Below are positions 1 to 64,000 of a stretch of 64,000 nt of DNA, in pieces. The DNA lies in NCBI RefSeq assembly GCF_006546625.1, contig NZ_VIAR01000002.1:62001-126000 (forward strand), given 5' to 3'. A model generated the notes under the pieces. It ran no database searches, was not told the DNA's origin, and saw only the letters and a list, made by a program, of their open reading frames with translations. This DNA comes from Haloflavibacter putidus. Lineage in GTDB: Bacteria; Bacteroidota; Bacteroidia; Flavobacteriales; Flavobacteriaceae. The position numbers were made by a program, and so were the translations under genes. Position 1 is the first letter of the stretch. The number at the start of each line of letters is the position of its first letter.

Positions 1-1
1 T

Positions 2-625
2 GTTCAATCTAACAAACGAGCAAATATTTATAACCAACAAATACGTTCGCGCATTCTTTTCCGCGAAAGCGAAATAAGCGCCGGCGACTACCTTATGGTG
101 GTAAAGAATAATTATTTTTGGATTAAACCGAATTCTGAAGCCGGATTTATTGCCAATGGCGATATTTTAGAAATACTAGAGATTTTTGCAATTAAAGAAT
201 TATATGGTTTTAGGTTTGCCGAAGTAAACGTGCAAATGGTAGATTATCCCAAAATGAAAGCTTTTGAAACGGTGATTCTCTTAGACACTTTAGATATTAA
301 CGCGCCCGCATTGCCTTACGAAGATAGCAACAAACTTTATCAAGAGGTTAATAAAGATTATGCCGACGAAACTTCTAAATACAAGCGATTTATGAAGGTA
401 AAAAACAATCCGTTTTTTAATGCTTTGCAAGTTAAATTTAGTTACGCTATAACTTGTCATAAATCGCAAGGTGGCCAATGGAATACCGTTTTTGTAGAGC
501 AACCTTATTTGCGCGATGGTATTACGCAAGAATATTTACGTTGGTTATACACGGCTTGCACGCGGGCACAAGAAAAGTTATATTTAATAGGTTTTAAAGA
601 CGATTTTTTTGTCGAGAATTCTTAG
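2..625 (+). CDS. Superfamily I DNA helicase, C-terminal part (5' end outside window)
   Basis: The frame is open from base 2, so the gene begins upstream of the window and only about 207 C-terminal residues are visible. Two helicase signatures are seen: YAITCHKSQGGQWNTV (the UvrD_C_2 motif typical of RecD/UvrD-like enzymes, near bases 450-490) and YTACTRAQEKLYLIG (motif VI with its arginine, near bases 545-590). Related flavobacterial proteins are ATP-dependent RecD-like helicases of roughly 470 residues; the Walker A half would be upstream. The internal ATG at base 95 is not the true start, because the codons before it (SNKRANIYNQQIRSR and onward) continue the same protein. The helicase assignment is firm, but the repair or recombination pathway is not known. 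Confidence 0.85.
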   Translation, partial: VQSNKRANIYNQQIRSRILFRESEISAGDYLMVVKNNYFWIKPNSEAGFIANGDILEILEIFAIKELYGFRFAEVNVQMVDYPKMKAFETVILLDTLDINAPALPYEDSNKLYQEVNKDYADETSKYKRFMKVKNNPFFNALQVKFSYAITCHKSQGGQWNTVFVEQPYLRDGITQEYLRWLYTACTRAQEKLYLIGFKDDFFVENS

Positions 626-667
626 CTATATTTAGCCTTTTAAATTCCCTTTGGTTTAAAAAAGCCT

Positions 668-675
668 TACATTTG
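668..675 (+). promoter_or_regulatory. Candidate TAnnTTTG promoter element for the kdsB-kdnB fusion
   Basis: TACATTTG matches the Bacteroidetes -7 consensus TAnnTTTG. It lies about 27 bases before the first possible TTG start, which gives a short leader. A TTG at 651-653 could be a -33 element, although the spacing is short. Inferred from sequence only. Confidence 0.4.
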
Positions 676-701
676 ATTAATTATAAAAAAGCAATAATAT
701 T

Positions 702-2576
702 TTGAGTACTACAAATTTGAAGGTTATCGCTATGATACCCGCACGTTACGCTGCAACAAGATTTCCCGGTAAATTAATGCAAGAACTCAACGGGATGTCC
801 GTAATTAGAAGAACCTATGAGGCTACTGTAGCTACTCAGCTTTTTGATGAAGTATTTGTAGTTACCGATAGTCCTATAATTTATGACGAAATTGTAAATA
901 ACGGCGGCAAAGCAATAAGAAGTAAAGAACAGCACGAATGCGGTAGCGACAGAATTGCCGAAGCTGTTGCAGATATGGATGTAGATATTGTTGTAAATGT
1001 GCAAGGAGATGAACCCTTTACCAAAAAAGAAAGTCTAGAAAAGGTTTTGGAAGTTTTTAAACAAGAAGATGCAGAAAAAATAGATTTAGCTTCTTTAATG
1101 ACTCCCATAAGTATTCACGAAGAGATTACAGATCCCAATACGGTAAAAGTGGTGGTAGATCAAAATAATTTTGCGCTTTACTTTTCTAGATCGCCAATAC
1201 CTTACCCAAGAGACCAAGAAACCAAGCTTACTTATTATAAGCATAAAGGTATTTATGCATTTAGAAAAAGTGCTTTGTTAGATTTTTATCATCTGCCAAT
1301 GCGGGCGGTAGAAGCTGCAGAAAAGATAGAATGCTTACGTTATTTAGAATATGGTAAAACAATAAAAATGATAGAAAGTAATGCGCAAGGTATCGAGATT
1401 GATACACCGGAAGACTTGCAAGAAGCAAATGAAATTTGGACAGACGATTCTAAAAAAGCCACCTCAAAACCAGTAAAAAAAACCAAAGCAGATCCCGGTT
1501 TTAAAAACTTCCCAATGGTGCCAAAAGTTGTTTTTGGCAAAGGTAGTTTTGATCAATTACCGTTTATACTTAACGAGAAAAGAGCTATTGGAGCGCCATT
1601 TATATTTTTGGTAGATAGCGTATTTGAAAACGAAACCATATTTTTAAATCGTATACATACCAAAGGAAACGATAAAATTATCTTTATTTCTGCGGAAGAA
1701 GAGCCGTCTACAGCTCAAGTAGATGCCTTAGTAGAAAAAATTAAAAATGATTTTCAATTAATGCCAAGCGGTATTGTTGGCATTGGTGGCGGCACTATGT
1801 TAGATTTAGCAAAAGCAGTTGCTATTTTATTGAAAAACCCCGGGAAATCTTCAGAATATCAAGGTTGGGATTTGGTGAAAAGACCAGCATTATATCACGT
1901 TGGCATACCAACAATCTCCGGTACCGGCGCAGAAGTTTCTAGAACAACCGTTCTTACCGGGCCAGAGAAAAAATTAGGAATCAACTCAGATTTTACGCCT
2001 TTTGATCAAGTAATATTAGATTATGATTTAACCAAAACCGTAGAAAAAGACCAATGGTTTTATACGGGTATGGATTGTTTTATACATTGTGTAGAATCTC
2101 TTAACGGAACTTATCTTAATACCTTTAGCGAAAGCTACGGCGAGAAAGCATACGAACTTTGTTTAGACATATTTTTAAACGATTCTTACAAAAATGAAGA
2201 AGAAGCCCGCGCAAAATTAATGATGGCTTCTTGGCACGGCGGTATGAGTATTGCTTACTCACAAGTTGGGGTAGCGCACGCTTTAAGCTATGGTTTGTCT
2301 TATCTTTTAGGAACACATCACGGTATTGGCAATTGCATTGTTTTTGACAAATTAGAAGATTTTTACCCTAAAGATGTGAAAATTTTTAAGCAAATGGTAG
2401 AGAAACACCAGATAAACATTCCGCAAAATATTTGCAAAGACCTCAGCGATGAGCAAATTAATATTATGATAGATGTTTCTATGCAGATGGATCCGTTGTG
2501 GGAAAATGCTTTAGGAAATAATTGGCGCGAAAAAATGACTAGAGAGCGTATGTATAAACTATACAAAGAAATGTAA
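702..2576 (+). CDS. kdsB: Fused CMP-Kdo synthetase (KdsB) and KdnB-like iron alcohol dehydrogenase
   Basis: Residues about 6-245 are a CMP-Kdo synthetase (EC 2.7.7.38), with [13 protein letters not shown] at 12-24 and NVQGDEP at 99-105. After a lysine-rich linker (about 250-265) residues 266-624 form an iron-containing alcohol dehydrogenase with GIGGGTMLD (360-368) and metal ligands in canonical spacing, D458, H462, H526 and H540. The dehydrogenase resembles Shewanella KdnB, which oxidises C8 of Kdo so that the aminotransferase KdnA can make 8-amino-Kdo for LPS. The fusion therefore suggests that Kdo8N is made and activated here; no KdnA is in the window. There is no ATG at the front: TTG at 702 or TTG at 717 (giving [10 protein letters not shown], the usual KdsB N-terminus) are the options. 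The gene appears monocistronic. Confidence 0.9.
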
Positions 2577-3887
2577 TTAGCTTTTAACTGCTTTTTTGTA
2601 TTCTTTTAAACAGCGTTCACGTGCTGTTTTATGATCTATCATTTTATCCGGATAGTCGTTGGTATTGTATTCATCAATCCAGTGTTTTACGTATTCTCTA
2701 TTTTTATCAAATTTATCTAACTGGCTATTCGGGTTAAAAATTCTAAAATACGGCATAGAATCTACACCGCTTCCCGCAACCCATTGCCAATTACCAACGT
2801 TAGAGGCCATTTCGTAATCTAAGAGTTTTTCTGCAAAATAGGCTTCGCCCCAGCGCCAATCTATCAATAAATGTTTCGTAAGAAAACTACCAACCACCAT
2901 TCTTACGCGATTATGCATAAAGCCGGTTTGGTTAAGTTGCCGCATGCCAGCGTCTATGAGGGCAAAGCCAGTTTTACCATTCTTCCATTGTTCAAATTCA
3001 TCTTTATTGTTTCGCCATTTAATATTATCGTATTTTTTCTTAAAAGCCTCTGTAAGGGTTTCAGGGAAATGATATAAAATCTGCATAAAAAACTCGCGCC
3101 ATATAAGTTCTTCCAAAAAAGTTTTATTGCTACTATTGGCAGCTTTTTTTATTACTTTACGGATGCCAATAGTTCCAAAACGTAAATGCACGCCCAATCT
3201 AGAAGTTCCTTCTTTAGAAGGTATGTTACGGGTGTTTTCGTAATTATCTATCAAGTTTGGTGTTAAATCATAATCTGGAATTTCTATAGAGGATTTTTTA
3301 AAACCTACATCTGATAAACTCAGATTGGGTAAACGCGTATTTTTAATCACATTATCCAAATGCGTTGTAGTATAATGAACTTGCAACTTGTCTGCATCAA
3401 ATTGTGTTTTCCATTTTTTCATATAGGGCGTGTATACCAAATAGGGGTCGCCATCTTTTTTTACAATTTCGTCTTTTTCGAAAATCACCTGATCTTTAAA
3501 GAGATGAAAATCTATATTGTCTTTTTGTAATAATTCTTTTATTGCTGCATCTCTATCTTGTGCATCAGGTTCGTAGTCACGGTTGGTATAAACAGCATTT
3601 ATAGAGTAGTTTTGTAAAAGCTCTTTAAATATTTCTATGGGTTTGCCTTGGTATATTGCCATAGAACTATTGTATTTGTCCTGAAGCTCTTTTCTTATTT
3701 CTTGTATTTTTTGATGAATAAAAGTAACTCTCGCATCATCTTTAGGTAAATCTCTTAAAATTTCTGTATCAAAAATAAAAATGGGAAGTACCGGTATGTT
3801 TTCTTTTAGAGCTTCTAACAAACCAATATTGTCATCTAGCCGTAAATCTCTTCTAAACCAAAAAATATTATACTTCTCTGTAGCCAT
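2577..3887 (-). CDS. phrB: Deoxyribodipyrimidine photolyase (cryptochrome/photolyase family, class I)
   Basis: A light-driven, FAD-dependent enzyme that reverses cyclobutane pyrimidine dimers. The 436-residue length fits class I photolyases. The N-terminal alpha/beta antenna domain begins with FWFRRDLRLDDN (about 9-20). The C-terminal FAD-binding domain has SRLGVHLRFGTIGIR, the WREFF segment, GFMHNRVRMVVGSFLTKHL and the tryptophan-rich DYEMASNVGNWQWVAGSG, typical of this clan. It is the last gene of a minus-strand operon behind an SDR protein (3-base gap) and an SRPBCC protein, an association often seen with light-stress photolyases. Direct repair of CPD lesions is the likely role; a cryptochrome-like sensory role cannot be excluded from sequence. 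Confidence 0.92.
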   Translation of the reverse strand: MATEKYNIFWFRRDLRLDDNIGLLEALKENIPVLPIFIFDTEILRDLPKDDARVTFIHQKIQEIRKELQDKYNSSMAIYQGKPIEIFKELLQNYSINAVYTNRDYEPDAQDRDAAIKELLQKDNIDFHLFKDQVIFEKDEIVKKDGDPYLVYTPYMKKWKTQFDADKLQVHYTTTHLDNVIKNTRLPNLSLSDVGFKKSSIEIPDYDLTPNLIDNYENTRNIPSKEGTSRLGVHLRFGTIGIRKVIKKAANSSNKTFLEELIWREFFMQILYHFPETLTEAFKKKYDNIKWRNNKDEFEQWKNGKTGFALIDAGMRQLNQTGFMHNRVRMVVGSFLTKHLLIDWRWGEAYFAEKLLDYEMASNVGNWQWVAGSGVDSMPYFRIFNPNSQLDKFDKNREYVKHWIDEYNTNDYPDKMIDHKTARERCLKEYKKAVKS

Positions 3888-3890
3888 TTT

Positions 3891-4586
3891 TTACTGAATA
3901 TTTAAAGAAGATAAACCACCATCAACGCCCAATACTTGACCGGTAATCCAACTGGTTTTATCGCTTATTAGAAACTGCACCATTTGGGCAATATCGTTTG
4001 TGTTTCCTACTCGCTTTAGCGGATGCCTATCTGCCATTTTTTCTTTTTTCTTATCGCTACCAAGTAATTTTTCCGCTAAGGGAGTATCTATTAAACTTGG
4101 CGCCACAACATTTACGCGCATTTGCGGCGCGTGCTCTGCGGCGAGTGACCGCGCAAAACCTTCAATAGCACCTTTGGAAGCAGCAATACTGGTATGAAAC
4201 GGCATTCCCGTTTGAACTGCTACGGTACTAAAAAATACAATACTTGCCTGTTTTGCGTTTTTTAATTTAGAAAAAACACCGTTCAAACTTTTTACCAAAG
4301 TCATAAAATTTAACTCAAAATCTTTTTCAAAAGTTTCCGGATTCAGCATTTTAAAAGGTTTTAAATTAATTGTGCCGGGGCAAAATATAAAACCGTCTAA
4401 AGTATCGGGTAAATTTAATTTACTTATATCATCTTTTAAAGCATCGAATTCTAAATAAGTAACTTTCTTATTTTCTAATTCTCCTTTTGTACGACAGGCA
4501 GCATAAACGGTATAATCTTTCTGTAATAAATTTGCAATTTCGGAACCAATTCCGTGGCTACCGCCAATTAATAATATATTTTTCAT
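3891..4586 (-). CDS. SDR-family protein lacking the catalytic tyrosine
   Basis: A Rossmann-fold short-chain dehydrogenase/reductase-like protein of 231 residues. The cofactor motif GGSHGIG lies at about 8-14, and FCPGTINL, VFFSTVAVQTG and VNVVAPSLIDTPLAEK follow in SDR order. At the usual YxxxK site it reads SIAASKG: the lysine is kept, but the tyrosine position is isoleucine, so ordinary SDR oxidoreductase chemistry is doubtful. The start is placed at 4586 (MKNILLIGGSHG) because the longer frame runs back into the upstream SRPBCC gene, whose stop is one base away. It is translationally coupled to that gene and followed by photolyase. It may be a cofactor-binding pseudoenzyme or use different chemistry; the substrate is unknown. 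Confidence 0.82.
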   Translation of the reverse strand: MKNILLIGGSHGIGSEIANLLQKDYTVYAACRTKGELENKKVTYLEFDALKDDISKLNLPDTLDGFIFCPGTINLKPFKMLNPETFEKDFELNFMTLVKSLNGVFSKLKNAKQASIVFFSTVAVQTGMPFHTSIAASKGAIEGFARSLAAEHAPQMRVNVVAPSLIDTPLAEKLLGSDKKKEKMADRHPLKRVGNTNDIAQMVQFLISDKTSWITGQVLGVDGGLSSLNIQ

Positions 4587-4587
4587 T

Positions 4588-5058
4588 TTAGTGTGTTTTA
4601 TATTCTCCAAAGAGTTGGTGTAATTTTTTGAAACGATAATCAAAAATTTCTTGCAGTTTAGGTTTTACTAATAATGGGTGTGCCAACTGTCCCAATTTTC
4701 CCATTGGGAGTTTATAGTGAAGTAAATCTTCCATTAAAACTCCATTTTCTATTGGTGTTAAAAAATGCTTGTGGTGCCATAATTTATAAGGTCCAAAACG
4801 CTGTTCGTCTACAAAGAATTCTTTTTCTTTTATGTGGGTAATTTCGGTTACCCATTTGGTTTTTATTCCGGCTATTGGCGTTACGATATATTCTATTATT
4901 TGTCCAGAATACATTTTTCTGTCTGCGCCGCTCACAATATCAAAACCCATATAATCTGGAGTGATAATTTTAAGATTTTTAGGATCGGAAAAGAAATCCC
5001 AAGCTTTATCTAAACTAATGGGAAGCTTTTGCTTTTCGTGTATAGTGTAAATTTTCAT
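4588..5058 (-). CDS. SRPBCC-family ligand-binding protein
   Basis: This 156-residue protein has the START/Bet v 1-like SRPBCC pattern. It opens with a beta strand followed by SLDKAWDFFSDPKNLKIITP, has central strands (YIVTPIAGIKTKWVTEI, EQRFGPYKLWHHKHFL) and a long C-terminal helix (FDYRFKKLHQLFGEY). Such domains bind hydrophobic ligands, but the ligand here is unknown. It is the first gene of the photolyase operon, and the next start lies one base after its stop. A TATATTTG promoter element sits just upstream. Its neighbours suggest a role in the light or oxidative stress response; that role is inference from gene order. Confidence 0.85.
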   Translation of the reverse strand: MKIYTIHEKQKLPISLDKAWDFFSDPKNLKIITPDYMGFDIVSGADRKMYSGQIIEYIVTPIAGIKTKWVTEITHIKEKEFFVDEQRFGPYKLWHHKHFLTPIENGVLMEDLLHYKLPMGKLGQLAHPLLVKPKLQEIFDYRFKKLHQLFGEYKTH

Positions 5059-5062
5059 AAAA

Positions 5063-5070
5063 CAAATATA
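5063..5070 (-). promoter_or_regulatory. Candidate TAnnTTTG promoter of the SRPBCC-SDR-photolyase operon
   Basis: Read on the minus strand the bases are TATATTTG, a full match to the Bacteroidetes -7 element, five bases before the ATG at 5058. Transcripts would have almost no leader. No clear -33 TTG was found at ideal spacing. Confidence 0.4.
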
Positions 5071-5179
5071 AAAAAATAAGTGTTTAATGTTGCTTTGTAA
5101 TAGTTAAACAAAAGTTATTCTTTTTATACTTTTATTTAGCTTTACTGAATATTTAAGTACATTTATTAAAACTTTAATT

Positions 5180-5713
5180 ATGAAAAAATCCTTTTTAGTA
5201 GCCGTATTACTTGGAACTTTTGCTTGTAATACTACGCATAACGCTACCAGTGAAACCCAGACAGATTCTTTTAAAAATATAAAAAGTCTAACTCTAAAGA
5301 GCGATTGTCCTAGAGAAGCAAATTGCACCATAGAGCTAATGAAGAATAAAAAAATTGCGTATTCTAAAGATGGTATTGGTATGCTTTCTCCAAATTTAAA
5401 AGATAGCGACTCTACGCATGTTATAAAATATGAATTTAATAAAAATCAGGATGAAAAAATGATGGATGGCCAATATCGTGAAGAGGTCTTATTTGAAATT
5501 CCTGTAAATAAAAAAGAATTACAATTGAATAATAAAGCTTTAAGTACAGTAAATTTTACTTACGGAAGGTTTTGTTTTTGTAAAGGCTCTGCCGGATATT
5601 TTAAAGTGCATGAAGGTAGTTTAAATTTGAAGAATGGAAAATTAACAATCAATTTTGAAAACAACCAAGTGCCACAAATTATAAAATCTATAGTGGCTGA
5701 TTATGAATTTTAA
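5180..5713 (+). CDS. Hypothetical lipoprotein with paired cysteines
   Basis: I do not recognise a family. The 177-residue product starts with a short hydrophobic signal, MKKSFLVAVLLGTFAC, ending in a cysteine at position 16. This resembles a signal peptidase II lipobox, although the -3 and -2 residues (T, F) are not ideal. The mature part is beta-rich with four further cysteines, including an adjacent CFC pair (GRFCFCKGSAGYFKV) and the spaced pair SDCPREANC. It looks like a small envelope protein, possibly with disulfides. It stands alone between the divergent photolyase operon and the convergent protease gene, with a strong hairpin after its stop. Confidence 0.7.
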   Translation: MKKSFLVAVLLGTFACNTTHNATSETQTDSFKNIKSLTLKSDCPREANCTIELMKNKKIAYSKDGIGMLSPNLKDSDSTHVIKYEFNKNQDEKMMDGQYREEVLFEIPVNKKELQLNNKALSTVNFTYGRFCFCKGSAGYFKVHEGSLNLKNGKLTINFENNQVPQIIKSIVADYEF

Positions 5714-5742
5714 ATAAGAAAATTTTTACTGTACTATACATA

Positions 5743-5771
5743 AAAGGTCGTTCTTGTTAAGAACGACCTTT
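5743..5771. terminator. Bidirectional terminator hairpin
   Basis: A perfect 13-base-pair stem, AAAGGTCGTTCTT with its complement, encloses a 3-base loop (5756-5758). It sits midway between the convergent lipoprotein and metalloprotease genes. With A-rich flank on one side and T residues on the other it can serve both directions. Confidence 0.85.
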
Positions 5772-5793
5772 GTTGTAATTAGAAGTTTATTAA

Positions 5794-8052
5794 TTAGTTT
5801 ACCACTAATTTTTTAACCGTTTTTTGCTTGCCGTTACTTAGTTCTAATAAGTAAATTCCGGCTTGAGCATTATCTAAAGAAACTCTTTTTTCTAAAGAAG
5901 TAGAAGGGTTAACTTCAAAATTCTTTATTAGTCTCCCTCTTATGTCGTAAACGTTTGCAGTATAAACTTCGCTAGTATTCTCTTTCATGCTAATGGTAAA
6001 AGAACCATTATTTGGGTTTGGATAAACCGCAAAAGTAGAAGCTAAAACATCTTCTGTAGATAAGTCTGATGTAATTCTAAACAATGTACTGTTTAAGGCG
6101 TAATAAACATTATCTACAGGTTCTATCATAATTTTACAAAGAGAAGAACTTTGGCCAATAGGAGCTTGTACCATTGCAGAACCTGTGTTAGGGACGTTGG
6201 TGGCCAATACTTCTGTAAAAGCAATACCTGCGTTATATGAAATTAAAATATTTACGTTGCTGGTGTTAATACCGTTGGCATCTGTACCGGCAACATCCCA
6301 AGTAACTTCAAAAGTTTCGTTTTGGTCATAGTTAATACCAGAGGTAGCTTGCGAGGTTACCTGAAAAGGTCCTGTGTTAGCAACATTTATTACAACATCG
6401 TCACGAGAACTTTGCCCGCCCAATACATTGTTATCACGAACGGTAACTGCAAAGTTAAAAGTTCTGGCAACGTCAGGAATAACTTCCCATGTGGGAGTTA
6501 AGTTGTTAGCTAAAACACTAGTTTTCTCCGGAAAATAACGTGTTGGATCATCAAAGGAGTTACGCGATCTAAAAACCGGTCCTTGTGTTGCTGATGGGGT
6601 TGGGGGAGCAGGGGTGATTTCTGTATCTGTTTGTTCCCAAGTATAGGTTAACTCATCTCCGTCTGCATCTGTTGCGTCTGCTGTTAATCTAAAAGCAGTA
6701 CCGTAAGGAATTGTCTTGTCGTCTCCAGGAATAATTACCGGGGCAGAATTGCCAATAGTTTCGTCTGTAGGGCAGTTACCGCCAATAGAGTTAGACACAA
6801 AATTATACATCTCTCCAATGCTTATTGCGTGAAAGTAAGGATCACTATTGTTTTGTACATTTTCTCCCGGGCAAATTCCGGCGTATGCCATTATAGTAGA
6901 TCCGCTTCCCGGTTCTACTGCAGTGGCATTATTTCTGTTACCACCTGCACAGCTTCCCGTGTCACCGTTAAAGGTATGGTTACCGCCAAATTGATGACCT
7001 ATCTCGTGCGCCACAAAGTCAATATCGTATGCATCACCAACCGGCGCATTAATACCTGTAATACCTCTTGCCTTATTTACAGAACAAACAGACATTAGCT
7101 GTGCTAAACCTCCTGCTCCGGTACTAAAAGTATGGCCTATGTCATAGTTTCCAGGACCAATGGTGTTATCTATTTCTGTTTGACTTTGGTTAATTAAAAC
7201 ACTTGCATTTCCATTTTGAAATGGATCTGTAGTTGGGTCTAAATAAATAATATCTTCGTTGTCTGGTACCAATTCAAAAGTTACCGCTAAATCTCTTTCA
7301 TAAACTTCTGCTACACGGTCTACTGTAACCGCTATTGCAGATAAAACTGCCGTTTTCTTTTCTTGGTCAGTGCCATTTTGTAATCCGGCTTGGTTTACGT
7401 GAAAAGTAGAATACTCTCCAGTGGTAGCTACGGCTAATTCGTAATTTCTTAAAACACTTTCGTCTACATCTATTAAATTAGAAGTATTACCTAGCATTCT
7501 AGATTCAGATATTTGGCTTTCTACCAAACACCTCATTACGTCTTGAGAACGGTAACTATCTTTTCTATTAAAAACAGTGTAAATATCACCGGTTTTGGTG
7601 TAAGGGTTTATATAAATAGTACCTTCTGTAGAAGATAGCATTCCGTAAAGGCCTTGGTTGGTTAAAGTTAAACGAATTCTATTTTTCTTATCTTTTGAAA
7701 TTCCAACATAAGAAGTAATAGAAGGGAATTTTTCACTAAGTCCAGGACTTAAAGTTTGAACTTTATAGATAGAAAACTTTTTTACAGCATTGTTAGAAAC
7801 CGGAAAATTGATTTCTACAGATGTGTTTGTTCCGTTATTTCGCAAAGGAGCTTGCAAAATACTAGTTTTTAGCGCATTTACATTTAAATAAAATGTTTCA
7901 AATTTGTCTACCTTTGTGTAGCTTTCCAAAACATTATCTTGCTTAATAGAATTCTGGTCAACACGTTGCCATAATCCGTTTGATTGTGCAAATAAAAATG
8001 TCGGAAATGCTATACAAAGTAGCATCCAAAGGGTAATTTTTTTCCTATTCAT
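5794..8052 (-). CDS. Secreted zinc metalloprotease (reprolysin-like) with T9SS type A sorting domain
   Basis: A 752-residue exported protease. It has a signal peptide (residues 1-22, ending FLFAQ) and a propeptide-like N-terminal region. The catalytic domain has the zinc motif HEIGHQFGGNH (H349, E350, H353, H359) followed by a Met-turn, STIMAYAG (M388), as in the metzincin/reprolysin clan. Beta-sandwich regions of cadherin/Ig-like type follow (about 430-660). The C-terminal 75 residues begin FAVYPNPNNGSFTIS and end GIYLLELSNGKQKTVKKLVVN, a standard Por secretion tail, so the protein should cross the outer membrane by T9SS and be surface-anchored or released. It is monocistronic. Host-protein or environmental protein degradation is the likely function; the substrate is not predictable. 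Confidence 0.93.
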   Translation of the reverse strand: MNRKKITLWMLLCIAFPTFLFAQSNGLWQRVDQNSIKQDNVLESYTKVDKFETFYLNVNALKTSILQAPLRNNGTNTSVEINFPVSNNAVKKFSIYKVQTLSPGLSEKFPSITSYVGISKDKKNRIRLTLTNQGLYGMLSSTEGTIYINPYTKTGDIYTVFNRKDSYRSQDVMRCLVESQISESRMLGNTSNLIDVDESVLRNYELAVATTGEYSTFHVNQAGLQNGTDQEKKTAVLSAIAVTVDRVAEVYERDLAVTFELVPDNEDIIYLDPTTDPFQNGNASVLINQSQTEIDNTIGPGNYDIGHTFSTGAGGLAQLMSVCSVNKARGITGINAPVGDAYDIDFVAHEIGHQFGGNHTFNGDTGSCAGGNRNNATAVEPGSGSTIMAYAGICPGENVQNNSDPYFHAISIGEMYNFVSNSIGGNCPTDETIGNSAPVIIPGDDKTIPYGTAFRLTADATDADGDELTYTWEQTDTEITPAPPTPSATQGPVFRSRNSFDDPTRYFPEKTSVLANNLTPTWEVIPDVARTFNFAVTVRDNNVLGGQSSRDDVVINVANTGPFQVTSQATSGINYDQNETFEVTWDVAGTDANGINTSNVNILISYNAGIAFTEVLATNVPNTGSAMVQAPIGQSSSLCKIMIEPVDNVYYALNSTLFRITSDLSTEDVLASTFAVYPNPNNGSFTISMKENTSEVYTANVYDIRGRLIKNFEVNPSTSLEKRVSLDNAQAGIYLLELSNGKQKTVKKLVVN

Positions 8053-8218
8053 TTGTTTAAAGTTTTAATTAGCGTAAATATAAAATTGTTATTTTAATAT
8101 TCGAGCATATTATTCATAAAATTGATTTTTTGTAGGGTATTTGGTGTAAAAAAGAATCTTTAAAAAGCTATTAGTATAAAAATTATGTATTTTTACTAAA
8201 AATTAAACTTATCTACAC

Positions 8219-9064
8219 ATGAAAAAAACATTTCTTATTTTATTTTTATTTATTGGACTAACGCTTACAGCTCAAGTTGAAACCCCGCAACCTAGTCCTA
8301 AAGCAAGCATTGAGCAGATGGTGGGATTAACTAATATTAGTATAGATTATTCGCGACCTTCTTTAAAAGGAAGAGAAATTTTTGGTGAATTAATACCTTA
8401 CGGAAAAAAATGGCGAACCGGCGCTAACCAAAATACAGTTGTAAGTTTTAAGGATGATGTTACTGTAGAAGGCAAAGCTTTAAAAGCGGGGAGTTATGCT
8501 TTATATACCATTCCAGGTAAAGAAACTTGGGAAATTATTTTTTATTCAAATACCAAAAATTGGGGATTACCATCAAAATGGGATAAGAGTAAAGAAGCTT
8601 TACGCGTTTCGGTAAGAGCGGAAGAAATAGATTATAGTATGGAAACTTTTACATTATTGTTTGATAATTTACGAAACGATTCTGCTGTTTTACGTATTAT
8701 GTGGCAAAATACTATGGTGCCAATTGCTATTACAACACCATCTATGGAAAAAGCCGTAAAAAGTATTGAAACAACGCTTAGTGGTAAGCCTACTGCGGCA
8801 GATTATTACGCGGCGGGAAGTTACTATGCTGCAGAAAACAAAGAATTAGAAAAAGCATTAGGCTGGGTAGATAAGTCTATAAGCATGAGCGATAATCCCG
8901 GTCATTGGATGCTGCGACAAAAAGCTTTAATTCAAGCGCAATTGGGTAAGAAAAAAGAAGCAATGCAAACCTTAAAAAAATCGCTTCAATTAGCTGAAAA
9001 AAATGAAGACGCGCATTATATAAAATTAAATAAAGAGACTTTAAAAGAGTGGGGCGTGCAGTAA
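8219..9064 (+). CDS. DUF2911 domain protein, periplasmic, with TPR-like tail
   Basis: A 281-residue exported protein with signal peptide MKKTFLILFLFIGLTLTAQ. The DUF2911 domain covers about 24-170, with recognisable PSPKASIEQMVGLTNISIDY, YGKKWRTGANQNTVVSF and AGSYALYTIPGKETWEIIF. The last 100 residues (AADYYAAGSYYAAENKELEKALGWVDKS and after) look like one or two TPR helical pairs. The family is widespread in Bacteroidetes and its function is unknown. The gene stands alone; a strong hairpin terminator follows it. Confidence in the family is high, but no biochemical role can be given. Confidence 0.9.
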   Translation: MKKTFLILFLFIGLTLTAQVETPQPSPKASIEQMVGLTNISIDYSRPSLKGREIFGELIPYGKKWRTGANQNTVVSFKDDVTVEGKALKAGSYALYTIPGKETWEIIFYSNTKNWGLPSKWDKSKEALRVSVRAEEIDYSMETFTLLFDNLRNDSAVLRIMWQNTMVPIAITTPSMEKAVKSIETTLSGKPTAADYYAAGSYYAAENKELEKALGWVDKSISMSDNPGHWMLRQKALIQAQLGKKKEAMQTLKKSLQLAEKNEDAHYIKLNKETLKEWGVQ

Positions 9065-9090
9065 TTGCAAAATCCGTTTTTTAAAACTAA

Positions 9091-9124
9091 AAGCCAATTT
9101 AACTAGCTAAAGTTAAATTGGCTT
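9091..9124. terminator. Bidirectional terminator hairpin
   Basis: A perfect 14-base-pair stem (AAGCCAATTTAACT and complement) has a 6-base loop at 9105-9110 and is followed by a T run. It lies between the convergent DUF2911 gene and the symporter gene. Confidence 0.88.
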
Positions 9125-9128
9125 TTTT

Positions 9129-10811
9129 TTAGTTTTTGTTTTCGAAGCTTTGTAATAATAGAGCAATACCCATAACCAAAGCACACCCAAAAAGGTTTAA
9201 CCACAAATAAGGCATCCATTCTTGCCACCAACCTGAAACTACGATAGCTTGGGTAATAATAGCTGCGGTAAAAGTAGCTTTGCTTTTTACATATTTTACG
9301 AAAAAACCTAATAAGAAAATTCCTAAAACGTTGCCATAAAAGATAGAACCAATAATGTTTACCAATTGTATAAGGTTATCAAATAAATTGGCCACACTGG
9401 CAACCCCAATAGCAAATATTCCCCAAGCCAAAGTAAAAAGTTTGGAAGCATTTAAATAATGCTTTTCGGAATGTTCTGTTTTGTTATTCCTTTTATAAAG
9501 GTCCATTGCGGTGGTAGATGCTAAAGAATTTAATTCTGAAGCGGTAGAAGACATTGCCGCGCTTAAAATTACAGCCAACAGAAGTCCTATCAATCCACGT
9601 GGCAAATTATTTAATATAAAATGTATAAATACATAATCTTTATCGTTGGTTTCAATATCTGGGTCTGCTTTATTAATAAGCGAATTGGCAGCTTCTCTAA
9701 TGCTTTTATTTTCGGTTTCCAGATTTACCAATTGGGTTTTTAGTTGTTCGGCATTTTCGTTATTTGCTTTTTTTGCTTCGGCGAAAGCCAAAGAAGTTTT
9801 TGCTTTTTCTGCCTCGTTATTGGTTAACTCTTGTTGTAAATCTTTATATTCTTGCTCTACGGAAGAATTTTCTATAGCTGCTTCTGCGGCAGGGTTAAAA
9901 TTGAGTGGAGTTGGATTAAATTGATAAAAAATAAACACCATTACTCCAACTAAAAGAATAAAAAATTGCATTGGCACTTTTAGCAAACCATTGAAAATTA
10001 AACCCATCTGACTTTCCCTAACAGAGCTTGCAGATAAATAGCGTTGCACCTGACTTTGATCTGTACCAAAATAGGAGAGGGCCAAAAAACTGCCGCCTAT
10101 AAGTCCGCTCCAAAAAGTATAACGATTTTCAAAATCGAATGAGAAATCTAAAACTTCCAATTTGCCATTTGCGCCGGCAATTTCTAAAGCATTAGAAAAA
10201 CCTATCTCATCGGGCAAATAACTGGTAATTAGGAAAAAAGCGGTTAACATTCCTACAAAAATTACTGCCATTTGCTGTTTTTGTGTTAAGCTTACCGCTT
10301 TAGTGCCACCAGAAACTGTGTAAATTATTACCAAAACGCCAATTAAAATATTTAGAGTTGCAAGTTCCCAACCTAAAACTGCCGAAAGTACAATTGCGGG
10401 CGCAAAAATGGTAATTCCGGCCGCCACGCCGCGTTGTACCAAAAATAGAATTGCAGTTAAAGTTCTGGTTTTTAAATCAAATCGATCTTCTAAATACTCG
10501 TAGGCAGTATAAACTTTTAAACGATGGTAAATAGGAATAAAAACCATGCTTATAATTACCATTGCAACGGGTACGCCAAGATAAAACTGCACAAAACCCA
10601 TCCCGCTATGAAAAGCTTGCCCGGGTGTAGATAAAAAAGTAATAGCGCTGGCTTGGGTTGCCATTACAGACAAACCAACTGTATACCATTTAGCCTGATT
10701 GCCACCTTTTAAATAATCACTAACATTTTTGCTTCCACGCGTTTGATAATAGCCATAAATAACAATAAAACCTAAGGTAGAAAACAGAACGATTAAATCT
10801 AAATAATGCAT
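9129..10811 (-). CDS. Sodium:solute symporter (SSS family) with coiled-coil insertion
   Basis: A 560-residue inner-membrane protein with about 13 hydrophobic segments. SSS-family sequences include GGNQAKWYTVGLSVMATQAS near the N-terminus and FGTDQSQVQRYLSASS near the middle, which resembles the SSS signature. It should couple Na+ entry to uptake of a sugar, amino acid or similar solute; the substrate is unknown. Between later membrane segments (about residues 305-385) there is a hydrophilic, glutamate/lysine/asparagine-rich heptad-like stretch (EYKDLQQELTNNEAEKAKTS and onward) that predicts a coiled coil and is absent from classic PutP/SglT proteins. It is the last gene of an operon with a PIG-L deacetylase and a 37-residue membrane peptide, suggesting uptake of a deacetylation product. 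Confidence 0.9.
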   Translation of the reverse strand: MHYLDLIVLFSTLGFIVIYGYYQTRGSKNVSDYLKGGNQAKWYTVGLSVMATQASAITFLSTPGQAFHSGMGFVQFYLGVPVAMVIISMVFIPIYHRLKVYTAYEYLEDRFDLKTRTLTAILFLVQRGVAAGITIFAPAIVLSAVLGWELATLNILIGVLVIIYTVSGGTKAVSLTQKQQMAVIFVGMLTAFFLITSYLPDEIGFSNALEIAGANGKLEVLDFSFDFENRYTFWSGLIGGSFLALSYFGTDQSQVQRYLSASSVRESQMGLIFNGLLKVPMQFFILLVGVMVFIFYQFNPTPLNFNPAAEAAIENSSVEQEYKDLQQELTNNEAEKAKTSLAFAEAKKANNENAEQLKTQLVNLETENKSIREAANSLINKADPDIETNDKDYVFIHFILNNLPRGLIGLLLAVILSAAMSSTASELNSLASTTAMDLYKRNNKTEHSEKHYLNASKLFTLAWGIFAIGVASVANLFDNLIQLVNIIGSIFYGNVLGIFLLGFFVKYVKSKATFTAAIITQAIVVSGWWQEWMPYLWLNLFGCALVMGIALLLQSFENKN

Positions 10812-10821
10812 AGATATAGGT

Positions 10822-10935
10822 TTAAGCGAAATAACGCATAAATAAATAAAATACGATTACATACACTGCATTGGTTATTAAAACCAAGGTGTAACTCTTT
10901 TTCCAGTGGTATTTTTCAGGCTTTTCGTTTTTCAT
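10822..10935 (-). CDS. 37-residue single-span membrane peptide between deacetylase and symporter
   Basis: The reading frame encodes MKNEKPEKYHWKKSYTLVLI followed by TNAVYVIVFYLFMRYFA, with a charged N-terminus and one membrane span (about 15-36). Its ATG overlaps the stop of the PIG-L gene as ATGA (10932-10935), a typical translational coupling arrangement, and its stop lies 10 bases before the symporter start. That placement is the main evidence that it is real. It may be an accessory subunit that stabilises the SSS transporter, like other small transporter-linked peptides; that function is inference. Confidence 0.75.
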   Translation of the reverse strand: MKNEKPEKYHWKKSYTLVLITNAVYVIVFYLFMRYFA

Positions 10936-13424
10936 TTTCCTAAAGATAACAAGTTGGCAAATAAGCGGTAAGCACCGGGCACGCCGGCAGGCAATTCTCT
11001 AAAAAAGCTTAACCCGGTATAAATGTAATAGCCTTTTCCGTAAGGAGCTACTAATAAACTACCTTTCTTTTGAGTTTCCTGCTCATCGTTCATTCCTAAA
11101 ATTGGTGTAAATTTTTTATTCCACTCCTCCGGAAAATACAAACCTCTTTCTTGTACCCAATTTTCAAAATCTGCTTTCGTAATTTTATTTGGAGCGTTTA
11201 AAACCGGATGTTCGGGTGCTAAAAAGTCTACCTTAGCATTTTCGTTGGTAACTCTGTTTTTCGAAAGTTTTAAAGAATAAGGCGCAAGATTCTTGGTTTC
11301 TAGAGCGTGGGCGGTATTGTATTGCACTAGCATATTTCCACCGTTTTTCACAAAATCGAATAAAGTTTTTTGCTTGTATTTTAAGCTTTCTAAAACATTG
11401 TAGGCTCTAATGCCAACAACTACGGCATCAAATTGTGCCAATTTGTTTTGGTTTATTTCTGCCGGCGTCAAATAGGTTACATCATAGCCAATTTGGGTTA
11501 AACTTTCACCAACTTTATCTCCCGCTCCTTGAATGTAAGCAATTTTTTCACCTTTCTTTTTGATGTCAAGTTTTATTAATTTGGCTTCTGCAGGAGAAAG
11601 GATGCTTTGTTGCGGAATATGCTCATAATCTATAATCGCATTTTCTTGGCTGTATTTTTTTCCTTTACGGAAGAAAAACGCCTTTAATTTACCCGTTGTT
11701 TTTTCTTTAGGAGGAGTTATCTTAAACCTAAAAGTTTTTTCTTCTCCCTTTTTCTGAAAGCTAATCGGTATGGCGGCTGGTTCAATTTGCCAGTTTTCTC
11801 CTGCTTCTAAGCGTAACTCTCCTTCTGTGGCCGAAGAATTATTTTTTACTTTAAGGCTAATCGCTTTAGAAGTATTTTCGTTAAAGATTAAAATCTCCGG
11901 TTCTACTTTTAAACTTATTTTTGGTACGATTAAAAAAGGCTTATAAACTTCTCCTTTTACCGCATCATTAGTTTTATAAACTACGGGCTTGGTAAAATTC
12001 AATTTTGTGCCATTTATATTTAGGTTAAAAACCGCGTTTAAAGCGGCATCGTTTTCCGGCTTGCCACGCTTTAATTGTTCGGGTACTTTATACATACCAA
12101 TTGTGTGTGGCAAGTCTAACCAATACGGACTGGAATAGGCTATTTCTTTTGGCAGTTTGAAATTTACCGTTGTGTTATAAGAAGTGTTGTTACTTAGGTT
12201 TTTCTGTATAGATTTGGTAAAATTAGTTTCATTAAAATAAACACTATAAGCATTAGTATCCAGTTCATTACGATTGGTTACTTCAATATTTACTTTAACA
12301 GAATCGTTTGGAGTTGCTATTTGATTTTCCGCGTAAGCTTCTAGGTATAAACCGGCAGCAGAAGCAATGATTTCTTTTACTTCTTTTAGCTTAATTTCTT
12401 GCCAATGTTTATTTTCTAACTGCTCTATTTTAGTGTAAACCTGAAGCAATTTCGGAATGCTGTGCGATGGATTTTTAAAATCATAATCACGCTGGATTTC
12501 GCTTACCAATTCGCCAATTTCTTTTCCGTTTTTAAGCCGACTCCAACTGGTATTAATGCCGGCAAAAATGGCTTCTTGACCCGCTGGCATTTTCCCTTTT
12601 ATAAGTTCAATATATTCTAAATCTTTTCCGCGTACAGCGGTATTTCCAAAACCTTGCGATTTATGCTGACTCCGGCTTAAAGAAGCAATTTCTGTGTTAG
12701 ATTTTCCCAATACTGGATAATAATTACCAACATCTACGGCCAGCATATTGGATTTATCGGCATTTTTAAATTTTCCTTGGCTTCCGTAAAACCACCAAGA
12801 AGTATTAAAAAACATGCGTTTTGGTTGCCAAGTAGATAGATAATCTAACTGTTCTGAAAAACTACCTTTTTTGCCGGCAAGGTCAAAAGCTTCCATACTT
12901 AGTCGGGCAGAAGCGGTATGATGCCCGTGTGTCCTGCCTTCTGTACGATGGTCAAACCGATTGATAATTACATCTGGCTGAAATTTCCTGATTGTCCAAA
13001 CTACATCGCTCAATACTTTTTCTTTATCCCATATTGAAAGTGTTTCTGTAGGATTTTTAGAATAACCAAAATCGTTGGCGCGGGTAAAAAATTGTTCGCC
13101 GCCGTCAATTCTTCTTGCAGCCAACAATTCTTGTGTACGAATAACGCCTAAAGCTTCGCGTATTTCGGGACCAATAAGATTTTGACCGCCGTCTCCTCGC
13201 GTAAGCGATAAATAGCCGGTTCTGGCGTGCAGGTTTTTAGAAAGGTAAGAAATAAGTTTGGTGTTTTCGTCGTCCGGATGGGCGGCAATATATAAAACCG
13301 AACCTAAAAAGTTGAGTTTCTCAATTTTTTGATATATTTCGGAGCTGTTAAGTTGTGTTTTATATTGACTAAAAGAAGAAAAAGCAAAAAGTAGCGCAAA
13401 CAGGCTTAAACTTATTTTTTTCAT
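10932..13424 (-). CDS. Secreted PIG-L/LmbE-family deacetylase with long C-terminal extension
   Basis: A roughly 830-residue exported protein. The signal peptide is MKKISLSLFALLFAFSSFSQ. The N-terminal PIG-L domain (about 35-300) has the zinc motif AAHPDDE near 47-53 and a distal RTHGHHTAS. PIG-L enzymes are Zn-dependent N-acetyl-sugar deacetylases. The remaining 500 residues contain beta-sandwich repeats (NEW3-like, around LKVKNNSSATEGELRLEAGENW) and a C-terminal Rossmann/glutamine-amidotransferase-like segment (QFDAVVVGIRAYN). The first ATG of the frame (13448) overlaps the predicted promoter, so the second, at 13424, is preferred. It is translationally coupled to a small membrane peptide and a symporter. 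Periplasmic deacetylation of an amino-sugar glycan is plausible; the substrate is unproven. Confidence 0.87.
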   Translation of the reverse strand: MKKISLSLFALLFAFSSFSQYKTQLNSSEIYQKIEKLNFLGSVLYIAAHPDDENTKLISYLSKNLHARTGYLSLTRGDGGQNLIGPEIREALGVIRTQELLAARRIDGGEQFFTRANDFGYSKNPTETLSIWDKEKVLSDVVWTIRKFQPDVIINRFDHRTEGRTHGHHTASARLSMEAFDLAGKKGSFSEQLDYLSTWQPKRMFFNTSWWFYGSQGKFKNADKSNMLAVDVGNYYPVLGKSNTEIASLSRSQHKSQGFGNTAVRGKDLEYIELIKGKMPAGQEAIFAGINTSWSRLKNGKEIGELVSEIQRDYDFKNPSHSIPKLLQVYTKIEQLENKHWQEIKLKEVKEIIASAAGLYLEAYAENQIATPNDSVKVNIEVTNRNELDTNAYSVYFNETNFTKSIQKNLSNNTSYNTTVNFKLPKEIAYSSPYWLDLPHTIGMYKVPEQLKRGKPENDAALNAVFNLNINGTKLNFTKPVVYKTNDAVKGEVYKPFLIVPKISLKVEPEILIFNENTSKAISLKVKNNSSATEGELRLEAGENWQIEPAAIPISFQKKGEEKTFRFKITPPKEKTTGKLKAFFFRKGKKYSQENAIIDYEHIPQQSILSPAEAKLIKLDIKKKGEKIAYIQGAGDKVGESLTQIGYDVTYLTPAEINQNKLAQFDAVVVGIRAYNVLESLKYKQKTLFDFVKNGGNMLVQYNTAHALETKNLAPYSLKLSKNRVTNENAKVDFLAPEHPVLNAPNKITKADFENWVQERGLYFPEEWNKKFTPILGMNDEQETQKKGSLLVAPYGKGYYIYTGLSFFRELPAGVPGAYRLFANLLSLGK

Positions 13425-13445
13425 AAGGCGTTTATCAGTTTTTTC

Positions 13446-13453
13446 CAAATATA
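13446..13453 (-). promoter_or_regulatory. Candidate TAnnTTTG promoter of the deacetylase-symporter operon
   Basis: The minus strand reads TATATTTG. A start site about 7 bases downstream would exclude the ATG at 13448 and support translation from 13424, where a signal peptide begins. Confidence 0.45.
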
Positions 13454-13491
13454 CTAACTTTAATTAAGGTAGTTTAATCTATTATAAGCTA

Positions 13492-13995
13492 ATGGAGTTA
13501 TCTAACGAAATAGTGCTAAGACCAAGGTTTGACGAGCCTTTGCCCGTAGAAAAAGAGTCGCTTTTTGAAAGTTTTAAGGCAGAAAAAACAAGTCAGAAAC
13601 GCTTTATTGTGTCTTTGGTAGACACGCATATTTTTATTAAAATTCCTAAAAAAGATCAAAATTTTTGGACGCCGCAACTGCATCTGGAAATAAAAACAGA
13701 CTTCGAAGGCAAGGATAAAATACACGGTTTTTTTGGCCCAAATCCTACAGTTTGGACAATGTTTATGTTTTTACATTTTGTTTTAATTACCAGTTTCTTG
13801 GGCATTCTGGCTTGGGGTTACTCTTTGTATAGTTTAAAGCAAGGTATTATTGTACCAATTGGCGTTGGTGTTTTTTTGGTTCTTATGTGGTTGGCACTCT
13901 ACATTGGTGGTCGGATAGGTAAAAAACAAGGCAAGCGGGAAATGCAGCTTTTATATGGTTTTTATAAAGAAGTTATGGCAAAGGCACGAATTTAA
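13492..13995 (+). CDS. Hypothetical two-span membrane protein
   Basis: I do not recognise a family. The 167-residue product has a soluble N-terminal part of about 80 residues (strand-rich, with FIVSLVDTHIFIKIPKKDQ and FWTPQLHLEI). Two membrane segments follow (about 85-108, TMFMFLHFVLITSFLGILAW, and 120-140, IIVPIGVGVFLVLMWLALYI), then a basic cytoplasmic tail. It is divergent from the PIG-L operon and convergent with the MscS gene; the two stop codons overlap. Similar proteins are common in flavobacteria without assigned roles. No operon partner helps to infer function. Confidence 0.75.
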   Translation: MELSNEIVLRPRFDEPLPVEKESLFESFKAEKTSQKRFIVSLVDTHIFIKIPKKDQNFWTPQLHLEIKTDFEGKDKIHGFFGPNPTVWTMFMFLHFVLITSFLGILAWGYSLYSLKQGIIVPIGVGVFLVLMWLALYIGGRIGKKQGKREMQLLYGFYKEVMAKARI

Positions 13996-14531
13996 ACCGC
14001 ATCTGCGCCATCGTCGTTTAATGGGTTTTTCTTTTTTAAGGATACCGGTTTCTGCAAGATTAAATTGTTGGGATAAGTAATTAACTCCCCGTCTGCAGTG
14101 CGCAAATGCAACTGAAAAGCGCGAATATCTTCTATAATGGCTTCTATGGGAAAGTCTTTGTCGTGTATTTGAATTTTATCGCCAATTTTATACGGAAAAG
14201 AAAAGAACAAAATAACCCCGGAGGTAATATTGCTTAAAATAGACCAAATAGCAAATAAACCCACGCCAAGCACCGCAAACACAGAAGAAAAAACCAAGGC
14301 CAATCTGGAAGCTTCTACTCCCCAAATGAGCAAGAGTAAAAATGCAGCGATAAAAACAACCAAAACATTGATGTACTTAAACATCAAATTAATGCGACCT
14401 ATATTAATATCTTCGCGTTTGCCTACTTTTTTAGCAGCAGTCTTTAAAGCCAAACGTAAAAAAAGCATAAAAATAATTAACCCCGCAGTAAACGATATTT
14501 CTGTCTGATAGGTTAAAAATATACTGTCCAT
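13992..14531 (-). CDS. Small mechanosensitive channel (MscS family)
   Basis: The 179-residue protein matches the core of MscS. It has two or three membrane spans; the pore-lining segment includes FSSVFAVLGVGLFAIWSILS. The beta domain (about 115-165) starts NITSGVILFFSFPYKIGDKI and has ITYPNNLILQKPV. It lacks the large C-terminal cage of E. coli MscS (286 residues), so it is a minimal version. Family members open on membrane tension and release solutes during hypo-osmotic shock. It probably has its own promoter (14555-14562). The family call is strong; gating of such short versions has not been judged here. Confidence 0.88.
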   Translation of the reverse strand: MDSIFLTYQTEISFTAGLIIFMLFLRLALKTAAKKVGKREDINIGRINLMFKYINVLVVFIAAFLLLLIWGVEASRLALVFSSVFAVLGVGLFAIWSILSNITSGVILFFSFPYKIGDKIQIHDKDFPIEAIIEDIRAFQLHLRTADGELITYPNNLILQKPVSLKKKNPLNDDGADAV

Positions 14532-14554
14532 TTTTTAAGTAGTTTAATTTTTTG

Positions 14555-14562
14555 CAAAGATA
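14555..14562 (-). promoter_or_regulatory. Candidate TAnnTTTG promoter of the mscS-like gene
   Basis: The minus strand reads TATCTTTG, 24 bases before the ATG at 14531. It matches the Bacteroidetes -7 consensus. Confidence 0.4.
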
Positions 14563-14593
14563 CTTCTAAAAGTAATTGAAGCGTAAAACTTAA

Positions 14594-15178
14594 CTAAAAT
14601 TTCAGTAATTCTCTGTAAAGCAAATGTACCGGCATTCCCATAACGGTAAAATAAGAGCCTTCTATTTTTTCTACGCCAATTTTACCTATCCATTCTTGTA
14701 TGCCGTAAGCGCCGGCTTTGTCAAGAGGAGAGAAGTTTTCTATATAAAAATCTATTTCGGTGGGGGTTAATTCTTTAAAGAAAACTTTTGTACTATCGTA
14801 AAAGCTTACTGTTTTTAAGCTATTTTTCAAACAAACCGAAGAGATAACTTGGTGTTCTTTTCCAGATAAATTTAAAAGCATTTTTTTAGCTTCCGCGGAA
14901 TTTTTTGGTTTTCCTAAAACTTTTTTGTTTAAACAAACTATTGTGTCTCCTGTAATCAATAAATCGTTTAAACCTAAATTTTCTTTAAAGGCTTTTGCTT
15001 TTAATTCTGCCAGGTAAATTGCTACTTCTTCCGGTTTGAGATTTTTGGGATAAACTTCTTCTACCGGTTTTAATTGTAGCGAATAAGAAAGTCCTAAATC
15101 TTTTAAAAACTGCTGACGCCTGGGCGAGGCAGAGCCTAAAATAATTTTTTTATCCCGGAGTTTTTCAGCTAAAATCAT
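14594..15178 (-). CDS. maf: Maf-family nucleoside triphosphate pyrophosphatase
   Basis: A 194-residue Maf protein with IILGSASPRRQQFLKDLGL at 12-30 and LITGDTIVCLNKKVLGKPK in the middle, both hallmark segments, plus the C-terminal GAYGIQEWIGKIGVEKIEGS. Maf proteins hydrolyse dTTP, UTP and modified pyrimidine nucleotides to the monophosphate and limit their incorporation. Its ATG overlaps the stop of the UbiA gene by four bases (ATGA), so it is translationally coupled as the last gene of a four-gene operon. The arrangement with KdsC-like and prenyltransferase genes is probably historical rather than functional. Confidence 0.94.
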   Translation of the reverse strand: MILAEKLRDKKIILGSASPRRQQFLKDLGLSYSLQLKPVEEVYPKNLKPEEVAIYLAELKAKAFKENLGLNDLLITGDTIVCLNKKVLGKPKNSAEAKKMLLNLSGKEHQVISSVCLKNSLKTVSFYDSTKVFFKELTPTEIDFYIENFSPLDKAGAYGIQEWIGKIGVEKIEGSYFTVMGMPVHLLYRELLKF

Positions 15179-16086
15179 GATAAAATAAATTGATAAAGCG
15201 CTAACGATAAAATACCAAAAACTAAAATCAGTTTTAAAATTGAACTGATCAAACTGTAATCTTTAGCCGTGTTTGCTGTCCATATTTTTACCATTCCGTA
15301 AAGTAAAGGGGCAACAATTAACACTAAAACATAAATTACCGCTAAAGTTTGGGTGTATAAATAGTTGTAAATATAGTAAATACTCGCTGCCAGTGGTAAA
15401 AGCAACAAAACAAAAACTACTTTATTAACGCGTTCCTGGCCCAATAAAATGGGCAAGGTTGTTAAGCCGGCTTTATAATCGCCATTAATATCTTGTTGGT
15501 CTTTTACAATTTCGCGAATAAAATTAATAAGAAAAGCAAAAATTGCATAGTCTAATAAAATTGAAAAAATGGTAAGTTGCGATTGTTGGTTGTAGGTAGT
15601 AATTGCCGGCATTAAATCAAAAATTCCCACAATAATTATGCTCATTGCAACCAAAATACTTATTAGCAAATTACCAACTACAGCATACGATTTTATGTAA
15701 GAAGAATATAAATATAACAGGGCAGAGATACCTATAAAAATTGCGGCAAACTCTGGTCTCTGTATTAGATTAGATAAATAAAAACCTATACCAACACCTA
15801 TTATATTAAAGACTAGAAATAAATTATAACCGGTTTTTTCGCTTATATTTTTACCGATTAACTGCTTTTTGGGTTGGTTTACTATATCTATTTCTCTATC
15901 AAAAATATCGTTTATTACATTACCGCCGGCAGCTAAAAAAAGTGTAGATATTACCAATAAAGCAAAACCAAAATCGTTTAGCGTTATGGCAATATTAAAA
16001 GGTTCAAAAAGATAGTATTTTATAATGAGTTGGGTGGCAGCAAGCATTAACAGGTTTTGCCATCTAACCAGTTTAAGGTATTTCAC
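15175..16086 (-). CDS. UbiA-family prenyltransferase (geranylgeranylglycerol-phosphate type)
   Basis: A 303-residue integral membrane protein with eight or nine spans. It has the two aspartate-rich sites of UbiA enzymes: NDIFDREID (N59, D60, D63, D67) and, near 195-205, DQQDINGDYKAG. These bind Mg2+ and the prenyl diphosphate. The short NDIFDREIDIVNQPKKQLI signature and overall form resemble the bacterial homologues annotated as digeranylgeranylglyceryl phosphate synthase, an archaeal-lipid enzyme type found in Bacteroidetes. MenA is an alternative, but menA proteins usually have different motifs and sit with menB. It lies 20 bases after the KdsC-like gene and overlaps Maf. The exact substrate is uncertain. 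Confidence 0.8.
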   Translation of the reverse strand: MKYLKLVRWQNLLMLAATQLIIKYYLFEPFNIAITLNDFGFALLVISTLFLAAGGNVINDIFDREIDIVNQPKKQLIGKNISEKTGYNLFLVFNIIGVGIGFYLSNLIQRPEFAAIFIGISALLYLYSSYIKSYAVVGNLLISILVAMSIIIVGIFDLMPAITTYNQQSQLTIFSILLDYAIFAFLINFIREIVKDQQDINGDYKAGLTTLPILLGQERVNKVVFVLLLLPLAASIYYIYNYLYTQTLAVIYVLVLIVAPLLYGMVKIWTANTAKDYSLISSILKLILVFGILSLALYQFILS

Positions 16087-16106
16087 GTTAAAGTAAATTT
16101 AGGGGA

Positions 16107-16613
16107 TTATTTGTTCCAGTTTCCTTGCACGCGCAAAACTTGTTCTATCAAATCGCGTACGCAGCCTTCGCCACCTTTTTTATGCGAAACGTATTTTGTA
16201 ATACTTTTTACTTCGTTTACGGCATCTTGCGGGCAAGTTGGTAAGCCAATCAATTTCATTGGGTGCGTATCGGGAATATCGTCTCCCATATAAGCTACAT
16301 TTTCCGGCTTTATTCCGTAAATATCAAAAAACTCGTCTAAACATTCTACTTTGTCTTCTATACCCAAATAAATATCGGTTATACCAAGATTACGTAAGCG
16401 TTTGCGCACGCCTTCATTTTTACCGCCAGAAATAATACACACCGTATAACCTTTTTTTATTGCATGTTTTAGCGCATAGCCATCTTTAATATTCATAGAT
16501 CGCAGCAATTCTCCTTCGGTAGAAACCAAAATAGAACCGTTTGTTAAAACGCCGTCTACGTCAAAAACAAACGTGCTAATATCGTTTAAAATTTCTTTAT
16601 AATTTTTTGCCAT
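16107..16613 (-). CDS. kdsC: HAD phosphatase, KdsC-like (Kdo-8-phosphate phosphatase)
   Basis: A 168-residue HAD-IIIA hydrolase without a cap domain. The nucleophile motif FVFDVDGVLTNG has D18 and D20; later motifs are VCIISGGKNEGVRKRL and VAYMGDDIPDTHPM. This is the KdsC layout, which dephosphorylates Kdo-8-phosphate to Kdo before CMP activation by KdsB (a KdsB fusion is encoded at 702-2576). It could also act on another sugar phosphate, as small tetrameric HADs overlap in sequence. It overlaps the preceding DUF2520 gene by 17 bases. Confidence 0.85.
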   Translation of the reverse strand: MAKNYKEILNDISTFVFDVDGVLTNGSILVSTEGELLRSMNIKDGYALKHAIKKGYTVCIISGGKNEGVRKRLRNLGITDIYLGIEDKVECLDEFFDIYGIKPENVAYMGDDIPDTHPMKLIGLPTCPQDAVNEVKSITKYVSHKKGGEGCVRDLIEQVLRVQGNWNK

Positions 16614-17355
16614 GTTTGTCTTGAATTGATTGGGTGAGCAAGGTATAAATTTCTTTAAAATTAGCCGAACTTAATTGCGACAAATGCCGGTTTATCGTTT
16701 CGCGGTCGTTTCTTATAGCCGGTCCGGTTTGTACTTGCGCGGGAGAATTTTTAGTTGCTTTTTGAGCAGTTTCGGTAATCAAACTCGTAAGAATAGAGTA
16801 GGGAACTTGGTTTTCTTTACAAAGATCTTCGCCAATGCTGTAAAGATGATTTACAAAGTTGCAAACAAAAACAGCCGAAAGGTGTAAAGATTTGCGTTGC
16901 GAAGTAGAAATAGAAAATACTTTTTTACTGATGCTTTTGGCTAAATTTTCTAAAATAGCATAATCTTTTTCAAATTCTGTTTCTAAGCAAAGCGGAATTT
17001 CCGTAAAGTCTACCGCTGTATTTTTAGAAAAAGTTTGCAAGGGATAAAATACTGCATTTCTGCAATTTTCTTGTAATAAGGGTAAACTTCCCGAGCTATG
17101 TGCAATAAGACGTGTTGGTTTTGCTATTTTTTTTATGGTTTCTTCCATAAAGTCGTCTTTTAGCGCTACAATAAAAATATCGCTTTCTTCTAGCTCTTCT
17201 AATTTGGTGGTAGTTTTCACCAAGTTTTTAAAAGGCGATAAACTTGCTTCTTTATGGTTGTAAACTTGGTTAATTTTCACATTATCAGAAGTATGAAAAA
17301 CCTTAAATAAATGCGTGGCTACATTGCCGGTTCCTAAAAGGGTTATCTGTATCAT
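16597..17355 (-). CDS. Rossmann-like plus DUF2520 dehydrogenase-like protein
   Basis: The 252-residue protein begins MIQITLLGTGNVATHLFKVF, a dinucleotide-binding fold (GTGNVA at 8-13). The N-terminal domain resembles the F420-dependent NADP oxidoreductase/pyrroline-5-carboxylate reductase fold; the C-terminal DUF2520 helical domain includes HLSAVFVCNFVNHLYSIGEDL and TGPAIRNDRETINRHL. The family is widespread and uncharacterised. It is the first gene of the operon leading to KdsC-like, UbiA and Maf. The reaction is unknown; an NAD(P)-linked oxidoreductase is the most that can be said. Confidence 0.85.
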   Translation of the reverse strand: MIQITLLGTGNVATHLFKVFHTSDNVKINQVYNHKEASLSPFKNLVKTTTKLEELEESDIFIVALKDDFMEETIKKIAKPTRLIAHSSGSLPLLQENCRNAVFYPLQTFSKNTAVDFTEIPLCLETEFEKDYAILENLAKSISKKVFSISTSQRKSLHLSAVFVCNFVNHLYSIGEDLCKENQVPYSILTSLITETAQKATKNSPAQVQTGPAIRNDRETINRHLSQLSSANFKEIYTLLTQSIQDKHGKKL

Positions 17356-17450
17356 AGCGCTAAAATATAAAATAAGCGCGGCTTCTTAAAATTAACATTT
17401 TTTGGTAGACTTTAGCTGTGAATTTTGTCTTAAAATCGAAGTAAATTCAA

Positions 17451-17458
17451 TAAATTTG
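17451..17458 (+). promoter_or_regulatory. Candidate TAnnTTTG promoter of ccsBA
   Basis: TAAATTTG matches the Bacteroidetes -7 element; a TTG at 17425-17427 could be the -33 element. Transcription would begin near 17465, after the GTG at 17458, which therefore cannot be the start codon; ATG 17482 fits. Confidence 0.5.
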
Positions 17459-17481
17459 TGCAGTTTTTAAATACGCTATCC

Positions 17482-20400
17482 ATGATTCAAAAAAAGCTTG
17501 CGAGTATCTTATTCTCCACTCGATTAATGGCTGTTTTATTTATAGTTTTTGCAATTGCTATGGCCGTTGGGACTTTCGTCGAAAATTCTTATACAACGGC
17601 AACCGCGCGGGTTTGGATTTATAACGCTTGGTGGTTTGAAGCCATTATGTTATTATTTGCCATAAACTTTGCCGGAAACATAAAAAGATACCGCTTATTA
17701 ACAAAAGAAAAATTCAGTACTCTTTTGCTTCACGTCTCTTTCTTTTTGATAATTGTAGGAGCAGGAGTAACGCGATATATAGGTTATGAAGGTATTATGC
17801 CAATTAGAGAAGGCCAGGTTTCAAACACTATGCTTTCTGAAAAAACCTATTTAAGTACCTTAATAGACGGCGAACATGAAGGTAAGCCTTTGCGGCGCTC
17901 ACAAGAACACGAGTTAGTACTGGCTCCCGGGGTAGATAATTCTACCACCATTACCACAGATTTTAAGGGGGAAAAAGTGCAGTTTGAAGTAGTAGACTTT
18001 ATTCACGGCGCAAAAGAAGGTTTGGTAAAAGACGAAAATGGCGATAATTTTTTAAAAATCGTAGAAGCCGGTGGTGGGTCAAGACATGATCATTTTCTTA
18101 AAGAAGGAGAAATTACCAGTTTACATAATGTACTTTTTGCTTTTAATAAACCTACTGAAGGTGCAATTAATATTTTATGGGAAGATGGCGAATACAAAAT
18201 AAGATCTCCTTTTGAAGGAACTTATATGCGAATGTCAGACCAAAAACAAAGCGATGTTGCCAAAGACTCTACACAAAAATTAGCGCTACGTTCTTTATAT
18301 AATATGGCAGGAATGCAGTTTGTATTTCCGGAAGAGGCCGTAAAAGGGCGTTATGATATGGTTGATACCGAAGTAAATCAAGATGGCCAACCAGACGGCG
18401 TTGTGTTGCAAGTAACCTCGCAGGCAGGAACCAAAACCGTTAAGCTTTTGGGTGCAAGAGGAATTGTAAACGATTATAAAACGGTAGAATTAGGTGATTT
18501 AGAAATAAATGTTCGTTACGGAAGTAAGGAATATGAGTTGCCTTTTGCCTTAAAATTAAACGATTTTATAGCAGAAAAACATCCTGGTACGGCAGATAAT
18601 CCTACCCCAAGTTACGCAGCTTTTAAAAGTAAAGTAGAGTTGATAGATAACGGAGAATCTATTCCGCACGAAATTTATATGAACCACGTATTAGATTATA
18701 AAGGTTATCGTTTTTTTCAAGCTAGTTTTGATGCAGATGAAAAAGGAACCATTCTTTCTGTAAACCATGATTGGTGGGGAACTTGGATTACCTATATTGG
18801 ATACTTCTTACTATATCTAGGCTTAATGTGGATTTTATTTGATAAAGGCTCACGTTTTGGAAAATTAGAAGCGCAGCTAAAAAAATTGAAGAAGAAAAAA
18901 GCCAAAATGGCTAGCTTACTTCTGTTATTGTTTGGGTTTTCGGGATTTGCACAAGACGCAACTTCCGGCAAAATTAACGAACCAGATCACAGTCAAGTAG
19001 AAGAACACGCCCATCACGCTGCTGAGCCGGTAGAAATTCCGAAAGCGAGAATTGATTCGGTTCTAAAAATGAGCGCTATCTCAAAAGAACACGCCGCAAA
19101 ATTTGGCAGATTGGTAATACAAGATGCCGGCGGTAGAATGAAACCTGCACATACCTACTCGTCTGAGTTGCTTCGTAAACTTAGTAAAAGTAACGAGTAC
19201 GAAGGTTTAAACCCAGATCAAGTGCTGTTTTCTATGACAGAAAATCCTACTTTGTGGTATAACGTACCCCTTATTTCCATAAAGGCAAAAAACGATAGTT
19301 TACACCATATTTTGGGTATTAAAGAAGGCAACAAACATGTTAGGTTGGCTCAATTTTTTGATGCTACCGGTACGTATAAATTAAGTCCGTTTTTAGAAGA
19401 AGCGTATCGGGCAAAAGTGAAAAATCAATTTCAAAAAGATTTCATTTCTGCAGACGAAAAAGTAAATTTACTGTACAATGCTTTGGAAGGAAGAATTTTG
19501 CGAATTTTTCCCATTCCAAACGATCCAAATAACAAATGGGTTTCTTTCCCGATGCTAAAAGATCACGCAGATAAATTTAAAGGACCGGATTCTTTATACG
19601 TGCATAAAGTGTTGCCTTTGTATATGCAAACAATTCAAACTGCTAAAACTACCGGAGATTACAGCAAGTCTAACGATATTTTAGAAAGCATAAAAGGTTT
19701 TCAAAAAAAATACGGCTCAGAAGTTTTACCTTCTGAACGTAAAATAGAACTCGAAATACTTTATAACGAATACGACGTTTTTAGAAACTTGTTTTGGCAA
19801 TATATGTTAGCAGGTTTGGTAATGTTTGTACTGGTAATTGTACAAATATTTTACAACAAAAAATCTATCGGTTATTTGGTAAAAGCAAGTCAGATAATAA
19901 TTTTTGTCCTGTTTATTTTACATACTTTGGCTTTAATTGCTCGTTGGTATATTTCTGGTCACGCCCCGTGGAGTGATGCTTACGAAAGTATTATTTACGT
20001 AGCTTGGGCAACAATGTTTTTCGGACTGGCTTTTGGCCGAAAAAGCGACCTCACTACAGCAGCAACCGCTTTTGTTACCTCTATGATTTTGATGGTGGCG
20101 CACTGGAATTGGATGGATCCTTCTATAGCCAATCTAGCACCAGTATTAGATTCTTATTGGTTAATGATTCACGTTGCGGTAATTGTAGCAAGTTACGGTC
20201 CGTTTACACTTGGAATGATTTTAGGACTTACGTCTCTTTTACTGATGATTTTCACCAACGATAAAAACCGCAGTAAAATGCTGCTCAATATTAAAGAACT
20301 TACCATTATTACAGAGTTGGCGCTTACCGTTGGTTTGGTTTTACTTACCATTGGTAACTTCTTAGGAGGGCAATGGGCTAACGAAAGTTGGGGACGTTAT

Positions 20401-20700
20401 TGGGGTTGGGACCCGAAAGAAACTTGGGCATTAATAAGTATTATGATTTATGCATTTGTAATTCATATGCGTCTGGTTCCCGGTTTACGTAGCAGATTTG
20501 CTTTTAATTGGGCCGCAATTTTAGCTTTTGGCTCTATTTTAATGACCTATTTTGGCGTTAACTTTTACCTTACCGGCTTGCATTCTTACGCCAGTGGCGA
20601 CCAGATTATAAGCTATAAATTTATTGTTATTTCATTGGTAGGTTGGTTTGCTTTAGGAGCTATAGCGTACCAAAAATATAAAAAGTATTACAAGAAGTAA
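17482..20700 (+). CDS. ccsBA: Fused ResB-CcsA cytochrome c biogenesis protein
   Basis: A protein of about 1070 residues fusing the two halves of the system II cytochrome c synthetase, which exports heme and attaches it to apocytochromes c outside the inner membrane. The ResB half (about 1-470) has N-terminal spans and a large periplasmic domain. A central periplasmic domain follows a hydrophobic segment near 490. The CcsA half (about 790-1070) has the heme-binding WWD-type motif WGRYWGWDPKETWALI plus conserved histidines near LHTLALIARWYISGH and LMIHVAV. The start at ATG 17482 (MIQKKLASILF) is preferred to GTG 17458 because the promoter overlaps the latter. Fused forms are usual in Bacteroidetes. 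The gene is monocistronic, with a strong terminator. Confidence 0.93.
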   Translation: MIQKKLASILFSTRLMAVLFIVFAIAMAVGTFVENSYTTATARVWIYNAWWFEAIMLLFAINFAGNIKRYRLLTKEKFSTLLLHVSFFLIIVGAGVTRYIGYEGIMPIREGQVSNTMLSEKTYLSTLIDGEHEGKPLRRSQEHELVLAPGVDNSTTITTDFKGEKVQFEVVDFIHGAKEGLVKDENGDNFLKIVEAGGGSRHDHFLKEGEITSLHNVLFAFNKPTEGAINILWEDGEYKIRSPFEGTYMRMSDQKQSDVAKDSTQKLALRSLYNMAGMQFVFPEEAVKGRYDMVDTEVNQDGQPDGVVLQVTSQAGTKTVKLLGARGIVNDYKTVELGDLEINVRYGSKEYELPFALKLNDFIAEKHPGTADNPTPSYAAFKSKVELIDNGESIPHEIYMNHVLDYKGYRFFQASFDADEKGTILSVNHDWWGTWITYIGYFLLYLGLMWILFDKGSRFGKLEAQLKKLKKKKAKMASLLLLLFGFSGFAQDATSGKINEPDHSQVEEHAHHAAEPVEIPKARIDSVLKMSAISKEHAAKFGRLVIQDAGGRMKPAHTYSSELLRKLSKSNEYEGLNPDQVLFSMTENPTLWYNVPLISIKAKNDSLHHILGIKEGNKHVRLAQFFDATGTYKLSPFLEEAYRAKVKNQFQKDFISADEKVNLLYNALEGRILRIFPIPNDPNNKWVSFPMLKDHADKFKGPDSLYVHKVLPLYMQTIQTAKTTGDYSKSNDILESIKGFQKKYGSEVLPSERKIELEILYNEYDVFRNLFWQYMLAGLVMFVLVIVQIFYNKKSIGYLVKASQIIIFVLFILHTLALIARWYISGHAPWSDAYESIIYVAWATMFFGLAFGRKSDLTTAATAFVTSMILMVAHWNWMDPSIANLAPVLDSYWLMIHVAVIVASYGPFTLGMILGLTSLLLMIFTNDKNRSKMLLNIKELTIITELALTVGLVLLTIGNFLGGQWANESWGRYWGWDPKETWALISIMIYAFVIHMRLVPGLRSRFAFNWAAILAFGSILMTYFGVNFYLTGLHSYASGDQIISYKFIVISLVGWFALGAIAYQKYKKYYKK

Positions 20701-20745
20701 CAATGCTATAAATACGCAAGTAGCTATTTCAAAATAACAAAAAGA

Positions 20746-20790
20746 AAATCAATCTTCGAATCAATATTTTTAAGATTCGAAGATTGATTT
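20746..20790. terminator. Terminator hairpin between ccsBA and uvrB
   Basis: A perfect 17-base-pair stem (AAATCAATCTTCGAATC and complement) with an 11-base loop is followed by T residues. It separates the convergent ccsBA and uvrB genes and can act in both directions. Confidence 0.88.
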
Positions 20791-20845
20791 TTTTATACTC
20801 AATTTGTAGTTAAAAAATGATGATTTGCCTTTTTCTAAATTCAGC

Positions 20846-22852
20846 TTAAACCTTTTTCTTTTTTAATTTTTCTTGCAACATTTTTATTTCGTCCCTAAAG
20901 CGTGCTGCTGCCATAAAATCTAATTCTTTAGCAGCTTTTTCCATTTCTTTACGGATATTTCTAATGCGATCTTCCAACTGGCTTTCGTCAAAATAAACCA
21001 CTTCTTCTTCGGCGGCTTTTAGGTTATCTGCCGGTTTAAATTCGTACGGTTGTACTTTTTTTCCTGCTAAAGTATTGTCTAAAGATTTTTTAAGCGCGGT
21101 TGGCGTAATATCGTGTTCTGCATTATAAGCAATTTGCTTTTCGCGACGGTACTCGGTTGCGTCGATGGTTTTTTGCATACTGTTGGTAATTTTGTCGGCA
21201 TACATAATGGCTTTTCCTTCCAAATGTCGCGCCGCTCTACCAATAGTTTGGGTAAGGGAACGGTTACTGCGTAAAAAGCCTTCTTTATCGGCATCTAAAA
21301 TTGCCACCAAAGAAACTTCGGGTAAGTCCAAACCTTCTCGCAGTAAGTTTACACCCACCAAAACATCAAACAAACCTCTTCTTAAATCTTGCATGATTTC
21401 TACGCGCTCTAATGTGTCTATATCGCTATGAATATACCTACAACGAATATCTATTCTGCTTAAATATTTGGTTAATTCTTCTGCCATTCTTTTGGTTAAA
21501 GTGGTTACCAAGGTTCGTTGGTCTTTTTCTACACGAATTTGAATTTCCTCAATTAAATCGTCTATTTGATTTAAACTAGGACGCACTTCTATAACCGGAT
21601 CTAACAAACCGGTTGGTCTAATAACTTGCTCAACATAAACGCCGTCGCTTTTTTGTAACTCGTAATCAGCTGGCGTGGCACTTACGTAAACCACTTGGTT
21701 TTGTAAGGCTTCAAACTCTTCCATTTTTAAAGGCCGGTTGTCCATAGCGGCTGGCAAACGGAAACCATATTCTACCAAATTCTCTTTACGGGAACGGTCG
21801 CCGCCATACATAGCGCCAACTTGCGGAATGGTAACATGACTTTCGTCTACAATCATTAAATAATCATCCGGAAAATAATCCAGCAAACAGAAAGGTCTAC
21901 TGCCGGGTTGTCTGCCATCCAGATAACGAGAATAGTTTTCAATTCCAGAGCAATAACCGAGTTCTTTTATCATTTCCAAATCAAAATTGGTACGTTCTTC
22001 TAGGCGTTTTGCTTCTAAAGGTTTGCCTATATCTTTAAAATAATCTACCTGTTTTCCTAAATCTAAAGTAATTTGATCTATGGCATTATTCAGTACATCC
22101 GGCGAAGTAACAAACATATTGGCCGGATAAATAGTAAGACGCTCATATTTTTCTAAAACTTCATTGCTAACCGGGTCAAAAGACTCTATTTCTTCAATTT
22201 CATCGCCAAAAAAATGAATCCGGAAAGCATCATCTGCATAGCCGGGAAAAACATCTACAGTATCTCCTTTAATGCGAAAATTCCCGTGATGGAATTCTCC
22301 TTCGGTACGGGCATAAAGACTTTGCACCAAACGTTGCAAAAGTTTTGTACGCGATATTTGCTGATCTCGCTTAAGCGAAATAGCATTTTTTTGAAACTCT
22401 ACCGGATTTCCAATACCATATAAACAACTTACCGAAGCAACAACCAAAACATCACGTCTGCCCGAAAGTAGAGAAGAAGTAGTGCTTAAGCGTAATTTTT
22501 CTATCTCATCATTAATAGATAAATCTTTTTCTATATAGGTTCCGGAAGTGGGAATGTAAGCTTCCGGTTGGTAATAATCATAATACGATACAAAATATTC
22601 TATTGCGTTATCCGGAAAAAAAGTTTTAAACTCGTTATACAATTGGGCAGCCAAAGTTTTATTATGCGCTAAAACCAAAGTGGGACGTTGCACTTCTTCT
22701 ACCACATTGGCCATTGTAAAGGTTTTACCGGAACCGGTTACCCCCAAAAGCGTTTGAAAAGCTTCGTTACTTTCAATTCCTTTAGTAAGTTGCTTGATAG
22801 CTTCCGGCTGGTCTCCTGTTGGTTTGTAATCTGATTTTATACTGAACTTCAT
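20846..22852 (-). CDS. uvrB: Excinuclease ABC subunit B
   Basis: The 668-residue UvrB, DNA damage-verifying helicase of nucleotide excision repair. Walker A GVTGSGKT is at 37-44, and the beta-hairpin that clamps DNA includes YYDYYQPEAYIPTSGTYIEKD (90-110). Helicase motifs include MIVDESHVTIPQ, VVYVSATPADYE, LREGLDLPEVSLV and QTIGRAARH. The C-terminal UVR motif that contacts UvrC is KELDFMAAARFRDEIKMLQ. Length and all motifs are intact. It is a single gene, flanked downstream by the shared hairpin. The assignment is essentially certain. Confidence 0.97.
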   Translation of the reverse strand: MKFSIKSDYKPTGDQPEAIKQLTKGIESNEAFQTLLGVTGSGKTFTMANVVEEVQRPTLVLAHNKTLAAQLYNEFKTFFPDNAIEYFVSYYDYYQPEAYIPTSGTYIEKDLSINDEIEKLRLSTTSSLLSGRRDVLVVASVSCLYGIGNPVEFQKNAISLKRDQQISRTKLLQRLVQSLYARTEGEFHHGNFRIKGDTVDVFPGYADDAFRIHFFGDEIEEIESFDPVSNEVLEKYERLTIYPANMFVTSPDVLNNAIDQITLDLGKQVDYFKDIGKPLEAKRLEERTNFDLEMIKELGYCSGIENYSRYLDGRQPGSRPFCLLDYFPDDYLMIVDESHVTIPQVGAMYGGDRSRKENLVEYGFRLPAAMDNRPLKMEEFEALQNQVVYVSATPADYELQKSDGVYVEQVIRPTGLLDPVIEVRPSLNQIDDLIEEIQIRVEKDQRTLVTTLTKRMAEELTKYLSRIDIRCRYIHSDIDTLERVEIMQDLRRGLFDVLVGVNLLREGLDLPEVSLVAILDADKEGFLRSNRSLTQTIGRAARHLEGKAIMYADKITNSMQKTIDATEYRREKQIAYNAEHDITPTALKKSLDNTLAGKKVQPYEFKPADNLKAAEEEVVYFDESQLEDRIRNIRKEMEKAAKELDFMAAARFRDEIKMLQEKLKKKKV

Positions 22853-22894
22853 CTAATTCTCTTGCTTTTTAAAACTTTATAAACTACAAAATTC

Positions 22895-25246
22895 TTAGCG
22901 CTTAAGCGTAAAATGACCTTTCAATTCTTGGCCGCTTTTTAAAACAATCTTAAACCAATAATCGTTAGAAGGCATATTTTTACCGTGGTAAGTACCATCC
23001 CATTTTCCGTTGGCGCTAATGCTGGTTAACAGCTTCCCATAACGGTCGAAAATATAAATATTCCTTACATCTGTTTGAACATTATTCGGATTTTTTAATT
23101 GCCAATAATCGTTATAACCATCAAAATTTGGGGTAAAAAATTGCATATAATCCAACAGATAGATCTTTTTTAAAACAGTACCGCAACCATTCAAATCTTT
23201 TACATAAATTGTATGTTCGCCACCTTTTAAATTACTGAAAATATTTTCGCTTTGAAAAGGACCATTTTCATTATCTAAAGCAAATACATAATCTCCTAAA
23301 CCTTCGGCCAAAATTTCTATGGTATAATTATCAAAATTTCCGCTAACGGTATAATCTATTGTTGCCGCGCCAGAACCTTCTATTTGAAAGCTGTTGTTTA
23401 ACGTACATGTATAGGTATTGCCGTTTATAATTTTTGTATTGGTAATAGCAACTTCATAAACCCCGGTAGAATCTATACTGATGCTCGGCGTGGTTTCGCC
23501 GGTATTCCATTCGTAAGAATAAGAGCTTAAGTTTTCTATTACCCCAGCTTCTAAAGTAAGGTTGTTGGTTTCGCTTCCGCAGAATTGAGGTACTTGATAA
23601 TTATTATCTAATTTTGGCGGCTCGATATTTTGTAAAATAACTTCTATAGTTCCCAAACAACCCGAACTGTTTTGTAAACGAGCAAAAATGCTTTGAGGTA
23701 ATTCGGTTTCGGGTAGGTTTAAAGTTTCGGGTAAAGGGTTTTCCTGCGAGGCGGCTTCTTCCGCAGTAGCGTAAAAAACAGCGCTAAAGGCGTTGGTACC
23801 AATTTCTTCTGCGATAAGCGCATTTGCATCTTCTAAAATAAAAGCCACATTGGTAGGATCTGTAGAACAAGAAACCAAGTAAACCGGATTATAATTACTA
23901 AAATTGGTGCTTAATTGTATCTCTAAAGCCCTAAAACAACCAGTCTGACTTTCTATCCGCGCGTAAATAATTTGATTGGGCTCTGTGTTTTCAAAACTTT
24001 GCGGATTAGAAATTGCATTGGCAACTACATTATTTTCGGCATCTTCTGCAGACAAGAAAAAATTGCTTACGGTTAAATTTTGCTGATTATCTACCAGGTT
24101 TCCAATACTTTGGTTTAAATTAAAAACACTTAAACCGTCGTTATTTGCATCGCAAACGCTAAGACTTTCGTTACTTAAATAACTCAAATCTACATACTCA
24201 ATAACCACAAAATCTGTCGCGATGCAATTATTGCCATAATCTACTTCTACTTTATAAGTTCCGGGAGAATTTACGGTATAGTTGTCTTGCGTAGGATTTT
24301 CTACAAGAACCTGTTCGCTGCCATTTTCTTCTACCAGAATCCAAGTATAGTTTTGCGGCGTCAAACCATTATCGCCAACATTTAATTGGTAGGTTTCGCC
24401 TTGGCAAAGTGCATCCTGACCAACTAAATTGGGTCCTAGATTTGCACCAATATTAAAACTGCTGCCTTCTAAAAAAACCGCCGAATCGTAGCGATAATTC
24501 TGCTCGTCTGCCACAATAAGTTTTATGTGATAAGTAGTGTTAGGAACAACATCTGCTTGCGCAGTAAGCGCTTTTGTTTGTCCGTTAAAATTTATAGGAT
24601 GATCAGTTCCGTTAAACGAACCAAAATAAGCTTCGTTTTCTGCAGCACAACCGCCGGGAATTTCGGGATGCACGGTGGTAACTTTTACGGGAATATTAGT
24701 GTCTGGCACCACGGCAATATTTTCATATTCGCCACCCAATGGCTTTATTAAAAAGCCAAACAAATCAGAATAAACACAGGTATTTTGGTCACCTTCCTGG
24801 TATTCTTCCGAAGCAAAAATATATCGGAATTGAATGCTGTTGGCATTTGGTGTAAAATCAAATTCAATTACCGTAGCGTTGGTGGTATTGCTTTCGCCTA
24901 AGATGTCTTCCAAATCCGGATCACTTCCCCAACCGGGCGCATCATCATCGCTCAGCGAGTTGTTAGGACCGGGAACGTTACTTAAACGGCCTGTACTCAT
25001 CACAATACCTTCCTGAAAAGGAAAATTACTGCCGTTACCGGAAAAATAACCGAAACTTTTTTCGTTGTTAAAATCGCCGCTAACGGTGTTGGTTACGGTA
25101 ACATCGCCAATGCAACCGCTGTTTATTAAAATGTTTTCTACCAATTCTTGCGGCGTATAAAAATTAAAATCTACACTTATATTTTGTGCAAAAACAAATG
25201 CCGGTAAGCAGCATAAAATAATAGTAAAATAATTTTTCAAATTCAT
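22895..25246 (-). CDS. Choice-of-anchor L protein with T9SS type B sorting domain
   Basis: A 783-residue surface protein with signal peptide MNLKNYFTIILCCLPAFVFAQ. Residues about 30-275 match the choice-of-anchor L domain (FPFQEGIVMSTG, SIQFRYIFASEEYQ, NTTYHIKLIVADEQNYRYDS). Ig-like and repeat modules follow, each containing a CDANNDGLSVFNL-type segment and a YARIESQTGC-type strand. The last 90 residues are the gliding-motility-type CTD (MQFFTPNFDGYNDYWQL, IYIFDRYGKLL, GKNMPSNDYWFKIVL), the T9SS type B signal. It is the third of three related genes in tandem. A role in adhesion or as a surface fibre is likely; the ligand is unknown. Confidence 0.92.
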   Translation of the reverse strand: MNLKNYFTIILCCLPAFVFAQNISVDFNFYTPQELVENILINSGCIGDVTVTNTVSGDFNNEKSFGYFSGNGSNFPFQEGIVMSTGRLSNVPGPNNSLSDDDAPGWGSDPDLEDILGESNTTNATVIEFDFTPNANSIQFRYIFASEEYQEGDQNTCVYSDLFGFLIKPLGGEYENIAVVPDTNIPVKVTTVHPEIPGGCAAENEAYFGSFNGTDHPINFNGQTKALTAQADVVPNTTYHIKLIVADEQNYRYDSAVFLEGSSFNIGANLGPNLVGQDALCQGETYQLNVGDNGLTPQNYTWILVEENGSEQVLVENPTQDNYTVNSPGTYKVEVDYGNNCIATDFVVIEYVDLSYLSNESLSVCDANNDGLSVFNLNQSIGNLVDNQQNLTVSNFFLSAEDAENNVVANAISNPQSFENTEPNQIIYARIESQTGCFRALEIQLSTNFSNYNPVYLVSCSTDPTNVAFILEDANALIAEEIGTNAFSAVFYATAEEAASQENPLPETLNLPETELPQSIFARLQNSSGCLGTIEVILQNIEPPKLDNNYQVPQFCGSETNNLTLEAGVIENLSSYSYEWNTGETTPSISIDSTGVYEVAITNTKIINGNTYTCTLNNSFQIEGSGAATIDYTVSGNFDNYTIEILAEGLGDYVFALDNENGPFQSENIFSNLKGGEHTIYVKDLNGCGTVLKKIYLLDYMQFFTPNFDGYNDYWQLKNPNNVQTDVRNIYIFDRYGKLLTSISANGKWDGTYHGKNMPSNDYWFKIVLKSGQELKGHFTLKR

Positions 25247-25263
25247 AGGAATAAAAAGCAGTG

Positions 25264-25271
25264 CAAAATTA
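25264..25271 (-). promoter_or_regulatory. Candidate TAnnTTTG promoter of the choice-of-anchor L gene
   Basis: The minus strand reads TAATTTTG, 18 bases before the ATG at 25246. It matches the -7 consensus. Confidence 0.35.
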
Positions 25272-25353
25272 AGCAGTAAAGATTAATTTACGGAAGTTAA
25301 ACCGGCTTATTTAGAAAGATTAACGCTTGTTGGGTGGTTCTTACTGAAAAAAA

Positions 25354-27747
25354 TTATCGGTTTAGATATACCCAACCTTTTATAAGTTGGTAATTGGGGT
25401 CGTTTAAATTGAGAATATAATAGTAAGTTCCGGTTGGTAAATTTTTGCCTGTGTTGGTCAAACCTTGCGTACTGGTGCCATCCCAAGGCGGTATATTATT
25501 ATTGCCTTCGTAAATTAAATTGCCATAACGCGTATATATTTTTAAATTAAAGTTCTCAAAAATATCGTATAATCCGCTTATCTCAAACACATCGTTAACG
25601 CCATCGTTATTGGGTGAAAAACCATCCGGGATAAAAGGCGGACAATTTTCTATCTTTAAAGGAAATTGCAATAATTGGTAGCAAGAATCTGTTTCCGGAT
25701 TTTCTTTACGGATAAAAATGCTTTGCGGATTTGTTTGATTTTCAAAAGCTGTAGGAAAAGCAATCGGATTTTCGTTTAAACCGGCATCTGCCGCGCTGGT
25801 AAAATAGGCTATAATTTCTTCGTCTGCCGATAGGTTTAACGATTCTTCTATTTCTGTTAAATCGAAAATGGCAGTGTCAAAACCTTTATCACAAGCCAGT
25901 AAACCTTCAAAAGAAAATAATTCTATAGGTTCTACTTCTAATTTTATACTGGTTGTGTCATAACAAAGCGGATTTGCTGTATTGAATACTTTTATATAAA
26001 CAGTTTGCGGATTGGAGGTGTTTTCGAAGTTTTCCGGATTTACTATGGGATTATCATTTTCTAATTCTTCCCCCGAAAGGTAAAAAGAAACAGATAGATT
26101 ATTTTGATTACCAATAAGATCCGGAATTATTTCAGATAAATCAAAACTTGCAAGACCGTCATTTCCCGGATCGTCACAATAAATTAGGTTTTGCGGCGTG
26201 GTGACTTGCGGTAAATAAAATAAATCTAAAAGAAAATTATCGGTTTGATAGCAGTTTGCATCTAAAGTGGAAGTTGCCCGCACATAAATTACTTGCGGAA
26301 TTTCGGTGTTTTGATAGCTATTTATTGGTGTAATAGGATTTGTATTGTTATCGGCATCTGCTTGCGAAAGATGAAAACTGATTTCTACATTTTCTTGATT
26401 GCCTAAGGCTAATGTAGCATTTTCAGTAAAATCCCATATAGCAAATCCATCATTATTTGCATCGTCACATTTTTTTATGTCTTGCAACGGATTGGCAATA
26501 GTGGGGACAATTAATTGTATATTTTGTGAAGCGAAATTATCTTCCGGATCAATTTCATTAATAATCGGGTTGTTTTGTTCGTCCAAATTCACCTGCATTT
26601 CCAAGGTAAAATTGTTGGGAATAGAAGTCGGGATATCCAATAAAATCTGTCCGTTTTCAAAACCATCTACCGGAATAGCGTTTTGTGTATGTGTTTCTGC
26701 CAAAAAAACATTGTTCGCATAAAAAGAAACTAAAGTATTGGGCGGTAAAGTGTCTGTGGCATTGGTATTATGTACGGTATAATCTACCAATATTTCGTGC
26801 GAGTTGCAGTTGGTTGCCACATTGGAAATTTCTGGAGACGGATTTGGCAATTTACTGTTTAAAACTGTAACAATGTTGTGTACCATAACAAAATCGCTTT
26901 GCTGCACGCCATCGCCGGAAGTTAATTTTATTTCTGCCGAAGTATCGCCAATATTTATGTTGTTTTCTATATCGTACACATCCAAATCCATATTATATAA
27001 ATTGGTTGCTCCGGTAAAACTATTTGTTCCGTTAAAAGCATTATCGGCAGGATTTAGCGGCGGGTTGCTAATAATATTTCCGTTTACTTGCAAGGTTTCT
27101 TCCACAGCCAAAAGATGATCGCCTTCCCAAGCTAAAAAACCAATTTTTGCGTCTTGATTATCAATTACATTTACATTTAAATTTATAGTTAAGGAAGTAT
27201 TATTAATAGAAACTGCTTGCAAACCATCAAAAATACTAACCTGGTTTATTGGTAAACTATCTTCTTCGTATACAATTATTATGGCCCAACCGCCAAAATT
27301 TGTTCCAGTTTGGCAATGGTAACCTTCTATGGCTTCTTGTAAATCTATATCAGAAAGCGTGTAAAGGCCGTTGCCTTCTGCGTTAACTAAATTGGTTACA
27401 TCTGCAAAGGCGGCAAAAAAACTTCGGTAAAAATCTAAAGTGTATGAAAAAGTACGTTCGGCTTGAATTTGCTGATTGTTTAAACTAACGTCAAAATCAC
27501 CATTTCCTGAACCGGCCCAATATAAATAAGCAGCTTTTACTGTTTGGTTTGGGTTTAAATTAAGACTGGCAGAAGATTGATCTAAAATTGTACAATTAAA
27601 CGAGGCTTCGTTTTCTTCTACATTTAAGGTGTTGCCAATTGCCGTATAATCGTATTGCCCGTTAAATTGGGTGTACAATTCTATTTGTTGGCCATTTACA
27701 ATTCCAATCGAAAAAAAACAAAACAGGAGGAGTAATTTTTGCTGCAT
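25354..27747 (-). CDS. Large repeat protein with T9SS type B sorting domain
   Basis: A 797-residue exported protein with signal peptide MQQKLLLLFCFFSIGIVNGQ. The N-terminal half (about 20-300) resembles the DUF3344-type surface domain (AAYLYWAGSGNGDFDVSLNN, GGWAIIIVYEEDSLPINQVS). A CARDB-like beta domain follows, then three repeats of about 85 residues, each starting with C-D-x-x-N/G-D or CDKGFD and ending in a strand like PQVIYVRATST or PQTVYIKVFNT. The C-terminus has the type B signal (PFIPDGFSPNNDGVNDVFEI, IYTRYGNLIYEG, NLPTGTYYYILNL). It lies between two paralogous T9SS genes with about 45-105-base gaps. Probably a cell-surface adhesin or structural protein. Confidence 0.9.
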   Translation of the reverse strand: MQQKLLLLFCFFSIGIVNGQQIELYTQFNGQYDYTAIGNTLNVEENEASFNCTILDQSSASLNLNPNQTVKAAYLYWAGSGNGDFDVSLNNQQIQAERTFSYTLDFYRSFFAAFADVTNLVNAEGNGLYTLSDIDLQEAIEGYHCQTGTNFGGWAIIIVYEEDSLPINQVSIFDGLQAVSINNTSLTINLNVNVIDNQDAKIGFLAWEGDHLLAVEETLQVNGNIISNPPLNPADNAFNGTNSFTGATNLYNMDLDVYDIENNINIGDTSAEIKLTSGDGVQQSDFVMVHNIVTVLNSKLPNPSPEISNVATNCNSHEILVDYTVHNTNATDTLPPNTLVSFYANNVFLAETHTQNAIPVDGFENGQILLDIPTSIPNNFTLEMQVNLDEQNNPIINEIDPEDNFASQNIQLIVPTIANPLQDIKKCDDANNDGFAIWDFTENATLALGNQENVEISFHLSQADADNNTNPITPINSYQNTEIPQVIYVRATSTLDANCYQTDNFLLDLFYLPQVTTPQNLIYCDDPGNDGLASFDLSEIIPDLIGNQNNLSVSFYLSGEELENDNPIVNPENFENTSNPQTVYIKVFNTANPLCYDTTSIKLEVEPIELFSFEGLLACDKGFDTAIFDLTEIEESLNLSADEEIIAYFTSAADAGLNENPIAFPTAFENQTNPQSIFIRKENPETDSCYQLLQFPLKIENCPPFIPDGFSPNNDGVNDVFEISGLYDIFENFNLKIYTRYGNLIYEGNNNIPPWDGTSTQGLTNTGKNLPTGTYYYILNLNDPNYQLIKGWVYLNR

Positions 27748-27792
27748 AAACTTAGGAATGGCTTCTTAAATTTATGCTGAATTTAAGGTTTT

Positions 27793-30651
27793 TTAACGAA
27801 TTAAACTAAAATTACCTTTTACAGTTCGGCCATTTTCCAGAACAATTTTGTACCAATAATCGTTAGATGGCATATTCTTGCCATTGTAAGTACCATCCCA
27901 ACCTTGAAAATTACCGTCAAAATTCTTTAAAAGTTTTCCGTACCTATCAAAAATATAAATTTTGGTAGCGCGTAAATTGGTTTTAGAACGGCCTATAATT
28001 CCCCAGCGGTCGTTATAGCCGTCTTCATTTGGGGTGAAAAATTGCATAGCTCCTAAAAGCACTATTTCTTTAGCGGCAATTCCGCAGCCATTATTATCTT
28101 TTACGTAAACGGTATAAACACCAGGCGATAAATTGTTAAAAATGGGGGAGTCCTGATAATTGGTAAATTCACTATCTAAAGAAAACTCATAATCGCCTAA
28201 ACTATTTTCTGATAGTAGGATTTCTATTTCGTTGTTATTTTCTTGAAAACCTCTCGTATTTACAGAAAAATCTGCTTGGTTAGATTCTATTATCGTAAAG
28301 GTTCTGGAAGCATAACAACCGGTTGTTTTGTGCGTTGCCGTTACCGTATATTCTCCGGCCGTATTAATGTTTATACTTTCTGAAGTAGCATTGGTAGGAC
28401 TCCACAAAAATGTATAGTTATTTATTTCTGAAGTAGGAATACCGGAGTTTAATTCTATGCTTTGCGGAAAATTTTCTTGGCAATAATAGAGTTGCTTATC
28501 TTCGCCAATTGCAATCGTGTTTTCTACCTCTAATTGTATTTCTACAATATCTTCGCAACCGCCATCGCTGCTTACACGAGCATAGATACTTTGCGAAAAC
28601 GCTGTAGTGTTTTGATAGTTAGAGATACTACTTAAAGAATTTTCCTCAAAATAAGCTTCCTCTTCGGTTAAATAATAGTTTACTTGAAAAGTAGAGTCTA
28701 TTTCCTGTAAAATGTTGGTTGCTTCGTTTAAATTAAACTCTTCTAAACCGTTATCGTTTGTAGGACATTGCTGAAGCTTTATACTATCTAATGCTAAATT
28801 ATTTACTTTTAAAGTTATTTCGCCAAAACTTGTACATCCGGTTTCGGTGTTTTTTACGCGGGTGAAAATTTGTTGCGGATTTTCGTAATTTTCGTAAGCT
28901 TGAATATCCTCTATAGCATTTTGATTTGTTTCGGCGTAAGCCATAGCTTCAAAATAGGTAACCTCTAAAGTAGAATCGTTATTGGTTAGTTCTGATTTTA
29001 TCGTCTCTAAATTAAAAACAGCTTGATCTAATCCGTCAAGATCACATTGTACCACTTCTAAATTTTCTGCGGGCGGATAAGGATAAAAAGTAACATTTGC
29101 AATGCCTTTTAACGGGCAAGAGCCATCGTTAGGATCTATAACTAATTTGTAGGTTGTTGTATGTGGTAGCGTTTGGTTACTTTCTTGACTCACGTTTAAA
29201 GTAAAATTGTTTTCGCCTATAATTTCTGTTTCGTTTTTATACCAAGTATAGGTTGCCCCGGGGATATTTTCTGAATATTGCAAGGTGAAATTTTCGCCAT
29301 CGCACAGGTTTAATTCGGTTACAATTTCTTCTGTGGTGTCGTCTATAATATTTACGCGAGAAGCAAAAAAAGACTGAATAAAAGGTGGCAACCCAAACAA
29401 GCTGACGTTTGAAAGCGGTAAAGCGCCGCCGGCCAAACTTTCTGAATAATCTACCGCATTACCATCTAATTCCGGATTATTAATAACCGCTAATTTGTTT
29501 TGATTAATTAGGGTTTTATAAATTTTTCCGTTTGGTGCCAGTTGCAATGCGGTAGCTTGACCTCCGGTGGTACCCGAAATTTGCACCATAGAATTAGCAA
29601 TATCTTCTGCTTCTAAATCCCATTGGTATAAGCGCAAATTTACGCCTTTTGTTACCGTGGCATAAGCTTTTTTTGTTTCCATAGAAAATTCTACGCCGTA
29701 AGCGTTTATGTTTTCTACTAAAATGGTTTGGTTAGAAATTTGACCGGTTTCGTCGTTAAAATCATATAAAAATACGCCGCCATCTTCGGCATCGCTATTG
29801 CCAACTTGGTTGTAAGTTATAGTATTGTGCGCTATAATTAATTTTTTTCCGTTTGGCGAAATTTTCATATAACCTATTGCTGCTCTTCGATAAGAGTCAA
29901 TTGGAATTTCCGGACCAATTTGCGTAATTACCGGAGTTTCTTCTACGCCATTTTCGTCTATTTTAAACGCGTAAAATTCGTCTATAAAATGGGTTACTAC
30001 CCAAATAGAATTACAATCGCTTCCTTTTACGGCAGTTATTTTTTCGGAAACTTGGTACTTTATTTCTTCGGAATCGTTTGGGTTATAGGTTACTAAATGT
30101 ACATTTTTTTCGGTGGCAACCACATTTCCTAAGCCGCCATCTAAAGTCATATCTACCAGCGAGTAATTGAGACCGTTGTTATAGCCATCGTCGTCTTGCG
30201 GAACACTGCTGTTGGGCAAGTCTGTATATTGACCGTTTGGCGTGCCCGGACCTTGATTGGGATATGCCGCCGCGTTGTCGTGATGCGGTTCGTCTACCGT
30301 AAAAACATAATACAAATCTGGATTGGTAGGATGCGGAACAATTAAACCGCTAGAAGTAGAAGAGGGGTCGCCCAACAAACCAGAGCCACTAAAATAATCT
30401 GCATTGCTCATAATTTGATGGTTGCGATTCCAGACCGTTCTGCCATCTGTATAAAATAAAAGATTGCCGCTTTCGTCTGAAATGGTAGAGCAACCTTCGC
30501 TGGTGCTTAGCGCGCCGTTGCTTAAACTGCTTGGCGGACTTGTATTAAAATTTAAGCCGGCATTATTACCAAAATACCAATAATTTGCCTCGCCTTGCGC
30601 AAATGCAAAAATTGGTAAAAACAAGCAGACAATAAAAATTCTAAACGGCAT
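27793..30651 (-). CDS. Large surface protein with beta-propeller-like N-terminus and T9SS type B domain
   Basis: A 952-residue exported protein with signal peptide MPFRIFIVCLFLPIFAFAQ. The N-terminal 420 residues begin ANYWYFGNNAGLNFNTSPPS and have propeller-like strands (SDESGNLLFYTDGRTVWNRN, PNGKKLIIAHNTITY, LAPNGKIYKTLINQNKLAV), a common flavobacterial layout. Ig-like and repeat modules sharing the pattern QCDLDGLDQAVFNLETIKSE follow. The type B CTD (MQFFTPNEDGYNDRWGI, IYIFDRYGKLLKNF, GKNMPSNDYWYKIVL) is close to that of the protein at 22895-25246, indicating duplication. It is the first of the tandem trio and has a promoter-like element upstream. Surface adhesion is plausible; no ligand is known. 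Confidence 0.9.
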   Translation of the reverse strand: MPFRIFIVCLFLPIFAFAQGEANYWYFGNNAGLNFNTSPPSSLSNGALSTSEGCSTISDESGNLLFYTDGRTVWNRNHQIMSNADYFSGSGLLGDPSSTSSGLIVPHPTNPDLYYVFTVDEPHHDNAAAYPNQGPGTPNGQYTDLPNSSVPQDDDGYNNGLNYSLVDMTLDGGLGNVVATEKNVHLVTYNPNDSEEIKYQVSEKITAVKGSDCNSIWVVTHFIDEFYAFKIDENGVEETPVITQIGPEIPIDSYRRAAIGYMKISPNGKKLIIAHNTITYNQVGNSDAEDGGVFLYDFNDETGQISNQTILVENINAYGVEFSMETKKAYATVTKGVNLRLYQWDLEAEDIANSMVQISGTTGGQATALQLAPNGKIYKTLINQNKLAVINNPELDGNAVDYSESLAGGALPLSNVSLFGLPPFIQSFFASRVNIIDDTTEEIVTELNLCDGENFTLQYSENIPGATYTWYKNETEIIGENNFTLNVSQESNQTLPHTTTYKLVIDPNDGSCPLKGIANVTFYPYPPAENLEVVQCDLDGLDQAVFNLETIKSELTNNDSTLEVTYFEAMAYAETNQNAIEDIQAYENYENPQQIFTRVKNTETGCTSFGEITLKVNNLALDSIKLQQCPTNDNGLEEFNLNEATNILQEIDSTFQVNYYLTEEEAYFEENSLSSISNYQNTTAFSQSIYARVSSDGGCEDIVEIQLEVENTIAIGEDKQLYYCQENFPQSIELNSGIPTSEINNYTFLWSPTNATSESININTAGEYTVTATHKTTGCYASRTFTIIESNQADFSVNTRGFQENNNEIEILLSENSLGDYEFSLDSEFTNYQDSPIFNNLSPGVYTVYVKDNNGCGIAAKEIVLLGAMQFFTPNEDGYNDRWGIIGRSKTNLRATKIYIFDRYGKLLKNFDGNFQGWDGTYNGKNMPSNDYWYKIVLENGRTVKGNFSLIR

Positions 30652-30668
30652 AAAAAGGGAGATTTTTA

Positions 30669-30676
30669 CAAAAATA
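30669..30676 (-). promoter_or_regulatory. Candidate TAnnTTTG promoter of the T9SS gene trio
   Basis: The minus strand reads TATTTTTG, 18 bases before the ATG at 30651. It matches the -7 consensus. Confidence 0.38.
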
Positions 30677-30687
30677 CATTTTCTGCA

Positions 30688-31524
30688 TTACAAATCTCTT
30701 TTTTTAAGCAACGCATACGAGGCGTAAGTAAAAATAACCATCCAAACCAAAACAATTAAAATCTGGTACCAATGCACCGCATAATCTAAATTTATATCGG
30801 TTTTCATTTGGTTTGCCGCTGTTTTTATAACATTTAAACGAGTTATGGGTTGTTTTACTAAGTTGGACATCGCTTCAAGCGGAAAAAATTGCGCGATATT
30901 ATCTGCAATAGATTCTTTACTGAAAATGTAGAAACGCATTACTCCGTAAACAATACTTTCCAAAATCCACCACAGAAATAAAAAGCCTAAAGCAAAAGCA
31001 GAACGTTTTACCAAAATGCCTAAAAACAGACAGAAGCTAAAAAAACCAAGTAATTTTACAAAATAGGCCAGTATATATTCTAAATCTGAAAAGATAATAG
31101 AAAACTCGTTATAATCTGAAAATATTAAGCCCAGCACCAAAGAAACTACAAAAATAAAAATGGTAGAAAGCAAGGCCAGCGCAACAACGGTGTAGAATTT
31201 TGAAAGCACAAACTCTTTCTTGCTCATCCCGTCTATCAAGTTCTGCTTTAAGGTGCGATTGCTATATTCGTTAGAAACCATGGAAACTATTACAATGGCC
31301 AAGAATATTTTAAGCAATGCTGCAAAGTAGGTATTGAAATGCCAGATGTACGGAAAATTAAAAATGCCTTGGTCTGCTAATTGAAAATCGATTCCCATAA
31401 AATTAAAACGAATCGAAGCGAAAAGTGCTATAAATAAGAACAGTCCAAAATAAGTAAAGGTCAGGATTTTTGTAGATCTGCTATAGCGTAATTTATGATA
31501 TTCTATGGTAAGTAATCTAAGCAT
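30688..31524 (-). CDS. ABC-2 type transporter permease
   Basis: The 278-residue integral membrane protein has six hydrophobic segments, the first beginning ILTFTYFGLFLFIALFASI. Other segments include LKIFLAIVIVSMVSNEYSNR, a typical ABC-2 motif near the EYxxxT helix, and VVALALLSTIFIFVVSLVLG. It starts one base after the stop of the ATPase gene, so the two form a coupled exporter operon. Such pairs export drugs, lipids or peptides or act in gliding machinery; the cargo cannot be inferred from this sequence. Confidence 0.88.
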   Translation of the reverse strand: MLRLLTIEYHKLRYSRSTKILTFTYFGLFLFIALFASIRFNFMGIDFQLADQGIFNFPYIWHFNTYFAALLKIFLAIVIVSMVSNEYSNRTLKQNLIDGMSKKEFVLSKFYTVVALALLSTIFIFVVSLVLGLIFSDYNEFSIIFSDLEYILAYFVKLLGFFSFCLFLGILVKRSAFALGFLFLWWILESIVYGVMRFYIFSKESIADNIAQFFPLEAMSNLVKQPITRLNVIKTAANQMKTDINLDYAVHWYQILIVLVWMVIFTYASYALLKKRDL

Positions 31525-31525
31525 A

Positions 31526-32434
31526 TTAAGCGTTTTCTTGGTTGGTAAGTGCTAAAAATTGTTGTTCTAAACTTTCTCGGCGCATAACCAAGTGAGAAAG
31601 TTGAATGCCGTTTTCCATCAACTCTTTATTTAATTTTTCCGCTTGAAGCGGAGAAGAGGGAAAAGCGGTAATTAACCCCGACTGCTCGTCTGTCTTAATT
31701 TTCTCAAAATTGTTGCTATTTTTCAAATAATCTAAAAGAACCGAAGCATTTTCTGCGTTGAGCTCAAAATAACCATGACTGGCGGTCATTTCGTCCACGC
31801 GACCGGAGTATAGTTTTTTTCCTTTACGGATAATAACCACGTGCGTACAAACTTTTTCTACTTCATCCAGCAAATGCGAAGCCAATAAAATAGTGGTTCC
31901 CATTGCGGCAATTTTTTGAATAATCTCGCGTATTTGATGAATACCTTGCGGGTCTAACCCATTTGTAGGTTCGTCTAAGATTAAGATTTCAGGATCATTT
32001 AGTAAAGCAGAAGCAATTGCCAAACGCTGTTTCATCCCTAAAGAAAACGAACGAAATTTATGGTCTTTACGGTCTAATAAACCAACCAAATCTAATTTCT
32101 CTTCTATTTTTACGTTTTTTACGTTTTTAATTTTACACACCAAATCTAAATTTTGTTTGGCCGTCATATAAGGGTAAAAGTTTGGTCGTTCTATAATTGC
32201 GCCTACTTTCTTTAAAGCATCGTGTGTAGAAATGGAGCCGTCAAACCAATGAAAATCTCCGCTGGTTTTATTCACTACATTTAACACAATGCCTAAAGTG
32301 GTAGATTTACCACTACCGTTGGGTCCTAAAATGCCGTAAACATTGCCTTTTTCAATAGTAAAGCTTAAATTGCTCACCGCGGTTACAGCGCCATAATTTT
32401 TGGTAATATTGTTTAGTGTGAGTATTGTATTCAA
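31526..32434 (-). CDS. ABC transporter ATP-binding protein
   Basis: A 302-residue nucleotide-binding subunit. Walker A is GPNGSGKST (about 38-46), the signature is FSLGMKQRLAIASALL, Walker B is ILILDEPTNGLDPQG, and the switch histidine is in ILLASHLLDEVEKVC. The last 80 residues form a DUF4162-like regulatory tail. It is cotranscribed with the permease at 30688-31524. The layout is typical of ABC-2 exporters such as bacitracin/lantibiotic or Na+ exporters, but specificity is unknown. Confidence 0.93.
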   Translation of the reverse strand: MNTILTLNNITKNYGAVTAVSNLSFTIEKGNVYGILGPNGSGKSTTLGIVLNVVNKTSGDFHWFDGSISTHDALKKVGAIIERPNFYPYMTAKQNLDLVCKIKNVKNVKIEEKLDLVGLLDRKDHKFRSFSLGMKQRLAIASALLNDPEILILDEPTNGLDPQGIHQIREIIQKIAAMGTTILLASHLLDEVEKVCTHVVIIRKGKKLYSGRVDEMTASHGYFELNAENASVLLDYLKNSNNFEKIKTDEQSGLITAFPSSPLQAEKLNKELMENGIQLSHLVMRRESLEQQFLALTNQENA

Positions 32435-32524
32435 AATCTTGGTGGTTTTAGAAAAGCAACGACCAAGGTACTATTTTGTTACGAAACGAAGTTTGTAATC
32501 GCAAAATTTTTAATACATTGAAGT

Positions 32525-33592
32525 ATGGAAGAAAAGCTAATGTCTAAGAAAAAACCATCGTTTCCTATAAACGAACGATTGGAGAAATATTTAACTTTTT
32601 ATAACCGAAGAACAAAAATTCCGGTGTTTTATGAAGATTTATTGCGTTTTTCCGGCTCTATTGTGGTTTACGATCAAAACGATGAAGATACTTTATGGGT
32701 GCGTTGTTACTATCCGGACCACGAACGAACCGAAATTGATAATAGCCTAAAACGCGTGTATAATATTTTATATTCCGATGGTAGTGACGATGCTTTTGAA
32801 CATTTAAATGTAGATGCAATTGACTATTGTACTTTTGGAAACTCTAAACCCTTTCGTGTAAAAGTACGTAACATTTTGAACGATTCTTTTACTTATTTCT
32901 ATATAAAAAAGGCAGATGCTTCCAGAATTTACGGTTTGGAGTTTGAACATGTTTTATCGCCACACCGTATTAATTTTTTGATATATCGCGATACTTTAAT
33001 AGAAGAGCATATTGCTGGTATTCCCGGAGATGTTTTTATAAAAGAACATTTGCCTAATTGCGATGAGCGTGCAAAAATACAAATTGCTAAACAGTTTGTA
33101 AAGTTTAACGAGCGCTGCACATTACGTCTTTTGGGAGATATGCGTTCGTACAATTATGTGGTAATACCAACCCATGATTTTGACCACGTGGCTTACCAAA
33201 TTAGAGCCATAGATTTTGACCAACAATCTTATGAAGGTAACTTAAAAGTTTACCGACCTCAGTTTTTTAAAGAAAATTACCCAATGGTTGAGTTGGTTAC
33301 AGAAAAATTAGAAGAATCTTCTATAGAGCAATACCGGCGGGAAGAACGTTCACAACTGGCCAAACGTTTAATTGCATCGCAAAAGCGGTATAGAAAGCTA
33401 ATACGCTGCATGGTAAACGATCACGTGTCTTCTAGCGAAAACGTAAAAAGTTTACGGAAAGATTTGATGGCATATTCTAAAGATATTAGGTTTAAGCGCG
33501 CCAAAACAATGGGCAATGTGCTACGTACGGCCTTAGAGTTTGTGAAACGTAATTACGTAGATGTTAATGCTAAAGAAGTTATGGAGTATTAA
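32525..33592 (+). CDS. Uncharacterised protein with kinase-like residues
   Basis: No family is recognised with confidence. The 355-residue soluble protein has a mixed alpha/beta N-terminal half and a basic, helical C-terminal third (SQLAKRLIASQKRYRKLIRC, DLMAYSKDIRFKRAKTMG). Around residues 200-240 it reads RLLGDMRSYNYVVIP followed by QIRAIDFDQQSYEG. The D-x-x-x-x-N and I-D-F-D pattern with about 20 residues between recalls the catalytic loop and Mg-binding motif of aminoglycoside-phosphotransferase-like and atypical protein kinases, but no clear glycine-rich loop is seen. It is transcribed alone and divergently from the ABC exporter operon. Other flavobacteria probably carry it; the role is unknown. 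Confidence 0.75.
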   Translation: MEEKLMSKKKPSFPINERLEKYLTFYNRRTKIPVFYEDLLRFSGSIVVYDQNDEDTLWVRCYYPDHERTEIDNSLKRVYNILYSDGSDDAFEHLNVDAIDYCTFGNSKPFRVKVRNILNDSFTYFYIKKADASRIYGLEFEHVLSPHRINFLIYRDTLIEEHIAGIPGDVFIKEHLPNCDERAKIQIAKQFVKFNERCTLRLLGDMRSYNYVVIPTHDFDHVAYQIRAIDFDQQSYEGNLKVYRPQFFKENYPMVELVTEKLEESSIEQYRREERSQLAKRLIASQKRYRKLIRCMVNDHVSSSENVKSLRKDLMAYSKDIRFKRAKTMGNVLRTALEFVKRNYVDVNAKEVMEY

Positions 33593-33686
33593 AAAGTTTG
33601 GGAGGGCAATGTGCAGTCTCGATAGTTTTAATTTCTAACGATTTACCCTGTTAATATCCATTCGTATTAAACTGTTTTATCTATTT

Positions 33687-34751
33687 TTACTTTTTCTTTT
33701 TCTCTTCTTTATTAAAATACACCAAGTAATAATACATCTGTCTTTCTTCGTCCCAACCTTTTTCAATAAATTTTTCGGCGCTTTCCGGATTTACAAAATC
33801 TAATTTTATTTGTACGTTGGTATCTAAGTTAATCACGCTTTTTATCTTTTTACGCGCTGCACTTACAGCCGTATTGGAAACTGGAAACTGCGTGAGGTCT
33901 TCAATTTTGTATTTTGGTGCTTTTTCGGTTTTATAATGTTGGAATTCCGGTATAAGCTCGGGATTTTCTACTACTTCGTTTAAAAATTTGCTTTCTTCAA
34001 ACTCGTCGTTTTTAGCAAAATGATTTACCGCTCGGTTCATAAACATTACTTCCTGTTGTTTATCTTCGGCTGGTAAAACCACGTCTTTGGCAAAATTCTG
34101 ACAAAATTTTAAATAGCTTTTTGTGTTGAAATTTTCATCGGCAAAAACATCTACGCCCAAAAATTGCTCTAGCCAGTATTTGGTATCGTATCTGTTAGAA
34201 TCTACCGAAAGTATTTTGTAACCTTCTTCTTTGCTGCTATTAAAAATAAGTGCGCCTTTGTCTAATTTGTTTAAATTAACCCCTTGTTGCAAAACGGCTT
34301 CTAAATTTGGCCCTTGCGCATCAAACTGTAAAAAATCATGCTTTAATTCTGATTTAAATATGCCAACAGCATCCATACGCTCGTTGTTGAGCATAACATT
34401 TTCCCAATATACAACGTATAATTCGCCACTTTTTATGTGCGGATGCTTGGCTTGATCAAATAAATGCTGAGCGATCTTTTTGGAAGTTTCGTGTGCGCTG
34501 TCCGGATTATCAAAAATGGTATTGATGGCATTATACAATTCGTGAAATTCTAAATCTGACTCGTGCACAAACTGATAAAAGTTTTCTTCTTTTGAACGAA
34601 AAGGTTTTAAGAAATACTCTTTTAACAACGCATGCAATTCGTCGTTTACCGCGTAAGGCTCTTCTGATAAAAACATTTCTTCCCCACGGTTTTTATTACC
34701 AACACGGTGAATGGAAAGCGATTCTATTTGGGCAGCATATAAGTTGATCAT
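33687..34751 (-). CDS. Nucleoid-associated protein (NdpA/YejK family)
   Basis: The 354-residue protein matches the 37-kDa nucleoid-associated protein family. Its N-terminal segment is INLYAAQIESLSIHRVGNKN; a further family segment is SGELYVVYWENVMLNNERMD, followed by VGIFKSELKHDFLQF. It ends in a short lysine tail. E. coli YejK is a nucleoid protein that also contacts topoisomerase IV; the flavobacterial protein probably binds DNA, but this is transfer from the family. The gene is monocistronic and followed on the plus side by a convergent hypothetical gene. Confidence 0.88.
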   Translation of the reverse strand: MINLYAAQIESLSIHRVGNKNRGEEMFLSEEPYAVNDELHALLKEYFLKPFRSKEENFYQFVHESDLEFHELYNAINTIFDNPDSAHETSKKIAQHLFDQAKHPHIKSGELYVVYWENVMLNNERMDAVGIFKSELKHDFLQFDAQGPNLEAVLQQGVNLNKLDKGALIFNSSKEEGYKILSVDSNRYDTKYWLEQFLGVDVFADENFNTKSYLKFCQNFAKDVVLPAEDKQQEVMFMNRAVNHFAKNDEFEESKFLNEVVENPELIPEFQHYKTEKAPKYKIEDLTQFPVSNTAVSAARKKIKSVINLDTNVQIKLDFVNPESAEKFIEKGWDEERQMYYYLVYFNKEEKKKK

Positions 34752-34913
34752 TATTTGTAATTGTGTTAAGGGTTAAGAATTGAAGATGTTTAGACCGCAA
34801 GTTCTAATAATCTATTCCGTAAAGCAAACTTAAGCTTTAAAGTAGATTTTCTGCTTTTAATAAAACTTTTTTAATCTTAAAATTGTTTGTCTGCCGGGTT
34901 TATTCCGTAAAGT

Positions 34914-35432
34914 TTAATTCCAATTTTGATCAAAATCATCCAGACTGTCAAAATCTATATTATCGTCAAAGTCTTCCTTAAAGTCATCTTCAAAATCGTC
35001 TAATTTTTCGGCTTCAAATTTTTTCTCTGGCGGACTGTCCGGTAAATGTCCGTGCGAGTACATCAAGTTTGGATAATCGCGACCGTCTTTTGGCTCGGCA
35101 ATATCGGCCAATTCTACATAGAATGTCCACATATCAAAAAAGTCATATACGTAGATAAGTTTGGTTTGACTTTCTGAAACTACAGTATCTAGCGCAGTTT
35201 CGTTCATCATTCTTACAGGATTTGCACCTTCATTCATATCAAAAAGAACAATTTCTTCGCCTTGGTTCCAATCTTCATCGCTAAGGTAAAACGAAGCCAT
35301 TTCAGTACCATCAAAACCAAAAGCCTGTGTTGTTGCATTATGCAAGTCTTCTAAAGTAGCTGTATCTTCTATTTCAATATCCCTAAAAACTTCGTCTAAG
35401 GTGTCTAATACAATCCGAAATCTGTAAACCAT
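34914..35432 (-). CDS. Plasmid pRiA4b ORF-3-like protein with acidic tail
   Basis: A 172-residue cytosolic protein. The first 130 residues match the pRiA4b ORF-3 family, sometimes labelled IS1096 passenger TnpR: MVYRFRIVLDTLDEVFRDIE, ATLEDLHNATTQAFGFDGTE, LIYVYDFFDMWTFYVELADI. The C-terminus is strongly acidic (DDFEDDFKEDFDDNIDFDS). No transposase or inverted repeats are nearby, so the TnpR name is not supported as a mobile function. It has its own promoter-like element upstream. The function of this small domain is not established. Confidence 0.85.
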   Translation of the reverse strand: MVYRFRIVLDTLDEVFRDIEIEDTATLEDLHNATTQAFGFDGTEMASFYLSDEDWNQGEEIVLFDMNEGANPVRMMNETALDTVVSESQTKLIYVYDFFDMWTFYVELADIAEPKDGRDYPNLMYSHGHLPDSPPEKKFEAEKLDDFEDDFKEDFDDNIDFDSLDDFDQNWN

Positions 35433-35452
35433 AATATTATTTTTTGCGCGTG

Positions 35453-35460
35453 CAAAGGTA
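35453..35460 (-). promoter_or_regulatory. Candidate TAnnTTTG promoter of the pRiA4b ORF-3-like gene
   Basis: The minus strand reads TACCTTTG, 20 bases before the ATG at 35432. Confidence 0.4.
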
Positions 35461-35471
35461 GTTTTTTAAAC

Positions 35472-36494
35472 TTATTTACTAAAACGATGCAAGGCAAATG
35501 TCATTGCCGAAATCATAAAAAATGCACCAATCTGGTGTGCAATACCCAAACTTAAAGGCACTTTGTAAAGAATAGTAAATACGCCAAGGCTAAATTGTAA
35601 AATAACCAAAAGTACCAACGCGTTAACAGCATATTTCTGTGCTTTGCTTAACGCGAATTTTCGGGCTTTATGCCATATAATTGCCACGGCAATTACTACC
35701 AAATAAGCGAGCGTGCGGTGTATAAATTGAATACCGCTAGGGTTTTCTAAGAAATTTTTATAAAGTGGTTCTAAAAGATAAACCGTGTCGTGCATAAACA
35801 TACCTTCGTTCATCATTGGCCAGTGGTTATGTAATAAACCAGCTTTTAAACCCGCTACAAAACCGCCATAAATAATTTGTATTAATAAAATAATTACTCC
35901 AATCACCAACCAGTTTTTTACCGGTTTGAGTGCAGGTTTTCTTTTCGGAAAAATTAAATCTAACGCCACCCATAAAGTTGCAGCAAAGGTTAGAAAAGCT
36001 GTAGTTAAATGCGCTGCCAATCTGTAATGACTAACATCTGGCATATCTACCAAGCCGCTTTTTACCATGTACCAACCCAAAAAGCCCTGAAAAGCGCCTA
36101 AAGCTAGTAAAACCAAAGATTTTTTTATAGTAGGTTTACTGAGTTGTTTGGTTATTAAAAAATATAAAAACGGAAGGATAAACACCAAACCGATTAAACG
36201 TCCCAACACACGGTGAAACCATTCCCAGAAATAAATAGCTTTAAAATCTTCTAATTCAAAATGCGTGTTATAGGCGTTAAACTCCGGAAATTGTTTATAC
36301 AAATCAAAAGCTTCTTGCCATTCTGCATCGGTAAGGGGCGGGATGGTACCGGTAATTAATTTATAATTAGACATAGACAAACCGGAGTCTGTGAGACGGG
36401 TAATGCCGCCAACAATTACCATAATAAATAACAAAAAACAACCGGTAAGCAACCAGTAAATTACTTTTTTATTGTCTTTTTTTCTTTGTTTCAT
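35472..36494 (-). CDS. ctaA: Heme A synthase (CtaA/COX15 family)
   Basis: A 340-residue inner-membrane protein with eight spans that oxidises heme O to heme A for aa3-type cytochrome oxidase. Family motifs are visible: GGITRLTDSGLSM near 26-38, EFKAIYFWEWFHRVLGRLIG-like heme-binding EW/H/R segments near 88-100, HLTTAF and the C-terminal IQFIHRTLAYL and LGIAHQIGAFF histidine pairs. It follows the CCA-adding enzyme with a 22-base gap on the minus strand. The type-2 (COX15-like) features fit aerobic Bacteroidetes. Confidence 0.94.
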   Translation of the reverse strand: MKQRKKDNKKVIYWLLTGCFLLFIMVIVGGITRLTDSGLSMSNYKLITGTIPPLTDAEWQEAFDLYKQFPEFNAYNTHFELEDFKAIYFWEWFHRVLGRLIGLVFILPFLYFLITKQLSKPTIKKSLVLLALGAFQGFLGWYMVKSGLVDMPDVSHYRLAAHLTTAFLTFAATLWVALDLIFPKRKPALKPVKNWLVIGVIILLIQIIYGGFVAGLKAGLLHNHWPMMNEGMFMHDTVYLLEPLYKNFLENPSGIQFIHRTLAYLVVIAVAIIWHKARKFALSKAQKYAVNALVLLVILQFSLGVFTILYKVPLSLGIAHQIGAFFMISAMTFALHRFSK

Positions 36495-36516
36495 AGCCTT
36501 ATTATAACCGCTCTTT

Positions 36517-37938
36517 TTAGGCCACAGCGGTTAATCCCATTTTTTGGCCTTGAGCTAACATAAATTTTTTAGCCGCCTCGTATTCGTTTGGTATTTCTCC
36601 TTCTAAAATAGCTTCTTTAATCGCGCTTTTTATAATACCTATTTCGCGCGATGGCTTTAAGCCGAAAGTTTTCATAATCTCATCTCCAGAAATTGGGGGT
36701 TGAAAATTACGAATATGGTCGCGTTCTTCTACCTCTTTAATTTTTTCACGTACTATCTTAAAGTTATTATGGTATTTTTTGTAGCGTTTAGGATTTTTGG
36801 TAGTTATGTCTGCCTCGCAGAGCGTCATTAGGTCTTCTATATAGTTGCCGGCATCAAAAATCAATCTCCGTACGGCCGAGTCGGTTACATTTTCTTCTGA
36901 AATAACTATTGGTCGTGAACTCATTAAAACCAATTTTTGTACGAATTTCATTTTTTCATTCAACGGCATTTTAAGGCGTTTAAACAACTTAAAAACCATT
37001 TTTGCACCCACAAACTCGTGTCCGTGAAAGGTCCAACCAATTTTTTTATGAAAACGTTTGGTTGGTGCTTTACCAATATCGTGCAATAATGCCGCCCAAC
37101 GCAACCATAAATTATCTGTATTTTGAGCAATATTATCTACTACTTCTAAGGTATGCCAAAAATTATCTTTGTGGCGTTGGCCTTCTTTTTCGTCTATGCC
37201 TTTTAAAGCCGAAAGTTCTGGTAGAATAAATGGCAGTAGTTTTGTTTTGTTCAGTAAAGCAAAACCTACAGAAGGTTTTTCTGCCAATAAAATTTTATGC
37301 AATTCGTCTACAATTCTTTCCTTAGAAATTATTTTTATGCGTTTGTGGTTGCGGGTAATCGCTTCTAAAGAATCGGTTTCTATTTTAAAATTTAATTGTG
37401 TAGCAAACCGAATGGCGCGCATCATCCGTAAAGGATCGTCTGAGTAGGTAATATCAGGATCTAAGGGTGTTTTTAAAAGCTTCTGTTTAAGATGTTCTAA
37501 GCCGTTAAACGGATCTAATAATTTTCCGAAATTTTCTTTATTTAGCTGAAGTGCCAATGCATTTATAGTAAAATCTCGCCTGTTTTGGTCGTCTTGCAAA
37601 CTGCCGGCTTCTACAAAAGGCTTCCTGCTATTTTCTGAATAAGACTCTTTTCTGGCGCCTACAAATTCTATTTCCATGTCAAAAGCACGCAACATTGCCG
37701 TGCCATAAGTTTTAAAAATCTGTACTTTTGGTTGGTGCGGTAAAAGTCTAGCAACTTCTTCTGCCAAGGCAATACCACTGCCAACAGCTACTATATCTAC
37801 ATCTTTGGGATTGCCACGCTTTAAAAAATAATCGCGTACAAAACCACCAATTACGTAGGTTTCTAAATTCAGGTTCTCTGCGGCTTGGCCAATGTATTCA
37901 AAAATGGAATGGGATAAAGCTTCTTGATAGTTTTGCAC
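36517..37938 (-). CDS. cca: CCA-adding tRNA nucleotidyltransferase with HD domain
   Basis: A 473-residue class II polymerase beta-fold enzyme. The nucleotidyltransferase motif is GGFVRD (31-36) with catalytic DVD at 46-48. RRDFTINALAL and DPLRMMRAIRFATQL follow, marking the template-reading neck. The HD phosphohydrolase domain has RHKDNFWHTLEVVD and LLHDIGKAPTKRFH. It adds or repairs the 3' CCA of tRNA; the HD part may have a 2',3'-cyclic phosphatase role. It precedes heme A synthase and has a strong TATTTTTG promoter candidate about 60 bases upstream. Confidence 0.93.
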   Translation of the reverse strand: MQNYQEALSHSIFEYIGQAAENLNLETYVIGGFVRDYFLKRGNPKDVDIVAVGSGIALAEEVARLLPHQPKVQIFKTYGTAMLRAFDMEIEFVGARKESYSENSRKPFVEAGSLQDDQNRRDFTINALALQLNKENFGKLLDPFNGLEHLKQKLLKTPLDPDITYSDDPLRMMRAIRFATQLNFKIETDSLEAITRNHKRIKIISKERIVDELHKILLAEKPSVGFALLNKTKLLPFILPELSALKGIDEKEGQRHKDNFWHTLEVVDNIAQNTDNLWLRWAALLHDIGKAPTKRFHKKIGWTFHGHEFVGAKMVFKLFKRLKMPLNEKMKFVQKLVLMSSRPIVISEENVTDSAVRRLIFDAGNYIEDLMTLCEADITTKNPKRYKKYHNNFKIVREKIKEVEERDHIRNFQPPISGDEIMKTFGLKPSREIGIIKSAIKEAILEGEIPNEYEAAKKFMLAQGQKMGLTAVA

Positions 37939-37999
37939 AGTGTAGAAATCCTTTTTTTAAACTTGTTTTTTGTAATAACAAGCTTTGTTTTTCTGGTTG

Positions 38000-38007
38000 C
38001 AAAAATA
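38000..38007 (-). promoter_or_regulatory. Candidate TAnnTTTG promoter of cca-ctaA
   Basis: The minus strand reads TATTTTTG, about 60 bases before the ATG at 37938. The leader contains an imperfect hairpin with arms CTTGTT/AACAAG at about 37964-37982, of unknown role. Confidence 0.4.
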
Positions 38008-38158
38008 GCATGCTTATTTATTTTAAGTAAATTTTTGCAGTAGTATTCTTAAAGGATTAACGAATAGTTTTATATCGTTTTTTTCCGTTTTTCTAATTGT
38101 AAATGCGAGACTGATAAGAATTTTATGTTTAAGGAATTTTTTGATTATTCTTAAAACA

Positions 38159-38716
38159 CTACTTTCTTATTACCGAAACTTTTCCGTCAAGGCTTAATTT
38201 AATAACCGTTGATGGTTTGCCGAGCTTATACTTTTTATCTTCTACCACATAATCTACAGCTTCAATAATTTTAGGATCTATTTGCTGAAAAGTTTTTGGT
38301 GTTGATTTACCGCTAAAATTGGCGGAGGTAGAAACAATAGGTTTTTTAAACTTACGGATAAGCTGATTGCAAAATTTACCTTTACAAACCCGAATACCTA
38401 AAGTGTTGTCTTTGCCTACCACATTTTCTGCTACTCTAATTGGGTTATCGTAAACGATAGTAGTAGGTTTGGCGGCATATTTTAAAATATCGTAAGCAAC
38501 TTCCGGTACTTCTTCTACATATTGGTTAAGCATCTTAAAATCGGATACCAGGCAAATCATTGCTTTTTCTTCTTGGCGCTGTTTTAAAGCATAAATTTTA
38601 TCTACTGCTTCTGCATTGGTGGCGTCGCAGCCAATGCCCCAAACCGTATCGGTTGGGTAGAGTAGGAGTCCGCCTTTTTTAAGAATATGTATAGCTTGTT
38701 GTATGGTTTCTTTCAT
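38159..38716 (-). CDS. tsaC: L-threonylcarbamoyladenylate synthase (TsaC/Sua5/YciO family)
   Basis: A 185-residue short-form YrdC/TsaC protein that makes threonylcarbamoyl-AMP for t6A37 in tRNAs decoding ANN codons. It has GGLLLYPTDTVWGIGCDATN at 15-34, LKQRQEEKAMICLV near 43-56 and the STSANFSGK motif near 131. It is the last gene of the minus-strand glycosyltransferase operon, starting 5 bases after the preceding stop; the link to LPS genes appears to be positional only. There is no Sua5-type C-terminal domain. Confidence 0.92.
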   Translation of the reverse strand: MKETIQQAIHILKKGGLLLYPTDTVWGIGCDATNAEAVDKIYALKQRQEEKAMICLVSDFKMLNQYVEEVPEVAYDILKYAAKPTTIVYDNPIRVAENVVGKDNTLGIRVCKGKFCNQLIRKFKKPIVSTSANFSGKSTPKTFQQIDPKIIEAVDYVVEDKKYKLGKPSTVIKLSLDGKVSVIRK

Positions 38717-38721
38717 AATTT

Positions 38722-39444
38722 TTAATGTTGACGAGTCCAGTGGGTTCTGGTTTGTATAGATTTTTGATAATATTTTTCTTCTTCGCTCAAATTATCACTA
38801 TCTACATACCAAGGCAAATGTCTTGCTTGATAAGGAAAACCTGTGCGAACAATAGGAGTTGCGCCACTTCTTTTGCCGGCTTTAGAAAAAGGCCGGTATA
38901 AAGCAAAAGTAGTGTCTATTGGTGCTAAATAAACATTCTTTTCTAAGGTTTTATTGTAATAATTTTTTTCCCATTCAATTACTTTTTCTTTATTTTTAAA
39001 AGTGTCGGGAAGGTCGTCTAACTTTAAAGAAAACCCAACTTTATGTACTTGCGGATGTTTTTTAAGCAGACTGTAAAAATAGTTTAAAAAATCTGCCGGA
39101 CATTCTTCTACCGGCACTACATCAGAGTCTGTGTAAACAAAATAAGAATGCATATACTTGAACCAAAGTCCGCTTTTCCATAAAGCTTTTGAACCATAAT
39201 TTTTTTTCAGAAAATGTACGTGATAGTCGGTTTTTTTATAAAACTCCACTAATGGCGGGTAGGTAGATTGGTTGTCTAAAATATGCAAATTGGTATAGCC
39301 TCGGGTTTCTAAACTATTTAAAAGCTGTTGCAAGGTTTCTAAACGATTATAATTATTGATAAAAATAGGTGTTTTCTTATAATCTTTAGGCATAGAAGAA
39401 AATAAGCGAAGAAATTGCGCTATTTTATTTTTAAACTTCTTCAT
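38722..39444 (-). CDS. Glycosyltransferase, GT-A fold (family 2-like)
   Basis: The 240-residue protein starts with a short basic segment and then FINNYNRLETLQQLLNSLET (about 27-46), a GT-A donor-site start. The DxD-like motif is YFVYTDSDVVPVEECP near 106-120. It overlaps the upstream GT2 gene by 14 bases. It lacks the classic QxxRW acceptor motif, so the sugar and linkage are unknown. In context it probably builds the outer core or O-antigen of LPS with the neighbouring transferases. Confidence 0.82.
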   Translation of the reverse strand: MKKFKNKIAQFLRLFSSMPKDYKKTPIFINNYNRLETLQQLLNSLETRGYTNLHILDNQSTYPPLVEFYKKTDYHVHFLKKNYGSKALWKSGLWFKYMHSYFVYTDSDVVPVEECPADFLNYFYSLLKKHPQVHKVGFSLKLDDLPDTFKNKEKVIEWEKNYYNKTLEKNVYLAPIDTTFALYRPFSKAGKRSGATPIVRTGFPYQARHLPWYVDSDNLSEEEKYYQKSIQTRTHWTRQH

Positions 39445-40360
39445 GTACTTGCTGTTGCATTTTTAAAGATTTACTAAGTGGGGCGCCAATTAAAAAGATA
39501 CCAAATAATTGCCAATATTTTGGTTTTACAATAGAACTAAAAAAATACCGAATAAGATAGTAAGCAAGCAAAATTTTATGTTGCCAAAAACCATAATGTT
39601 TTCTAATGTAATAAAGCAAAGAGATTTTTTGCTCTATTTTTATACTAATATTCTTTTGGGTGCTTTTACTTTTATAATGAATGTATTCTAAATGTGGCAC
39701 TAAATACGTGTGCTTTTTAAAAGTTTTTAAAATACGTCTGCTTAGATCAGATTCTTCATAATATAAAAATAGATTAGTGTCAAAACCTCCGGCTCGATTA
39801 AAAGTTTTGGAATCACAAAACATAAAAGCACCTTGTACATAATGTACTTTGGTTGGTTTTTTATAGCGTATTTTTCGGTTTAAATAGGTTTTTGGAAATA
39901 ATTTCTCTAACAAAGGTCGGCGTAAAATCTCTCTTCCTAAACTGGAAAAATGATCTATGCTCACCATAAAATTTTTATCTTCATCCAGCATTTGCGGAGA
40001 GCAGATAGCAGCGTCTTTTTGCGTTTGCATAAAATCCTGCAATTGCCACAAGCAATTTTTAGAAATTTGTAAGGTGTCGTTGTTTATAAAAGCATAATAT
40101 TTTGCTTTTGCGGCGTGGTTTACCCCCAACATATTGCCGCCTCCAAAACCGGTATTTATTTTACTGCGTACCAGTTTTACTTGCTTTTCTTCTTTAAAGG
40201 CATTTTTTAATAACGCAAATTCTCCTTTTTTAGAGGCATTGTCTACTACCACAATCTCTAAAGATCTGCTAGTGTCGTGCATTTGCAGAATAGACTTGGT
40301 GGCCGCAATGGTAAAATTGGCGGTATTGTAGTTTATTATAATGCAGGAAACGTCTATCAT
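39431..40360 (-). CDS. Family 2 glycosyltransferase (rhamnosyl-type)
   Basis: A 309-residue GT2 enzyme with the N-terminal IIINYNTANFTIAATKSILQ, VDNASKKGEF, the NTGFGGGNMLGVNHA segment and donor motif YYAFINNDTL. The ESDLSRRILK segment near 220 matches the ED acceptor motif of rhamnosyltransferase-like GT2s. Two hydrophobic C-terminal segments (KILLAYYLIRYFFSSIV) may anchor it to the inner membrane. It begins one base after the GT4 gene and overlaps the next transferase, consistent with one operon assembling LPS glycan. The sugar is not predicted. Confidence 0.88.
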   Translation of the reverse strand: MIDVSCIIINYNTANFTIAATKSILQMHDTSRSLEIVVVDNASKKGEFALLKNAFKEEKQVKLVRSKINTGFGGGNMLGVNHAAKAKYYAFINNDTLQISKNCLWQLQDFMQTQKDAAICSPQMLDEDKNFMVSIDHFSSLGREILRRPLLEKLFPKTYLNRKIRYKKPTKVHYVQGAFMFCDSKTFNRAGGFDTNLFLYYEESDLSRRILKTFKKHTYLVPHLEYIHYKSKSTQKNISIKIEQKISLLYYIRKHYGFWQHKILLAYYLIRYFFSSIVKPKYWQLFGIFLIGAPLSKSLKMQQQVHEEV

Positions 40361-40361
40361 T

Positions 40362-41420
40362 TTAATCTAAAATGGATTGCCAATTTAAAGCAATTTTTTT
40401 AACTGAAAAGTTTTTGGCTTCTTCTTTGCCGTTTTTTTCTAAGTCCTTATAGGTTACTTCCGGCAGTTCTAGCGCTTTTAAAATGGCTTCTTCTACTTTT
40501 CCTTCCGTAAACAGAATACCGGTTTTTTCTGTAATTATCTCTTTGGGGCCAGAGTGCTTTGCCGCAATTGGTATAACGCCTTGCGCCATTGCTTCTATAA
40601 GTACCATACCAAAAAGTTCTTCCCACTTCCTGGTTTTTTTAGAATTTAAAAGTAAAAATTCGTGTTTGCCAAGCAGTTCTACCAATTTATCTTTGTCTGC
40701 AATATGGCTTGTAAAAGAAATATTCGCATTGTTTTTTGCAGCTTCTTCTGCCAAATTTTCTAATTTACCGCTACCAATTAAACTTAATTGCAGAGCTTTG
40801 TTTTCCGCTGCAGCGAAAAAACCTATTAACTCTTCAATACCTTTTTCAGGAAGCATTCTACCTATATAAATAAAACTTTTCGGAATTTTAGACTGTGCAG
40901 ATTTCTTAAAAAATAAAGGGTTCACACTATGAAATACCGTGCTTATTTTCTGTGACGGAATCTTATAGTTTTCCAATAAAGATTGCTTGCTGGTTTTTGA
41001 AACGCAAAAAATATGGTTGGTTTTTTCTTCTAAAAAGTCTTTCCAAACCTTAAAAATTTTTTCACTTTTATTTTTTTTGGGATGAAAGCTTTTGTCCCAG
41101 CAAGTCCAAGACGTGTGATAATAAATTTGATGGTTTTTTAAAACCGGCAGTAATCGCTTTAGCTTTTTGTCGAAAGGCGCGATACCTAAAACTACTTTTT
41201 TATCTTTACGGAAAAGCAAAAACAGCAGGAAAAACAAATTAACCCATTGCTTTTTAAAACTTTTCCAGTCGGCTTTTTTTGCAGATTTAAACATTTTCCC
41301 GAATACCGAAAACTCCCGATATTTTAAAACTATATGTTGCTTTTCTAACAAATAACGCAAGCCAATATAGTGACTGTTGGCGCCATTTTTATGTAAAATG
41401 TATACGGTTTGCTTGCGCAT
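40362..41420 (-). CDS. Family 4 glycosyltransferase
   Basis: The 352-residue GT-B enzyme has a GT4 C-terminal domain: FIYIGRMLPEKGIEELIGFF, LQLSLIGSGKLENLAEEAA and EELFGMVLIEAMAQGVIPIA, the last being the family E-x7-E motif. The N-terminal domain is less conserved and binds the acceptor. It is the first gene of a minus-strand operon (GT4, GT2, GT2-like, TsaC) with a TATATTTG promoter 26 bases upstream. Likely a retaining transferase in LPS core or capsule synthesis; specificity is unknown. Confidence 0.88.
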   Translation of the reverse strand: MRKQTVYILHKNGANSHYIGLRYLLEKQHIVLKYREFSVFGKMFKSAKKADWKSFKKQWVNLFFLLFLLFRKDKKVVLGIAPFDKKLKRLLPVLKNHQIYYHTSWTCWDKSFHPKKNKSEKIFKVWKDFLEEKTNHIFCVSKTSKQSLLENYKIPSQKISTVFHSVNPLFFKKSAQSKIPKSFIYIGRMLPEKGIEELIGFFAAAENKALQLSLIGSGKLENLAEEAAKNNANISFTSHIADKDKLVELLGKHEFLLLNSKKTRKWEELFGMVLIEAMAQGVIPIAAKHSGPKEIITEKTGILFTEGKVEEAILKALELPEVTYKDLEKNGKEEAKNFSVKKIALNWQSILD

Positions 41421-41445
41421 ATAGGCAATAAGCTATTTTGGGATG

Positions 41446-41453
41446 CAAATATA
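41446..41453 (-). promoter_or_regulatory. Candidate TAnnTTTG promoter of the glycosyltransferase operon
   Basis: The minus strand reads TATATTTG before the GT4 gene. A plus-strand element lies only 13 bases away (41467-41474), giving divergent, face-to-face overlapping promoters. Confidence 0.45.
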
Positions 41454-41466
41454 CAGTTTAAATTTA

Positions 41467-41474
41467 TACTTTTG
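41467..41474 (+). promoter_or_regulatory. Candidate TAnnTTTG promoter of the Kdo-kinase-like gene
   Basis: TACTTTTG matches the -7 consensus, 25 bases before the ATG at 41500. It overlaps the divergent promoter of the GT4 operon. Confidence 0.42.
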
Positions 41475-41499
41475 TTAGCCAGAATAAAGACTAATCTAT

Positions 41500-42267
41500 A
41501 TGAAGGAAATAAGCGTTTTTCACGAAAAGTTTACCGCTTACGAAAAAGAGGTAAAACAAATTCTGAATAACTTTACAAAAAAAGGAAACCTAATTTCCGG
41601 CGGCGAACGAAATACGCTAAAAACCTTCTTACTTTCTAACGATATTCGTATTAACGTTAAGGCTTTTAAAGTGCCAAACCTCATTAATCAAGTCGCGTAC
41701 AAACATTTTAGAAAAAGCAAAGCCCAACGCTCTTTTGAGTATGCCAACATTTTGCAAGAACGCAATATTGGTACGCCGCAACCTATTGCGTATATAGAAT
41801 ATCCTAGCGCATTTCTGTTTAAAAAAAGTTTTTATATCTGCGAACATTTGGAAGCAGACTACACTTATCGCGATTTGACAAAAGATTTTGACATTCCAAA
41901 CTACGAAGAAATCTTACGTGCTTTTACGCGTTTTACCTACAAATTACACGAAAACCAAGTCTTGTTTTTAGACCATTCTCCTGGTAATACCTTAATAAAA
42001 AAGGAGCAAAATGCTTATTCTTTTTACTTGGTAGATTTAAACCGTATGCAGTTTAAAAACTTAAGCTTTGAAGAACGCATTAAAAATTTCTCCCGGTTGA
42101 CCATTCATAAAAAAATGGTAGAAATTATGAGCCACGAGTATGCCAAATGTATCAATGAGCCGTACCAAAAAGTATTCGATTTAATGTGGCAAGAAACCGA
42201 AGCTTTTCAAGAAAAATACCACCGAAAAAGACGTTTAAAAAAGAAAATAAAGTTTTGGAAAAAATAA
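41500..42267 (+). CDS. Kdo/lipopolysaccharide kinase-like protein (InaA/WaaP family)
   Basis: A 255-residue protein kinase-fold enzyme. It contains INVKAFKVPNLINQVAYKHF (the lysine region, about 51-70), KAQRSFEYANILQERNIGTP and, in the catalytic core, FLDHSPGNTLIKKE (D152 and N157-type residues) followed by FYLVDLNRMQF with the metal-binding aspartate. This is the LPS kinase layout; in Bacteroidetes such enzymes phosphorylate the inner-core Kdo. The substrate is inferred from family and neighbours (glycosyltransferases on both sides). It could be another sugar kinase of the envelope. Confidence 0.85.
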   Translation: MKEISVFHEKFTAYEKEVKQILNNFTKKGNLISGGERNTLKTFLLSNDIRINVKAFKVPNLINQVAYKHFRKSKAQRSFEYANILQERNIGTPQPIAYIEYPSAFLFKKSFYICEHLEADYTYRDLTKDFDIPNYEEILRAFTRFTYKLHENQVLFLDHSPGNTLIKKEQNAYSFYLVDLNRMQFKNLSFEERIKNFSRLTIHKKMVEIMSHEYAKCINEPYQKVFDLMWQETEAFQEKYHRKRRLKKKIKFWKK

Positions 42268-42271
42268 ATTG

Positions 42272-43030
42272 CTAGGTTTTACTTTTCCACAACTCCCGCA
42301 ACTTGCTATATTTTAGAAAGGTAATATTGGCGGTTTGCACGCAAATAACAAAACCGTTGTAGCCGTCTAAAAATCCTAAACGTAAAAAGTAAGCTTTAAA
42401 AAAAGCCCAAGACGGATTTATAACACTTTTATACCATGGGGCTTTTTTGCCCAGTTTGTAATAAGCCTTAGCAGCAATGGTAGAAAAATATTCGGTTTTT
42501 TGGTTAAATTCCGAATAGCTTTGGTAGGTATAATGTAAAATATCCCCTTGTAAATCTCCGGCTTTGGCAGCCTTTTCCAATTCTATATGATCGTGCGGAT
42601 TTATACCTGCCCAAGTTGCTTTTCTACGGTCAAAAACCCGCAATTTTTTATTCGGATACCAATCGGAATGTTTTATCCATTGTCCACAAAAATTATTAAA
42701 GCGTTTACAGTAATAACCGTCTTTTTGCCAGTTTTTCTTTATTTCTATAATGCTTTCTTGCAATTTTTTAGAAAGGCTTTCGTCGCCGTCTAACGAGATT
42801 ACATAATCGTACGAAGCTTGCTGCAAAGCAAAGTTTTTCTGTTCTACATAGCCTAAAAACTTTTGCTCTATAAACTTTACGGAAAAGCTTTTACAGATTT
42901 CTGGCGTGGCGTCTGTAGAGTAGGAGTCTACCACCACAATTTCGTCTGCTACCGGGGTTAAAGAAGCCAAACAAGCTTCTATATTTCGGGCTTCGTTATA
43001 GGTTATTATTACGGCAGATACTTTTTTCAT
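42272..43030 (-). CDS. Family 2 glycosyltransferase, WaaE/KdtX-like
   Basis: A 252-residue GT2 enzyme with AVIITYNEARNIEACLASLT at 6-25, VVDSYSTDATPEIC, the donor motif YVISLDGDESLS and the later WYPNKKLRVFDRRKATWAG and NPHDHIEL. This is the pattern of LPS inner-core beta-1,4-glucosyltransferases (WaaE/KdtX). It stands in opposite orientation to the kinase-like gene with adjacent stop codons. It probably adds a hexose to the core; the exact acceptor is inferred, not shown. Confidence 0.88.
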   Translation of the reverse strand: MKKVSAVIITYNEARNIEACLASLTPVADEIVVVDSYSTDATPEICKSFSVKFIEQKFLGYVEQKNFALQQASYDYVISLDGDESLSKKLQESIIEIKKNWQKDGYYCKRFNNFCGQWIKHSDWYPNKKLRVFDRRKATWAGINPHDHIELEKAAKAGDLQGDILHYTYQSYSEFNQKTEYFSTIAAKAYYKLGKKAPWYKSVINPSWAFFKAYFLRLGFLDGYNGFVICVQTANITFLKYSKLRELWKSKT

Positions 43031-43058
43031 TTTCGCTTCAAAATATTCGTAAAAATAC

Positions 43059-43066
43059 TATTTTTG
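43059..43066 (+). promoter_or_regulatory. Candidate TAnnTTTG promoter with nearly leaderless start
   Basis: TATTTTTG ends five bases before the ATG at 43072, so the transcript would have almost no 5' leader. The spacing is unusually close but is seen for Bacteroidetes promoters. Confidence 0.38.
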
Positions 43067-43071
43067 CTGGA

Positions 43072-43893
43072 ATGAGCAGGTTTAAAGCATCGGTAATTAT
43101 AAGTACGTACAACCAACCCAAATGGTTGCAAAAAGTTTTATGGAGTTATACCTTCCAAACAGAAAAAAACTTTGAAATAATTATTGCCGATGATGGCTCT
43201 ACCAATGAAACTAAAGAACTTATAACTAATTTTAAAAAGGAAAGCAATCTTAGTATTTCTCATGTTTGGCAGGCAGACAAAGGTTTTAGAAAAACCACTA
43301 TCTTAAACAAAGCCATTGTAAAAACCCAAAGCAATTATTTAATATTTACCGATGGCGATTGCTTGGCGCGGAAAGATTTTGTAGAAAAACACTTGGCTTT
43401 AAGCAAAGAAGGTTGTTTTCTCTCCGGCGGTTATTTTAAATTACCGCGTGCAACTTCCGATTTAATCGAAAAAAAACATATAGAAAATCAAATTTGTTTT
43501 GATGCGAAGTGGCTTTTAAATAATGGCGTAAAGAAATCGTTTAAGGTAAATAAACTTACCGCTAAAGGTTTAAAAGAAAAACTGCTAAACCAGTTTACAC
43601 CAACCAAAGCCACTTTTGACGGGATGAATGTTTCCGGAGAAAAATCTGCCATATTAGAAGTAAACGGTTTTGACGAGCGTATGCAATATGGCGGCGAAGA
43701 CCGCGAAATTGGCGAGCGTTTACAAAATGCCGGTTACCAATTTATACAAGCGCGTTACAGTTTAATTTGTCTGCATTTATTTCACGAACGGCCGTATAAA
43801 AACGAAGAAAGTTTGCAAAAAAACCAAGCTATTAGAAAAAATACCAAAAAGCAGAGATGTGTTACCACGGCTTATGGAATTAAGTCTTTATAA
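43072..43893 (+). CDS. Family 2 glycosyltransferase with GT27-like C-terminus
   Basis: The 273-residue enzyme has SVIISTYNQPKWLQKVLWSY at 7-26, IIADDGSTNETKEL and the donor motif YLIFTDGDCLARKDF. The C-terminal galactosyltransferase-type motif is FDGMNVSGEKSAILEVNGFD with YGGEDREIGERLQNAG, the catalytic ED region of GT27-like enzymes. It is a single plus-strand gene facing the glycerophosphotransferase-like gene across a repeat-bearing gap. A role in LPS or capsule sugar chain synthesis is likely. Confidence 0.87.
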   Translation: MSRFKASVIISTYNQPKWLQKVLWSYTFQTEKNFEIIIADDGSTNETKELITNFKKESNLSISHVWQADKGFRKTTILNKAIVKTQSNYLIFTDGDCLARKDFVEKHLALSKEGCFLSGGYFKLPRATSDLIEKKHIENQICFDAKWLLNNGVKKSFKVNKLTAKGLKEKLLNQFTPTKATFDGMNVSGEKSAILEVNGFDERMQYGGEDREIGERLQNAGYQFIQARYSLICLHLFHERPYKNEESLQKNQAIRKNTKKQRCVTTAYGIKSL

Positions 43894-43945
43894 CCTCTTT
43901 TGGCATACTTGTTTAGTTTCGCAAATAAACCAGAAAGCATCCCAA

Positions 43946-43971
43946 TGTCACGTCGAGCGCAGTCGAGACGT
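43946..43971. repeat. REP-like extragenic palindromic element
   Basis: A GC-rich imperfect palindrome in an AT-rich gap. TCGA arms enclose GCGCAG, with outer ACG/CGT arms and a two-base bulge; it starts with TGTCA. It resembles the TGTCA...GAGCGnAGTCGA repeats dispersed through many Bacteroidetes genomes. It lies between convergent genes and may also aid termination. Only one copy is in this window. Confidence 0.5.
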
Positions 43972-44032
43972 CCCTAGCTGGACTCCAACTGTATTTAATA
44001 AAACAATCTTTCAAGCAAATATCTAATCTAAT

Positions 44033-45118
44033 TTATTTTTTCGATTTTTCTATTTGATAAGCTTTGTTATAGGTTTTTAACGGAAAATAATCTAAACGTT
44101 TTCTAACTTTATATTTACGTAAAAAATTAAAAGGTTTGGATTTTAAATCCGATTTATCAGAGTTTAGAAAATTAATACTTGCATTTATAACGCGCGCGCT
44201 GGATTTTCCGTCGTAATACGGATGCAATTCTGCAATAAAATTTTCTATGTTTTGCAACAATTTTTCAGAAGGATTGGCGGCTTTTTTAAAAGCTTCAGAA
44301 ATGTTTTTTGCTTCGGTAACATTAAGCAAATAATCGTGTTCTATGGTGTGTCTAAACGTTACTATCGGTTTTTTCTGTAAAATAAATTCTTGAATGGCAG
44401 AAGTAGTATCTGCAAACATAAAATCTGCTTGCTTAAAGAGCGGAATTAAATCTGTAGTGTTATAATAAGTAAAATTATCGCCGCTTAGGTTTTTCCATTT
44501 CTCTTTAATTTCCGTGGGAAGTTTGGGATGCAAAACCATCTTAAATTTATAATCTCCCGAGGCAGATAAATTTTTAACTACATCAAAAACATCTTGCCTA
44601 TAAGCTAAACTTAATTTCTGACTAAAAGTAGAGGCAATCATTACTGTAGGAATGCTAGTGAGTGTTTTCTCTTCTAAAGGAAATAGAGGATCTACTTTGC
44701 TCCAGCCGGTTTCTTCTACCCTAAAAAAACCGTATTGTTGTGCCTTTTCTTTAAAAACCCGGGTGGTATTTGGACCTTGCGTACAATATAAGTCAAAAAA
44801 ATCCCGAATTCTAAAATGGTAAAACGTGTTATTTTTTCCTGGTCGTTTTTGTGCGAAAAATCCGTGGAAAATTTGCACTTTTATTCCGGTTAGAAAGTCG
44901 GCTACGTCGTCTGTGGCGGTTAAAACTATATCGGGTTGGTAGGCAACCGCTTGTTTTATAGTTAACACATTTTCTTTATGCGATAAAGCACTTTTACCGT
45001 CTTCCAGCTCGCTAAACCATTTTACGCTATGGCCTTGACGCAAAATTTCTTTTTCCAAAGGTTCGCCAATTGGTACGGCGTAACTGTAGGAGATATATAT
45101 TAAAAATTTATACTTCAT
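44033..45118 (-). CDS. CDP-glycerol glycerophosphotransferase-like protein
   Basis: A 361-residue GT-B-like protein. It has VQIFHGFFAQKRPGKNNTFY near 82-101 and, in the C-terminal half, FKMVLHPKLPTEIKEKW and ADFMFADTTSAIQEFILQKK, which resemble the HP..., TDYSS and phospho-donor segments of TagB/TagF-like enzymes. These polymerise or transfer polyol phosphates in Gram-positive teichoic acids; in Gram-negative LPS loci, homologues modify surface glycans with glycerol phosphate. It overlaps the heptosyltransferase-like gene by 11 bases. The donor is not certain. Confidence 0.8.
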   Translation of the reverse strand: MKYKFLIYISYSYAVPIGEPLEKEILRQGHSVKWFSELEDGKSALSHKENVLTIKQAVAYQPDIVLTATDDVADFLTGIKVQIFHGFFAQKRPGKNNTFYHFRIRDFFDLYCTQGPNTTRVFKEKAQQYGFFRVEETGWSKVDPLFPLEEKTLTSIPTVMIASTFSQKLSLAYRQDVFDVVKNLSASGDYKFKMVLHPKLPTEIKEKWKNLSGDNFTYYNTTDLIPLFKQADFMFADTTSAIQEFILQKKPIVTFRHTIEHDYLLNVTEAKNISEAFKKAANPSEKLLQNIENFIAELHPYYDGKSSARVINASINFLNSDKSDLKSKPFNFLRKYKVRKRLDYFPLKTYNKAYQIEKSKK

Positions 45119-46229
45119 CTTTTATTTTTTCTATAAAGCGGTGCAAATCTTTTTTTAAAAATTCCGGTTTAAAAGCCTGGTAATAAGCTTCCGGATTCCT
45201 TTTGCTTTTGCTTAGGTCTTCTTCCGTAAAGGAAATAAATTCTGATAAATGTTTTGCAAGGTGTTTATCTTCCTCAATTTTCCCGAACCAATTTTGCTTA
45301 TTAAGATAAGGTGCAAAAATAGAAAAAGTAGGAATACCCAAAGCTTTTGCCATATTGTTTGCCCCGCCTTCGTTACCGATTACCGCTTTGCAAAAATGCG
45401 TAATTGCTAAAAATTGCCGTAAACTTTTACCAAAAACCTCAAAATAAATATGTTTCTGGGTTTTTTCCGTCGTAGCGGAATAAATTGCTAAAGCTTCTTC
45501 GCGTTGTTTAGGTATATAATTAAACAATACTTGCACTTCTTGCCAGTGGTTTACCAAATAATCTAAGAGTTTTGCCATATAGTTTGGCGGATAGGTTTTT
45601 TGCGGACCGCTTCCCAAAACGCTAATCATAACAATAGGCTGAGATAGATTTAAACCGGATTCTTCTAAAAATTGTTTAGCGTTTTCTTTTTCAGACGTGC
45701 TCAAATAAATTTTTGGCTCTAGATTTTGAAAATTTATACCTAAAGGTTTCAACAAGCTTAACCTATTTTCTATTGCCAAACTTGCTTGATTTTCTGGTGT
45801 GGCTAAACGCTCTATGGTGTGCGAATAAAAAACACTGGTATGCTTTTTATGGTAGGCAATTTTAATTTTTGCACCGCTGTAATAACTTATTAACGTGCTG
45901 CCAATTTTTCCGTAAACATCGATAACTACATCGTAGTTTTCATTTTTAATGCCCAACAAGAATTTATAAAACCGTTTTACAGATTTCTCAATTTGGGTAG
46001 TGATGACCACTTTTTTATCGATAAACGGATTATTTTCTAAAACCGGTAATGTATGCTGGTTTACCAAATAATGTACTTCTGCGGTTGGAAATTCTTTTTT
46101 TATGGCTTCGCATAACATAGAAGAGGTAAGCACATCGCCAATCATTTTTTGCTGAATGACCAAAAATTTCTTTCCGTTCAAATCCTTCCGTAAAGAAGAA
46201 TTGCTGCTATTTTTAGATAATTTGGTCAT
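45108..46229 (-). CDS. Family 9 glycosyltransferase (heptosyltransferase-like)
   Basis: A 373-residue GT-B enzyme with FLVIQQKMIGDVLTSSMLCE near 24-43, EVHYLVNQHTLPVLENNPFI, and the C-terminal VIGNEGGANNMAKALGIPTF, the GT9 donor-binding motif (usually GxDSGxxH/N). It usually adds heptose to the LPS inner core. In flavobacteria GT9 proteins may use other sugars. It is coupled to the glycerophosphotransferase-like gene by an 11-base overlap, and a hairpin terminator of dapD sits upstream. Role in LPS core assembly is the best inference. Confidence 0.88.
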   Translation of the reverse strand: MTKLSKNSSNSSLRKDLNGKKFLVIQQKMIGDVLTSSMLCEAIKKEFPTAEVHYLVNQHTLPVLENNPFIDKKVVITTQIEKSVKRFYKFLLGIKNENYDVVIDVYGKIGSTLISYYSGAKIKIAYHKKHTSVFYSHTIERLATPENQASLAIENRLSLLKPLGINFQNLEPKIYLSTSEKENAKQFLEESGLNLSQPIVMISVLGSGPQKTYPPNYMAKLLDYLVNHWQEVQVLFNYIPKQREEALAIYSATTEKTQKHIYFEVFGKSLRQFLAITHFCKAVIGNEGGANNMAKALGIPTFSIFAPYLNKQNWFGKIEEDKHLAKHLSEFISFTEEDLSKSKRNPEAYYQAFKPEFLKKDLHRFIEKIKDEV

Positions 46230-46276
46230 TGCGATATTCTTGGTTTAGTTTTAGTACATTTAGCAAGTTAAAGTAA

Positions 46277-46316
46277 AAAAAGTTGCTCCAAATTTATAAG
46301 TTCAGAGCAACTTTTT
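46277..46316 (-). terminator. Terminator hairpin after dapD
   Basis: A 12-base-pair perfect stem (AAAAAGTTGCTC and complement) with a 16-base loop. Read on the minus strand it is followed by a T run, so it ends dapD transcription before the GT9 gene. Confidence 0.8.
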
Positions 46317-46325
46317 AATCACAAT

Positions 46326-47144
46326 TTAAACCGCCACGTCGTAAGTGCGTAGAGCATCGTTTAAAGATGTTTTTTTGTTGGTACTTTCTTTGCGTTTTCC
46401 AATAATCAATGCACACGGAACTTGGTATTCCCCGGCAGGGAACTTTTTGGTATAACTTCCGGGAATTACTACCGATCGCGCTGGCACAAGACCTTTGCTT
46501 TCTTTAGGCTCGTTGCCGGTAACGTCTATAATTTTTGTAGAAGCGGTAAGTACGACATTGGCGCCTAAAACTGCTTCTTTTTCTACTTTTACGCCTTCTA
46601 CCACAATACTGCGCGAACCTAAAAACGCGTTATCTTCTATAATTACGGGAGCTGCCTGCAAGGGTTCTAAAACGCCGCCAATGCCAACGCCGCCAGAAAG
46701 ATGAACGTTTTTGCCAATTTGCGCGCAACTGCCAACCGTTGCCCAAGTATCTACCATAGTACCTTCGTCAACATACGCGCCAATGTTTACATAACTTGGC
46801 ATCATAATCACACCGCTGGAAATATAGGCGCCGTGTCTGGCAACAGCGCTTGGCACCACGCGAATGCCTTTTTCTTTATAGCCGGTTTTAAGTGGCATTT
46901 TGTCGTGGTACTCAAAAATACTGGCTTCCATCGTTTCCATTTTTTGGATGGGAAAATATAAAACCACGGCTTTTTTAACCCATTCGTTTACTTGCCAATC
47001 TCCGGAATTAGTAGGTTGCGCACAACGTAATTTCCCGGCATCTATTTGATTGATAACTTCTCTAATGGCTTTTATTGTATCTTGTTCTTTTAAAAGTTCG
47101 CGGTTGTCCCAAGCTTTTAAAATAGTTTCTTTTAGTTTTTCCAT
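46326..47144 (-). CDS. dapD: Tetrahydrodipicolinate N-succinyltransferase
   Basis: A 272-residue trimeric left-handed beta-helix acyltransferase of the succinylase lysine/diaminopimelate pathway. Hexapeptide repeats run through VMMPSYVNIGAYVDEGTMVD, TWATVGSCAQIGKNVHLSGG and IIEDNAFLGSRSIVVEGVKV; the N-terminal helical domain and RVVPSAVARHGAYI match DapD. The start at 47144 (MEKLKETILKAWDNREL) is chosen over an upstream ATG at 47183 because of alignment with the family. DAP feeds peptidoglycan and lysine. The gene is monocistronic. Confidence 0.96.
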   Translation of the reverse strand: MEKLKETILKAWDNRELLKEQDTIKAIREVINQIDAGKLRCAQPTNSGDWQVNEWVKKAVVLYFPIQKMETMEASIFEYHDKMPLKTGYKEKGIRVVPSAVARHGAYISSGVIMMPSYVNIGAYVDEGTMVDTWATVGSCAQIGKNVHLSGGVGIGGVLEPLQAAPVIIEDNAFLGSRSIVVEGVKVEKEAVLGANVVLTASTKIIDVTGNEPKESKGLVPARSVVIPGSYTKKFPAGEYQVPCALIIGKRKESTNKKTSLNDALRTYDVAV

Positions 47145-47211
47145 AATTTCAATTTTGGGGTAAATATAAGGGCTTATGCGCAAATACTACAAAAAAGCGC
47201 TGGAGAAGTCT

Positions 47212-47219
47212 TATCTTTG
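47212..47219 (+). promoter_or_regulatory. Candidate TAnnTTTG promoter of ruvX
   Basis: TATCTTTG matches the -7 consensus 12 bases before the ATG at 47232. Confidence 0.42.
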
Positions 47220-47231
47220 CAAAAAAAATAG

Positions 47232-47639
47232 ATGGCACGAATTTTAGCTTTAGATTTTGGTACAAAACGTACCGGCATTGCCGTAACCGACGAACTACAA
47301 ATTATCGCTTCCGGACTAACCACGGTAAAAACCCCCGATTTGCTTACTTTTTTAAAAGATTATTTTGCCAAAGAAAAAGTAGAAACAATGGTGGTGGGAG
47401 AACCAACGCAAAAAGACGGTTCGCCATCGCAAAGCGAAGAAGCCATACAAGAATTTCTAAAAGAGTTTAAAGAGAAATTTCCGCAAATGCCTATAGAAAG
47501 AGCAGATGAACGTTACACCTCTAAAATGGCGATGGAAACCATGATAAACAGCGGTATAAAAAAGAAAAAACGCCGTAACAAAGAATTGATAGACGAGATT
47601 AGCGCCACTATAATTTTGCAGAATTATTTGTATAAATAG
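47232..47639 (+). CDS. ruvX: Holliday junction resolvase-like RuvX/YqgF
   Basis: A 135-residue RNase H-fold nuclease with LALDFGTKRTGIAVTDE at 5-21 (catalytic D near 7), VETMVVGEPTQKDGSPS and DERYTSKMAMETMI (the conserved ERYTS motif). YqgF proteins take part in 16S rRNA 5' end maturation and possibly recombination. It has a close promoter candidate and starts a plus-strand cluster with def. Assignment is secure; its main role may be rRNA processing rather than junction resolution. Confidence 0.94.
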   Translation: MARILALDFGTKRTGIAVTDELQIIASGLTTVKTPDLLTFLKDYFAKEKVETMVVGEPTQKDGSPSQSEEAIQEFLKEFKEKFPQMPIERADERYTSKMAMETMINSGIKKKKRRNKELIDEISATIILQNYLYK

Positions 47640-47650
47640 TAGACATTTAA

Positions 47651-47731
47651 ACATCAGTAAAAAACGGAAATTATATTTATACAGAAGAAGCTGATAATTC
47701 AGAAAAGCAACTAATTTTTGATTTTAATTAA
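47651..47731 (+). pseudogene. Possible gene remnant in the ruvX-def gap
   Basis: An open frame with no start reads TSVKNGNYIYTEEADNSEKQ then LIFDFN and a stop (47729-47731). The composition is protein-like (charged and aromatic residues in balance) rather than AT-rich noise, and looks like the C-terminal tail of a lost gene. It may be chance; no homologue can be named. Confidence 0.3.
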
Positions 47732-47805
47732 AGAATAAAACGCTAAGTACATTTATAAATTTTAGAAAAAGCGGCAACGTAAGCTCTATAAATAGTTTAA
47801 ATGCT

Positions 47806-47813
47806 TAAATTTG
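47806..47813 (+). promoter_or_regulatory. Candidate TAnnTTTG promoter of def
   Basis: TAAATTTG matches the -7 consensus 45 bases before the ATG at 47859. Confidence 0.42.
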
Positions 47814-47858
47814 CAGCGATTTAAAACGAAAGTTTTTTCAATTTAATAGAAGAAAAAA

Positions 47859-48449
47859 ATGATTTTACCCATAGTAGCTTACGGCGATCCTGTTTTAAAG
47901 AAAAAATGTAAAGACATACCACAAGATTACCCCAAACTAAAAGAGTTGATAGAAAACATGTGGGAAACCATGTATAACGCACAAGGCGTTGGTTTGGCCG
48001 CACCACAAGTGGGAAGGTCTATACGCCTATTTTTGGTAGATGCCTCGCCTTTTGCAGAGGACGACTCTTTGCCGGAAGAAGAAAAAGAAGCCTTAAAAAA
48101 CTTTAAAAAAGTCTTTATCAATCCGCAAATTGTAGAAGAAGAAGGAGACGAATGGGCGTTTAACGAAGGTTGCCTAAGCATACCAGAAGTACGCGAAGAC
48201 GTTTTTAGAACTCCGCAAATTACAATAGAATACCAAGACGAAAATTTCGAAAAGCATACTGAAACTTTAAAAGGTTTAGCTGCTAGAGTAGTACAACACG
48301 AATACGACCATATAGAAGGCATTTTATTTACAGACAAACTCTCCAGCCTTAAAAAACGACTTATTAAAGGCAAACTGCAAAAAATAGCCAAAGGTGCTAT
48401 TAGTGTAGACTACCGTATGCGTTTTCCAAAAGTAAAAAAAGCACGGTAA
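47859..48449 (+). CDS. def: Peptide deformylase
   Basis: A 196-residue metalloenzyme that removes the formyl group from nascent proteins. All three family motifs are intact: GVGLAAPQVG (43-52), EGCLSIPEV with the metal cysteine (about 105-113) and VQHEYDHIEG (QHExDH, about 145-155). There is a longer insert (AEDDSLPEEEKEALKNF) between motifs 1 and 2, as in many Bacteroidetes deformylases. It precedes a DUF5606 gene by 54 bases and may be cotranscribed. Confidence 0.96.
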   Translation: MILPIVAYGDPVLKKKCKDIPQDYPKLKELIENMWETMYNAQGVGLAAPQVGRSIRLFLVDASPFAEDDSLPEEEKEALKNFKKVFINPQIVEEEGDEWAFNEGCLSIPEVREDVFRTPQITIEYQDENFEKHTETLKGLAARVVQHEYDHIEGILFTDKLSSLKKRLIKGKLQKIAKGAISVDYRMRFPKVKKAR

Positions 48450-48503
48450 TCATTTTGTAAATAGTACAAGAGATTAGATATTTGCCAACCAAAAAATAAA
48501 AAA

Positions 48504-48944
48504 ATGAGCTTAGAAAAAATATTATCCATTTCGGGAAAACCCGGTTTATACGAATTAAAAGCCCAAACCCGCGGCGGTTTTGTGGCAGAATCTTTGGCAG
48601 ACGGCAGAAAAATATCTGTAAACGTACGCCACAACGTGAGTATGCTTAGCGAAATCGCAATGTACACCTATACAGAAGAAGTACCATTGCGCGAAGTTTT
48701 TCAAAATATTGCAGAAAAAGAAGACGGCAAAGAAGCAATTAGCCACAGAGAATCTAAAGATAAATTAGAAAACTATTTTTCTGAAGTATTGCCAGAATAC
48801 GACGAAGACCGCGTATATGCCAGCGATATTAAAAAAGTTTTCCAATGGTATAACATTTTGGTAAAAGCCGGTAAAACAGACTTCTCAGAACCGGAAGAGC
48901 AAAGCAACGGAGAAGAAAAACCCGATACAAAGGAAGAAGAATAA
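48504..48944 (+). CDS. DUF5606 domain protein
   Basis: The 146-residue protein matches DUF5606, a Bacteroidetes family: LEKILSISGKPGLYELKAQT, GGFVAESLADGRKISVNVRH and LSEIAMYTYTEEVPLREVFQ. The C-terminal third is acidic (EPEEQSNGEEKPDTKEEE) and probably disordered. The function is unknown; the constant position after def in many relatives suggests a role in translation or its regulation, which is inference. A hairpin terminator follows. Confidence 0.9.
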   Translation: MSLEKILSISGKPGLYELKAQTRGGFVAESLADGRKISVNVRHNVSMLSEIAMYTYTEEVPLREVFQNIAEKEDGKEAISHRESKDKLENYFSEVLPEYDEDRVYASDIKKVFQWYNILVKAGKTDFSEPEEQSNGEEKPDTKEEE

Positions 48945-48965
48945 ATACAGCAGATAAAAAGTATC

Positions 48966-49000
48966 AAAACTGTTTAAGAACTTTGTTTTTAAGCAGTTTT
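48966..49000 (+). terminator. Terminator hairpin after the DUF5606 gene
   Basis: A 12-pair stem (AAAACTGTTTAA with TTAAGCAGTTTT, one G-U pair) with an 11-base loop is followed by T residues, ending the def-DUF5606 transcript. Confidence 0.75.
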
Positions 49001-49158
49001 TTTATGGCGTTACCTTTTCTGCTATCTGCAGAAAAGGTCGGGCTTTACATTGCAATCTTTTTTTGCCATTTATGGCAGCAAAAAAAGGATTTACACTACA
49101 ATCCCTAACGCAAAATAACTTCTTTATAAAAAATTGTAAATTGCAAAAAAATCGTGCT

Positions 49159-49935
49159 ATGAACTCCAGAGAAACCCAGCTAAAAGCCTTAGACAGATTG
49201 CTCACTATAATGAACGAGCTGCGCGAGCAATGCCCTTGGGACCGTAAACAAACCCTAGAAAGTTTGCGCCATCTTACCATAGAAGAAGTCTACGAGCTTG
49301 GCGATGCAATTTTAGATAATGACCTGGAAGAAATAAAAAAAGAACTCGGAGATGTTTTGCTGCACATTGTCTTTTATGCCCAAATTGGCAGTGAGAAAAA
49401 AAGTTTTGACATAGCAGATGTAGCCAATACTATCTGTGAAAAATTAGTATCTCGACATCCGCATATTTACGGCAATGTAAAAGTAGAAAGTGAAGAAGAC
49501 GTTAAAAAAAATTGGGAAAGTTTAAAATTAAGAGAAGGTAAAAAAAGCGTTTTAGAAGGCGTTCCGCGTTCGTTGCCGGCAATGGTTAAAGCCAGCAGAA
49601 TTCAGGAGAAAGTAGCCGGGGTTGGTTTTGATTGGGAAAAACCGGAACAGGTTTTTGAAAAAGTAAAAGAAGAGTTAGAAGAATTTCAGCACGAAGTAAA
49701 AACCGAAAATAAAGACAAAATGGAAGCCGAGTTTGGCGACGTACTTTTTTCTTTGGTAAATTACGCCAGATTTTTAAACATCAATCCGGAAAATGCTTTA
49801 GAACGCACCAACAAAAAATTTATAGGCAGATTTCAACACATAGAAAAAAGAGCAGCAGAAAACAAAACTCCCCTAAACCAGTTAAGCTTAGCAGAAATGG
49901 ACGAATTTTGGGAAGAAGCAAAATCTATTCCCTAA
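49159..49935 (+). CDS. mazG: Nucleoside triphosphate pyrophosphohydrolase MazG
   Basis: A 258-residue protein with two MazG domains. Domain 1 includes LREQCPWDRKQTLESLRHLT and IEEVYELGDAI; domain 2 includes KEELEEFQHEV and EAEFGDVLFSLVNYARFL with the EExxE and ExxD metal sites. It hydrolyses NTPs and dNTPs to NMP and pyrophosphate. The start is set at 49159 (MNSRETQLKALDRLL) by family alignment; an upstream in-frame ATG at 49063 would add 32 unrelated residues. The E. coli homologue tempers stress by lowering ppGpp or removing damaged nucleotides. Confidence 0.94.
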   Translation: MNSRETQLKALDRLLTIMNELREQCPWDRKQTLESLRHLTIEEVYELGDAILDNDLEEIKKELGDVLLHIVFYAQIGSEKKSFDIADVANTICEKLVSRHPHIYGNVKVESEEDVKKNWESLKLREGKKSVLEGVPRSLPAMVKASRIQEKVAGVGFDWEKPEQVFEKVKEELEEFQHEVKTENKDKMEAEFGDVLFSLVNYARFLNINPENALERTNKKFIGRFQHIEKRAAENKTPLNQLSLAEMDEFWEEAKSIP

Positions 49936-49961
49936 CCCCTTATTTTCCATTCTCTAATTCC

Positions 49962-50606
49962 TTAGCCTGCAATCTTTTTTAATAAACCCCGGTTTATTTC
50001 ATGTTTTCCTTCAAAGGGAAGAATTTCTAAATTCTCTTTTCCAAAAAGTTCTTCGGCGCGGGTAATTTCTTCTTTAACGCGTTTTGCGTTGAGGTATTCG
50101 TCTTGTTTTCCGTAAAGCAAACTAACTTTCGTTTCTTTTAAAAACTTAAAATCTTCTGCTGTTAATTCTTTAGGAATACCACCGGAGTGAATTACCAAAT
50201 CTGCGCAATCTATTTTTCGGCTGGCAAGCCATCGCATAATTACAGAAACCCCTTGCGAGTAGCCAAAAAGAATAAGGCGTTTATCGCCGGGTATATTTTC
50301 GTTTGTAAAAACGGCATCTAAATAATTTACTATATTTTCTGTTTCTTGCTTTGTGTTTTCGCGCGTTAACCAACTGGCACCAACATGTTTAAAATCTGTT
50401 TTTTGATAGTATTTAGATGGTGCTTGGGGTGCGATTATATAATTTTCTTCTTTATCTAATTGCGCGAAATATAGAATAAAATACTTACTCAAATAGCCTA
50501 AACCGTGGCAAGCAATCCATACATTTTTTGTTTTTTCTTGCAATTGGTTTCGGGTAGAGTAGGAGTTGGTTGTAGTATAAGAAACTTGCTTTTCTGCAGA
50601 AGCCAT
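49962..50606 (-). CDS. Phospholipase/carboxylesterase-family alpha/beta hydrolase
   Basis: The 214-residue alpha/beta hydrolase has the oxyanion segment VWIACHGLGYLSKYFILYF, the nucleophile elbow LFGYSQGVSVIMRWL (GYSQG with Ser) and, near the end, PFEGKHEINRG, holding the catalytic histidine. It resembles the family that includes esterase EstB and YpfH. The natural ester is unknown. It runs opposite to mazG and the menaquinone genes, with its own start near 50606, and no clear promoter was found. Confidence 0.85.
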   Translation of the reverse strand: MASAEKQVSYTTTNSYSTRNQLQEKTKNVWIACHGLGYLSKYFILYFAQLDKEENYIIAPQAPSKYYQKTDFKHVGASWLTRENTKQETENIVNYLDAVFTNENIPGDKRLILFGYSQGVSVIMRWLASRKIDCADLVIHSGGIPKELTAEDFKFLKETKVSLLYGKQDEYLNAKRVKEEITRAEELFGKENLEILPFEGKHEINRGLLKKIAG

Positions 50607-50700
50607 ATAGGTTGATTTTTGTATTTTTACAAAAGAAGTAAATAATTTTAAATTCTGCCGAAGCTTTTAAAAAAGCTTAGCCTTTTTACCAAGAAAAAAA

Positions 50701-51123
50701 ATGAAGTATACAAAAGAAGAAATATTATCGCGTTGTGCACAAATGTGCAAAAACACAATGATGGAAACCTTAGAAATGGAATTTATAGATGTTGGAGAAG
50801 ATTTTTTAACGGCTAAAATGCCGGTAACAACAAAAGTACACCAACCTGATGGCGTTTTGCATGGTGGCGCAATGGTGGCTTTGGCAGAAAGTGTTGGCAG
50901 TGCCGCCAGTTTTATATTTTTAGATGGCGAAAACTATTATATTCGAGGTATTGAGATTTCTGCCAATCATATAAAAAGTATTGCAGAAGGAGAGGTTTTT
51001 GCAAAAGCAAAAATTTTACATAAAGGCAGAACCACGCAGGTTTGGGATATTAAAATTCGGGATGCTGAAGATAATTTGATTTCGTTTGTTAAATTAACCA
51101 CTATCGCGTTAGCTAAAAAATAA
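50701..51123 (+). CDS. menI: Hotdog-fold thioesterase, probable DHNA-CoA hydrolase
   Basis: A 140-residue PaaI-family hotdog protein with GVLHGGAMVALAESVGSAAS (the HGG catalytic segment near 57-70) and RGIEISANHIKSIAEGEVFA. Its stop is 3 bases before the start of menF and menD follows, which makes it the likely 1,4-dihydroxy-2-naphthoyl-CoA thioesterase (MenI) of menaquinone synthesis. On sequence alone PaaI-type thioesterases are not substrate-specific, so the function is inferred from the operon. Confidence 0.88.
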   Translation: MKYTKEEILSRCAQMCKNTMMETLEMEFIDVGEDFLTAKMPVTTKVHQPDGVLHGGAMVALAESVGSAASFIFLDGENYYIRGIEISANHIKSIAEGEVFAKAKILHKGRTTQVWDIKIRDAEDNLISFVKLTTIALAKK

Positions 51124-51126
51124 ATT

Positions 51127-52242
51127 ATGACTACTGCATCGGCTTTTTTTGAGAGAATATCTACCCAGCTAAACAATAGTTTACCTTTTGTTGTGTATAG
51201 ATATCCAAACAGCAAAACCATAAAAGCGCAATTTCAAAACACGGCTACTTTAGAGTTTTTAGAAAGCTTTGAGCAAGAAGGTTTTATTTTTGCTCCTTTC
51301 GATACATCTAGTAAAACCATTTTTTTTGCTAATGAAGATGCAGAATGTTTTAGCATTTCGCAAGATATAGAAATGCCGGCCGTAAATTCTTCCGTAAAGT
51401 ATACGCCAAATATTCAGGAAAAAACGCAGCACGAGCATTTGGTGGAAAAAGCTATTGCGGAAATAAATAATACGGATTTAGAAAAAGTGATTGTTTCGCA
51501 CAATCCGGTTTTAGCTACGCAAACCCATGCTCTTGCATATTTTAAAAGTCTGTTGGCCATTTACAAAACGGCATTTGTTTACATTTGGTACCATCCGCAA
51601 GTTGGTTTATGGTTGGGTGCAACCCCCGAAACTTTACTACAAACCGAAGGCAATAATTTTAAAACAATGGCTTTGGCTGGCACACAAGTTTATCAAGAAA
51701 AAGAACTAAAGTGGCAGAAAAAAGAAATAGAAGAGCAAGCTTGGGTAACCCAATCTATTTTGGAAGATTTAGAAAGTAGCGGCGGCGCAGAAAGAATTTC
51801 AACTTCTAAAACTTATACGCATCCGGCGGGAAAAGTAGCACATTTACGTACCGATATTACCGGTGTTTTTAACAAAAAAAAATTAGGAGAAATAGTTACT
51901 GCTTTACATCCCACCCCGGCAGTTTGTGGTTTTCCTAAAAAAATGGCCAAAGATTTTATTTTAAAAGAAGAAAATTATAATAGGCAATTTTATACCGGTT
52001 ATTTGGGAGAATTGAATACCAAAGTGCAAAAAACACGCAATAAACGAAGCAGAAATGTAGAAAACTCTGCTTATAATCTAATAAAGCGCCAAAGCAATTT
52101 GTATGTTAATTTGCGTTGTATGCAAGTTTTAGAAAACAAAATTTTGCTATATGTTGGGGGCGGAATTACCAAAGATTCTAAGCCTATGGCAGAATGGGAA
52201 GAAACCTTAAACAAAGCTAAAACTATACTGCAAGTAGTATAA
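51127..52242 (+). CDS. menF: Isochorismate synthase
   Basis: A 371-residue chorismate-binding enzyme that converts chorismate to isochorismate, the first step of menaquinone synthesis. The C-terminal core holds YIWYHPQVGLWLGATPETLL, FKTMALAGTQVYQE, LHPTPAVCGFPKKMAKDFI (the P-A-V-C-G/P region), YTGYLGELNTK and YVGGGITKDSKPMAEWEET. It lies between the thioesterase and menD with 3- and 34-base gaps. The roughly 370 length is shorter than E. coli MenF (431), usual in flavobacteria. Confidence 0.94.
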   Translation: MTTASAFFERISTQLNNSLPFVVYRYPNSKTIKAQFQNTATLEFLESFEQEGFIFAPFDTSSKTIFFANEDAECFSISQDIEMPAVNSSVKYTPNIQEKTQHEHLVEKAIAEINNTDLEKVIVSHNPVLATQTHALAYFKSLLAIYKTAFVYIWYHPQVGLWLGATPETLLQTEGNNFKTMALAGTQVYQEKELKWQKKEIEEQAWVTQSILEDLESSGGAERISTSKTYTHPAGKVAHLRTDITGVFNKKKLGEIVTALHPTPAVCGFPKKMAKDFILKEENYNRQFYTGYLGELNTKVQKTRNKRSRNVENSAYNLIKRQSNLYVNLRCMQVLENKILLYVGGGITKDSKPMAEWEETLNKAKTILQVV

Positions 52243-52249
52243 TTAAGTT

Positions 52250-52257
52250 TATTTTTG
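52250..52257 (+). promoter_or_regulatory. Possible internal promoter element before menD
   Basis: TATTTTTG matches the -7 consensus in the 34-base menF-menD gap, 20 bases before the menD start. It may give extra menD transcription; low certainty in such an AT-rich gap. Confidence 0.28.
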
Positions 52258-52276
52258 AAGAAAAATACCAACTTCT

Positions 52277-54013
52277 ATGCAATATTCTAGCATTCCGCTT
52301 GCGCAGACCATTACTTTTTTATGTTTATCAAAAGATATTAATCATGTAGTAATTTCTCCGGGTTCTCGAAATGCTCCTTTAACGATAAGCTTTTCTAATC
52401 ATCCTGAAATTGAAGCGTACAGTGTGGTAGACGAGCGTTCTGCTGCTTTTTTTGCACTTGGTTTGGCGCAACAGTTGCAAAAACCCGTGGCACTTTGTTG
52501 CACCTCGGGCAGTGCACTTTTAAATTATTATCCGGCTATTGCAGAGGCTTATTATAGTGACGTTCCGCTGGTGATTATTTCTGCCGATAGGCCGGTAGAG
52601 CGAATAGATATTGGCGACGGACAAACAATTAGACAAAAAAATGTATTTGCCAATCATATTTTATATTCGGCCAACTTGTATTCTGAGTTGGTGGTAGAAG
52701 CTTTTCCGTTAGACGAAAAATTAAAGCAAAAACAGTTTGAAGCCTGTAAACATAATGAACGGGAAATAAATTTGGCTTTAAATACAGCTATAGAAAAAAA
52801 TGGTCCGGTACATATTAACGCGCCTTTCTACGAACCGCTTTATGGTCTTACCAATGCGCCAATTGTTGAGCCCCTAAAAATAGAACCTATTCGGGATGCA
52901 AAAACAATTTCCGCGAAAGCGTTAAAGCCTTATGCCAAGATATGGAATACAGCAAAACGAAAGTTGGTTTTGGTAGGCGTCAATAAGCCAAACGCCGTAG
53001 AGCAAGAGTTTTTAGAACAGTTAGCCGCAGATCCTTCTGTGCTTATCTTTACGGAAACTACTTCTAATTTACACCACAAGAAATTTATTACCAGAATAGA
53101 CAAACTTATTGCCCCGGTAGAAAATACGGCAGATGAGCGGCAATTTTTAAAAGACTTACAACCCGATGTTTTATTGACGTTTGGGGGCTTGATTATTTCT
53201 AAAAAAATTAAAGCATTTCTACGCAGCTATCAACCTACGCACCATTGGCACGTTGACCCAAAAAAGGCTTTGAATACCTACTTTTGCTTAAACAAACATT
53301 TTGATGTTAAGGCCAATATATTTTTCAAGGAATTTTTGCCGCTGGTAGAATTTCCGGAAAGCGACTATCAAAAAACTTGGTTAGCGATTAATAAAAAAAG
53401 AAATATTCATCACGAAAAATATATGCAAAGTATCCCTTTTTGTGATTTATTGGCTTTTAATATCTTGTTAGATAAAATTCCGCGAAAGCAAATTTTACAC
53501 CTTTCTAATAGTAGTATTGTGCGTTATGCACAGCTTTTTAAACTATCTTCAAGTTTGCAAGTTTATTGCAATAGAGGTACCAGTGGAATAGATGGTAGTT
53601 CTTCTACAGCTGTGGGAGCTGCCGTAAAAGCCCAGCATTCTACAACTTTAATTACCGGAGATTTGAGCTTTTTTTATGATAGCAATGCACTTTGGAATAA
53701 TTATATCCCACCTACTTTTAGAATTGTGATAATAAATAATCAAGGCGGCGGTATTTTTAGAATTTTGCCCGGTGCTAAAGAAACGTCTTACTTTGATACT
53801 TTTTTTGAAACCCAACACAAGTTTAATGCAGCACATTTGGCTGCTATGTATAATTTTGAATATATAAAAGCAACTGATAAACAAAGTCTGGAAGAATGTT
53901 TAGGTAATTTTTATACAGAAAGTGATAAACCTAAAATTTTGGAAATCTTTACGCCAAGAGAAGAGAATGATTTATTCTTAAAAAATTATTTTAAAAGTTT
54001 ATATGAAAACTGA
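52277..54013 (+). CDS. menD: SEPHCHC synthase MenD
   Basis: A 578-residue ThDP enzyme (2-succinyl-5-enolpyruvyl-6-hydroxy-3-cyclohexene-1-carboxylate synthase) of the menaquinone pathway. The N-terminal region has HVVISPGSRNAPLTISFSNH and the active-site glutamate segment SVVDERSAAFFALG; the C-terminal ThDP/Mg motif runs GDLSFFYDSNALWNN to IINNQGGGIFRILP. Length and motifs are intact. It is the last menaquinone gene here; menB lies 6 kb downstream. Confidence 0.97.
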   Translation: MQYSSIPLAQTITFLCLSKDINHVVISPGSRNAPLTISFSNHPEIEAYSVVDERSAAFFALGLAQQLQKPVALCCTSGSALLNYYPAIAEAYYSDVPLVIISADRPVERIDIGDGQTIRQKNVFANHILYSANLYSELVVEAFPLDEKLKQKQFEACKHNEREINLALNTAIEKNGPVHINAPFYEPLYGLTNAPIVEPLKIEPIRDAKTISAKALKPYAKIWNTAKRKLVLVGVNKPNAVEQEFLEQLAADPSVLIFTETTSNLHHKKFITRIDKLIAPVENTADERQFLKDLQPDVLLTFGGLIISKKIKAFLRSYQPTHHWHVDPKKALNTYFCLNKHFDVKANIFFKEFLPLVEFPESDYQKTWLAINKKRNIHHEKYMQSIPFCDLLAFNILLDKIPRKQILHLSNSSIVRYAQLFKLSSSLQVYCNRGTSGIDGSSSTAVGAAVKAQHSTTLITGDLSFFYDSNALWNNYIPPTFRIVIINNQGGGIFRILPGAKETSYFDTFFETQHKFNAAHLAAMYNFEYIKATDKQSLEECLGNFYTESDKPKILEIFTPREENDLFLKNYFKSLYEN

Positions 54014-54075
54014 ATTTTATGATTTTTTGTTTATATTTATAGCAAGAGATTAAGTAACCATTAAAATTTATTAAA

Positions 54076-54414
54076 ATGAGTAAACTAGACGAATTAGTAG
54101 GTAAGTATATTGAGGATGCCAATAAAATAGAAAGCAATCCGGATGTAGATTTAATACGTAAAATTGCTAAAAGTATGGGGCCATCTATTTATAATCAAGA
54201 TGCTTCCACCGTTTCTTCTTCAGACAAAAAAGAGTTGGAAACAGTTAAGAAAAATTTCTTGATGAAAAAGTTGGGATTAAGCGAATCTGATAATTTAGAT
54301 GAAGCGATTGATAGTGTTATGGAAAAATATGGAAAATCTAACAGGAATAAATATCGGGTAGTGGTCTATTATTTACTTGCGAAACATTTTAATAAAGAGT
54401 CTATCTATAAGTAA
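54076..54414 (+). CDS. DUF2853 family protein
   Basis: The 112-residue soluble helical protein matches DUF2853: MSKLDELVGKYIEDANKIES, VDLIRKIAKSMGPSIYNQDA and the C-terminal NKYRVVVYYLLAKHFNK. Family members are small helical proteins of unknown function, common after menD in flavobacteria. A hairpin terminator follows, so it may be the end of the men transcript or have its own promoter. Confidence 0.9.
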   Translation: MSKLDELVGKYIEDANKIESNPDVDLIRKIAKSMGPSIYNQDASTVSSSDKKELETVKKNFLMKKLGLSESDNLDEAIDSVMEKYGKSNRNKYRVVVYYLLAKHFNKESIYK

Positions 54415-54444
54415 ACCACGCATTTTTAAAAGAAACATACTAGA

Positions 54445-54480
54445 AAAGTATAGAGTAAGTAAAAGCTAACTTTATACTTT
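54445..54480 (+). terminator. Terminator hairpin after the DUF2853 gene
   Basis: A 12-base arm pair (AAAGTATAGAGT with ACTTTATACTTT, one mismatch) with a 12-base loop and a following T run ends the plus-strand men/DUF2853 unit. Confidence 0.65.
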
Positions 54481-54555
54481 TTTTATTTTACGGAATTATT
54501 TTTTTGATAAATTTACAGAGTTTGGTATCTTCTGTTTTAATTGGTGCGATATAGA

Positions 54556-54987
54556 TTAAATACTGTTATGTACTTTTTTACCAAAGTATCCAAAAATTAA
54601 ATTAATTATTACCACCAAAACTGTAAAACCTGCTAGAACGTTGTATATGCCTAATCCGGCCAAACATCCGGCAGCAGCACTACACCAGATTGTTGCGGCA
54701 GTAGCTAATCCCCAAATTTTGTCAGATTTCTTTTGTTTTATAATAACCCCGGCACCTAAAAAACCTACGCCAACTATAATTTGACCAATTATACGAGTAA
54801 GGTCTGCGTTGGGTTCGTTATGAAAAAGTGTAGAAATCATTACAAAAATTGTAGCTCCTAAGGCTACCAAAATATTGGTTTTTAAACCCGCAGGTTTGCC
54901 TTTTATTTGCCTTTCTAGACCCATGCACAAACCCGCTAGAGTTGCGGCCCCGGCTTTGATTAAAAAATCTGTAAAAACAATTTCCAT
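54556..54987 (-). CDS. MgtC/SapB family membrane protein
   Basis: The 143-residue protein has four membrane segments and the MgtC signature LAGLCMGLERQIKGKPAGLK near 16-35, with ADLTRIIGQIIVGVGFLGAG and AAAGCLAGLGIYNVL. Members affect Mg2+ homeostasis and virulence by binding ATP synthase or Mg transport. The start at 54987 (MEIVFTDFLIKAG) is used rather than an upstream ATG (55071) that lies within the preceding channel gene. It follows that channel gene by 28 bases and may be cotranscribed. Confidence 0.87.
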   Translation of the reverse strand: MEIVFTDFLIKAGAATLAGLCMGLERQIKGKPAGLKTNILVALGATIFVMISTLFHNEPNADLTRIIGQIIVGVGFLGAGVIIKQKKSDKIWGLATAATIWCSAAAGCLAGLGIYNVLAGFTVLVVIINLIFGYFGKKVHNSI

Positions 54988-55015
54988 TTGATAAATTTTA
55001 AGGTAGGTAAATTTT

Positions 55016-56032
55016 TTATTTATCTTTTTTAGAACGGGCAATTTTAACGTCTTTCCAGTTCCAACCGTCATTTCTTATATAACCTTTGATTTTTCTTCTG
55101 CGTTCTTCCATATTTTTAATTTTTTTCAAACATTCTTTTTTGTTCTCCATTGTAAATTTATCCGATAGCTTTTCGAAATAATCAAAAGGAGGGGCTTCTT
55201 TTGCTGCGAGAATAAAGCTAGAATCAAGGCGCTCAAAAAAGTTGTCTAATGCTCCCCTTAATATATACCAATGGTATCTCTTTGTAGATTTATCTATCTG
55301 ATAAACTTCCTGAATGGTTATTGTTTCGTCTAACACGGCTAAACTAAGTGTTACGGCGTGTGCTTTTTTATTAGAATGAAAATAGTGCAAAATAGGATAA
55401 GCCAAATGTCTTTCGCCATGCTTTATAAGCAGGTTTTCTAAGTTACTAAAACGCTGATATAGCGGTTCAAAATTATCACCATTATAACCATTTTCTATTA
55501 TTTCTTCTGGCGTGGCGCCAAGCTTATCTATATGTACTGCCAAAGTTCTTTTATCTACAACAGCTTGAAGAACCGGTAAGATATAAGAAATACCCAAACT
55601 TATAAATATCATAGAATTGAGTCCCATAATATTAGAGACAATTTGCCAAACACCGGAGCCTGCACGATAATCGCCATTTCCTAAGGAAGTTAAAGTATAA
55701 CCCACATAATATACTTGTCCTAGAGCAGTTGCCGGTTCTTGCGTGTGGTTATTAAGAACCGAATTATGGTCTGATATAAATATTAAGCTATAGCCAAACC
55801 ATATTAGCGTTATCCACATAAACAGAAAAGTTAAAAGAATAATTGGACCGCAAATATTTAATATTTTGTTATCGCCATTTCCACGGGCTATAATAAAAAA
55901 GAGACGCCATACTTTCTTAGATACCCAATTAGAAAGTTGTCCGGCACCATTTATATTAACTATGGTTTTAAACATATCTACCAATACTAATAACTGTACC
56001 GCTATTCCTAAACCAATAAGTAAAATTTTCAT
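55016..56032 (-). CDS. Two-transmembrane ion channel-like protein
   Basis: A 338-residue protein with three hydrophobic segments in its N-terminal half (MKILLIGLGIAVQLLVLVDM; IILLTFLFMWITLIWFGYSL; IMGLNSMIFISLGISYILPV) around a pore-loop sequence YYVGYTLTSLGNGDYRAGSG (about 108-127). This is the K+-channel-type pore helix and filter, but with S-L-G-N-G-D in place of V-G-Y-G-D. The C-terminal 180 residues are a soluble helical domain. Two-pore-domain family similarity supports an ion channel; ion selectivity is uncertain. It is the first gene of a short operon with MgtC. Confidence 0.8.
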   Translation of the reverse strand: MKILLIGLGIAVQLLVLVDMFKTIVNINGAGQLSNWVSKKVWRLFFIIARGNGDNKILNICGPIILLTFLFMWITLIWFGYSLIFISDHNSVLNNHTQEPATALGQVYYVGYTLTSLGNGDYRAGSGVWQIVSNIMGLNSMIFISLGISYILPVLQAVVDKRTLAVHIDKLGATPEEIIENGYNGDNFEPLYQRFSNLENLLIKHGERHLAYPILHYFHSNKKAHAVTLSLAVLDETITIQEVYQIDKSTKRYHWYILRGALDNFFERLDSSFILAAKEAPPFDYFEKLSDKFTMENKKECLKKIKNMEERRRKIKGYIRNDGWNWKDVKIARSKKDK

Positions 56033-56084
56033 TTAATCTTTAGTTCTTTAATTACACTATAAATATCTTATAATTTATGTATAG

Positions 56085-56138
56085 AAACCTACTGTTTAAA
56101 TATATTTTTAACACTAAGGCGGTGTTATTTGTAGGTTT
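56085..56138. repeat. Nested inverted repeat upstream of channel and GntA-like operons
   Basis: Outer arms AAACCTAC (56085-56092) and GTAGGTTT (56131-56138) enclose inner arms TAACAC (56109-56114) and GTGTTA (56122-56127) around TAAGGCG. This could be a structured RNA or a protein binding site in the 276-base divergent gap, or chance. A guanidine riboswitch consensus was not recognised. Confidence 0.35.
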
Positions 56139-56308
56139 AATTCAATTTTGATGTAAAAAAACTTTCCGTAAAGAATATTTTAAAGAAATACAAGAAAATT
56201 ATTTATAGAATAATCAAGCTGTTAAATTTAATTAAATTGCTTATAAGATAATCCTAATTTGTTTACTACTTTTCACAAAAGCTTCTATTTTTAATAAAAA
56301 ATATAAAG

Positions 56309-56953
56309 ATGACAACAAGTAAAGAGTGGTTTAAAGAATGGATTTTAGAAAACAACCATCCTTGTTTAATGGCACAAACAGTTTTTAAACAAGATCACGT
56401 ATTTCTAAAAGATTATGAAGGTTTTGGCACTCAAAAATCTACTGATAAACTATTAGAAGATTTGGAAACCTATCTTAAAAAATATGACTTTACGGATAAC
56501 AATTTCTTTACATTTATTGCTTGTTTCCCAAACGATTCTACAAACTCCGAAATTAATTTTGAAGAAAAACTGTGGCAACAATTAAATTTTTTACATCAAA
56601 AAGATGATTGCGATTGGGACGAGACTGTAGAGAAAAATCCGGAGAGCTCTAACTTTAGTTTTAGCCTAAAAGGTCGTGCTTTTTATATTGTTGGTATGCA
56701 CGAGAAAGCTTCTAGGTTGGCGCGTAAAACACCTTTTCCAACCATTGTTTTTAATTTACACTGGCAGTTTGAGAAGTTACGGGAAATGAGCACCTACCAA
56801 ACAGTTAAAAATAGAATTAGGAAACGCGATAAAAAACTACAAGGCAATATTAATCCTGTTTTAAAAGATTTTGGTGAAGATTCTGAAGCGAAACAGTATA
56901 GTGGCAGAATGCCAGAGAAGGAGTGGAAATGTCCTTTTCATCCTAAAAACTAA
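56309..56953 (+). CDS. YqcI/YcgG family heme protein, GntA-like N-hydroxylase
   Basis: The 214-residue protein matches the YqcI/YcgG family: HPCLMAQTVFKQDHVFL near 17-33, FYIVGMHEKASRLARKTPFP near 129-148, IVFNLHWQFEKLREM, IRKRDKKLQGNINPVL and AKQYSGRMPEKEWKCPF. Family members GntA, DcsA and RohS are heme-dependent enzymes that N-hydroxylate or N-oxidise guanidino or aminoimidazole compounds such as arginine or enduracididine derivatives. The substrate here is unknown. It is the first gene of a tight three-gene operon with a PaiB-like flavoprotein (4-base gap) and a DUF1989 protein (11-base overlap). Confidence 0.88.
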   Translation: MTTSKEWFKEWILENNHPCLMAQTVFKQDHVFLKDYEGFGTQKSTDKLLEDLETYLKKYDFTDNNFFTFIACFPNDSTNSEINFEEKLWQQLNFLHQKDDCDWDETVEKNPESSNFSFSLKGRAFYIVGMHEKASRLARKTPFPTIVFNLHWQFEKLREMSTYQTVKNRIRKRDKKLQGNINPVLKDFGEDSEAKQYSGRMPEKEWKCPFHPKN

Positions 56954-56957
56954 CTTT

Positions 56958-57566
56958 ATGTATCAACCAAAAAAGTATAAAAAAAACTCTACGCAATTTG
57001 CCAAAAAATTAATAAAGAATAATCCTTTTGCGCAATTTATTATACAAGGTAAACAGCTTTTGGCAACACATATTCCTGTTATGTTAGAAGACCAAAAAGA
57101 TGGTTTTAGGTTGGTTACACATTTGGCCAACAACAATCCGCAAGCAGATTTTTTGCACGATAAAAAAGAAGCTTTATTAATTTTTTCGGGCCCGGATGCT
57201 TATATTTCGTCCAGTTGGTACCAAGAGAAAAACATTAGTACTTGGGATTATTCTGCAGTTCATATAAATTGTAAAATAAAAATTCAGACAAAAGAAGAGC
57301 TGGTAGCCTCTTTAAAAGATTTAGTTTATTTTTTCGAAAAAGAACAAGCTAATCCGTTATTTTATAAAGATTTACCAGATAAAATGATTGAAGAGCATCT
57401 ACCCGGTATAACGGGTTTTTACTGTTACCCGCAAACTATTCGTGGAGTAGGGAAATGGCACCAAACATTTGAAAAAAAAGATGTAAAAAATATTATTACC
57501 GAATTACAACAAACCTGTCCACACAACCCATTAATTAACGATTTAAAGAAAGAGCATGATTTGTAA
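56958..57566 (+). CDS. PaiB-family FMN-binding protein
   Basis: A 202-residue split-barrel flavoprotein-like member of the FMN-binding negative transcriptional regulator family (PaiB): MYQPKKYKKNSTQFAKKL, FRLVTHLANNNPQADFL, VLIFSGPDAYISSSWYQEKN (here with LLIFSGPDAYISSSWY), STWDYSAVHINCK and KMIEEHLPGITGFYCYP. Bacillus PaiB regulates protease synthesis, but most members are uncharacterised flavin binders. The start at 56958 is chosen because the alternative (56871) lies inside the GntA-like gene. It may supply reduced flavin or electrons to its partner, or act on the N-oxidised product. Confidence 0.85.
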   Translation: MYQPKKYKKNSTQFAKKLIKNNPFAQFIIQGKQLLATHIPVMLEDQKDGFRLVTHLANNNPQADFLHDKKEALLIFSGPDAYISSSWYQEKNISTWDYSAVHINCKIKIQTKEELVASLKDLVYFFEKEQANPLFYKDLPDKMIEEHLPGITGFYCYPQTIRGVGKWHQTFEKKDVKNIITELQQTCPHNPLINDLKKEHDL

Positions 57567-58134
57567 AATAGAAAAACAAAGCGGTACCGCCTTTACCTTG
57601 AAAAAAGGTCAACAATTAAAAGTGATAGATCCTATGGGAGAGCAAGTAAGCGATATGGTTTTATTTAATGCACAAGACCCGCGCGAAAAACTTTCTTCCG
57701 GCAAAACCTTAGATTTTCAAGAAAAAATTTTAATTGGAAAAGGCGATTTTTTATGGTCAAACCGTTGTAATAAAATGATGGAAATTTTAGAAGACACCAA
57801 CGGTAGAAACGACTTTTTATTGGCACCTTGTAGTCCGGAAACATTCGAGATTATGTATGGCAATAATGACTATCACCCGAGTTGCTTTGAGAATTTATCT
57901 AAAAATTTAAAGAAATTTGAAATAGAACCGGATGATATTCCTACGGCATTTAATATTTTTATGAATGTGCAATGGGATCAAGATGGCAACCTATCTGTAG
58001 AGCCACCATTAAGCAAAGCGGGAGATTATCTTCTGTTTGAAGCGAAAATGGATTTATTGATTGGTATAACCGCGTGCTCTGCAGAAGACAGCAACAATGG
58101 CTCTTTTAAACCTATTCATTACGAAATTCTTTAA
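57556..58134 (+). CDS. DUF1989 / urea carboxylase-associated family protein
   Basis: The 192-residue protein fits DUF1989: MICKIEKQSGTAFTLKKGQQ, DPMGEQVSDMVLFNAQDP, FLLAPCSPETFEIMYG, YHPSCFENLSKNLK, FNIFMNVQWDQDGNLSVEPP and AKMDLLIGITACSAEDSNNG. Two DUF1989 proteins form carboxyguanidine deiminase (CgdAB) in guanidine breakdown, and others stand beside urea carboxylase. Here a single copy overlaps the PaiB-like gene by 11 bases and follows an N-hydroxylase-family gene, suggesting hydrolysis of a guanidino-type intermediate. Its exact substrate is unproven. Confidence 0.87.
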   Translation: MICKIEKQSGTAFTLKKGQQLKVIDPMGEQVSDMVLFNAQDPREKLSSGKTLDFQEKILIGKGDFLWSNRCNKMMEILEDTNGRNDFLLAPCSPETFEIMYGNNDYHPSCFENLSKNLKKFEIEPDDIPTAFNIFMNVQWDQDGNLSVEPPLSKAGDYLLFEAKMDLLIGITACSAEDSNNGSFKPIHYEIL

Positions 58135-58188
58135 AACAAGCGAAGCATAACTATAGAAACGAAATGTTATATAGAGTTATTTATTCAC

Positions 58189-58196
58189 TATCTTTG
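58189..58196 (+). promoter_or_regulatory. Candidate TAnnTTTG promoter of the CvfB-like gene
   Basis: TATCTTTG matches the -7 consensus 17 bases before the ATG at 58214. Confidence 0.45.
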
Positions 58197-58213
58197 CGCC
58201 CTAAATTACAATT

Positions 58214-59056
58214 ATGCTAAACTTAGGTCAATACCATACCTTAATTATAGACAGAGATACGCCTCCAGGTTTGTTTTTAAAAGACGAAACCGGTGAAAAA
58301 GAAAATGAAGTTTTATTGCCCAATAAATACAAACCCGAAAGTTTTGAAATTGGCGACGAGATAAGGGTTTTTGTTTATTTAGATCACGACGAACGTCCGG
58401 TAGCTACTACGTTAAAACCGTTTGTAAAATTAGATGAGTTTGGATTTTTAAAATGCGTAGAGGTTTCTAAAATTGGTGCATTTTTAGATTGGGGATTAGA
58501 GAAGCATTTATTTGTTCCGTTTAAGGAACAAGCCTATCCTATGAAAAAGAACGAATGGTATTTGATTTTTTGCTATTTAGATGAAGAAACCAACAGGTTA
58601 GTAGCTTCCAGCAAGGTAAACCATTTCCTTACCAATGCAGAGTTAACCGTAGAACCTTACGAAAAAGTAGACCTAATTGTCACCAATAAAACAGACATTG
58701 GTTTTAACGTTATTGTAAACGAGCTGCACCAAGGTTTGGTTTATCATGACGATATTTTTCAAGATTTAAAAACCGGCGATAAACTTAGTGGTTGGGTTAC
58801 CAAAACCAGAAAAGACAACAAAATAGACATAGCTTTACAACGTCCCGGCTACAGAAGTATAGAGCCAAATGCAGATATAATTTTAAAAGAATTAGAAATG
58901 CACGGTGGCTTTTTGCCTCTAAACGATAAAACTGCGCCAGGAGTAATAAAAGATACTGTAGAAATGAGTAAAAAGAGCTTTAAAAAAGCAATTGGTACAC
59001 TCTATAAAAAACGCGAAATTAGTATAGAAGAAGACGGGATTTACCTGCGTAAATAA
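58214..59056 (+). CDS. cvfB: CvfB-family S1 RNA-binding protein
   Basis: A 280-residue protein with tandem S1-like domains and a C-terminal winged-helix: MLNLGQYHTLIIDRDTPPGLF, PESFEIGDEIRVFVYLDHDE (about 47-66), FLKCVEVSKIGAFLDWGLEK and the C-terminal SKKSFKKAIGTLYKKREISI. CvfB proteins bind RNA and affect virulence and stress genes in other bacteria. Its 3' end overlaps the convergent hypothetical gene by 16 bases. It lies between the 54.5-58.1 kb block and menB, a position usual in relatives. Confidence 0.9.
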   Translation: MLNLGQYHTLIIDRDTPPGLFLKDETGEKENEVLLPNKYKPESFEIGDEIRVFVYLDHDERPVATTLKPFVKLDEFGFLKCVEVSKIGAFLDWGLEKHLFVPFKEQAYPMKKNEWYLIFCYLDEETNRLVASSKVNHFLTNAELTVEPYEKVDLIVTNKTDIGFNVIVNELHQGLVYHDDIFQDLKTGDKLSGWVTKTRKDNKIDIALQRPGYRSIEPNADIILKELEMHGGFLPLNDKTAPGVIKDTVEMSKKSFKKAIGTLYKKREISIEEDGIYLRK

Positions 59057-59553
59057 AATACGGGTTGGTTGCGGTCGTAACGGTTGCGGTGTAAATAATA
59101 ACCGGTATTTAATAAAGGTTGGCGCACATCTTCGTATACTTCATTTTTAATTCCGCCGTCTAAGGTGCGTTTACCATAATAATTTAAATCTACATTGGTA
59201 CGTTGATTAAAATTGGTTTGGTTATAATAAACTTGCACCGTAGAATTTATTTGTTCTAATTGCCTTTGCGGAAATTCAGTATTGGTTTTTTGATTAGACG
59301 CCATATAAACTTCTTCGGGGGCAAAAATATTTACTTTTTTCTTTGCGGAATAACTGCTTATAAGCGGCAAATTAAAATTGCCAAAAACGTGGTTGGTTGT
59401 TTTTAAAGTGGTTAAACTTGGTTGTATAGATAAACTAAACAAAGAAGTCTCTACTTCGTTATTTACCGCCGGCAGATCTAAAGATTGGCTTTCTTGTGCC
59501 AAGAGTGACTGGCATAAAATAACAGAAAAAAGTAACAAAAATAATCGCTTCAT
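59041..59553 (-). CDS. Small secreted hypothetical protein
   Basis: I do not recognise a family. The protein of about 170 residues has a signal peptide (MKRLFLLLFSVILCQSLLAQ); the start at 59553 gives a normal n-region, though a start at 59565 adds four residues. The mature part is polar, rich in asparagine, glutamine and tyrosine (QVYYNQTNFNQRTNVDLNYY), with no cysteines. It may be periplasmic. The last codons overlap the CvfB gene. It precedes no operon partner in the same direction except the next, also secreted, hypothetical gene upstream. Confidence 0.68.
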   Translation of the reverse strand: MKRLFLLLFSVILCQSLLAQESQSLDLPAVNNEVETSLFSLSIQPSLTTLKTTNHVFGNFNLPLISSYSAKKKVNIFAPEEVYMASNQKTNTEFPQRQLEQINSTVQVYYNQTNFNQRTNVDLNYYGKRTLDGGIKNEVYEDVRQPLLNTGYYLHRNRYDRNQPVFYLRR

Positions 59554-59610
59554 TCTCAAAAACATATTTTGTTTAAAAGTAACAAATAGTATGCAAAACT
59601 ACTCTTTTAA

Positions 59611-59988
59611 TCAATAATTTTTACGAATGGGCGGAGTAGTGGGAATTCCAACAAGCTTAAAATTTCTTGGCTTCTCTATAACATAATAGCTAATATTGGG
59701 ATATAAATTTTCTAACAAATAATATCTTTCCGCGTAAGCTTCTACTATATTTTGATACTTTAAGTATTGGTAATTTAAATTTTTAAAAGCCTTGTATTCA
59801 AAATTTTTAGTTTTTGCTTTATTTACTACTTGATATAAGTGGATTGGTAAAACAGATTTTTGTTTTTTATCTAAATCTTTAAAACTTAAAAACTGCAATT
59901 GTAAAGAATCTGCAGTAATGCCACTTTTTTGTGCATTGCCGTGTAGAAAAATAAAAAGAAGTAAAAACAAGACAATTGGTTTTTTCAT
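59611..59988 (-). CDS. Small secreted hypothetical protein
   Basis: I do not recognise a family. The 125-residue product has signal peptide MKKPIVLFLLLFIFLHGNAQ and a lysine- and tyrosine-rich mature part (KDLDKKQKSVLPIHLYQVVN, YQNIVEAYAERYYLLENLYP) with helical character. It is read in the same direction as the secreted protein 57 bases downstream, so the two may be cotranscribed. Both appear small, exported and lineage-specific, with no assigned function. Confidence 0.65.
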   Translation of the reverse strand: MKKPIVLFLLLFIFLHGNAQKSGITADSLQLQFLSFKDLDKKQKSVLPIHLYQVVNKAKTKNFEYKAFKNLNYQYLKYQNIVEAYAERYYLLENLYPNISYYVIEKPRNFKLVGIPTTPPIRKNY

Positions 59989-60113
59989 AATAGCATAATT
60001 TGCTTCCCTAAATATAATAAAAATTATAATCTATTGAATAGCTTATATAGCGTGTATTTTTATTATTTTGTTCTTTTTAAAAGCTGTAATTTTACAAAAA
60101 ACATTTTAAGACT

Positions 60114-60953
60114 ATGAGTAAAATAGAGTGGAAGACCGCAAAGGAATACGAAGATATAACGTACAAAAAATCAAATGGCGTAGCCAGAATTGCTTTTAAC
60201 AGACCAGATGTGCGCAATGCTTTCAGACCAAAAACAACTTCAGAATTATTAGATGCTTTTCACGATGCGCAAGAAGATACCGACATTGGCGTAGTTTTAC
60301 TATCTGCCGAAGGACCTTCTTCTAAAGACGGCGTTTATAGTTTTTGCAGCGGTGGCGATCAAAAAGCGCGCGGTCACCAAGGTTATGTGGGAGAAGATGG
60401 TTATCACCGACTTAATATTTTAGAAGTGCAGCGTCTCATTCGCTTTATGCCAAAAGCCGTAATCTGTGTGGTGCCGGGTTGGGCAGTAGGCGGCGGTCAT
60501 AGTTTACACGTGGTTTGCGATATGACTTTGGCCAGCAAAGAACACGCAATTTTTAAACAAACAGATGCAGATGTAACCAGTTTTGATGCCGGTTACGGTT
60601 CTGCTTATCTTGCCAAAATGGTAGGACAAAAAAAAGCACGCGAGATTTTCTTTTTAGGAAGAAATTACTCGGCTCAAGAAGCTTATGAAATGGGAATGGT
60701 AAACGCCGTAATACCACATGACGATTTAGAAGATACCGCCTACGAATGGGCGCAAGAAATTTTAGCCAAAAGCCCAACTTCTATAAAAATGCTAAAATTT
60801 GCTATGAACCTTACCGATGACGGAATGGTGGGGCAACAAGTTTTTGCCGGAGAGGCAACACGCTTGGCTTATATGACAGAAGAAGCCAAAGAGGGCCGAA
60901 ATGCTTTTTTAGAAAAAAGAAAACCTAATTTTGAAAAGAAATGGCTTCCGTAG
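60114..60953 (+). CDS. menB: 1,4-Dihydroxy-2-naphthoyl-CoA synthase
   Basis: A 279-residue crotonase-fold enzyme of menaquinone synthesis that cyclises OSB-CoA to DHNA-CoA. Recognisable segments are YKKSNGVARIAFNRPDVRNA (17-36), YSFCSGGDQKARG with the oxyanion glycines (about 77-89), VVPGWAVGGGHSLHVVCDMT and TDADVTSFDAGYGSAYLAKM. It is full length for MenB. Its last 13 bases overlap the following PH-domain gene. The other men genes lie at 50.7-54 kb; menA and menC/menE are outside the window. Confidence 0.96.
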   Translation: MSKIEWKTAKEYEDITYKKSNGVARIAFNRPDVRNAFRPKTTSELLDAFHDAQEDTDIGVVLLSAEGPSSKDGVYSFCSGGDQKARGHQGYVGEDGYHRLNILEVQRLIRFMPKAVICVVPGWAVGGGHSLHVVCDMTLASKEHAIFKQTDADVTSFDAGYGSAYLAKMVGQKKAREIFFLGRNYSAQEAYEMGMVNAVIPHDDLEDTAYEWAQEILAKSPTSIKMLKFAMNLTDDGMVGQQVFAGEATRLAYMTEEAKEGRNAFLEKRKPNFEKKWLP

Positions 60954-61477
60954 AAGAAACTAATTTTACCAACCAACAGATAGATTTGCAAACCTTGCCC
61001 AAGTATGAAGATTTGCATTTTCATACAATTAATAAACGCAACCTTAGCAAAACCTTGCTACAAAGCGGCATATTTGCTTTGGTGTTAGTTTTGCTTAATT
61101 TTCTGGCTTACTGGTTTTTAGCATCCGGTTTTTGGTTGCCCATTATCACAAGCATTTCTGGTGTATTAATTTTGCTTTTGGTAATACATTGTTTTTTGGC
61201 TCATAAAGCTTTAGGTTACGCTTTACGCGGAAAAGATATTGCCTTTAAACACGGGTATATTGTAGAAGAAATAACGCTAATTCCCTTTAATAGAATTCAA
61301 CATGTGTCTACTTCTCGCAGTTTTTTAGATAAGTTGTTTAGCCTTTCGCAATTAAATATTTATACTGCCGGTGGACAGGCAAGTGACGTAAGTATTCCCG
61401 GCTTAACCCCAGATTTGGCACTTCAACTAAAACAAGAATTAGCCAATAAAATTAGCGAAAGTGTAGATGCAGACTAA
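60941..61477 (+). CDS. Bacterial PH-domain membrane protein (YdbS-like)
   Basis: The 178-residue protein has two membrane segments (about 42-85, LLQSGIFALVLVLLNFLAYW and ITSISGVLILLLVIHCFLA) and then a bPH_2-type domain: ALRGKDIAFKHGYIVEEITL, IPFNRIQHVSTSRSFLDKLF, LNIYTAGGQASDVSIPGL. This resembles YdbS of Bacillus, which acts with YdbT. It starts inside the end of menB (13-base overlap) and its stop overlaps the next gene by 11 bases, so translation is coupled. YdbST-like pairs are linked to antimicrobial resistance in Bacillus; here the role is unknown. Confidence 0.85.
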   Translation: MASVEETNFTNQQIDLQTLPKYEDLHFHTINKRNLSKTLLQSGIFALVLVLLNFLAYWFLASGFWLPIITSISGVLILLLVIHCFLAHKALGYALRGKDIAFKHGYIVEEITLIPFNRIQHVSTSRSFLDKLFSLSQLNIYTAGGQASDVSIPGLTPDLALQLKQELANKISESVDAD

Positions 61478-63014
61478 AAGTTTTTCTAAACCCGAGCGCC
61501 AATCTAAAATTGGTATTTTGTTTATATTTCTTAGAACTATTTATAAACTTTTACGGGGTTTCTGGGTGTTGGCAGTCTATTTTATTTTGGGAGATTTTTT
61601 TTCCGGCCTCACTTGGTATATGGTTGCAGGTTCTATTTTATTAGGTTTGGCAGCCTTGATTTACAGTTATGTAGATTATCTTAAGTTTCAGTTTCATATT
61701 AATTATTCTGCACAAGAATTTGTTTTGAGCAAAGGCGTTTTCAATACAGATAATACCGCTATTCCTTTCTCCAAAATACAACAAGTCTATTTAGAGCAAT
61801 CTATTTTACAACGTATTATTGGTATTAAAAGCGTTGTGGTAGACACGGCCGGTAGTAAAGAAAAAGAAATAAAAATTAAAGCTTTACAGCAAGAAAAGGC
61901 CTCCCACTTAAAAGAGATTCTGTTAAACCTGGTAGAAAATATAGAAACCGAAACCGTAACAGAAAAAGAGTTTCAAACGGAAGAAGCCAGCGTACAAAAT
62001 AAAAAAGAGCCGGAAAAAGAAGAAGAATGGACGTACCGTTTGTCTGTTGGCAGACTACTTAAAATTGGGTTAACCTCCAATTATCTGCGCGGTATAGGCT
62101 TGTTATTTTTTCTTTACGGAACAATTCAAAGCGAGATAAACCAATTTGCTGTAGATAACGAAGTAGTAGGAGATGCATCTGAATTTATGTCTAACTCTAC
62201 CGAAATTATTTTTAAAAGCGCTTTGTACATTTTTATTGGCGCAATTTTACTTTTTTTTGCCGGTTTGCTTATAACCGTAGTAGAAGTTTTTATAAAATAT
62301 TACAATCTTAAATTAACGCAAACCAAAACTAGTTTGCTGTTAGAGATGGGTTTAAAAACCACTAAACATATTGCGCTAAAGCCAAAAAGGGTTCAGCTTT
62401 ATCGGGTGCTTACCAATCCCATTCAAAAAAAGCTAAATTTATATGAGGTGCAATTGGCAATTGCCGGAAGCACAGATGGTTTAAGTAAAAACAAAGTAAA
62501 AATCCCCGGCTTAAAACAAGAGTTTTTAAAACATATTCATCGTTTTATATTTGATAAACCTTCTGAAAACGGAACGGTTTATAAACCTCATAAGATTTGG
62601 ATTTTCCGTAAAGTAGTACGTTTTTCTATTATTCCTCTATTATTAATAACAGGATTAAACTTTATTTTTGAGTTTTCAGAATGGCATTATATTCTTCTAT
62701 TTGGTGCTGTATTTTTAATTTTAGTAAGTGTTTATCAGTTTTTTGCTTATAGAAAGACTTATCTAAGTATATCGCCAAATTTCATTAGAAAAAATATAGG
62801 TTTATGGAATCAAAAACAGGAAATTGCGGAGATATTCAAATTTCAAGGCGTTAGTATAAAGCAGCCTTTTTGGTACAAAAAAAGAGGGCTAGTAAATATT
62901 ACTCTGCATACAGCCGGGGGCGATTTGCATTACAGATTTATTTCTGAAAGTGTAGCTAAAGAAATTAATTATATACTGTATAAAATAGAAACATCCACAA
63001 AAGCGTGGATGTAA
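61467..63014 (+). CDS. Bacterial PH-domain membrane protein (YdbT-like)
   Basis: The 515-residue protein has membrane segments near 20-65, 205-230, 250-280 and 385-425. It contains three bPH_2-like units, each with an I-P-F-x-K/R-I-Q-type strand: AIPFSKIQQVYLEQSILQRI, ALKPKRVQLYRVLTNPIQKK and AEIFKFQGVSIKQPF. A charged linker (EKEFQTEEASVQNKKEPEKE) sits after the first. The pair with YdbS-like protein, coupled by overlap and following menB, suggests a membrane complex. In Bacillus, YdbS/YdbT confer resistance to amylocyclicin; the activity of this pair is not known. Confidence 0.85.
   Translation: MQTKSFSKPERQSKIGILFIFLRTIYKLLRGFWVLAVYFILGDFFSGLTWYMVAGSILLGLAALIYSYVDYLKFQFHINYSAQEFVLSKGVFNTDNTAIPFSKIQQVYLEQSILQRIIGIKSVVVDTAGSKEKEIKIKALQQEKASHLKEILLNLVENIETETVTEKEFQTEEASVQNKKEPEKEEEWTYRLSVGRLLKIGLTSNYLRGIGLLFFLYGTIQSEINQFAVDNEVVGDASEFMSNSTEIIFKSALYIFIGAILLFFAGLLITVVEVFIKYYNLKLTQTKTSLLLEMGLKTTKHIALKPKRVQLYRVLTNPIQKKLNLYEVQLAIAGSTDGLSKNKVKIPGLKQEFLKHIHRFIFDKPSENGTVYKPHKIWIFRKVVRFSIIPLLLITGLNFIFEFSEWHYILLFGAVFLILVSVYQFFAYRKTYLSISPNFIRKNIGLWNQKQEIAEIFKFQGVSIKQPFWYKKRGLVNITLHTAGGDLHYRFISESVAKEINYILYKIETSTKAWM
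62991..63012. terminator. Possible terminator hairpin at the end of the PH-domain gene
   Basis: An 8-base perfect stem ACATCCAC/GTGGATGT with a 6-base loop overlaps the last codons and stop region, and is followed by a T-rich stretch. It lies between convergent genes. Confidence 0.4.
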
Positions 63015-63047
63015 CTATTTTTATTTGTATTTAAATTGCAGGTTTAT

Positions 63048-64000
63048 TTAACGCAAAGCCGTAAATTTACTTGGGTTTACTTCATTAAAAATTCCGTAAA
63101 CCTTTTCAAAAATATCCTCGGCAGAAGGTTTTGAGAAATAATCGCCATCTGTACTGTACGCAGGTCTATGCGCTTTGGCAGATAAAGTTTGCGGTTTACT
63201 ATCTAAATATCTATAAGCATTTTGTTTGTCTACAATTTCAGATAAAATATAAGCAGAAGCTCCTCCTGGCACATCTTCATCAATAACCAATAATCTGTTG
63301 GTTTTTTGCACACTTTTTACAAGATCTTGGTTAATATCTAAAGGCAACAGCGATTGTACATCTATAACTTCTGCATCTATACCAATTTTCGCCAATTCCT
63401 CTGCGGCTTCCTCTACAATTCTAAAAGTAGAACCGTAAGAAACCAAGGTAATATCTTTACCTTCTCTTACTGTTTCTATAACGCCAATAGGCGTTTTAAA
63501 TTCGCCTAAATTATCTGGCATTTTTTCTTTAAGACGGTAACCGTTAAGCGATTCTACAATAAGTGCCGGCTCGTCGCTGGCCAATAAAGTATTGTAGAAA
63601 CCAGCGGCTTTGGTCATGTTTCTTGGCACCAAAACGTGAATTCCTCTAATTAGATTTATAATACCACTCATTGGCGAACCGGAGTGCCAGATACCTTCTA
63701 AACGGTGTCCACGCGTTCTAACAATTAATGGTGCTTTTTGTTTTCCTTTGGTACGATATTGTACGGTTGCCAAATCGTCACTCATAATTTGCAACGCATA
63801 CAAAAGATAATCTAAATACTGAATTTCTGCAATAGGGCGTAAGCCTCGCATTGCCATCCCGATACCTTGACCCAAAATGGTGGCTTCTCTAATCCCGGCA
63901 TCGTCTACACGTAAAACGCCGTGTTTTTCTTGCAAGCCTTCCAAACCTTGGTTTACATCGCCAATATTACCGGAATCTTCCCCAAAAATTAAGGTTTCCG
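63048..64000 (-). CDS. 2-oxoacid dehydrogenase E1 component, beta part (5' end outside window)
   Basis: The frame stays open to the window edge (upstream codons read [20 protein letters not shown] before the internal Met at 63944), so only about 317 C-terminal residues are seen. They match the transketolase-like pyrimidine-binding and C-terminal domains of E1-beta: AIEYxLD-type [75 protein letters not shown] and [14 protein letters not shown]. Flavobacterial proteins of this type fuse alpha and beta halves to about 800 residues. Branched-chain or general 2-oxoacid oxidation is likely; substrate is uncertain. Confidence 0.85.

Follow-up and report, generated by a model that had tools for sequence, protein, structure and literature searches.

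A conserved YqcI/YcgG–DUF1989 gene pair, enlarged by a PaiB-like gene in Haloflavibacter putidus

A three-gene locus in H. putidus

The DNA analysed here is a 64,000-nt window from the marine bacterium Haloflavibacter putidus (assembly GCF_006546625.1, contig NZ_VIAR01000002.1, positions 62,001-126,000), and all coordinates refer to this window. Three consecutive genes lie on its + strand: Y, of the YqcI/YcgG family (56309..56953, 214 aa), F, which is PaiB-like (56958..57566, 202 aa), and D, of the DUF1989 family (57556..58134, 192 aa). Y and F are separated by 4 bases and F and D overlap by 11 bases, exactly the order and spacing given in the initial annotation. The start of F was taken as the ATG at 56958; a longer version of the open reading frame with a TTG start (56871-57566) overlaps Y. 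The families first assigned to the three products are all borne out by Pfam, with scores above the cut-offs for Y (YqcI_YcgG, PF08892, 204.6 bits, cut-off 27, covering positions 1-211 of 211), F (FMN_bind_2, PF04299, 147.4 bits, cut-off 22.4) and D (DUF1989, PF09347, 199 bits, cut-off 27). Residue conservation is given below as rows of alignments with 118 (Y), 52 (F) and 112 (D) sequences, in which several genomes are present twice (L146-L165 and L190 share their origin in part with L027-L106) and which include one frameshift-shortened D from Hymenobacter and one partial F (L058).

Predicted haem and metal sites

Y is a predicted Cys-ligated haem N-oxygenase. A profile search with Y finds AglA (E = 1.5e-15), and the NCBIfam GntA model NF041366 gives it 291.2 bits against a cut-off of 145, an equivalog-level score. 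The match to AglA, ChmN, GntA and DcsA extends over the whole length. Cys44 of AglA (Cys47 in ChmN), which is the haem ligand (PMC12866846), aligns with Y Cys19 (codon 56363..56365, + strand), kept in 118/118 rows, and the two haem-propionate arginines (AglA Arg166 and Arg200) are kept as Arg139 and Arg171. The haem cysteine and the AglA match support the earlier proposal that the first gene encodes a probable haem N-hydroxylase. Characterised YqcI/YcgG members N-oxygenate guanidines (PMC12866846, PMC10849742). However, only one of the three AglA substrate contacts is retained in Y by numbering counted by hand on the alignment: Phe182 corresponds to Phe154, whereas Gln177 and Arg179 are replaced by Asn149 and His151, which leaves guanidine uncertain as the substrate. 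Y further differs from AglA, ChmN, GntA and DcsA in having an obligate DUF1989 partner, with no reductase or pathway genes alongside. A relationship to glycerophosphodiester phosphodiesterases, raised by two weak single-sequence PDB matches, was rejected as a chance result, the profile having returned AglA.

F had been read as a flavoprotein giving redox support. Using F as the query, phmmer returned PaiB (4.3e-21), NohD (4.4e-15) and piperazate synthase (3e-11), and by sequence the solved structures closest to it are those of PaiB, for which a haem-bound structure also exists (9VYC), of haem-bound NohD and of the piperazate synthases. The predicted fold likewise matches haem proteins best, with flavin-type split barrels matching more weakly. 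His61 of the piperazate synthase SbPZS is the haem ligand (PMC13274692); it corresponds to F His55 (codon 57120..57122, + strand), kept in 51/52 rows, while piperazate synthase Asn66 and the catalytic Thr102 and Lys173 correspond to Asn60 (50/52), Thr95 (52/52) and Lys166 (52/52). The latter two residues also align with Thr98 and Lys167 of NohD, which are mutated in its substrate complex; the structure titles indicate that NohD was crystallised with N-hydroxylated ornithine. A flavin reductase role was put aside because haem proteins account for both the closest solved relatives and the best matches in fold. The flavoprotein label is thus doubtful, and F is better described as a predicted member of the piperazate synthase/NohD group with a His-ligated haem. 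Asn63 and the catalytic Tyr150 of piperazate synthase are Ala57 and Met143 in F, the latter position holding Met in 41, Ile in 7, Leu in 3 and Glu in 1 of the 52 rows; Arg144 of NohD is also replaced by Met143; and the Ser of the K-L-S-Q motif is His168 in 52/52 rows.

D is a single-domain DUF1989 protein and a predicted metal enzyme. Among solved structures, it matches 3oru (E = 9.9e-22) and the TMAO demethylase Tdm (E = 1.2e-11), and its AlphaFold2 model (pLDDT 89.9) superimposes on 3siy with a TM score of 0.93. The Tdm zinc cysteines C263, C279 and C343 align with D Cys92 (57829-57831), Cys110 (57883-57885) and Cys174 (58075-58077), kept in 111, 111 and 110 of 112 rows and marking a predicted zinc-cysteine span at 57829..58077 on the + strand. 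Tdm D198 is kept as Asp33, and the iron ligand His276 as His107, though in 105 of the 112 rows rather than all. D differs from Tdm in being a single 192-aa domain that lacks the extra N-terminal and GcvT-like C-terminal domains.

The initial annotation also linked D to carboxyguanidine deiminase CgdAB, which belongs to DUF1989 (PMC11271267). D shares with CgdAB the fold, as well as Asp33 and the three cysteines of the UAAP2 subunit. However, CgdAB consists of two DUF1989 subunits (UAAP1 and UAAP2) beside a urea/guanidine carboxylase, whereas the PF09347 search of the H. putidus genome returned a single DUF1989 gene, and for urea carboxylase the best TIGR02712 match there (542 bits) stays below the cut-off of 1303.85. 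In a phylogenetic tree, a 99/94 branch lies between 20 Y-linked D proteins and two sequences each of UAAP1 and UAAP2, the fork holding exactly these 20 has 88/95, and D scores far below the cut-offs of the UAAP NCBIfam models. Membership of CgdAB was rejected on these grounds, which leaves the proposed link weak. Three ureohydrolases are encoded in the genome, all on other contigs. By analogy, the two DUF1989 precedents, CgdAB on a guanidine-type substrate and Tdm on an N-oxide, act on the bond types that a Y product would hold.

Linkage, spread and neighbourhood of the Y–D pair

The conserved unit is the Y–D pair rather than the full trio. This type of Y occurs in 22 of 199 Flavobacteriaceae genomes, with D adjoining it in the same 22/22, and in 9 of 395 Bacteroidota genomes, with D adjacent in 9/9; four genomes (G000, G125, G157 and G160) are counted in both samples. 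Left out of these counts were weak Y matches in G145 and G175, a weak match with stops in G263, and G344, which has two UAAP-like D matches. D is an obligate partner of Y throughout these two samples, and the linkage is beyond chance, the Fisher and hypergeometric values being ones that ignore kinship among genomes. This type of F was found in 7/199 Flavobacteriaceae genomes, with Y–D present in 7/7. Among 80 loci fetched by Y similarity alone, 44 have the order Y-F-D and 32 have Y–D without F in the locus, while F lies elsewhere in the locus in 2 and D is missing from 2; D stands beside or downstream of Y in 78/80. Conserved co-occurrence, a test set beforehand, thus held for Y and D, whereas F joins them only in a sub-lineage and is a lineage-specific extra nested within Y–D genomes. 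No description of the Y–D pair was found in the open-access literature searched.

The pair is also carried on plasmids. D is present at 8 of 12 examined Y loci (from 20 plasmid Y matches in all), including loci from Alpha- and Betaproteobacteria and Deinococcus; the Y loci without D nearby are from Rahnella, two Streptomyces and Priestia. Y also lacks a nearby D at three further loci (a second Y in G111, L026; L075; L105). Bacillus subtilis, one of the control genomes, has matches for both Pfam families, and presumably its ycgG and the DUF1989 gene ycgI lie close together. The name gntA is attached to 14/20 plasmid Y matches, yet D is next door in 7/9 of the gntA-named loci examined, suggesting that a label taken from a toxin pathway may mislead.

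Families regarded as stress-type include DUF421, SDR, DUF892, catalase, LigD and Ku. Stress- or repair-type neighbours were found at 19/26 loci versus 2/35 control stretches, for families picked post hoc, after the loci had been seen; the controls were drawn from 20 of the 26 case genomes, and G106, one of the 22, was left out. None of catalase (p = 0.07), LigD (p = 0.18 and 0.43) and Ku (p = 0.43) reaches significance when taken singly. At some loci, LigD-type genes lie between F and D, or catalase lies between Y and D, while the window itself has only MgtC among the grouped neighbours. No direct precedent for such a neighbourhood was found in the literature searched. AraC-type neighbours, which form no part of the stress argument, occur at 13/26 loci versus 9/35 controls (p = 0.046). 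Upstream of Y, the only inverted repeats are AT-rich pairs such as that region would be expected to contain.

A candidate reaction sequence and its alternatives

We propose that Y–D is a conserved, partly plasmid-borne enzyme cassette acting on guanidino-type nitrogen, here enlarged by F and serving stress physiology, and give this reading a probability of about 0.5. The cofactors and reaction types of the three proteins are taken by analogy with their relatives. Y, with its Cys-thiolate haem, would draw on O2 and on electrons from a general cellular reductase to N-oxygenate a small metabolite at a guanidino or amidino-like nitrogen. The product would then be attacked at its N-oxygenated group by D, a predicted single-subunit metal enzyme, which would most likely hydrolyse a C-N bond beside N-OH with the help of its metal. 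F, with a His-ligated haem, may add a lineage-specific further step in which the N-hydroxy group is dehydrated. The role of the cassette would be in stress physiology and not in a peptide natural product. A bolder version, which we regard as very unlikely, casts the pair as the equivalent, in two proteins, of nitric oxide synthase under stress: Y would make N-hydroxyguanidine, D would split it into hydroxylamine, HNO or NO and a urea-type product, and F would tune or remove N-hydroxy species. If true, the cassette would represent a new class of regulated source of reactive nitrogen, one that owes its spread in part to plasmids.

Three other roles were weighed, each of which we consider improbable. 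Y–D, with or without F, may be catabolic, scavenging nitrogen from free guanidine or another guanidino compound by a route other than guanidine carboxylase plus CgdAB and releasing ammonia or urea for growth. The deiminase precedent within DUF1989 and the compact, patchily spread cassette (22/199 genomes) agree with this, and with no urea carboxylase above the cut-off in the genome another guanidine route would be needed. Against it, an Rfam scan of positions 50000-64000 gave no match, guanidine riboswitches included, the recurrent neighbours include no transporter or urea-handling gene apart from a SemiSWEET and a 439-aa transporter-like group (7 loci), and D lies outside the UAAP clade. A detoxifying role is similarly doubtful: a toxic guanidino, amidine or hydroxylamine-type compound, environmental or stress-made, would be activated by Y and its product cleared by D and F. 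Patchy distribution, plasmid carriage in several phyla and stress-type neighbours are usual for resistance traits, but patchiness and plasmids suit any accessory trait, no toxicant is indicated, and hydroxylating a guanidine is not obviously a route to harmlessness.

The GntA-model score of Y, together with the work of Y and F relatives in natural-product pathways, would fit a biosynthetic role, in which the three proteins supply genes elsewhere with a building block that is N-oxygenated or N-N-bonded (compare guanitoxin, argolaphos and piperazic acid). This too is unlikely. The seven proteins scanned, comprising window neighbours and the cassette itself, are ordinary, and the neighbours among them, as regards a possible guanitoxin cluster, match DUF2853, MgtC, an ion channel and a CvfB-like family in Pfam. 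No peptide synthetase-type group recurs among the cassette neighbours compared, F carries Ala57 and Met143 in place of the piperazate synthase Asn63 and Tyr150, and the two genes of the pair stay the same amid very different surroundings.

Whatever its exact chemistry, an uncharacterised branch of a young haem-enzyme family is now tied to a constant partner. This makes the chemistry of Y directly testable, as the substrate of D is probably the product of Y. Should the stress link be borne out, N-oxidation of guanidines would count as a physiological trait in many bacteria, beyond its place as a step in natural-product pathways.

Y–D linkage and optional F in Bacteroidota

The 2.92-Mb genome of H. 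putidus carries, on the plus strand of the window (G000:C22:62001-126000), a YqcI/YcgG-family gene (Y, 56309-56953), a PaiB-like gene (F, 56958-57566) and a DUF1989 gene (D, 57556-58134), which match the Pfam models YqcI_YcgG, FMN_bind_2 and DUF1989, respectively, far above cut-off. A gap of 4 bases separates Y from F and an overlap of 11 bases joins F to D; the three-gene layout and spacing of the initial annotation are exact to the base. A profile search of the genome returned one match to PF08892 and one to PF09347. The closest named relative of Y, at 90% identity, comes from an uncultured Mesonia (locus L027).

Using each of the three proteins, 199 Flavobacteriaceae genomes were searched. 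Y matched in 24, including two, set aside, whose distant YqcI proteins adjoin a different type of gene (G145, 5e-5; G175, 2e-4), and D matched in 22, identical to the 22 retained Y genomes, each of which has Y and D together. The matched stretches lie 8–60 bases apart in 16 genomes and 469–652 bases apart in 6, F filling the gap in 5 of these 6. Among the 22, G111 carries an additional Y (locus L026) with D not nearby. At L024 and L025, in two flavobacteria, a distant YqcI-type gene follows an ORF read as coenzyme-A-ligase-like, and this looks like a separate subfamily.

In a phylum-drawn sample of 395 genomes, PF08892 occurred in 9 (5 of them new relative to the 22), spanning three families, with D adjacent in every case. 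The D search of this sample returned those 9 and one further genome, G344, in which two UAAP-like matches (26–29% identity) are neighbours. A class-wide Y search gave 7 matches in 395 genomes; it newly added G856, again with Y–D, and a weak match with stop codons (G263) that was set aside. Among 80 loci picked by similarity to Y alone, D lies downstream of Y on the same strand in 78: 44 are Y-F-D, 32 are Y-D without F in the locus and in 2 F lies at another place in the locus. L075 and L105, the two loci that depart from this, belong to genomes that carry D elsewhere, beside F; in the former genome, this F–D pair stands without Y. An ion-channel-like ORF (55016-56032, minus strand) adjoins the cassette in the window and is seen again at just 3 of these 80 loci; a 34% identical relative (L026:381-1400) flanks the additional, D-less Y of G111.

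F-like FMN_bind_2 matches are common (121/199 Flavobacteriaceae genomes). The F type, defined by at least 48% identity to F (next-best match 42%), is found in 7/199, all within the 22 Y–D genomes (hypergeometric 8e-8, uncorrected for relatedness of the genomes). In one of the seven (G100), F is located ~95 kb away from Y–D (L133), flanked by DUF421-like and SDR-like ORFs, neighbour kinds that also surround Y–D elsewhere. Conserved co-occurrence in related genomes holds for Y–D, and for F in a sub-lineage only; F is accessory to the pair.

The pair beyond Bacteroidota

A Y search of plasmids matched 20 records, 12 of which were read for neighbours. D follows Y on plasmids of Chryseobacterium, Comamonas, Deinococcus ficus, a Comamonadaceae strain, Sphingomonas, Skermanella and Novosphingobium, and also of Hymenobacter, where it is split over two reading frames (L211:5626-6209) and absent from the gene table. 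D was not found within the stretch read around Y on the Rahnella, two Streptomyces and Priestia plasmids. In a tree of 30 Y proteins, D-linked Y and the Rahnella and Streptomyces Y form one group (100/100), with the Priestia type and L024/L025 apart from it. The plasmid neighbourhoods and the Y tree together indicate either an old pair or one that moves readily, some group members having no adjacent D.

The Rahnella relative lies in a different cluster (L210:4980-10265) with an SDR, a 2Fe-2S protein, a LysE-type exporter and a MOSC-domain protein. mARC-type MOSC proteins are reductases of N-hydroxylated compounds, so the cluster may encode a further N-oxidation pathway. Ten records (L206, L207, L208 and L210-L216) call their Y proteins guanitoxin GntA, yet list no guanitoxin pathway in the stretches read; the label stems from a broad model.

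Predicted functions of the three proteins

Everything past residues and gene order we infer from relatives. A 25-row Y profile retrieves structures of the haem N-oxygenase AglA (E 1.5e-15). AglA Cys44, Arg166, Arg200 and Phe182 align with Y Cys19, Arg139, Arg171 and Phe154 (Y numbers counted by hand from the printed alignment; AglA roles from PMC12866846). Gln177 and Arg179, which contact substrate in AglA according to the same paper, are replaced by Asn149 and His151 (116/118 and 115/118 alignment rows). In ChmN, another member, haem is lost on replacement of Cys47 (PMC10849742). By this likeness, Y very probably binds haem via Cys19, and its substrate is somewhat more likely a guanidino compound than anything else.

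D Cys92, Cys110 and Cys174 align with C263, C279 and C343 of the TMAO demethylase Tdm, and Asp33 and His107 with D198 and H276 (Tdm assignments from PMC12560246). In a 28-sequence DUF1989 tree, a 99/94 branch splits the 20 Y-linked D from the UAAP1/UAAP2 rows, and the node holding just these 20 has support of 88/95, the long outer branches being unsure. All 20 share the full set of Ser47, Gly49, Asp53, Ser179, Asn180, Phe184 and Lys185, found together in no other row; single positions occur elsewhere, most of them in a Clostridioides protein. Residues equivalent to Asp33, Cys92 and Cys110 are missing from both UAAP1 rows and present in both UAAP2 rows, which fits the description of one CgdAB subunit as an inactive cognate (PMC11271267). 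The D model (pLDDT 89.9) matches 3siy (TM 0.93). Judged from these relatives, D is likely to bind zinc, and would probably act on either the substrate of Y or its product.

Solved relatives of F are PaiB, NohD and the piperazate synthases. PMC13274692 describes His61 as haem ligand in the piperazate synthase group, PaiB as haem-bound with N–N activity absent, and most enzymes of the piperazate synthase kind as annotated FMN-binding. F keeps His55, Asn60, Thr95 and Lys166 (piperazate synthase His61, Asn66, Thr102 and Lys173), of which Thr95 and Lys166 also correspond to NohD Thr98 and Lys167. F being a piperazate synthase was set aside: it has Ala57 and Met143 for Asn63 and Tyr150 (Ala59 and Arg144 in NohD), and His168 (52/52 rows) where PaiB, NohD, LnzB and the F-like protein of locus L136 have Ser. 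The F model (pLDDT 85.1) best matches PipS, LnzB, haem-bound PaiB and NohD, and FAD- or FMN-type split barrels more weakly. F is likely a haem binder, and we read it as a predicted haem protein that handles N-hydroxy compounds and has a specificity of its own.

Genomic surroundings and the stress link

Neighbours were compared between 26 loci (~17 kb of the window and 25 further 20-kb stretches) and 35 control stretches, also 20 kb each, taken from 20 of those genomes. Near the cassette are DUF421/YetF (10/26 loci), SemiSWEET (9/26), a 148-aa membrane protein (8/26), DUF892 (6/26) and a 184-aa membrane protein (6/26), each 0/35 in controls, and SDR (11/26 versus 2/35; 10 versus 2 in a second count). 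Catalase (3/26), LigD parts (1–2/26) and Ku (1/26), each 0/35 in controls, do not reach significance individually. One or more of these ten neighbour queries is present in 19/26 loci and 2/35 controls. Significance throughout is inflated, since inspection of the loci preceded the choice of families. Apart from the groups of Y, F and D themselves, MgtC is the only group in which the window is represented.

In two Christiangramia-type loci, DNA-repair LigD phosphoesterase, ligase and polymerase genes are three separate ORFs between F and D (L032:7260-9787, L063:7254-9782), and L035, L036 and L083 show the same F–D gap of ~2.5 kb. At L037 the phosphoesterase alone lies between F and D (7198-7809), at L028 a long catalase gene lies between Y and D (6875-9010), and on the Chryseobacterium plasmid LigD is downstream of D.

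The enzyme families of all three proteins are already known; no description of the Y–D pair, its spread or the optional F was found in the literature searched. A stress link is a good lead, with the balance slightly in its favour. Loosely taken as a whole, our best explanation (probability about 0.5) is a stress-serving cassette in which Y would N-oxygenate a guanidino compound, D would cleave the product and F, where present, would dehydrate an N-hydroxy group.
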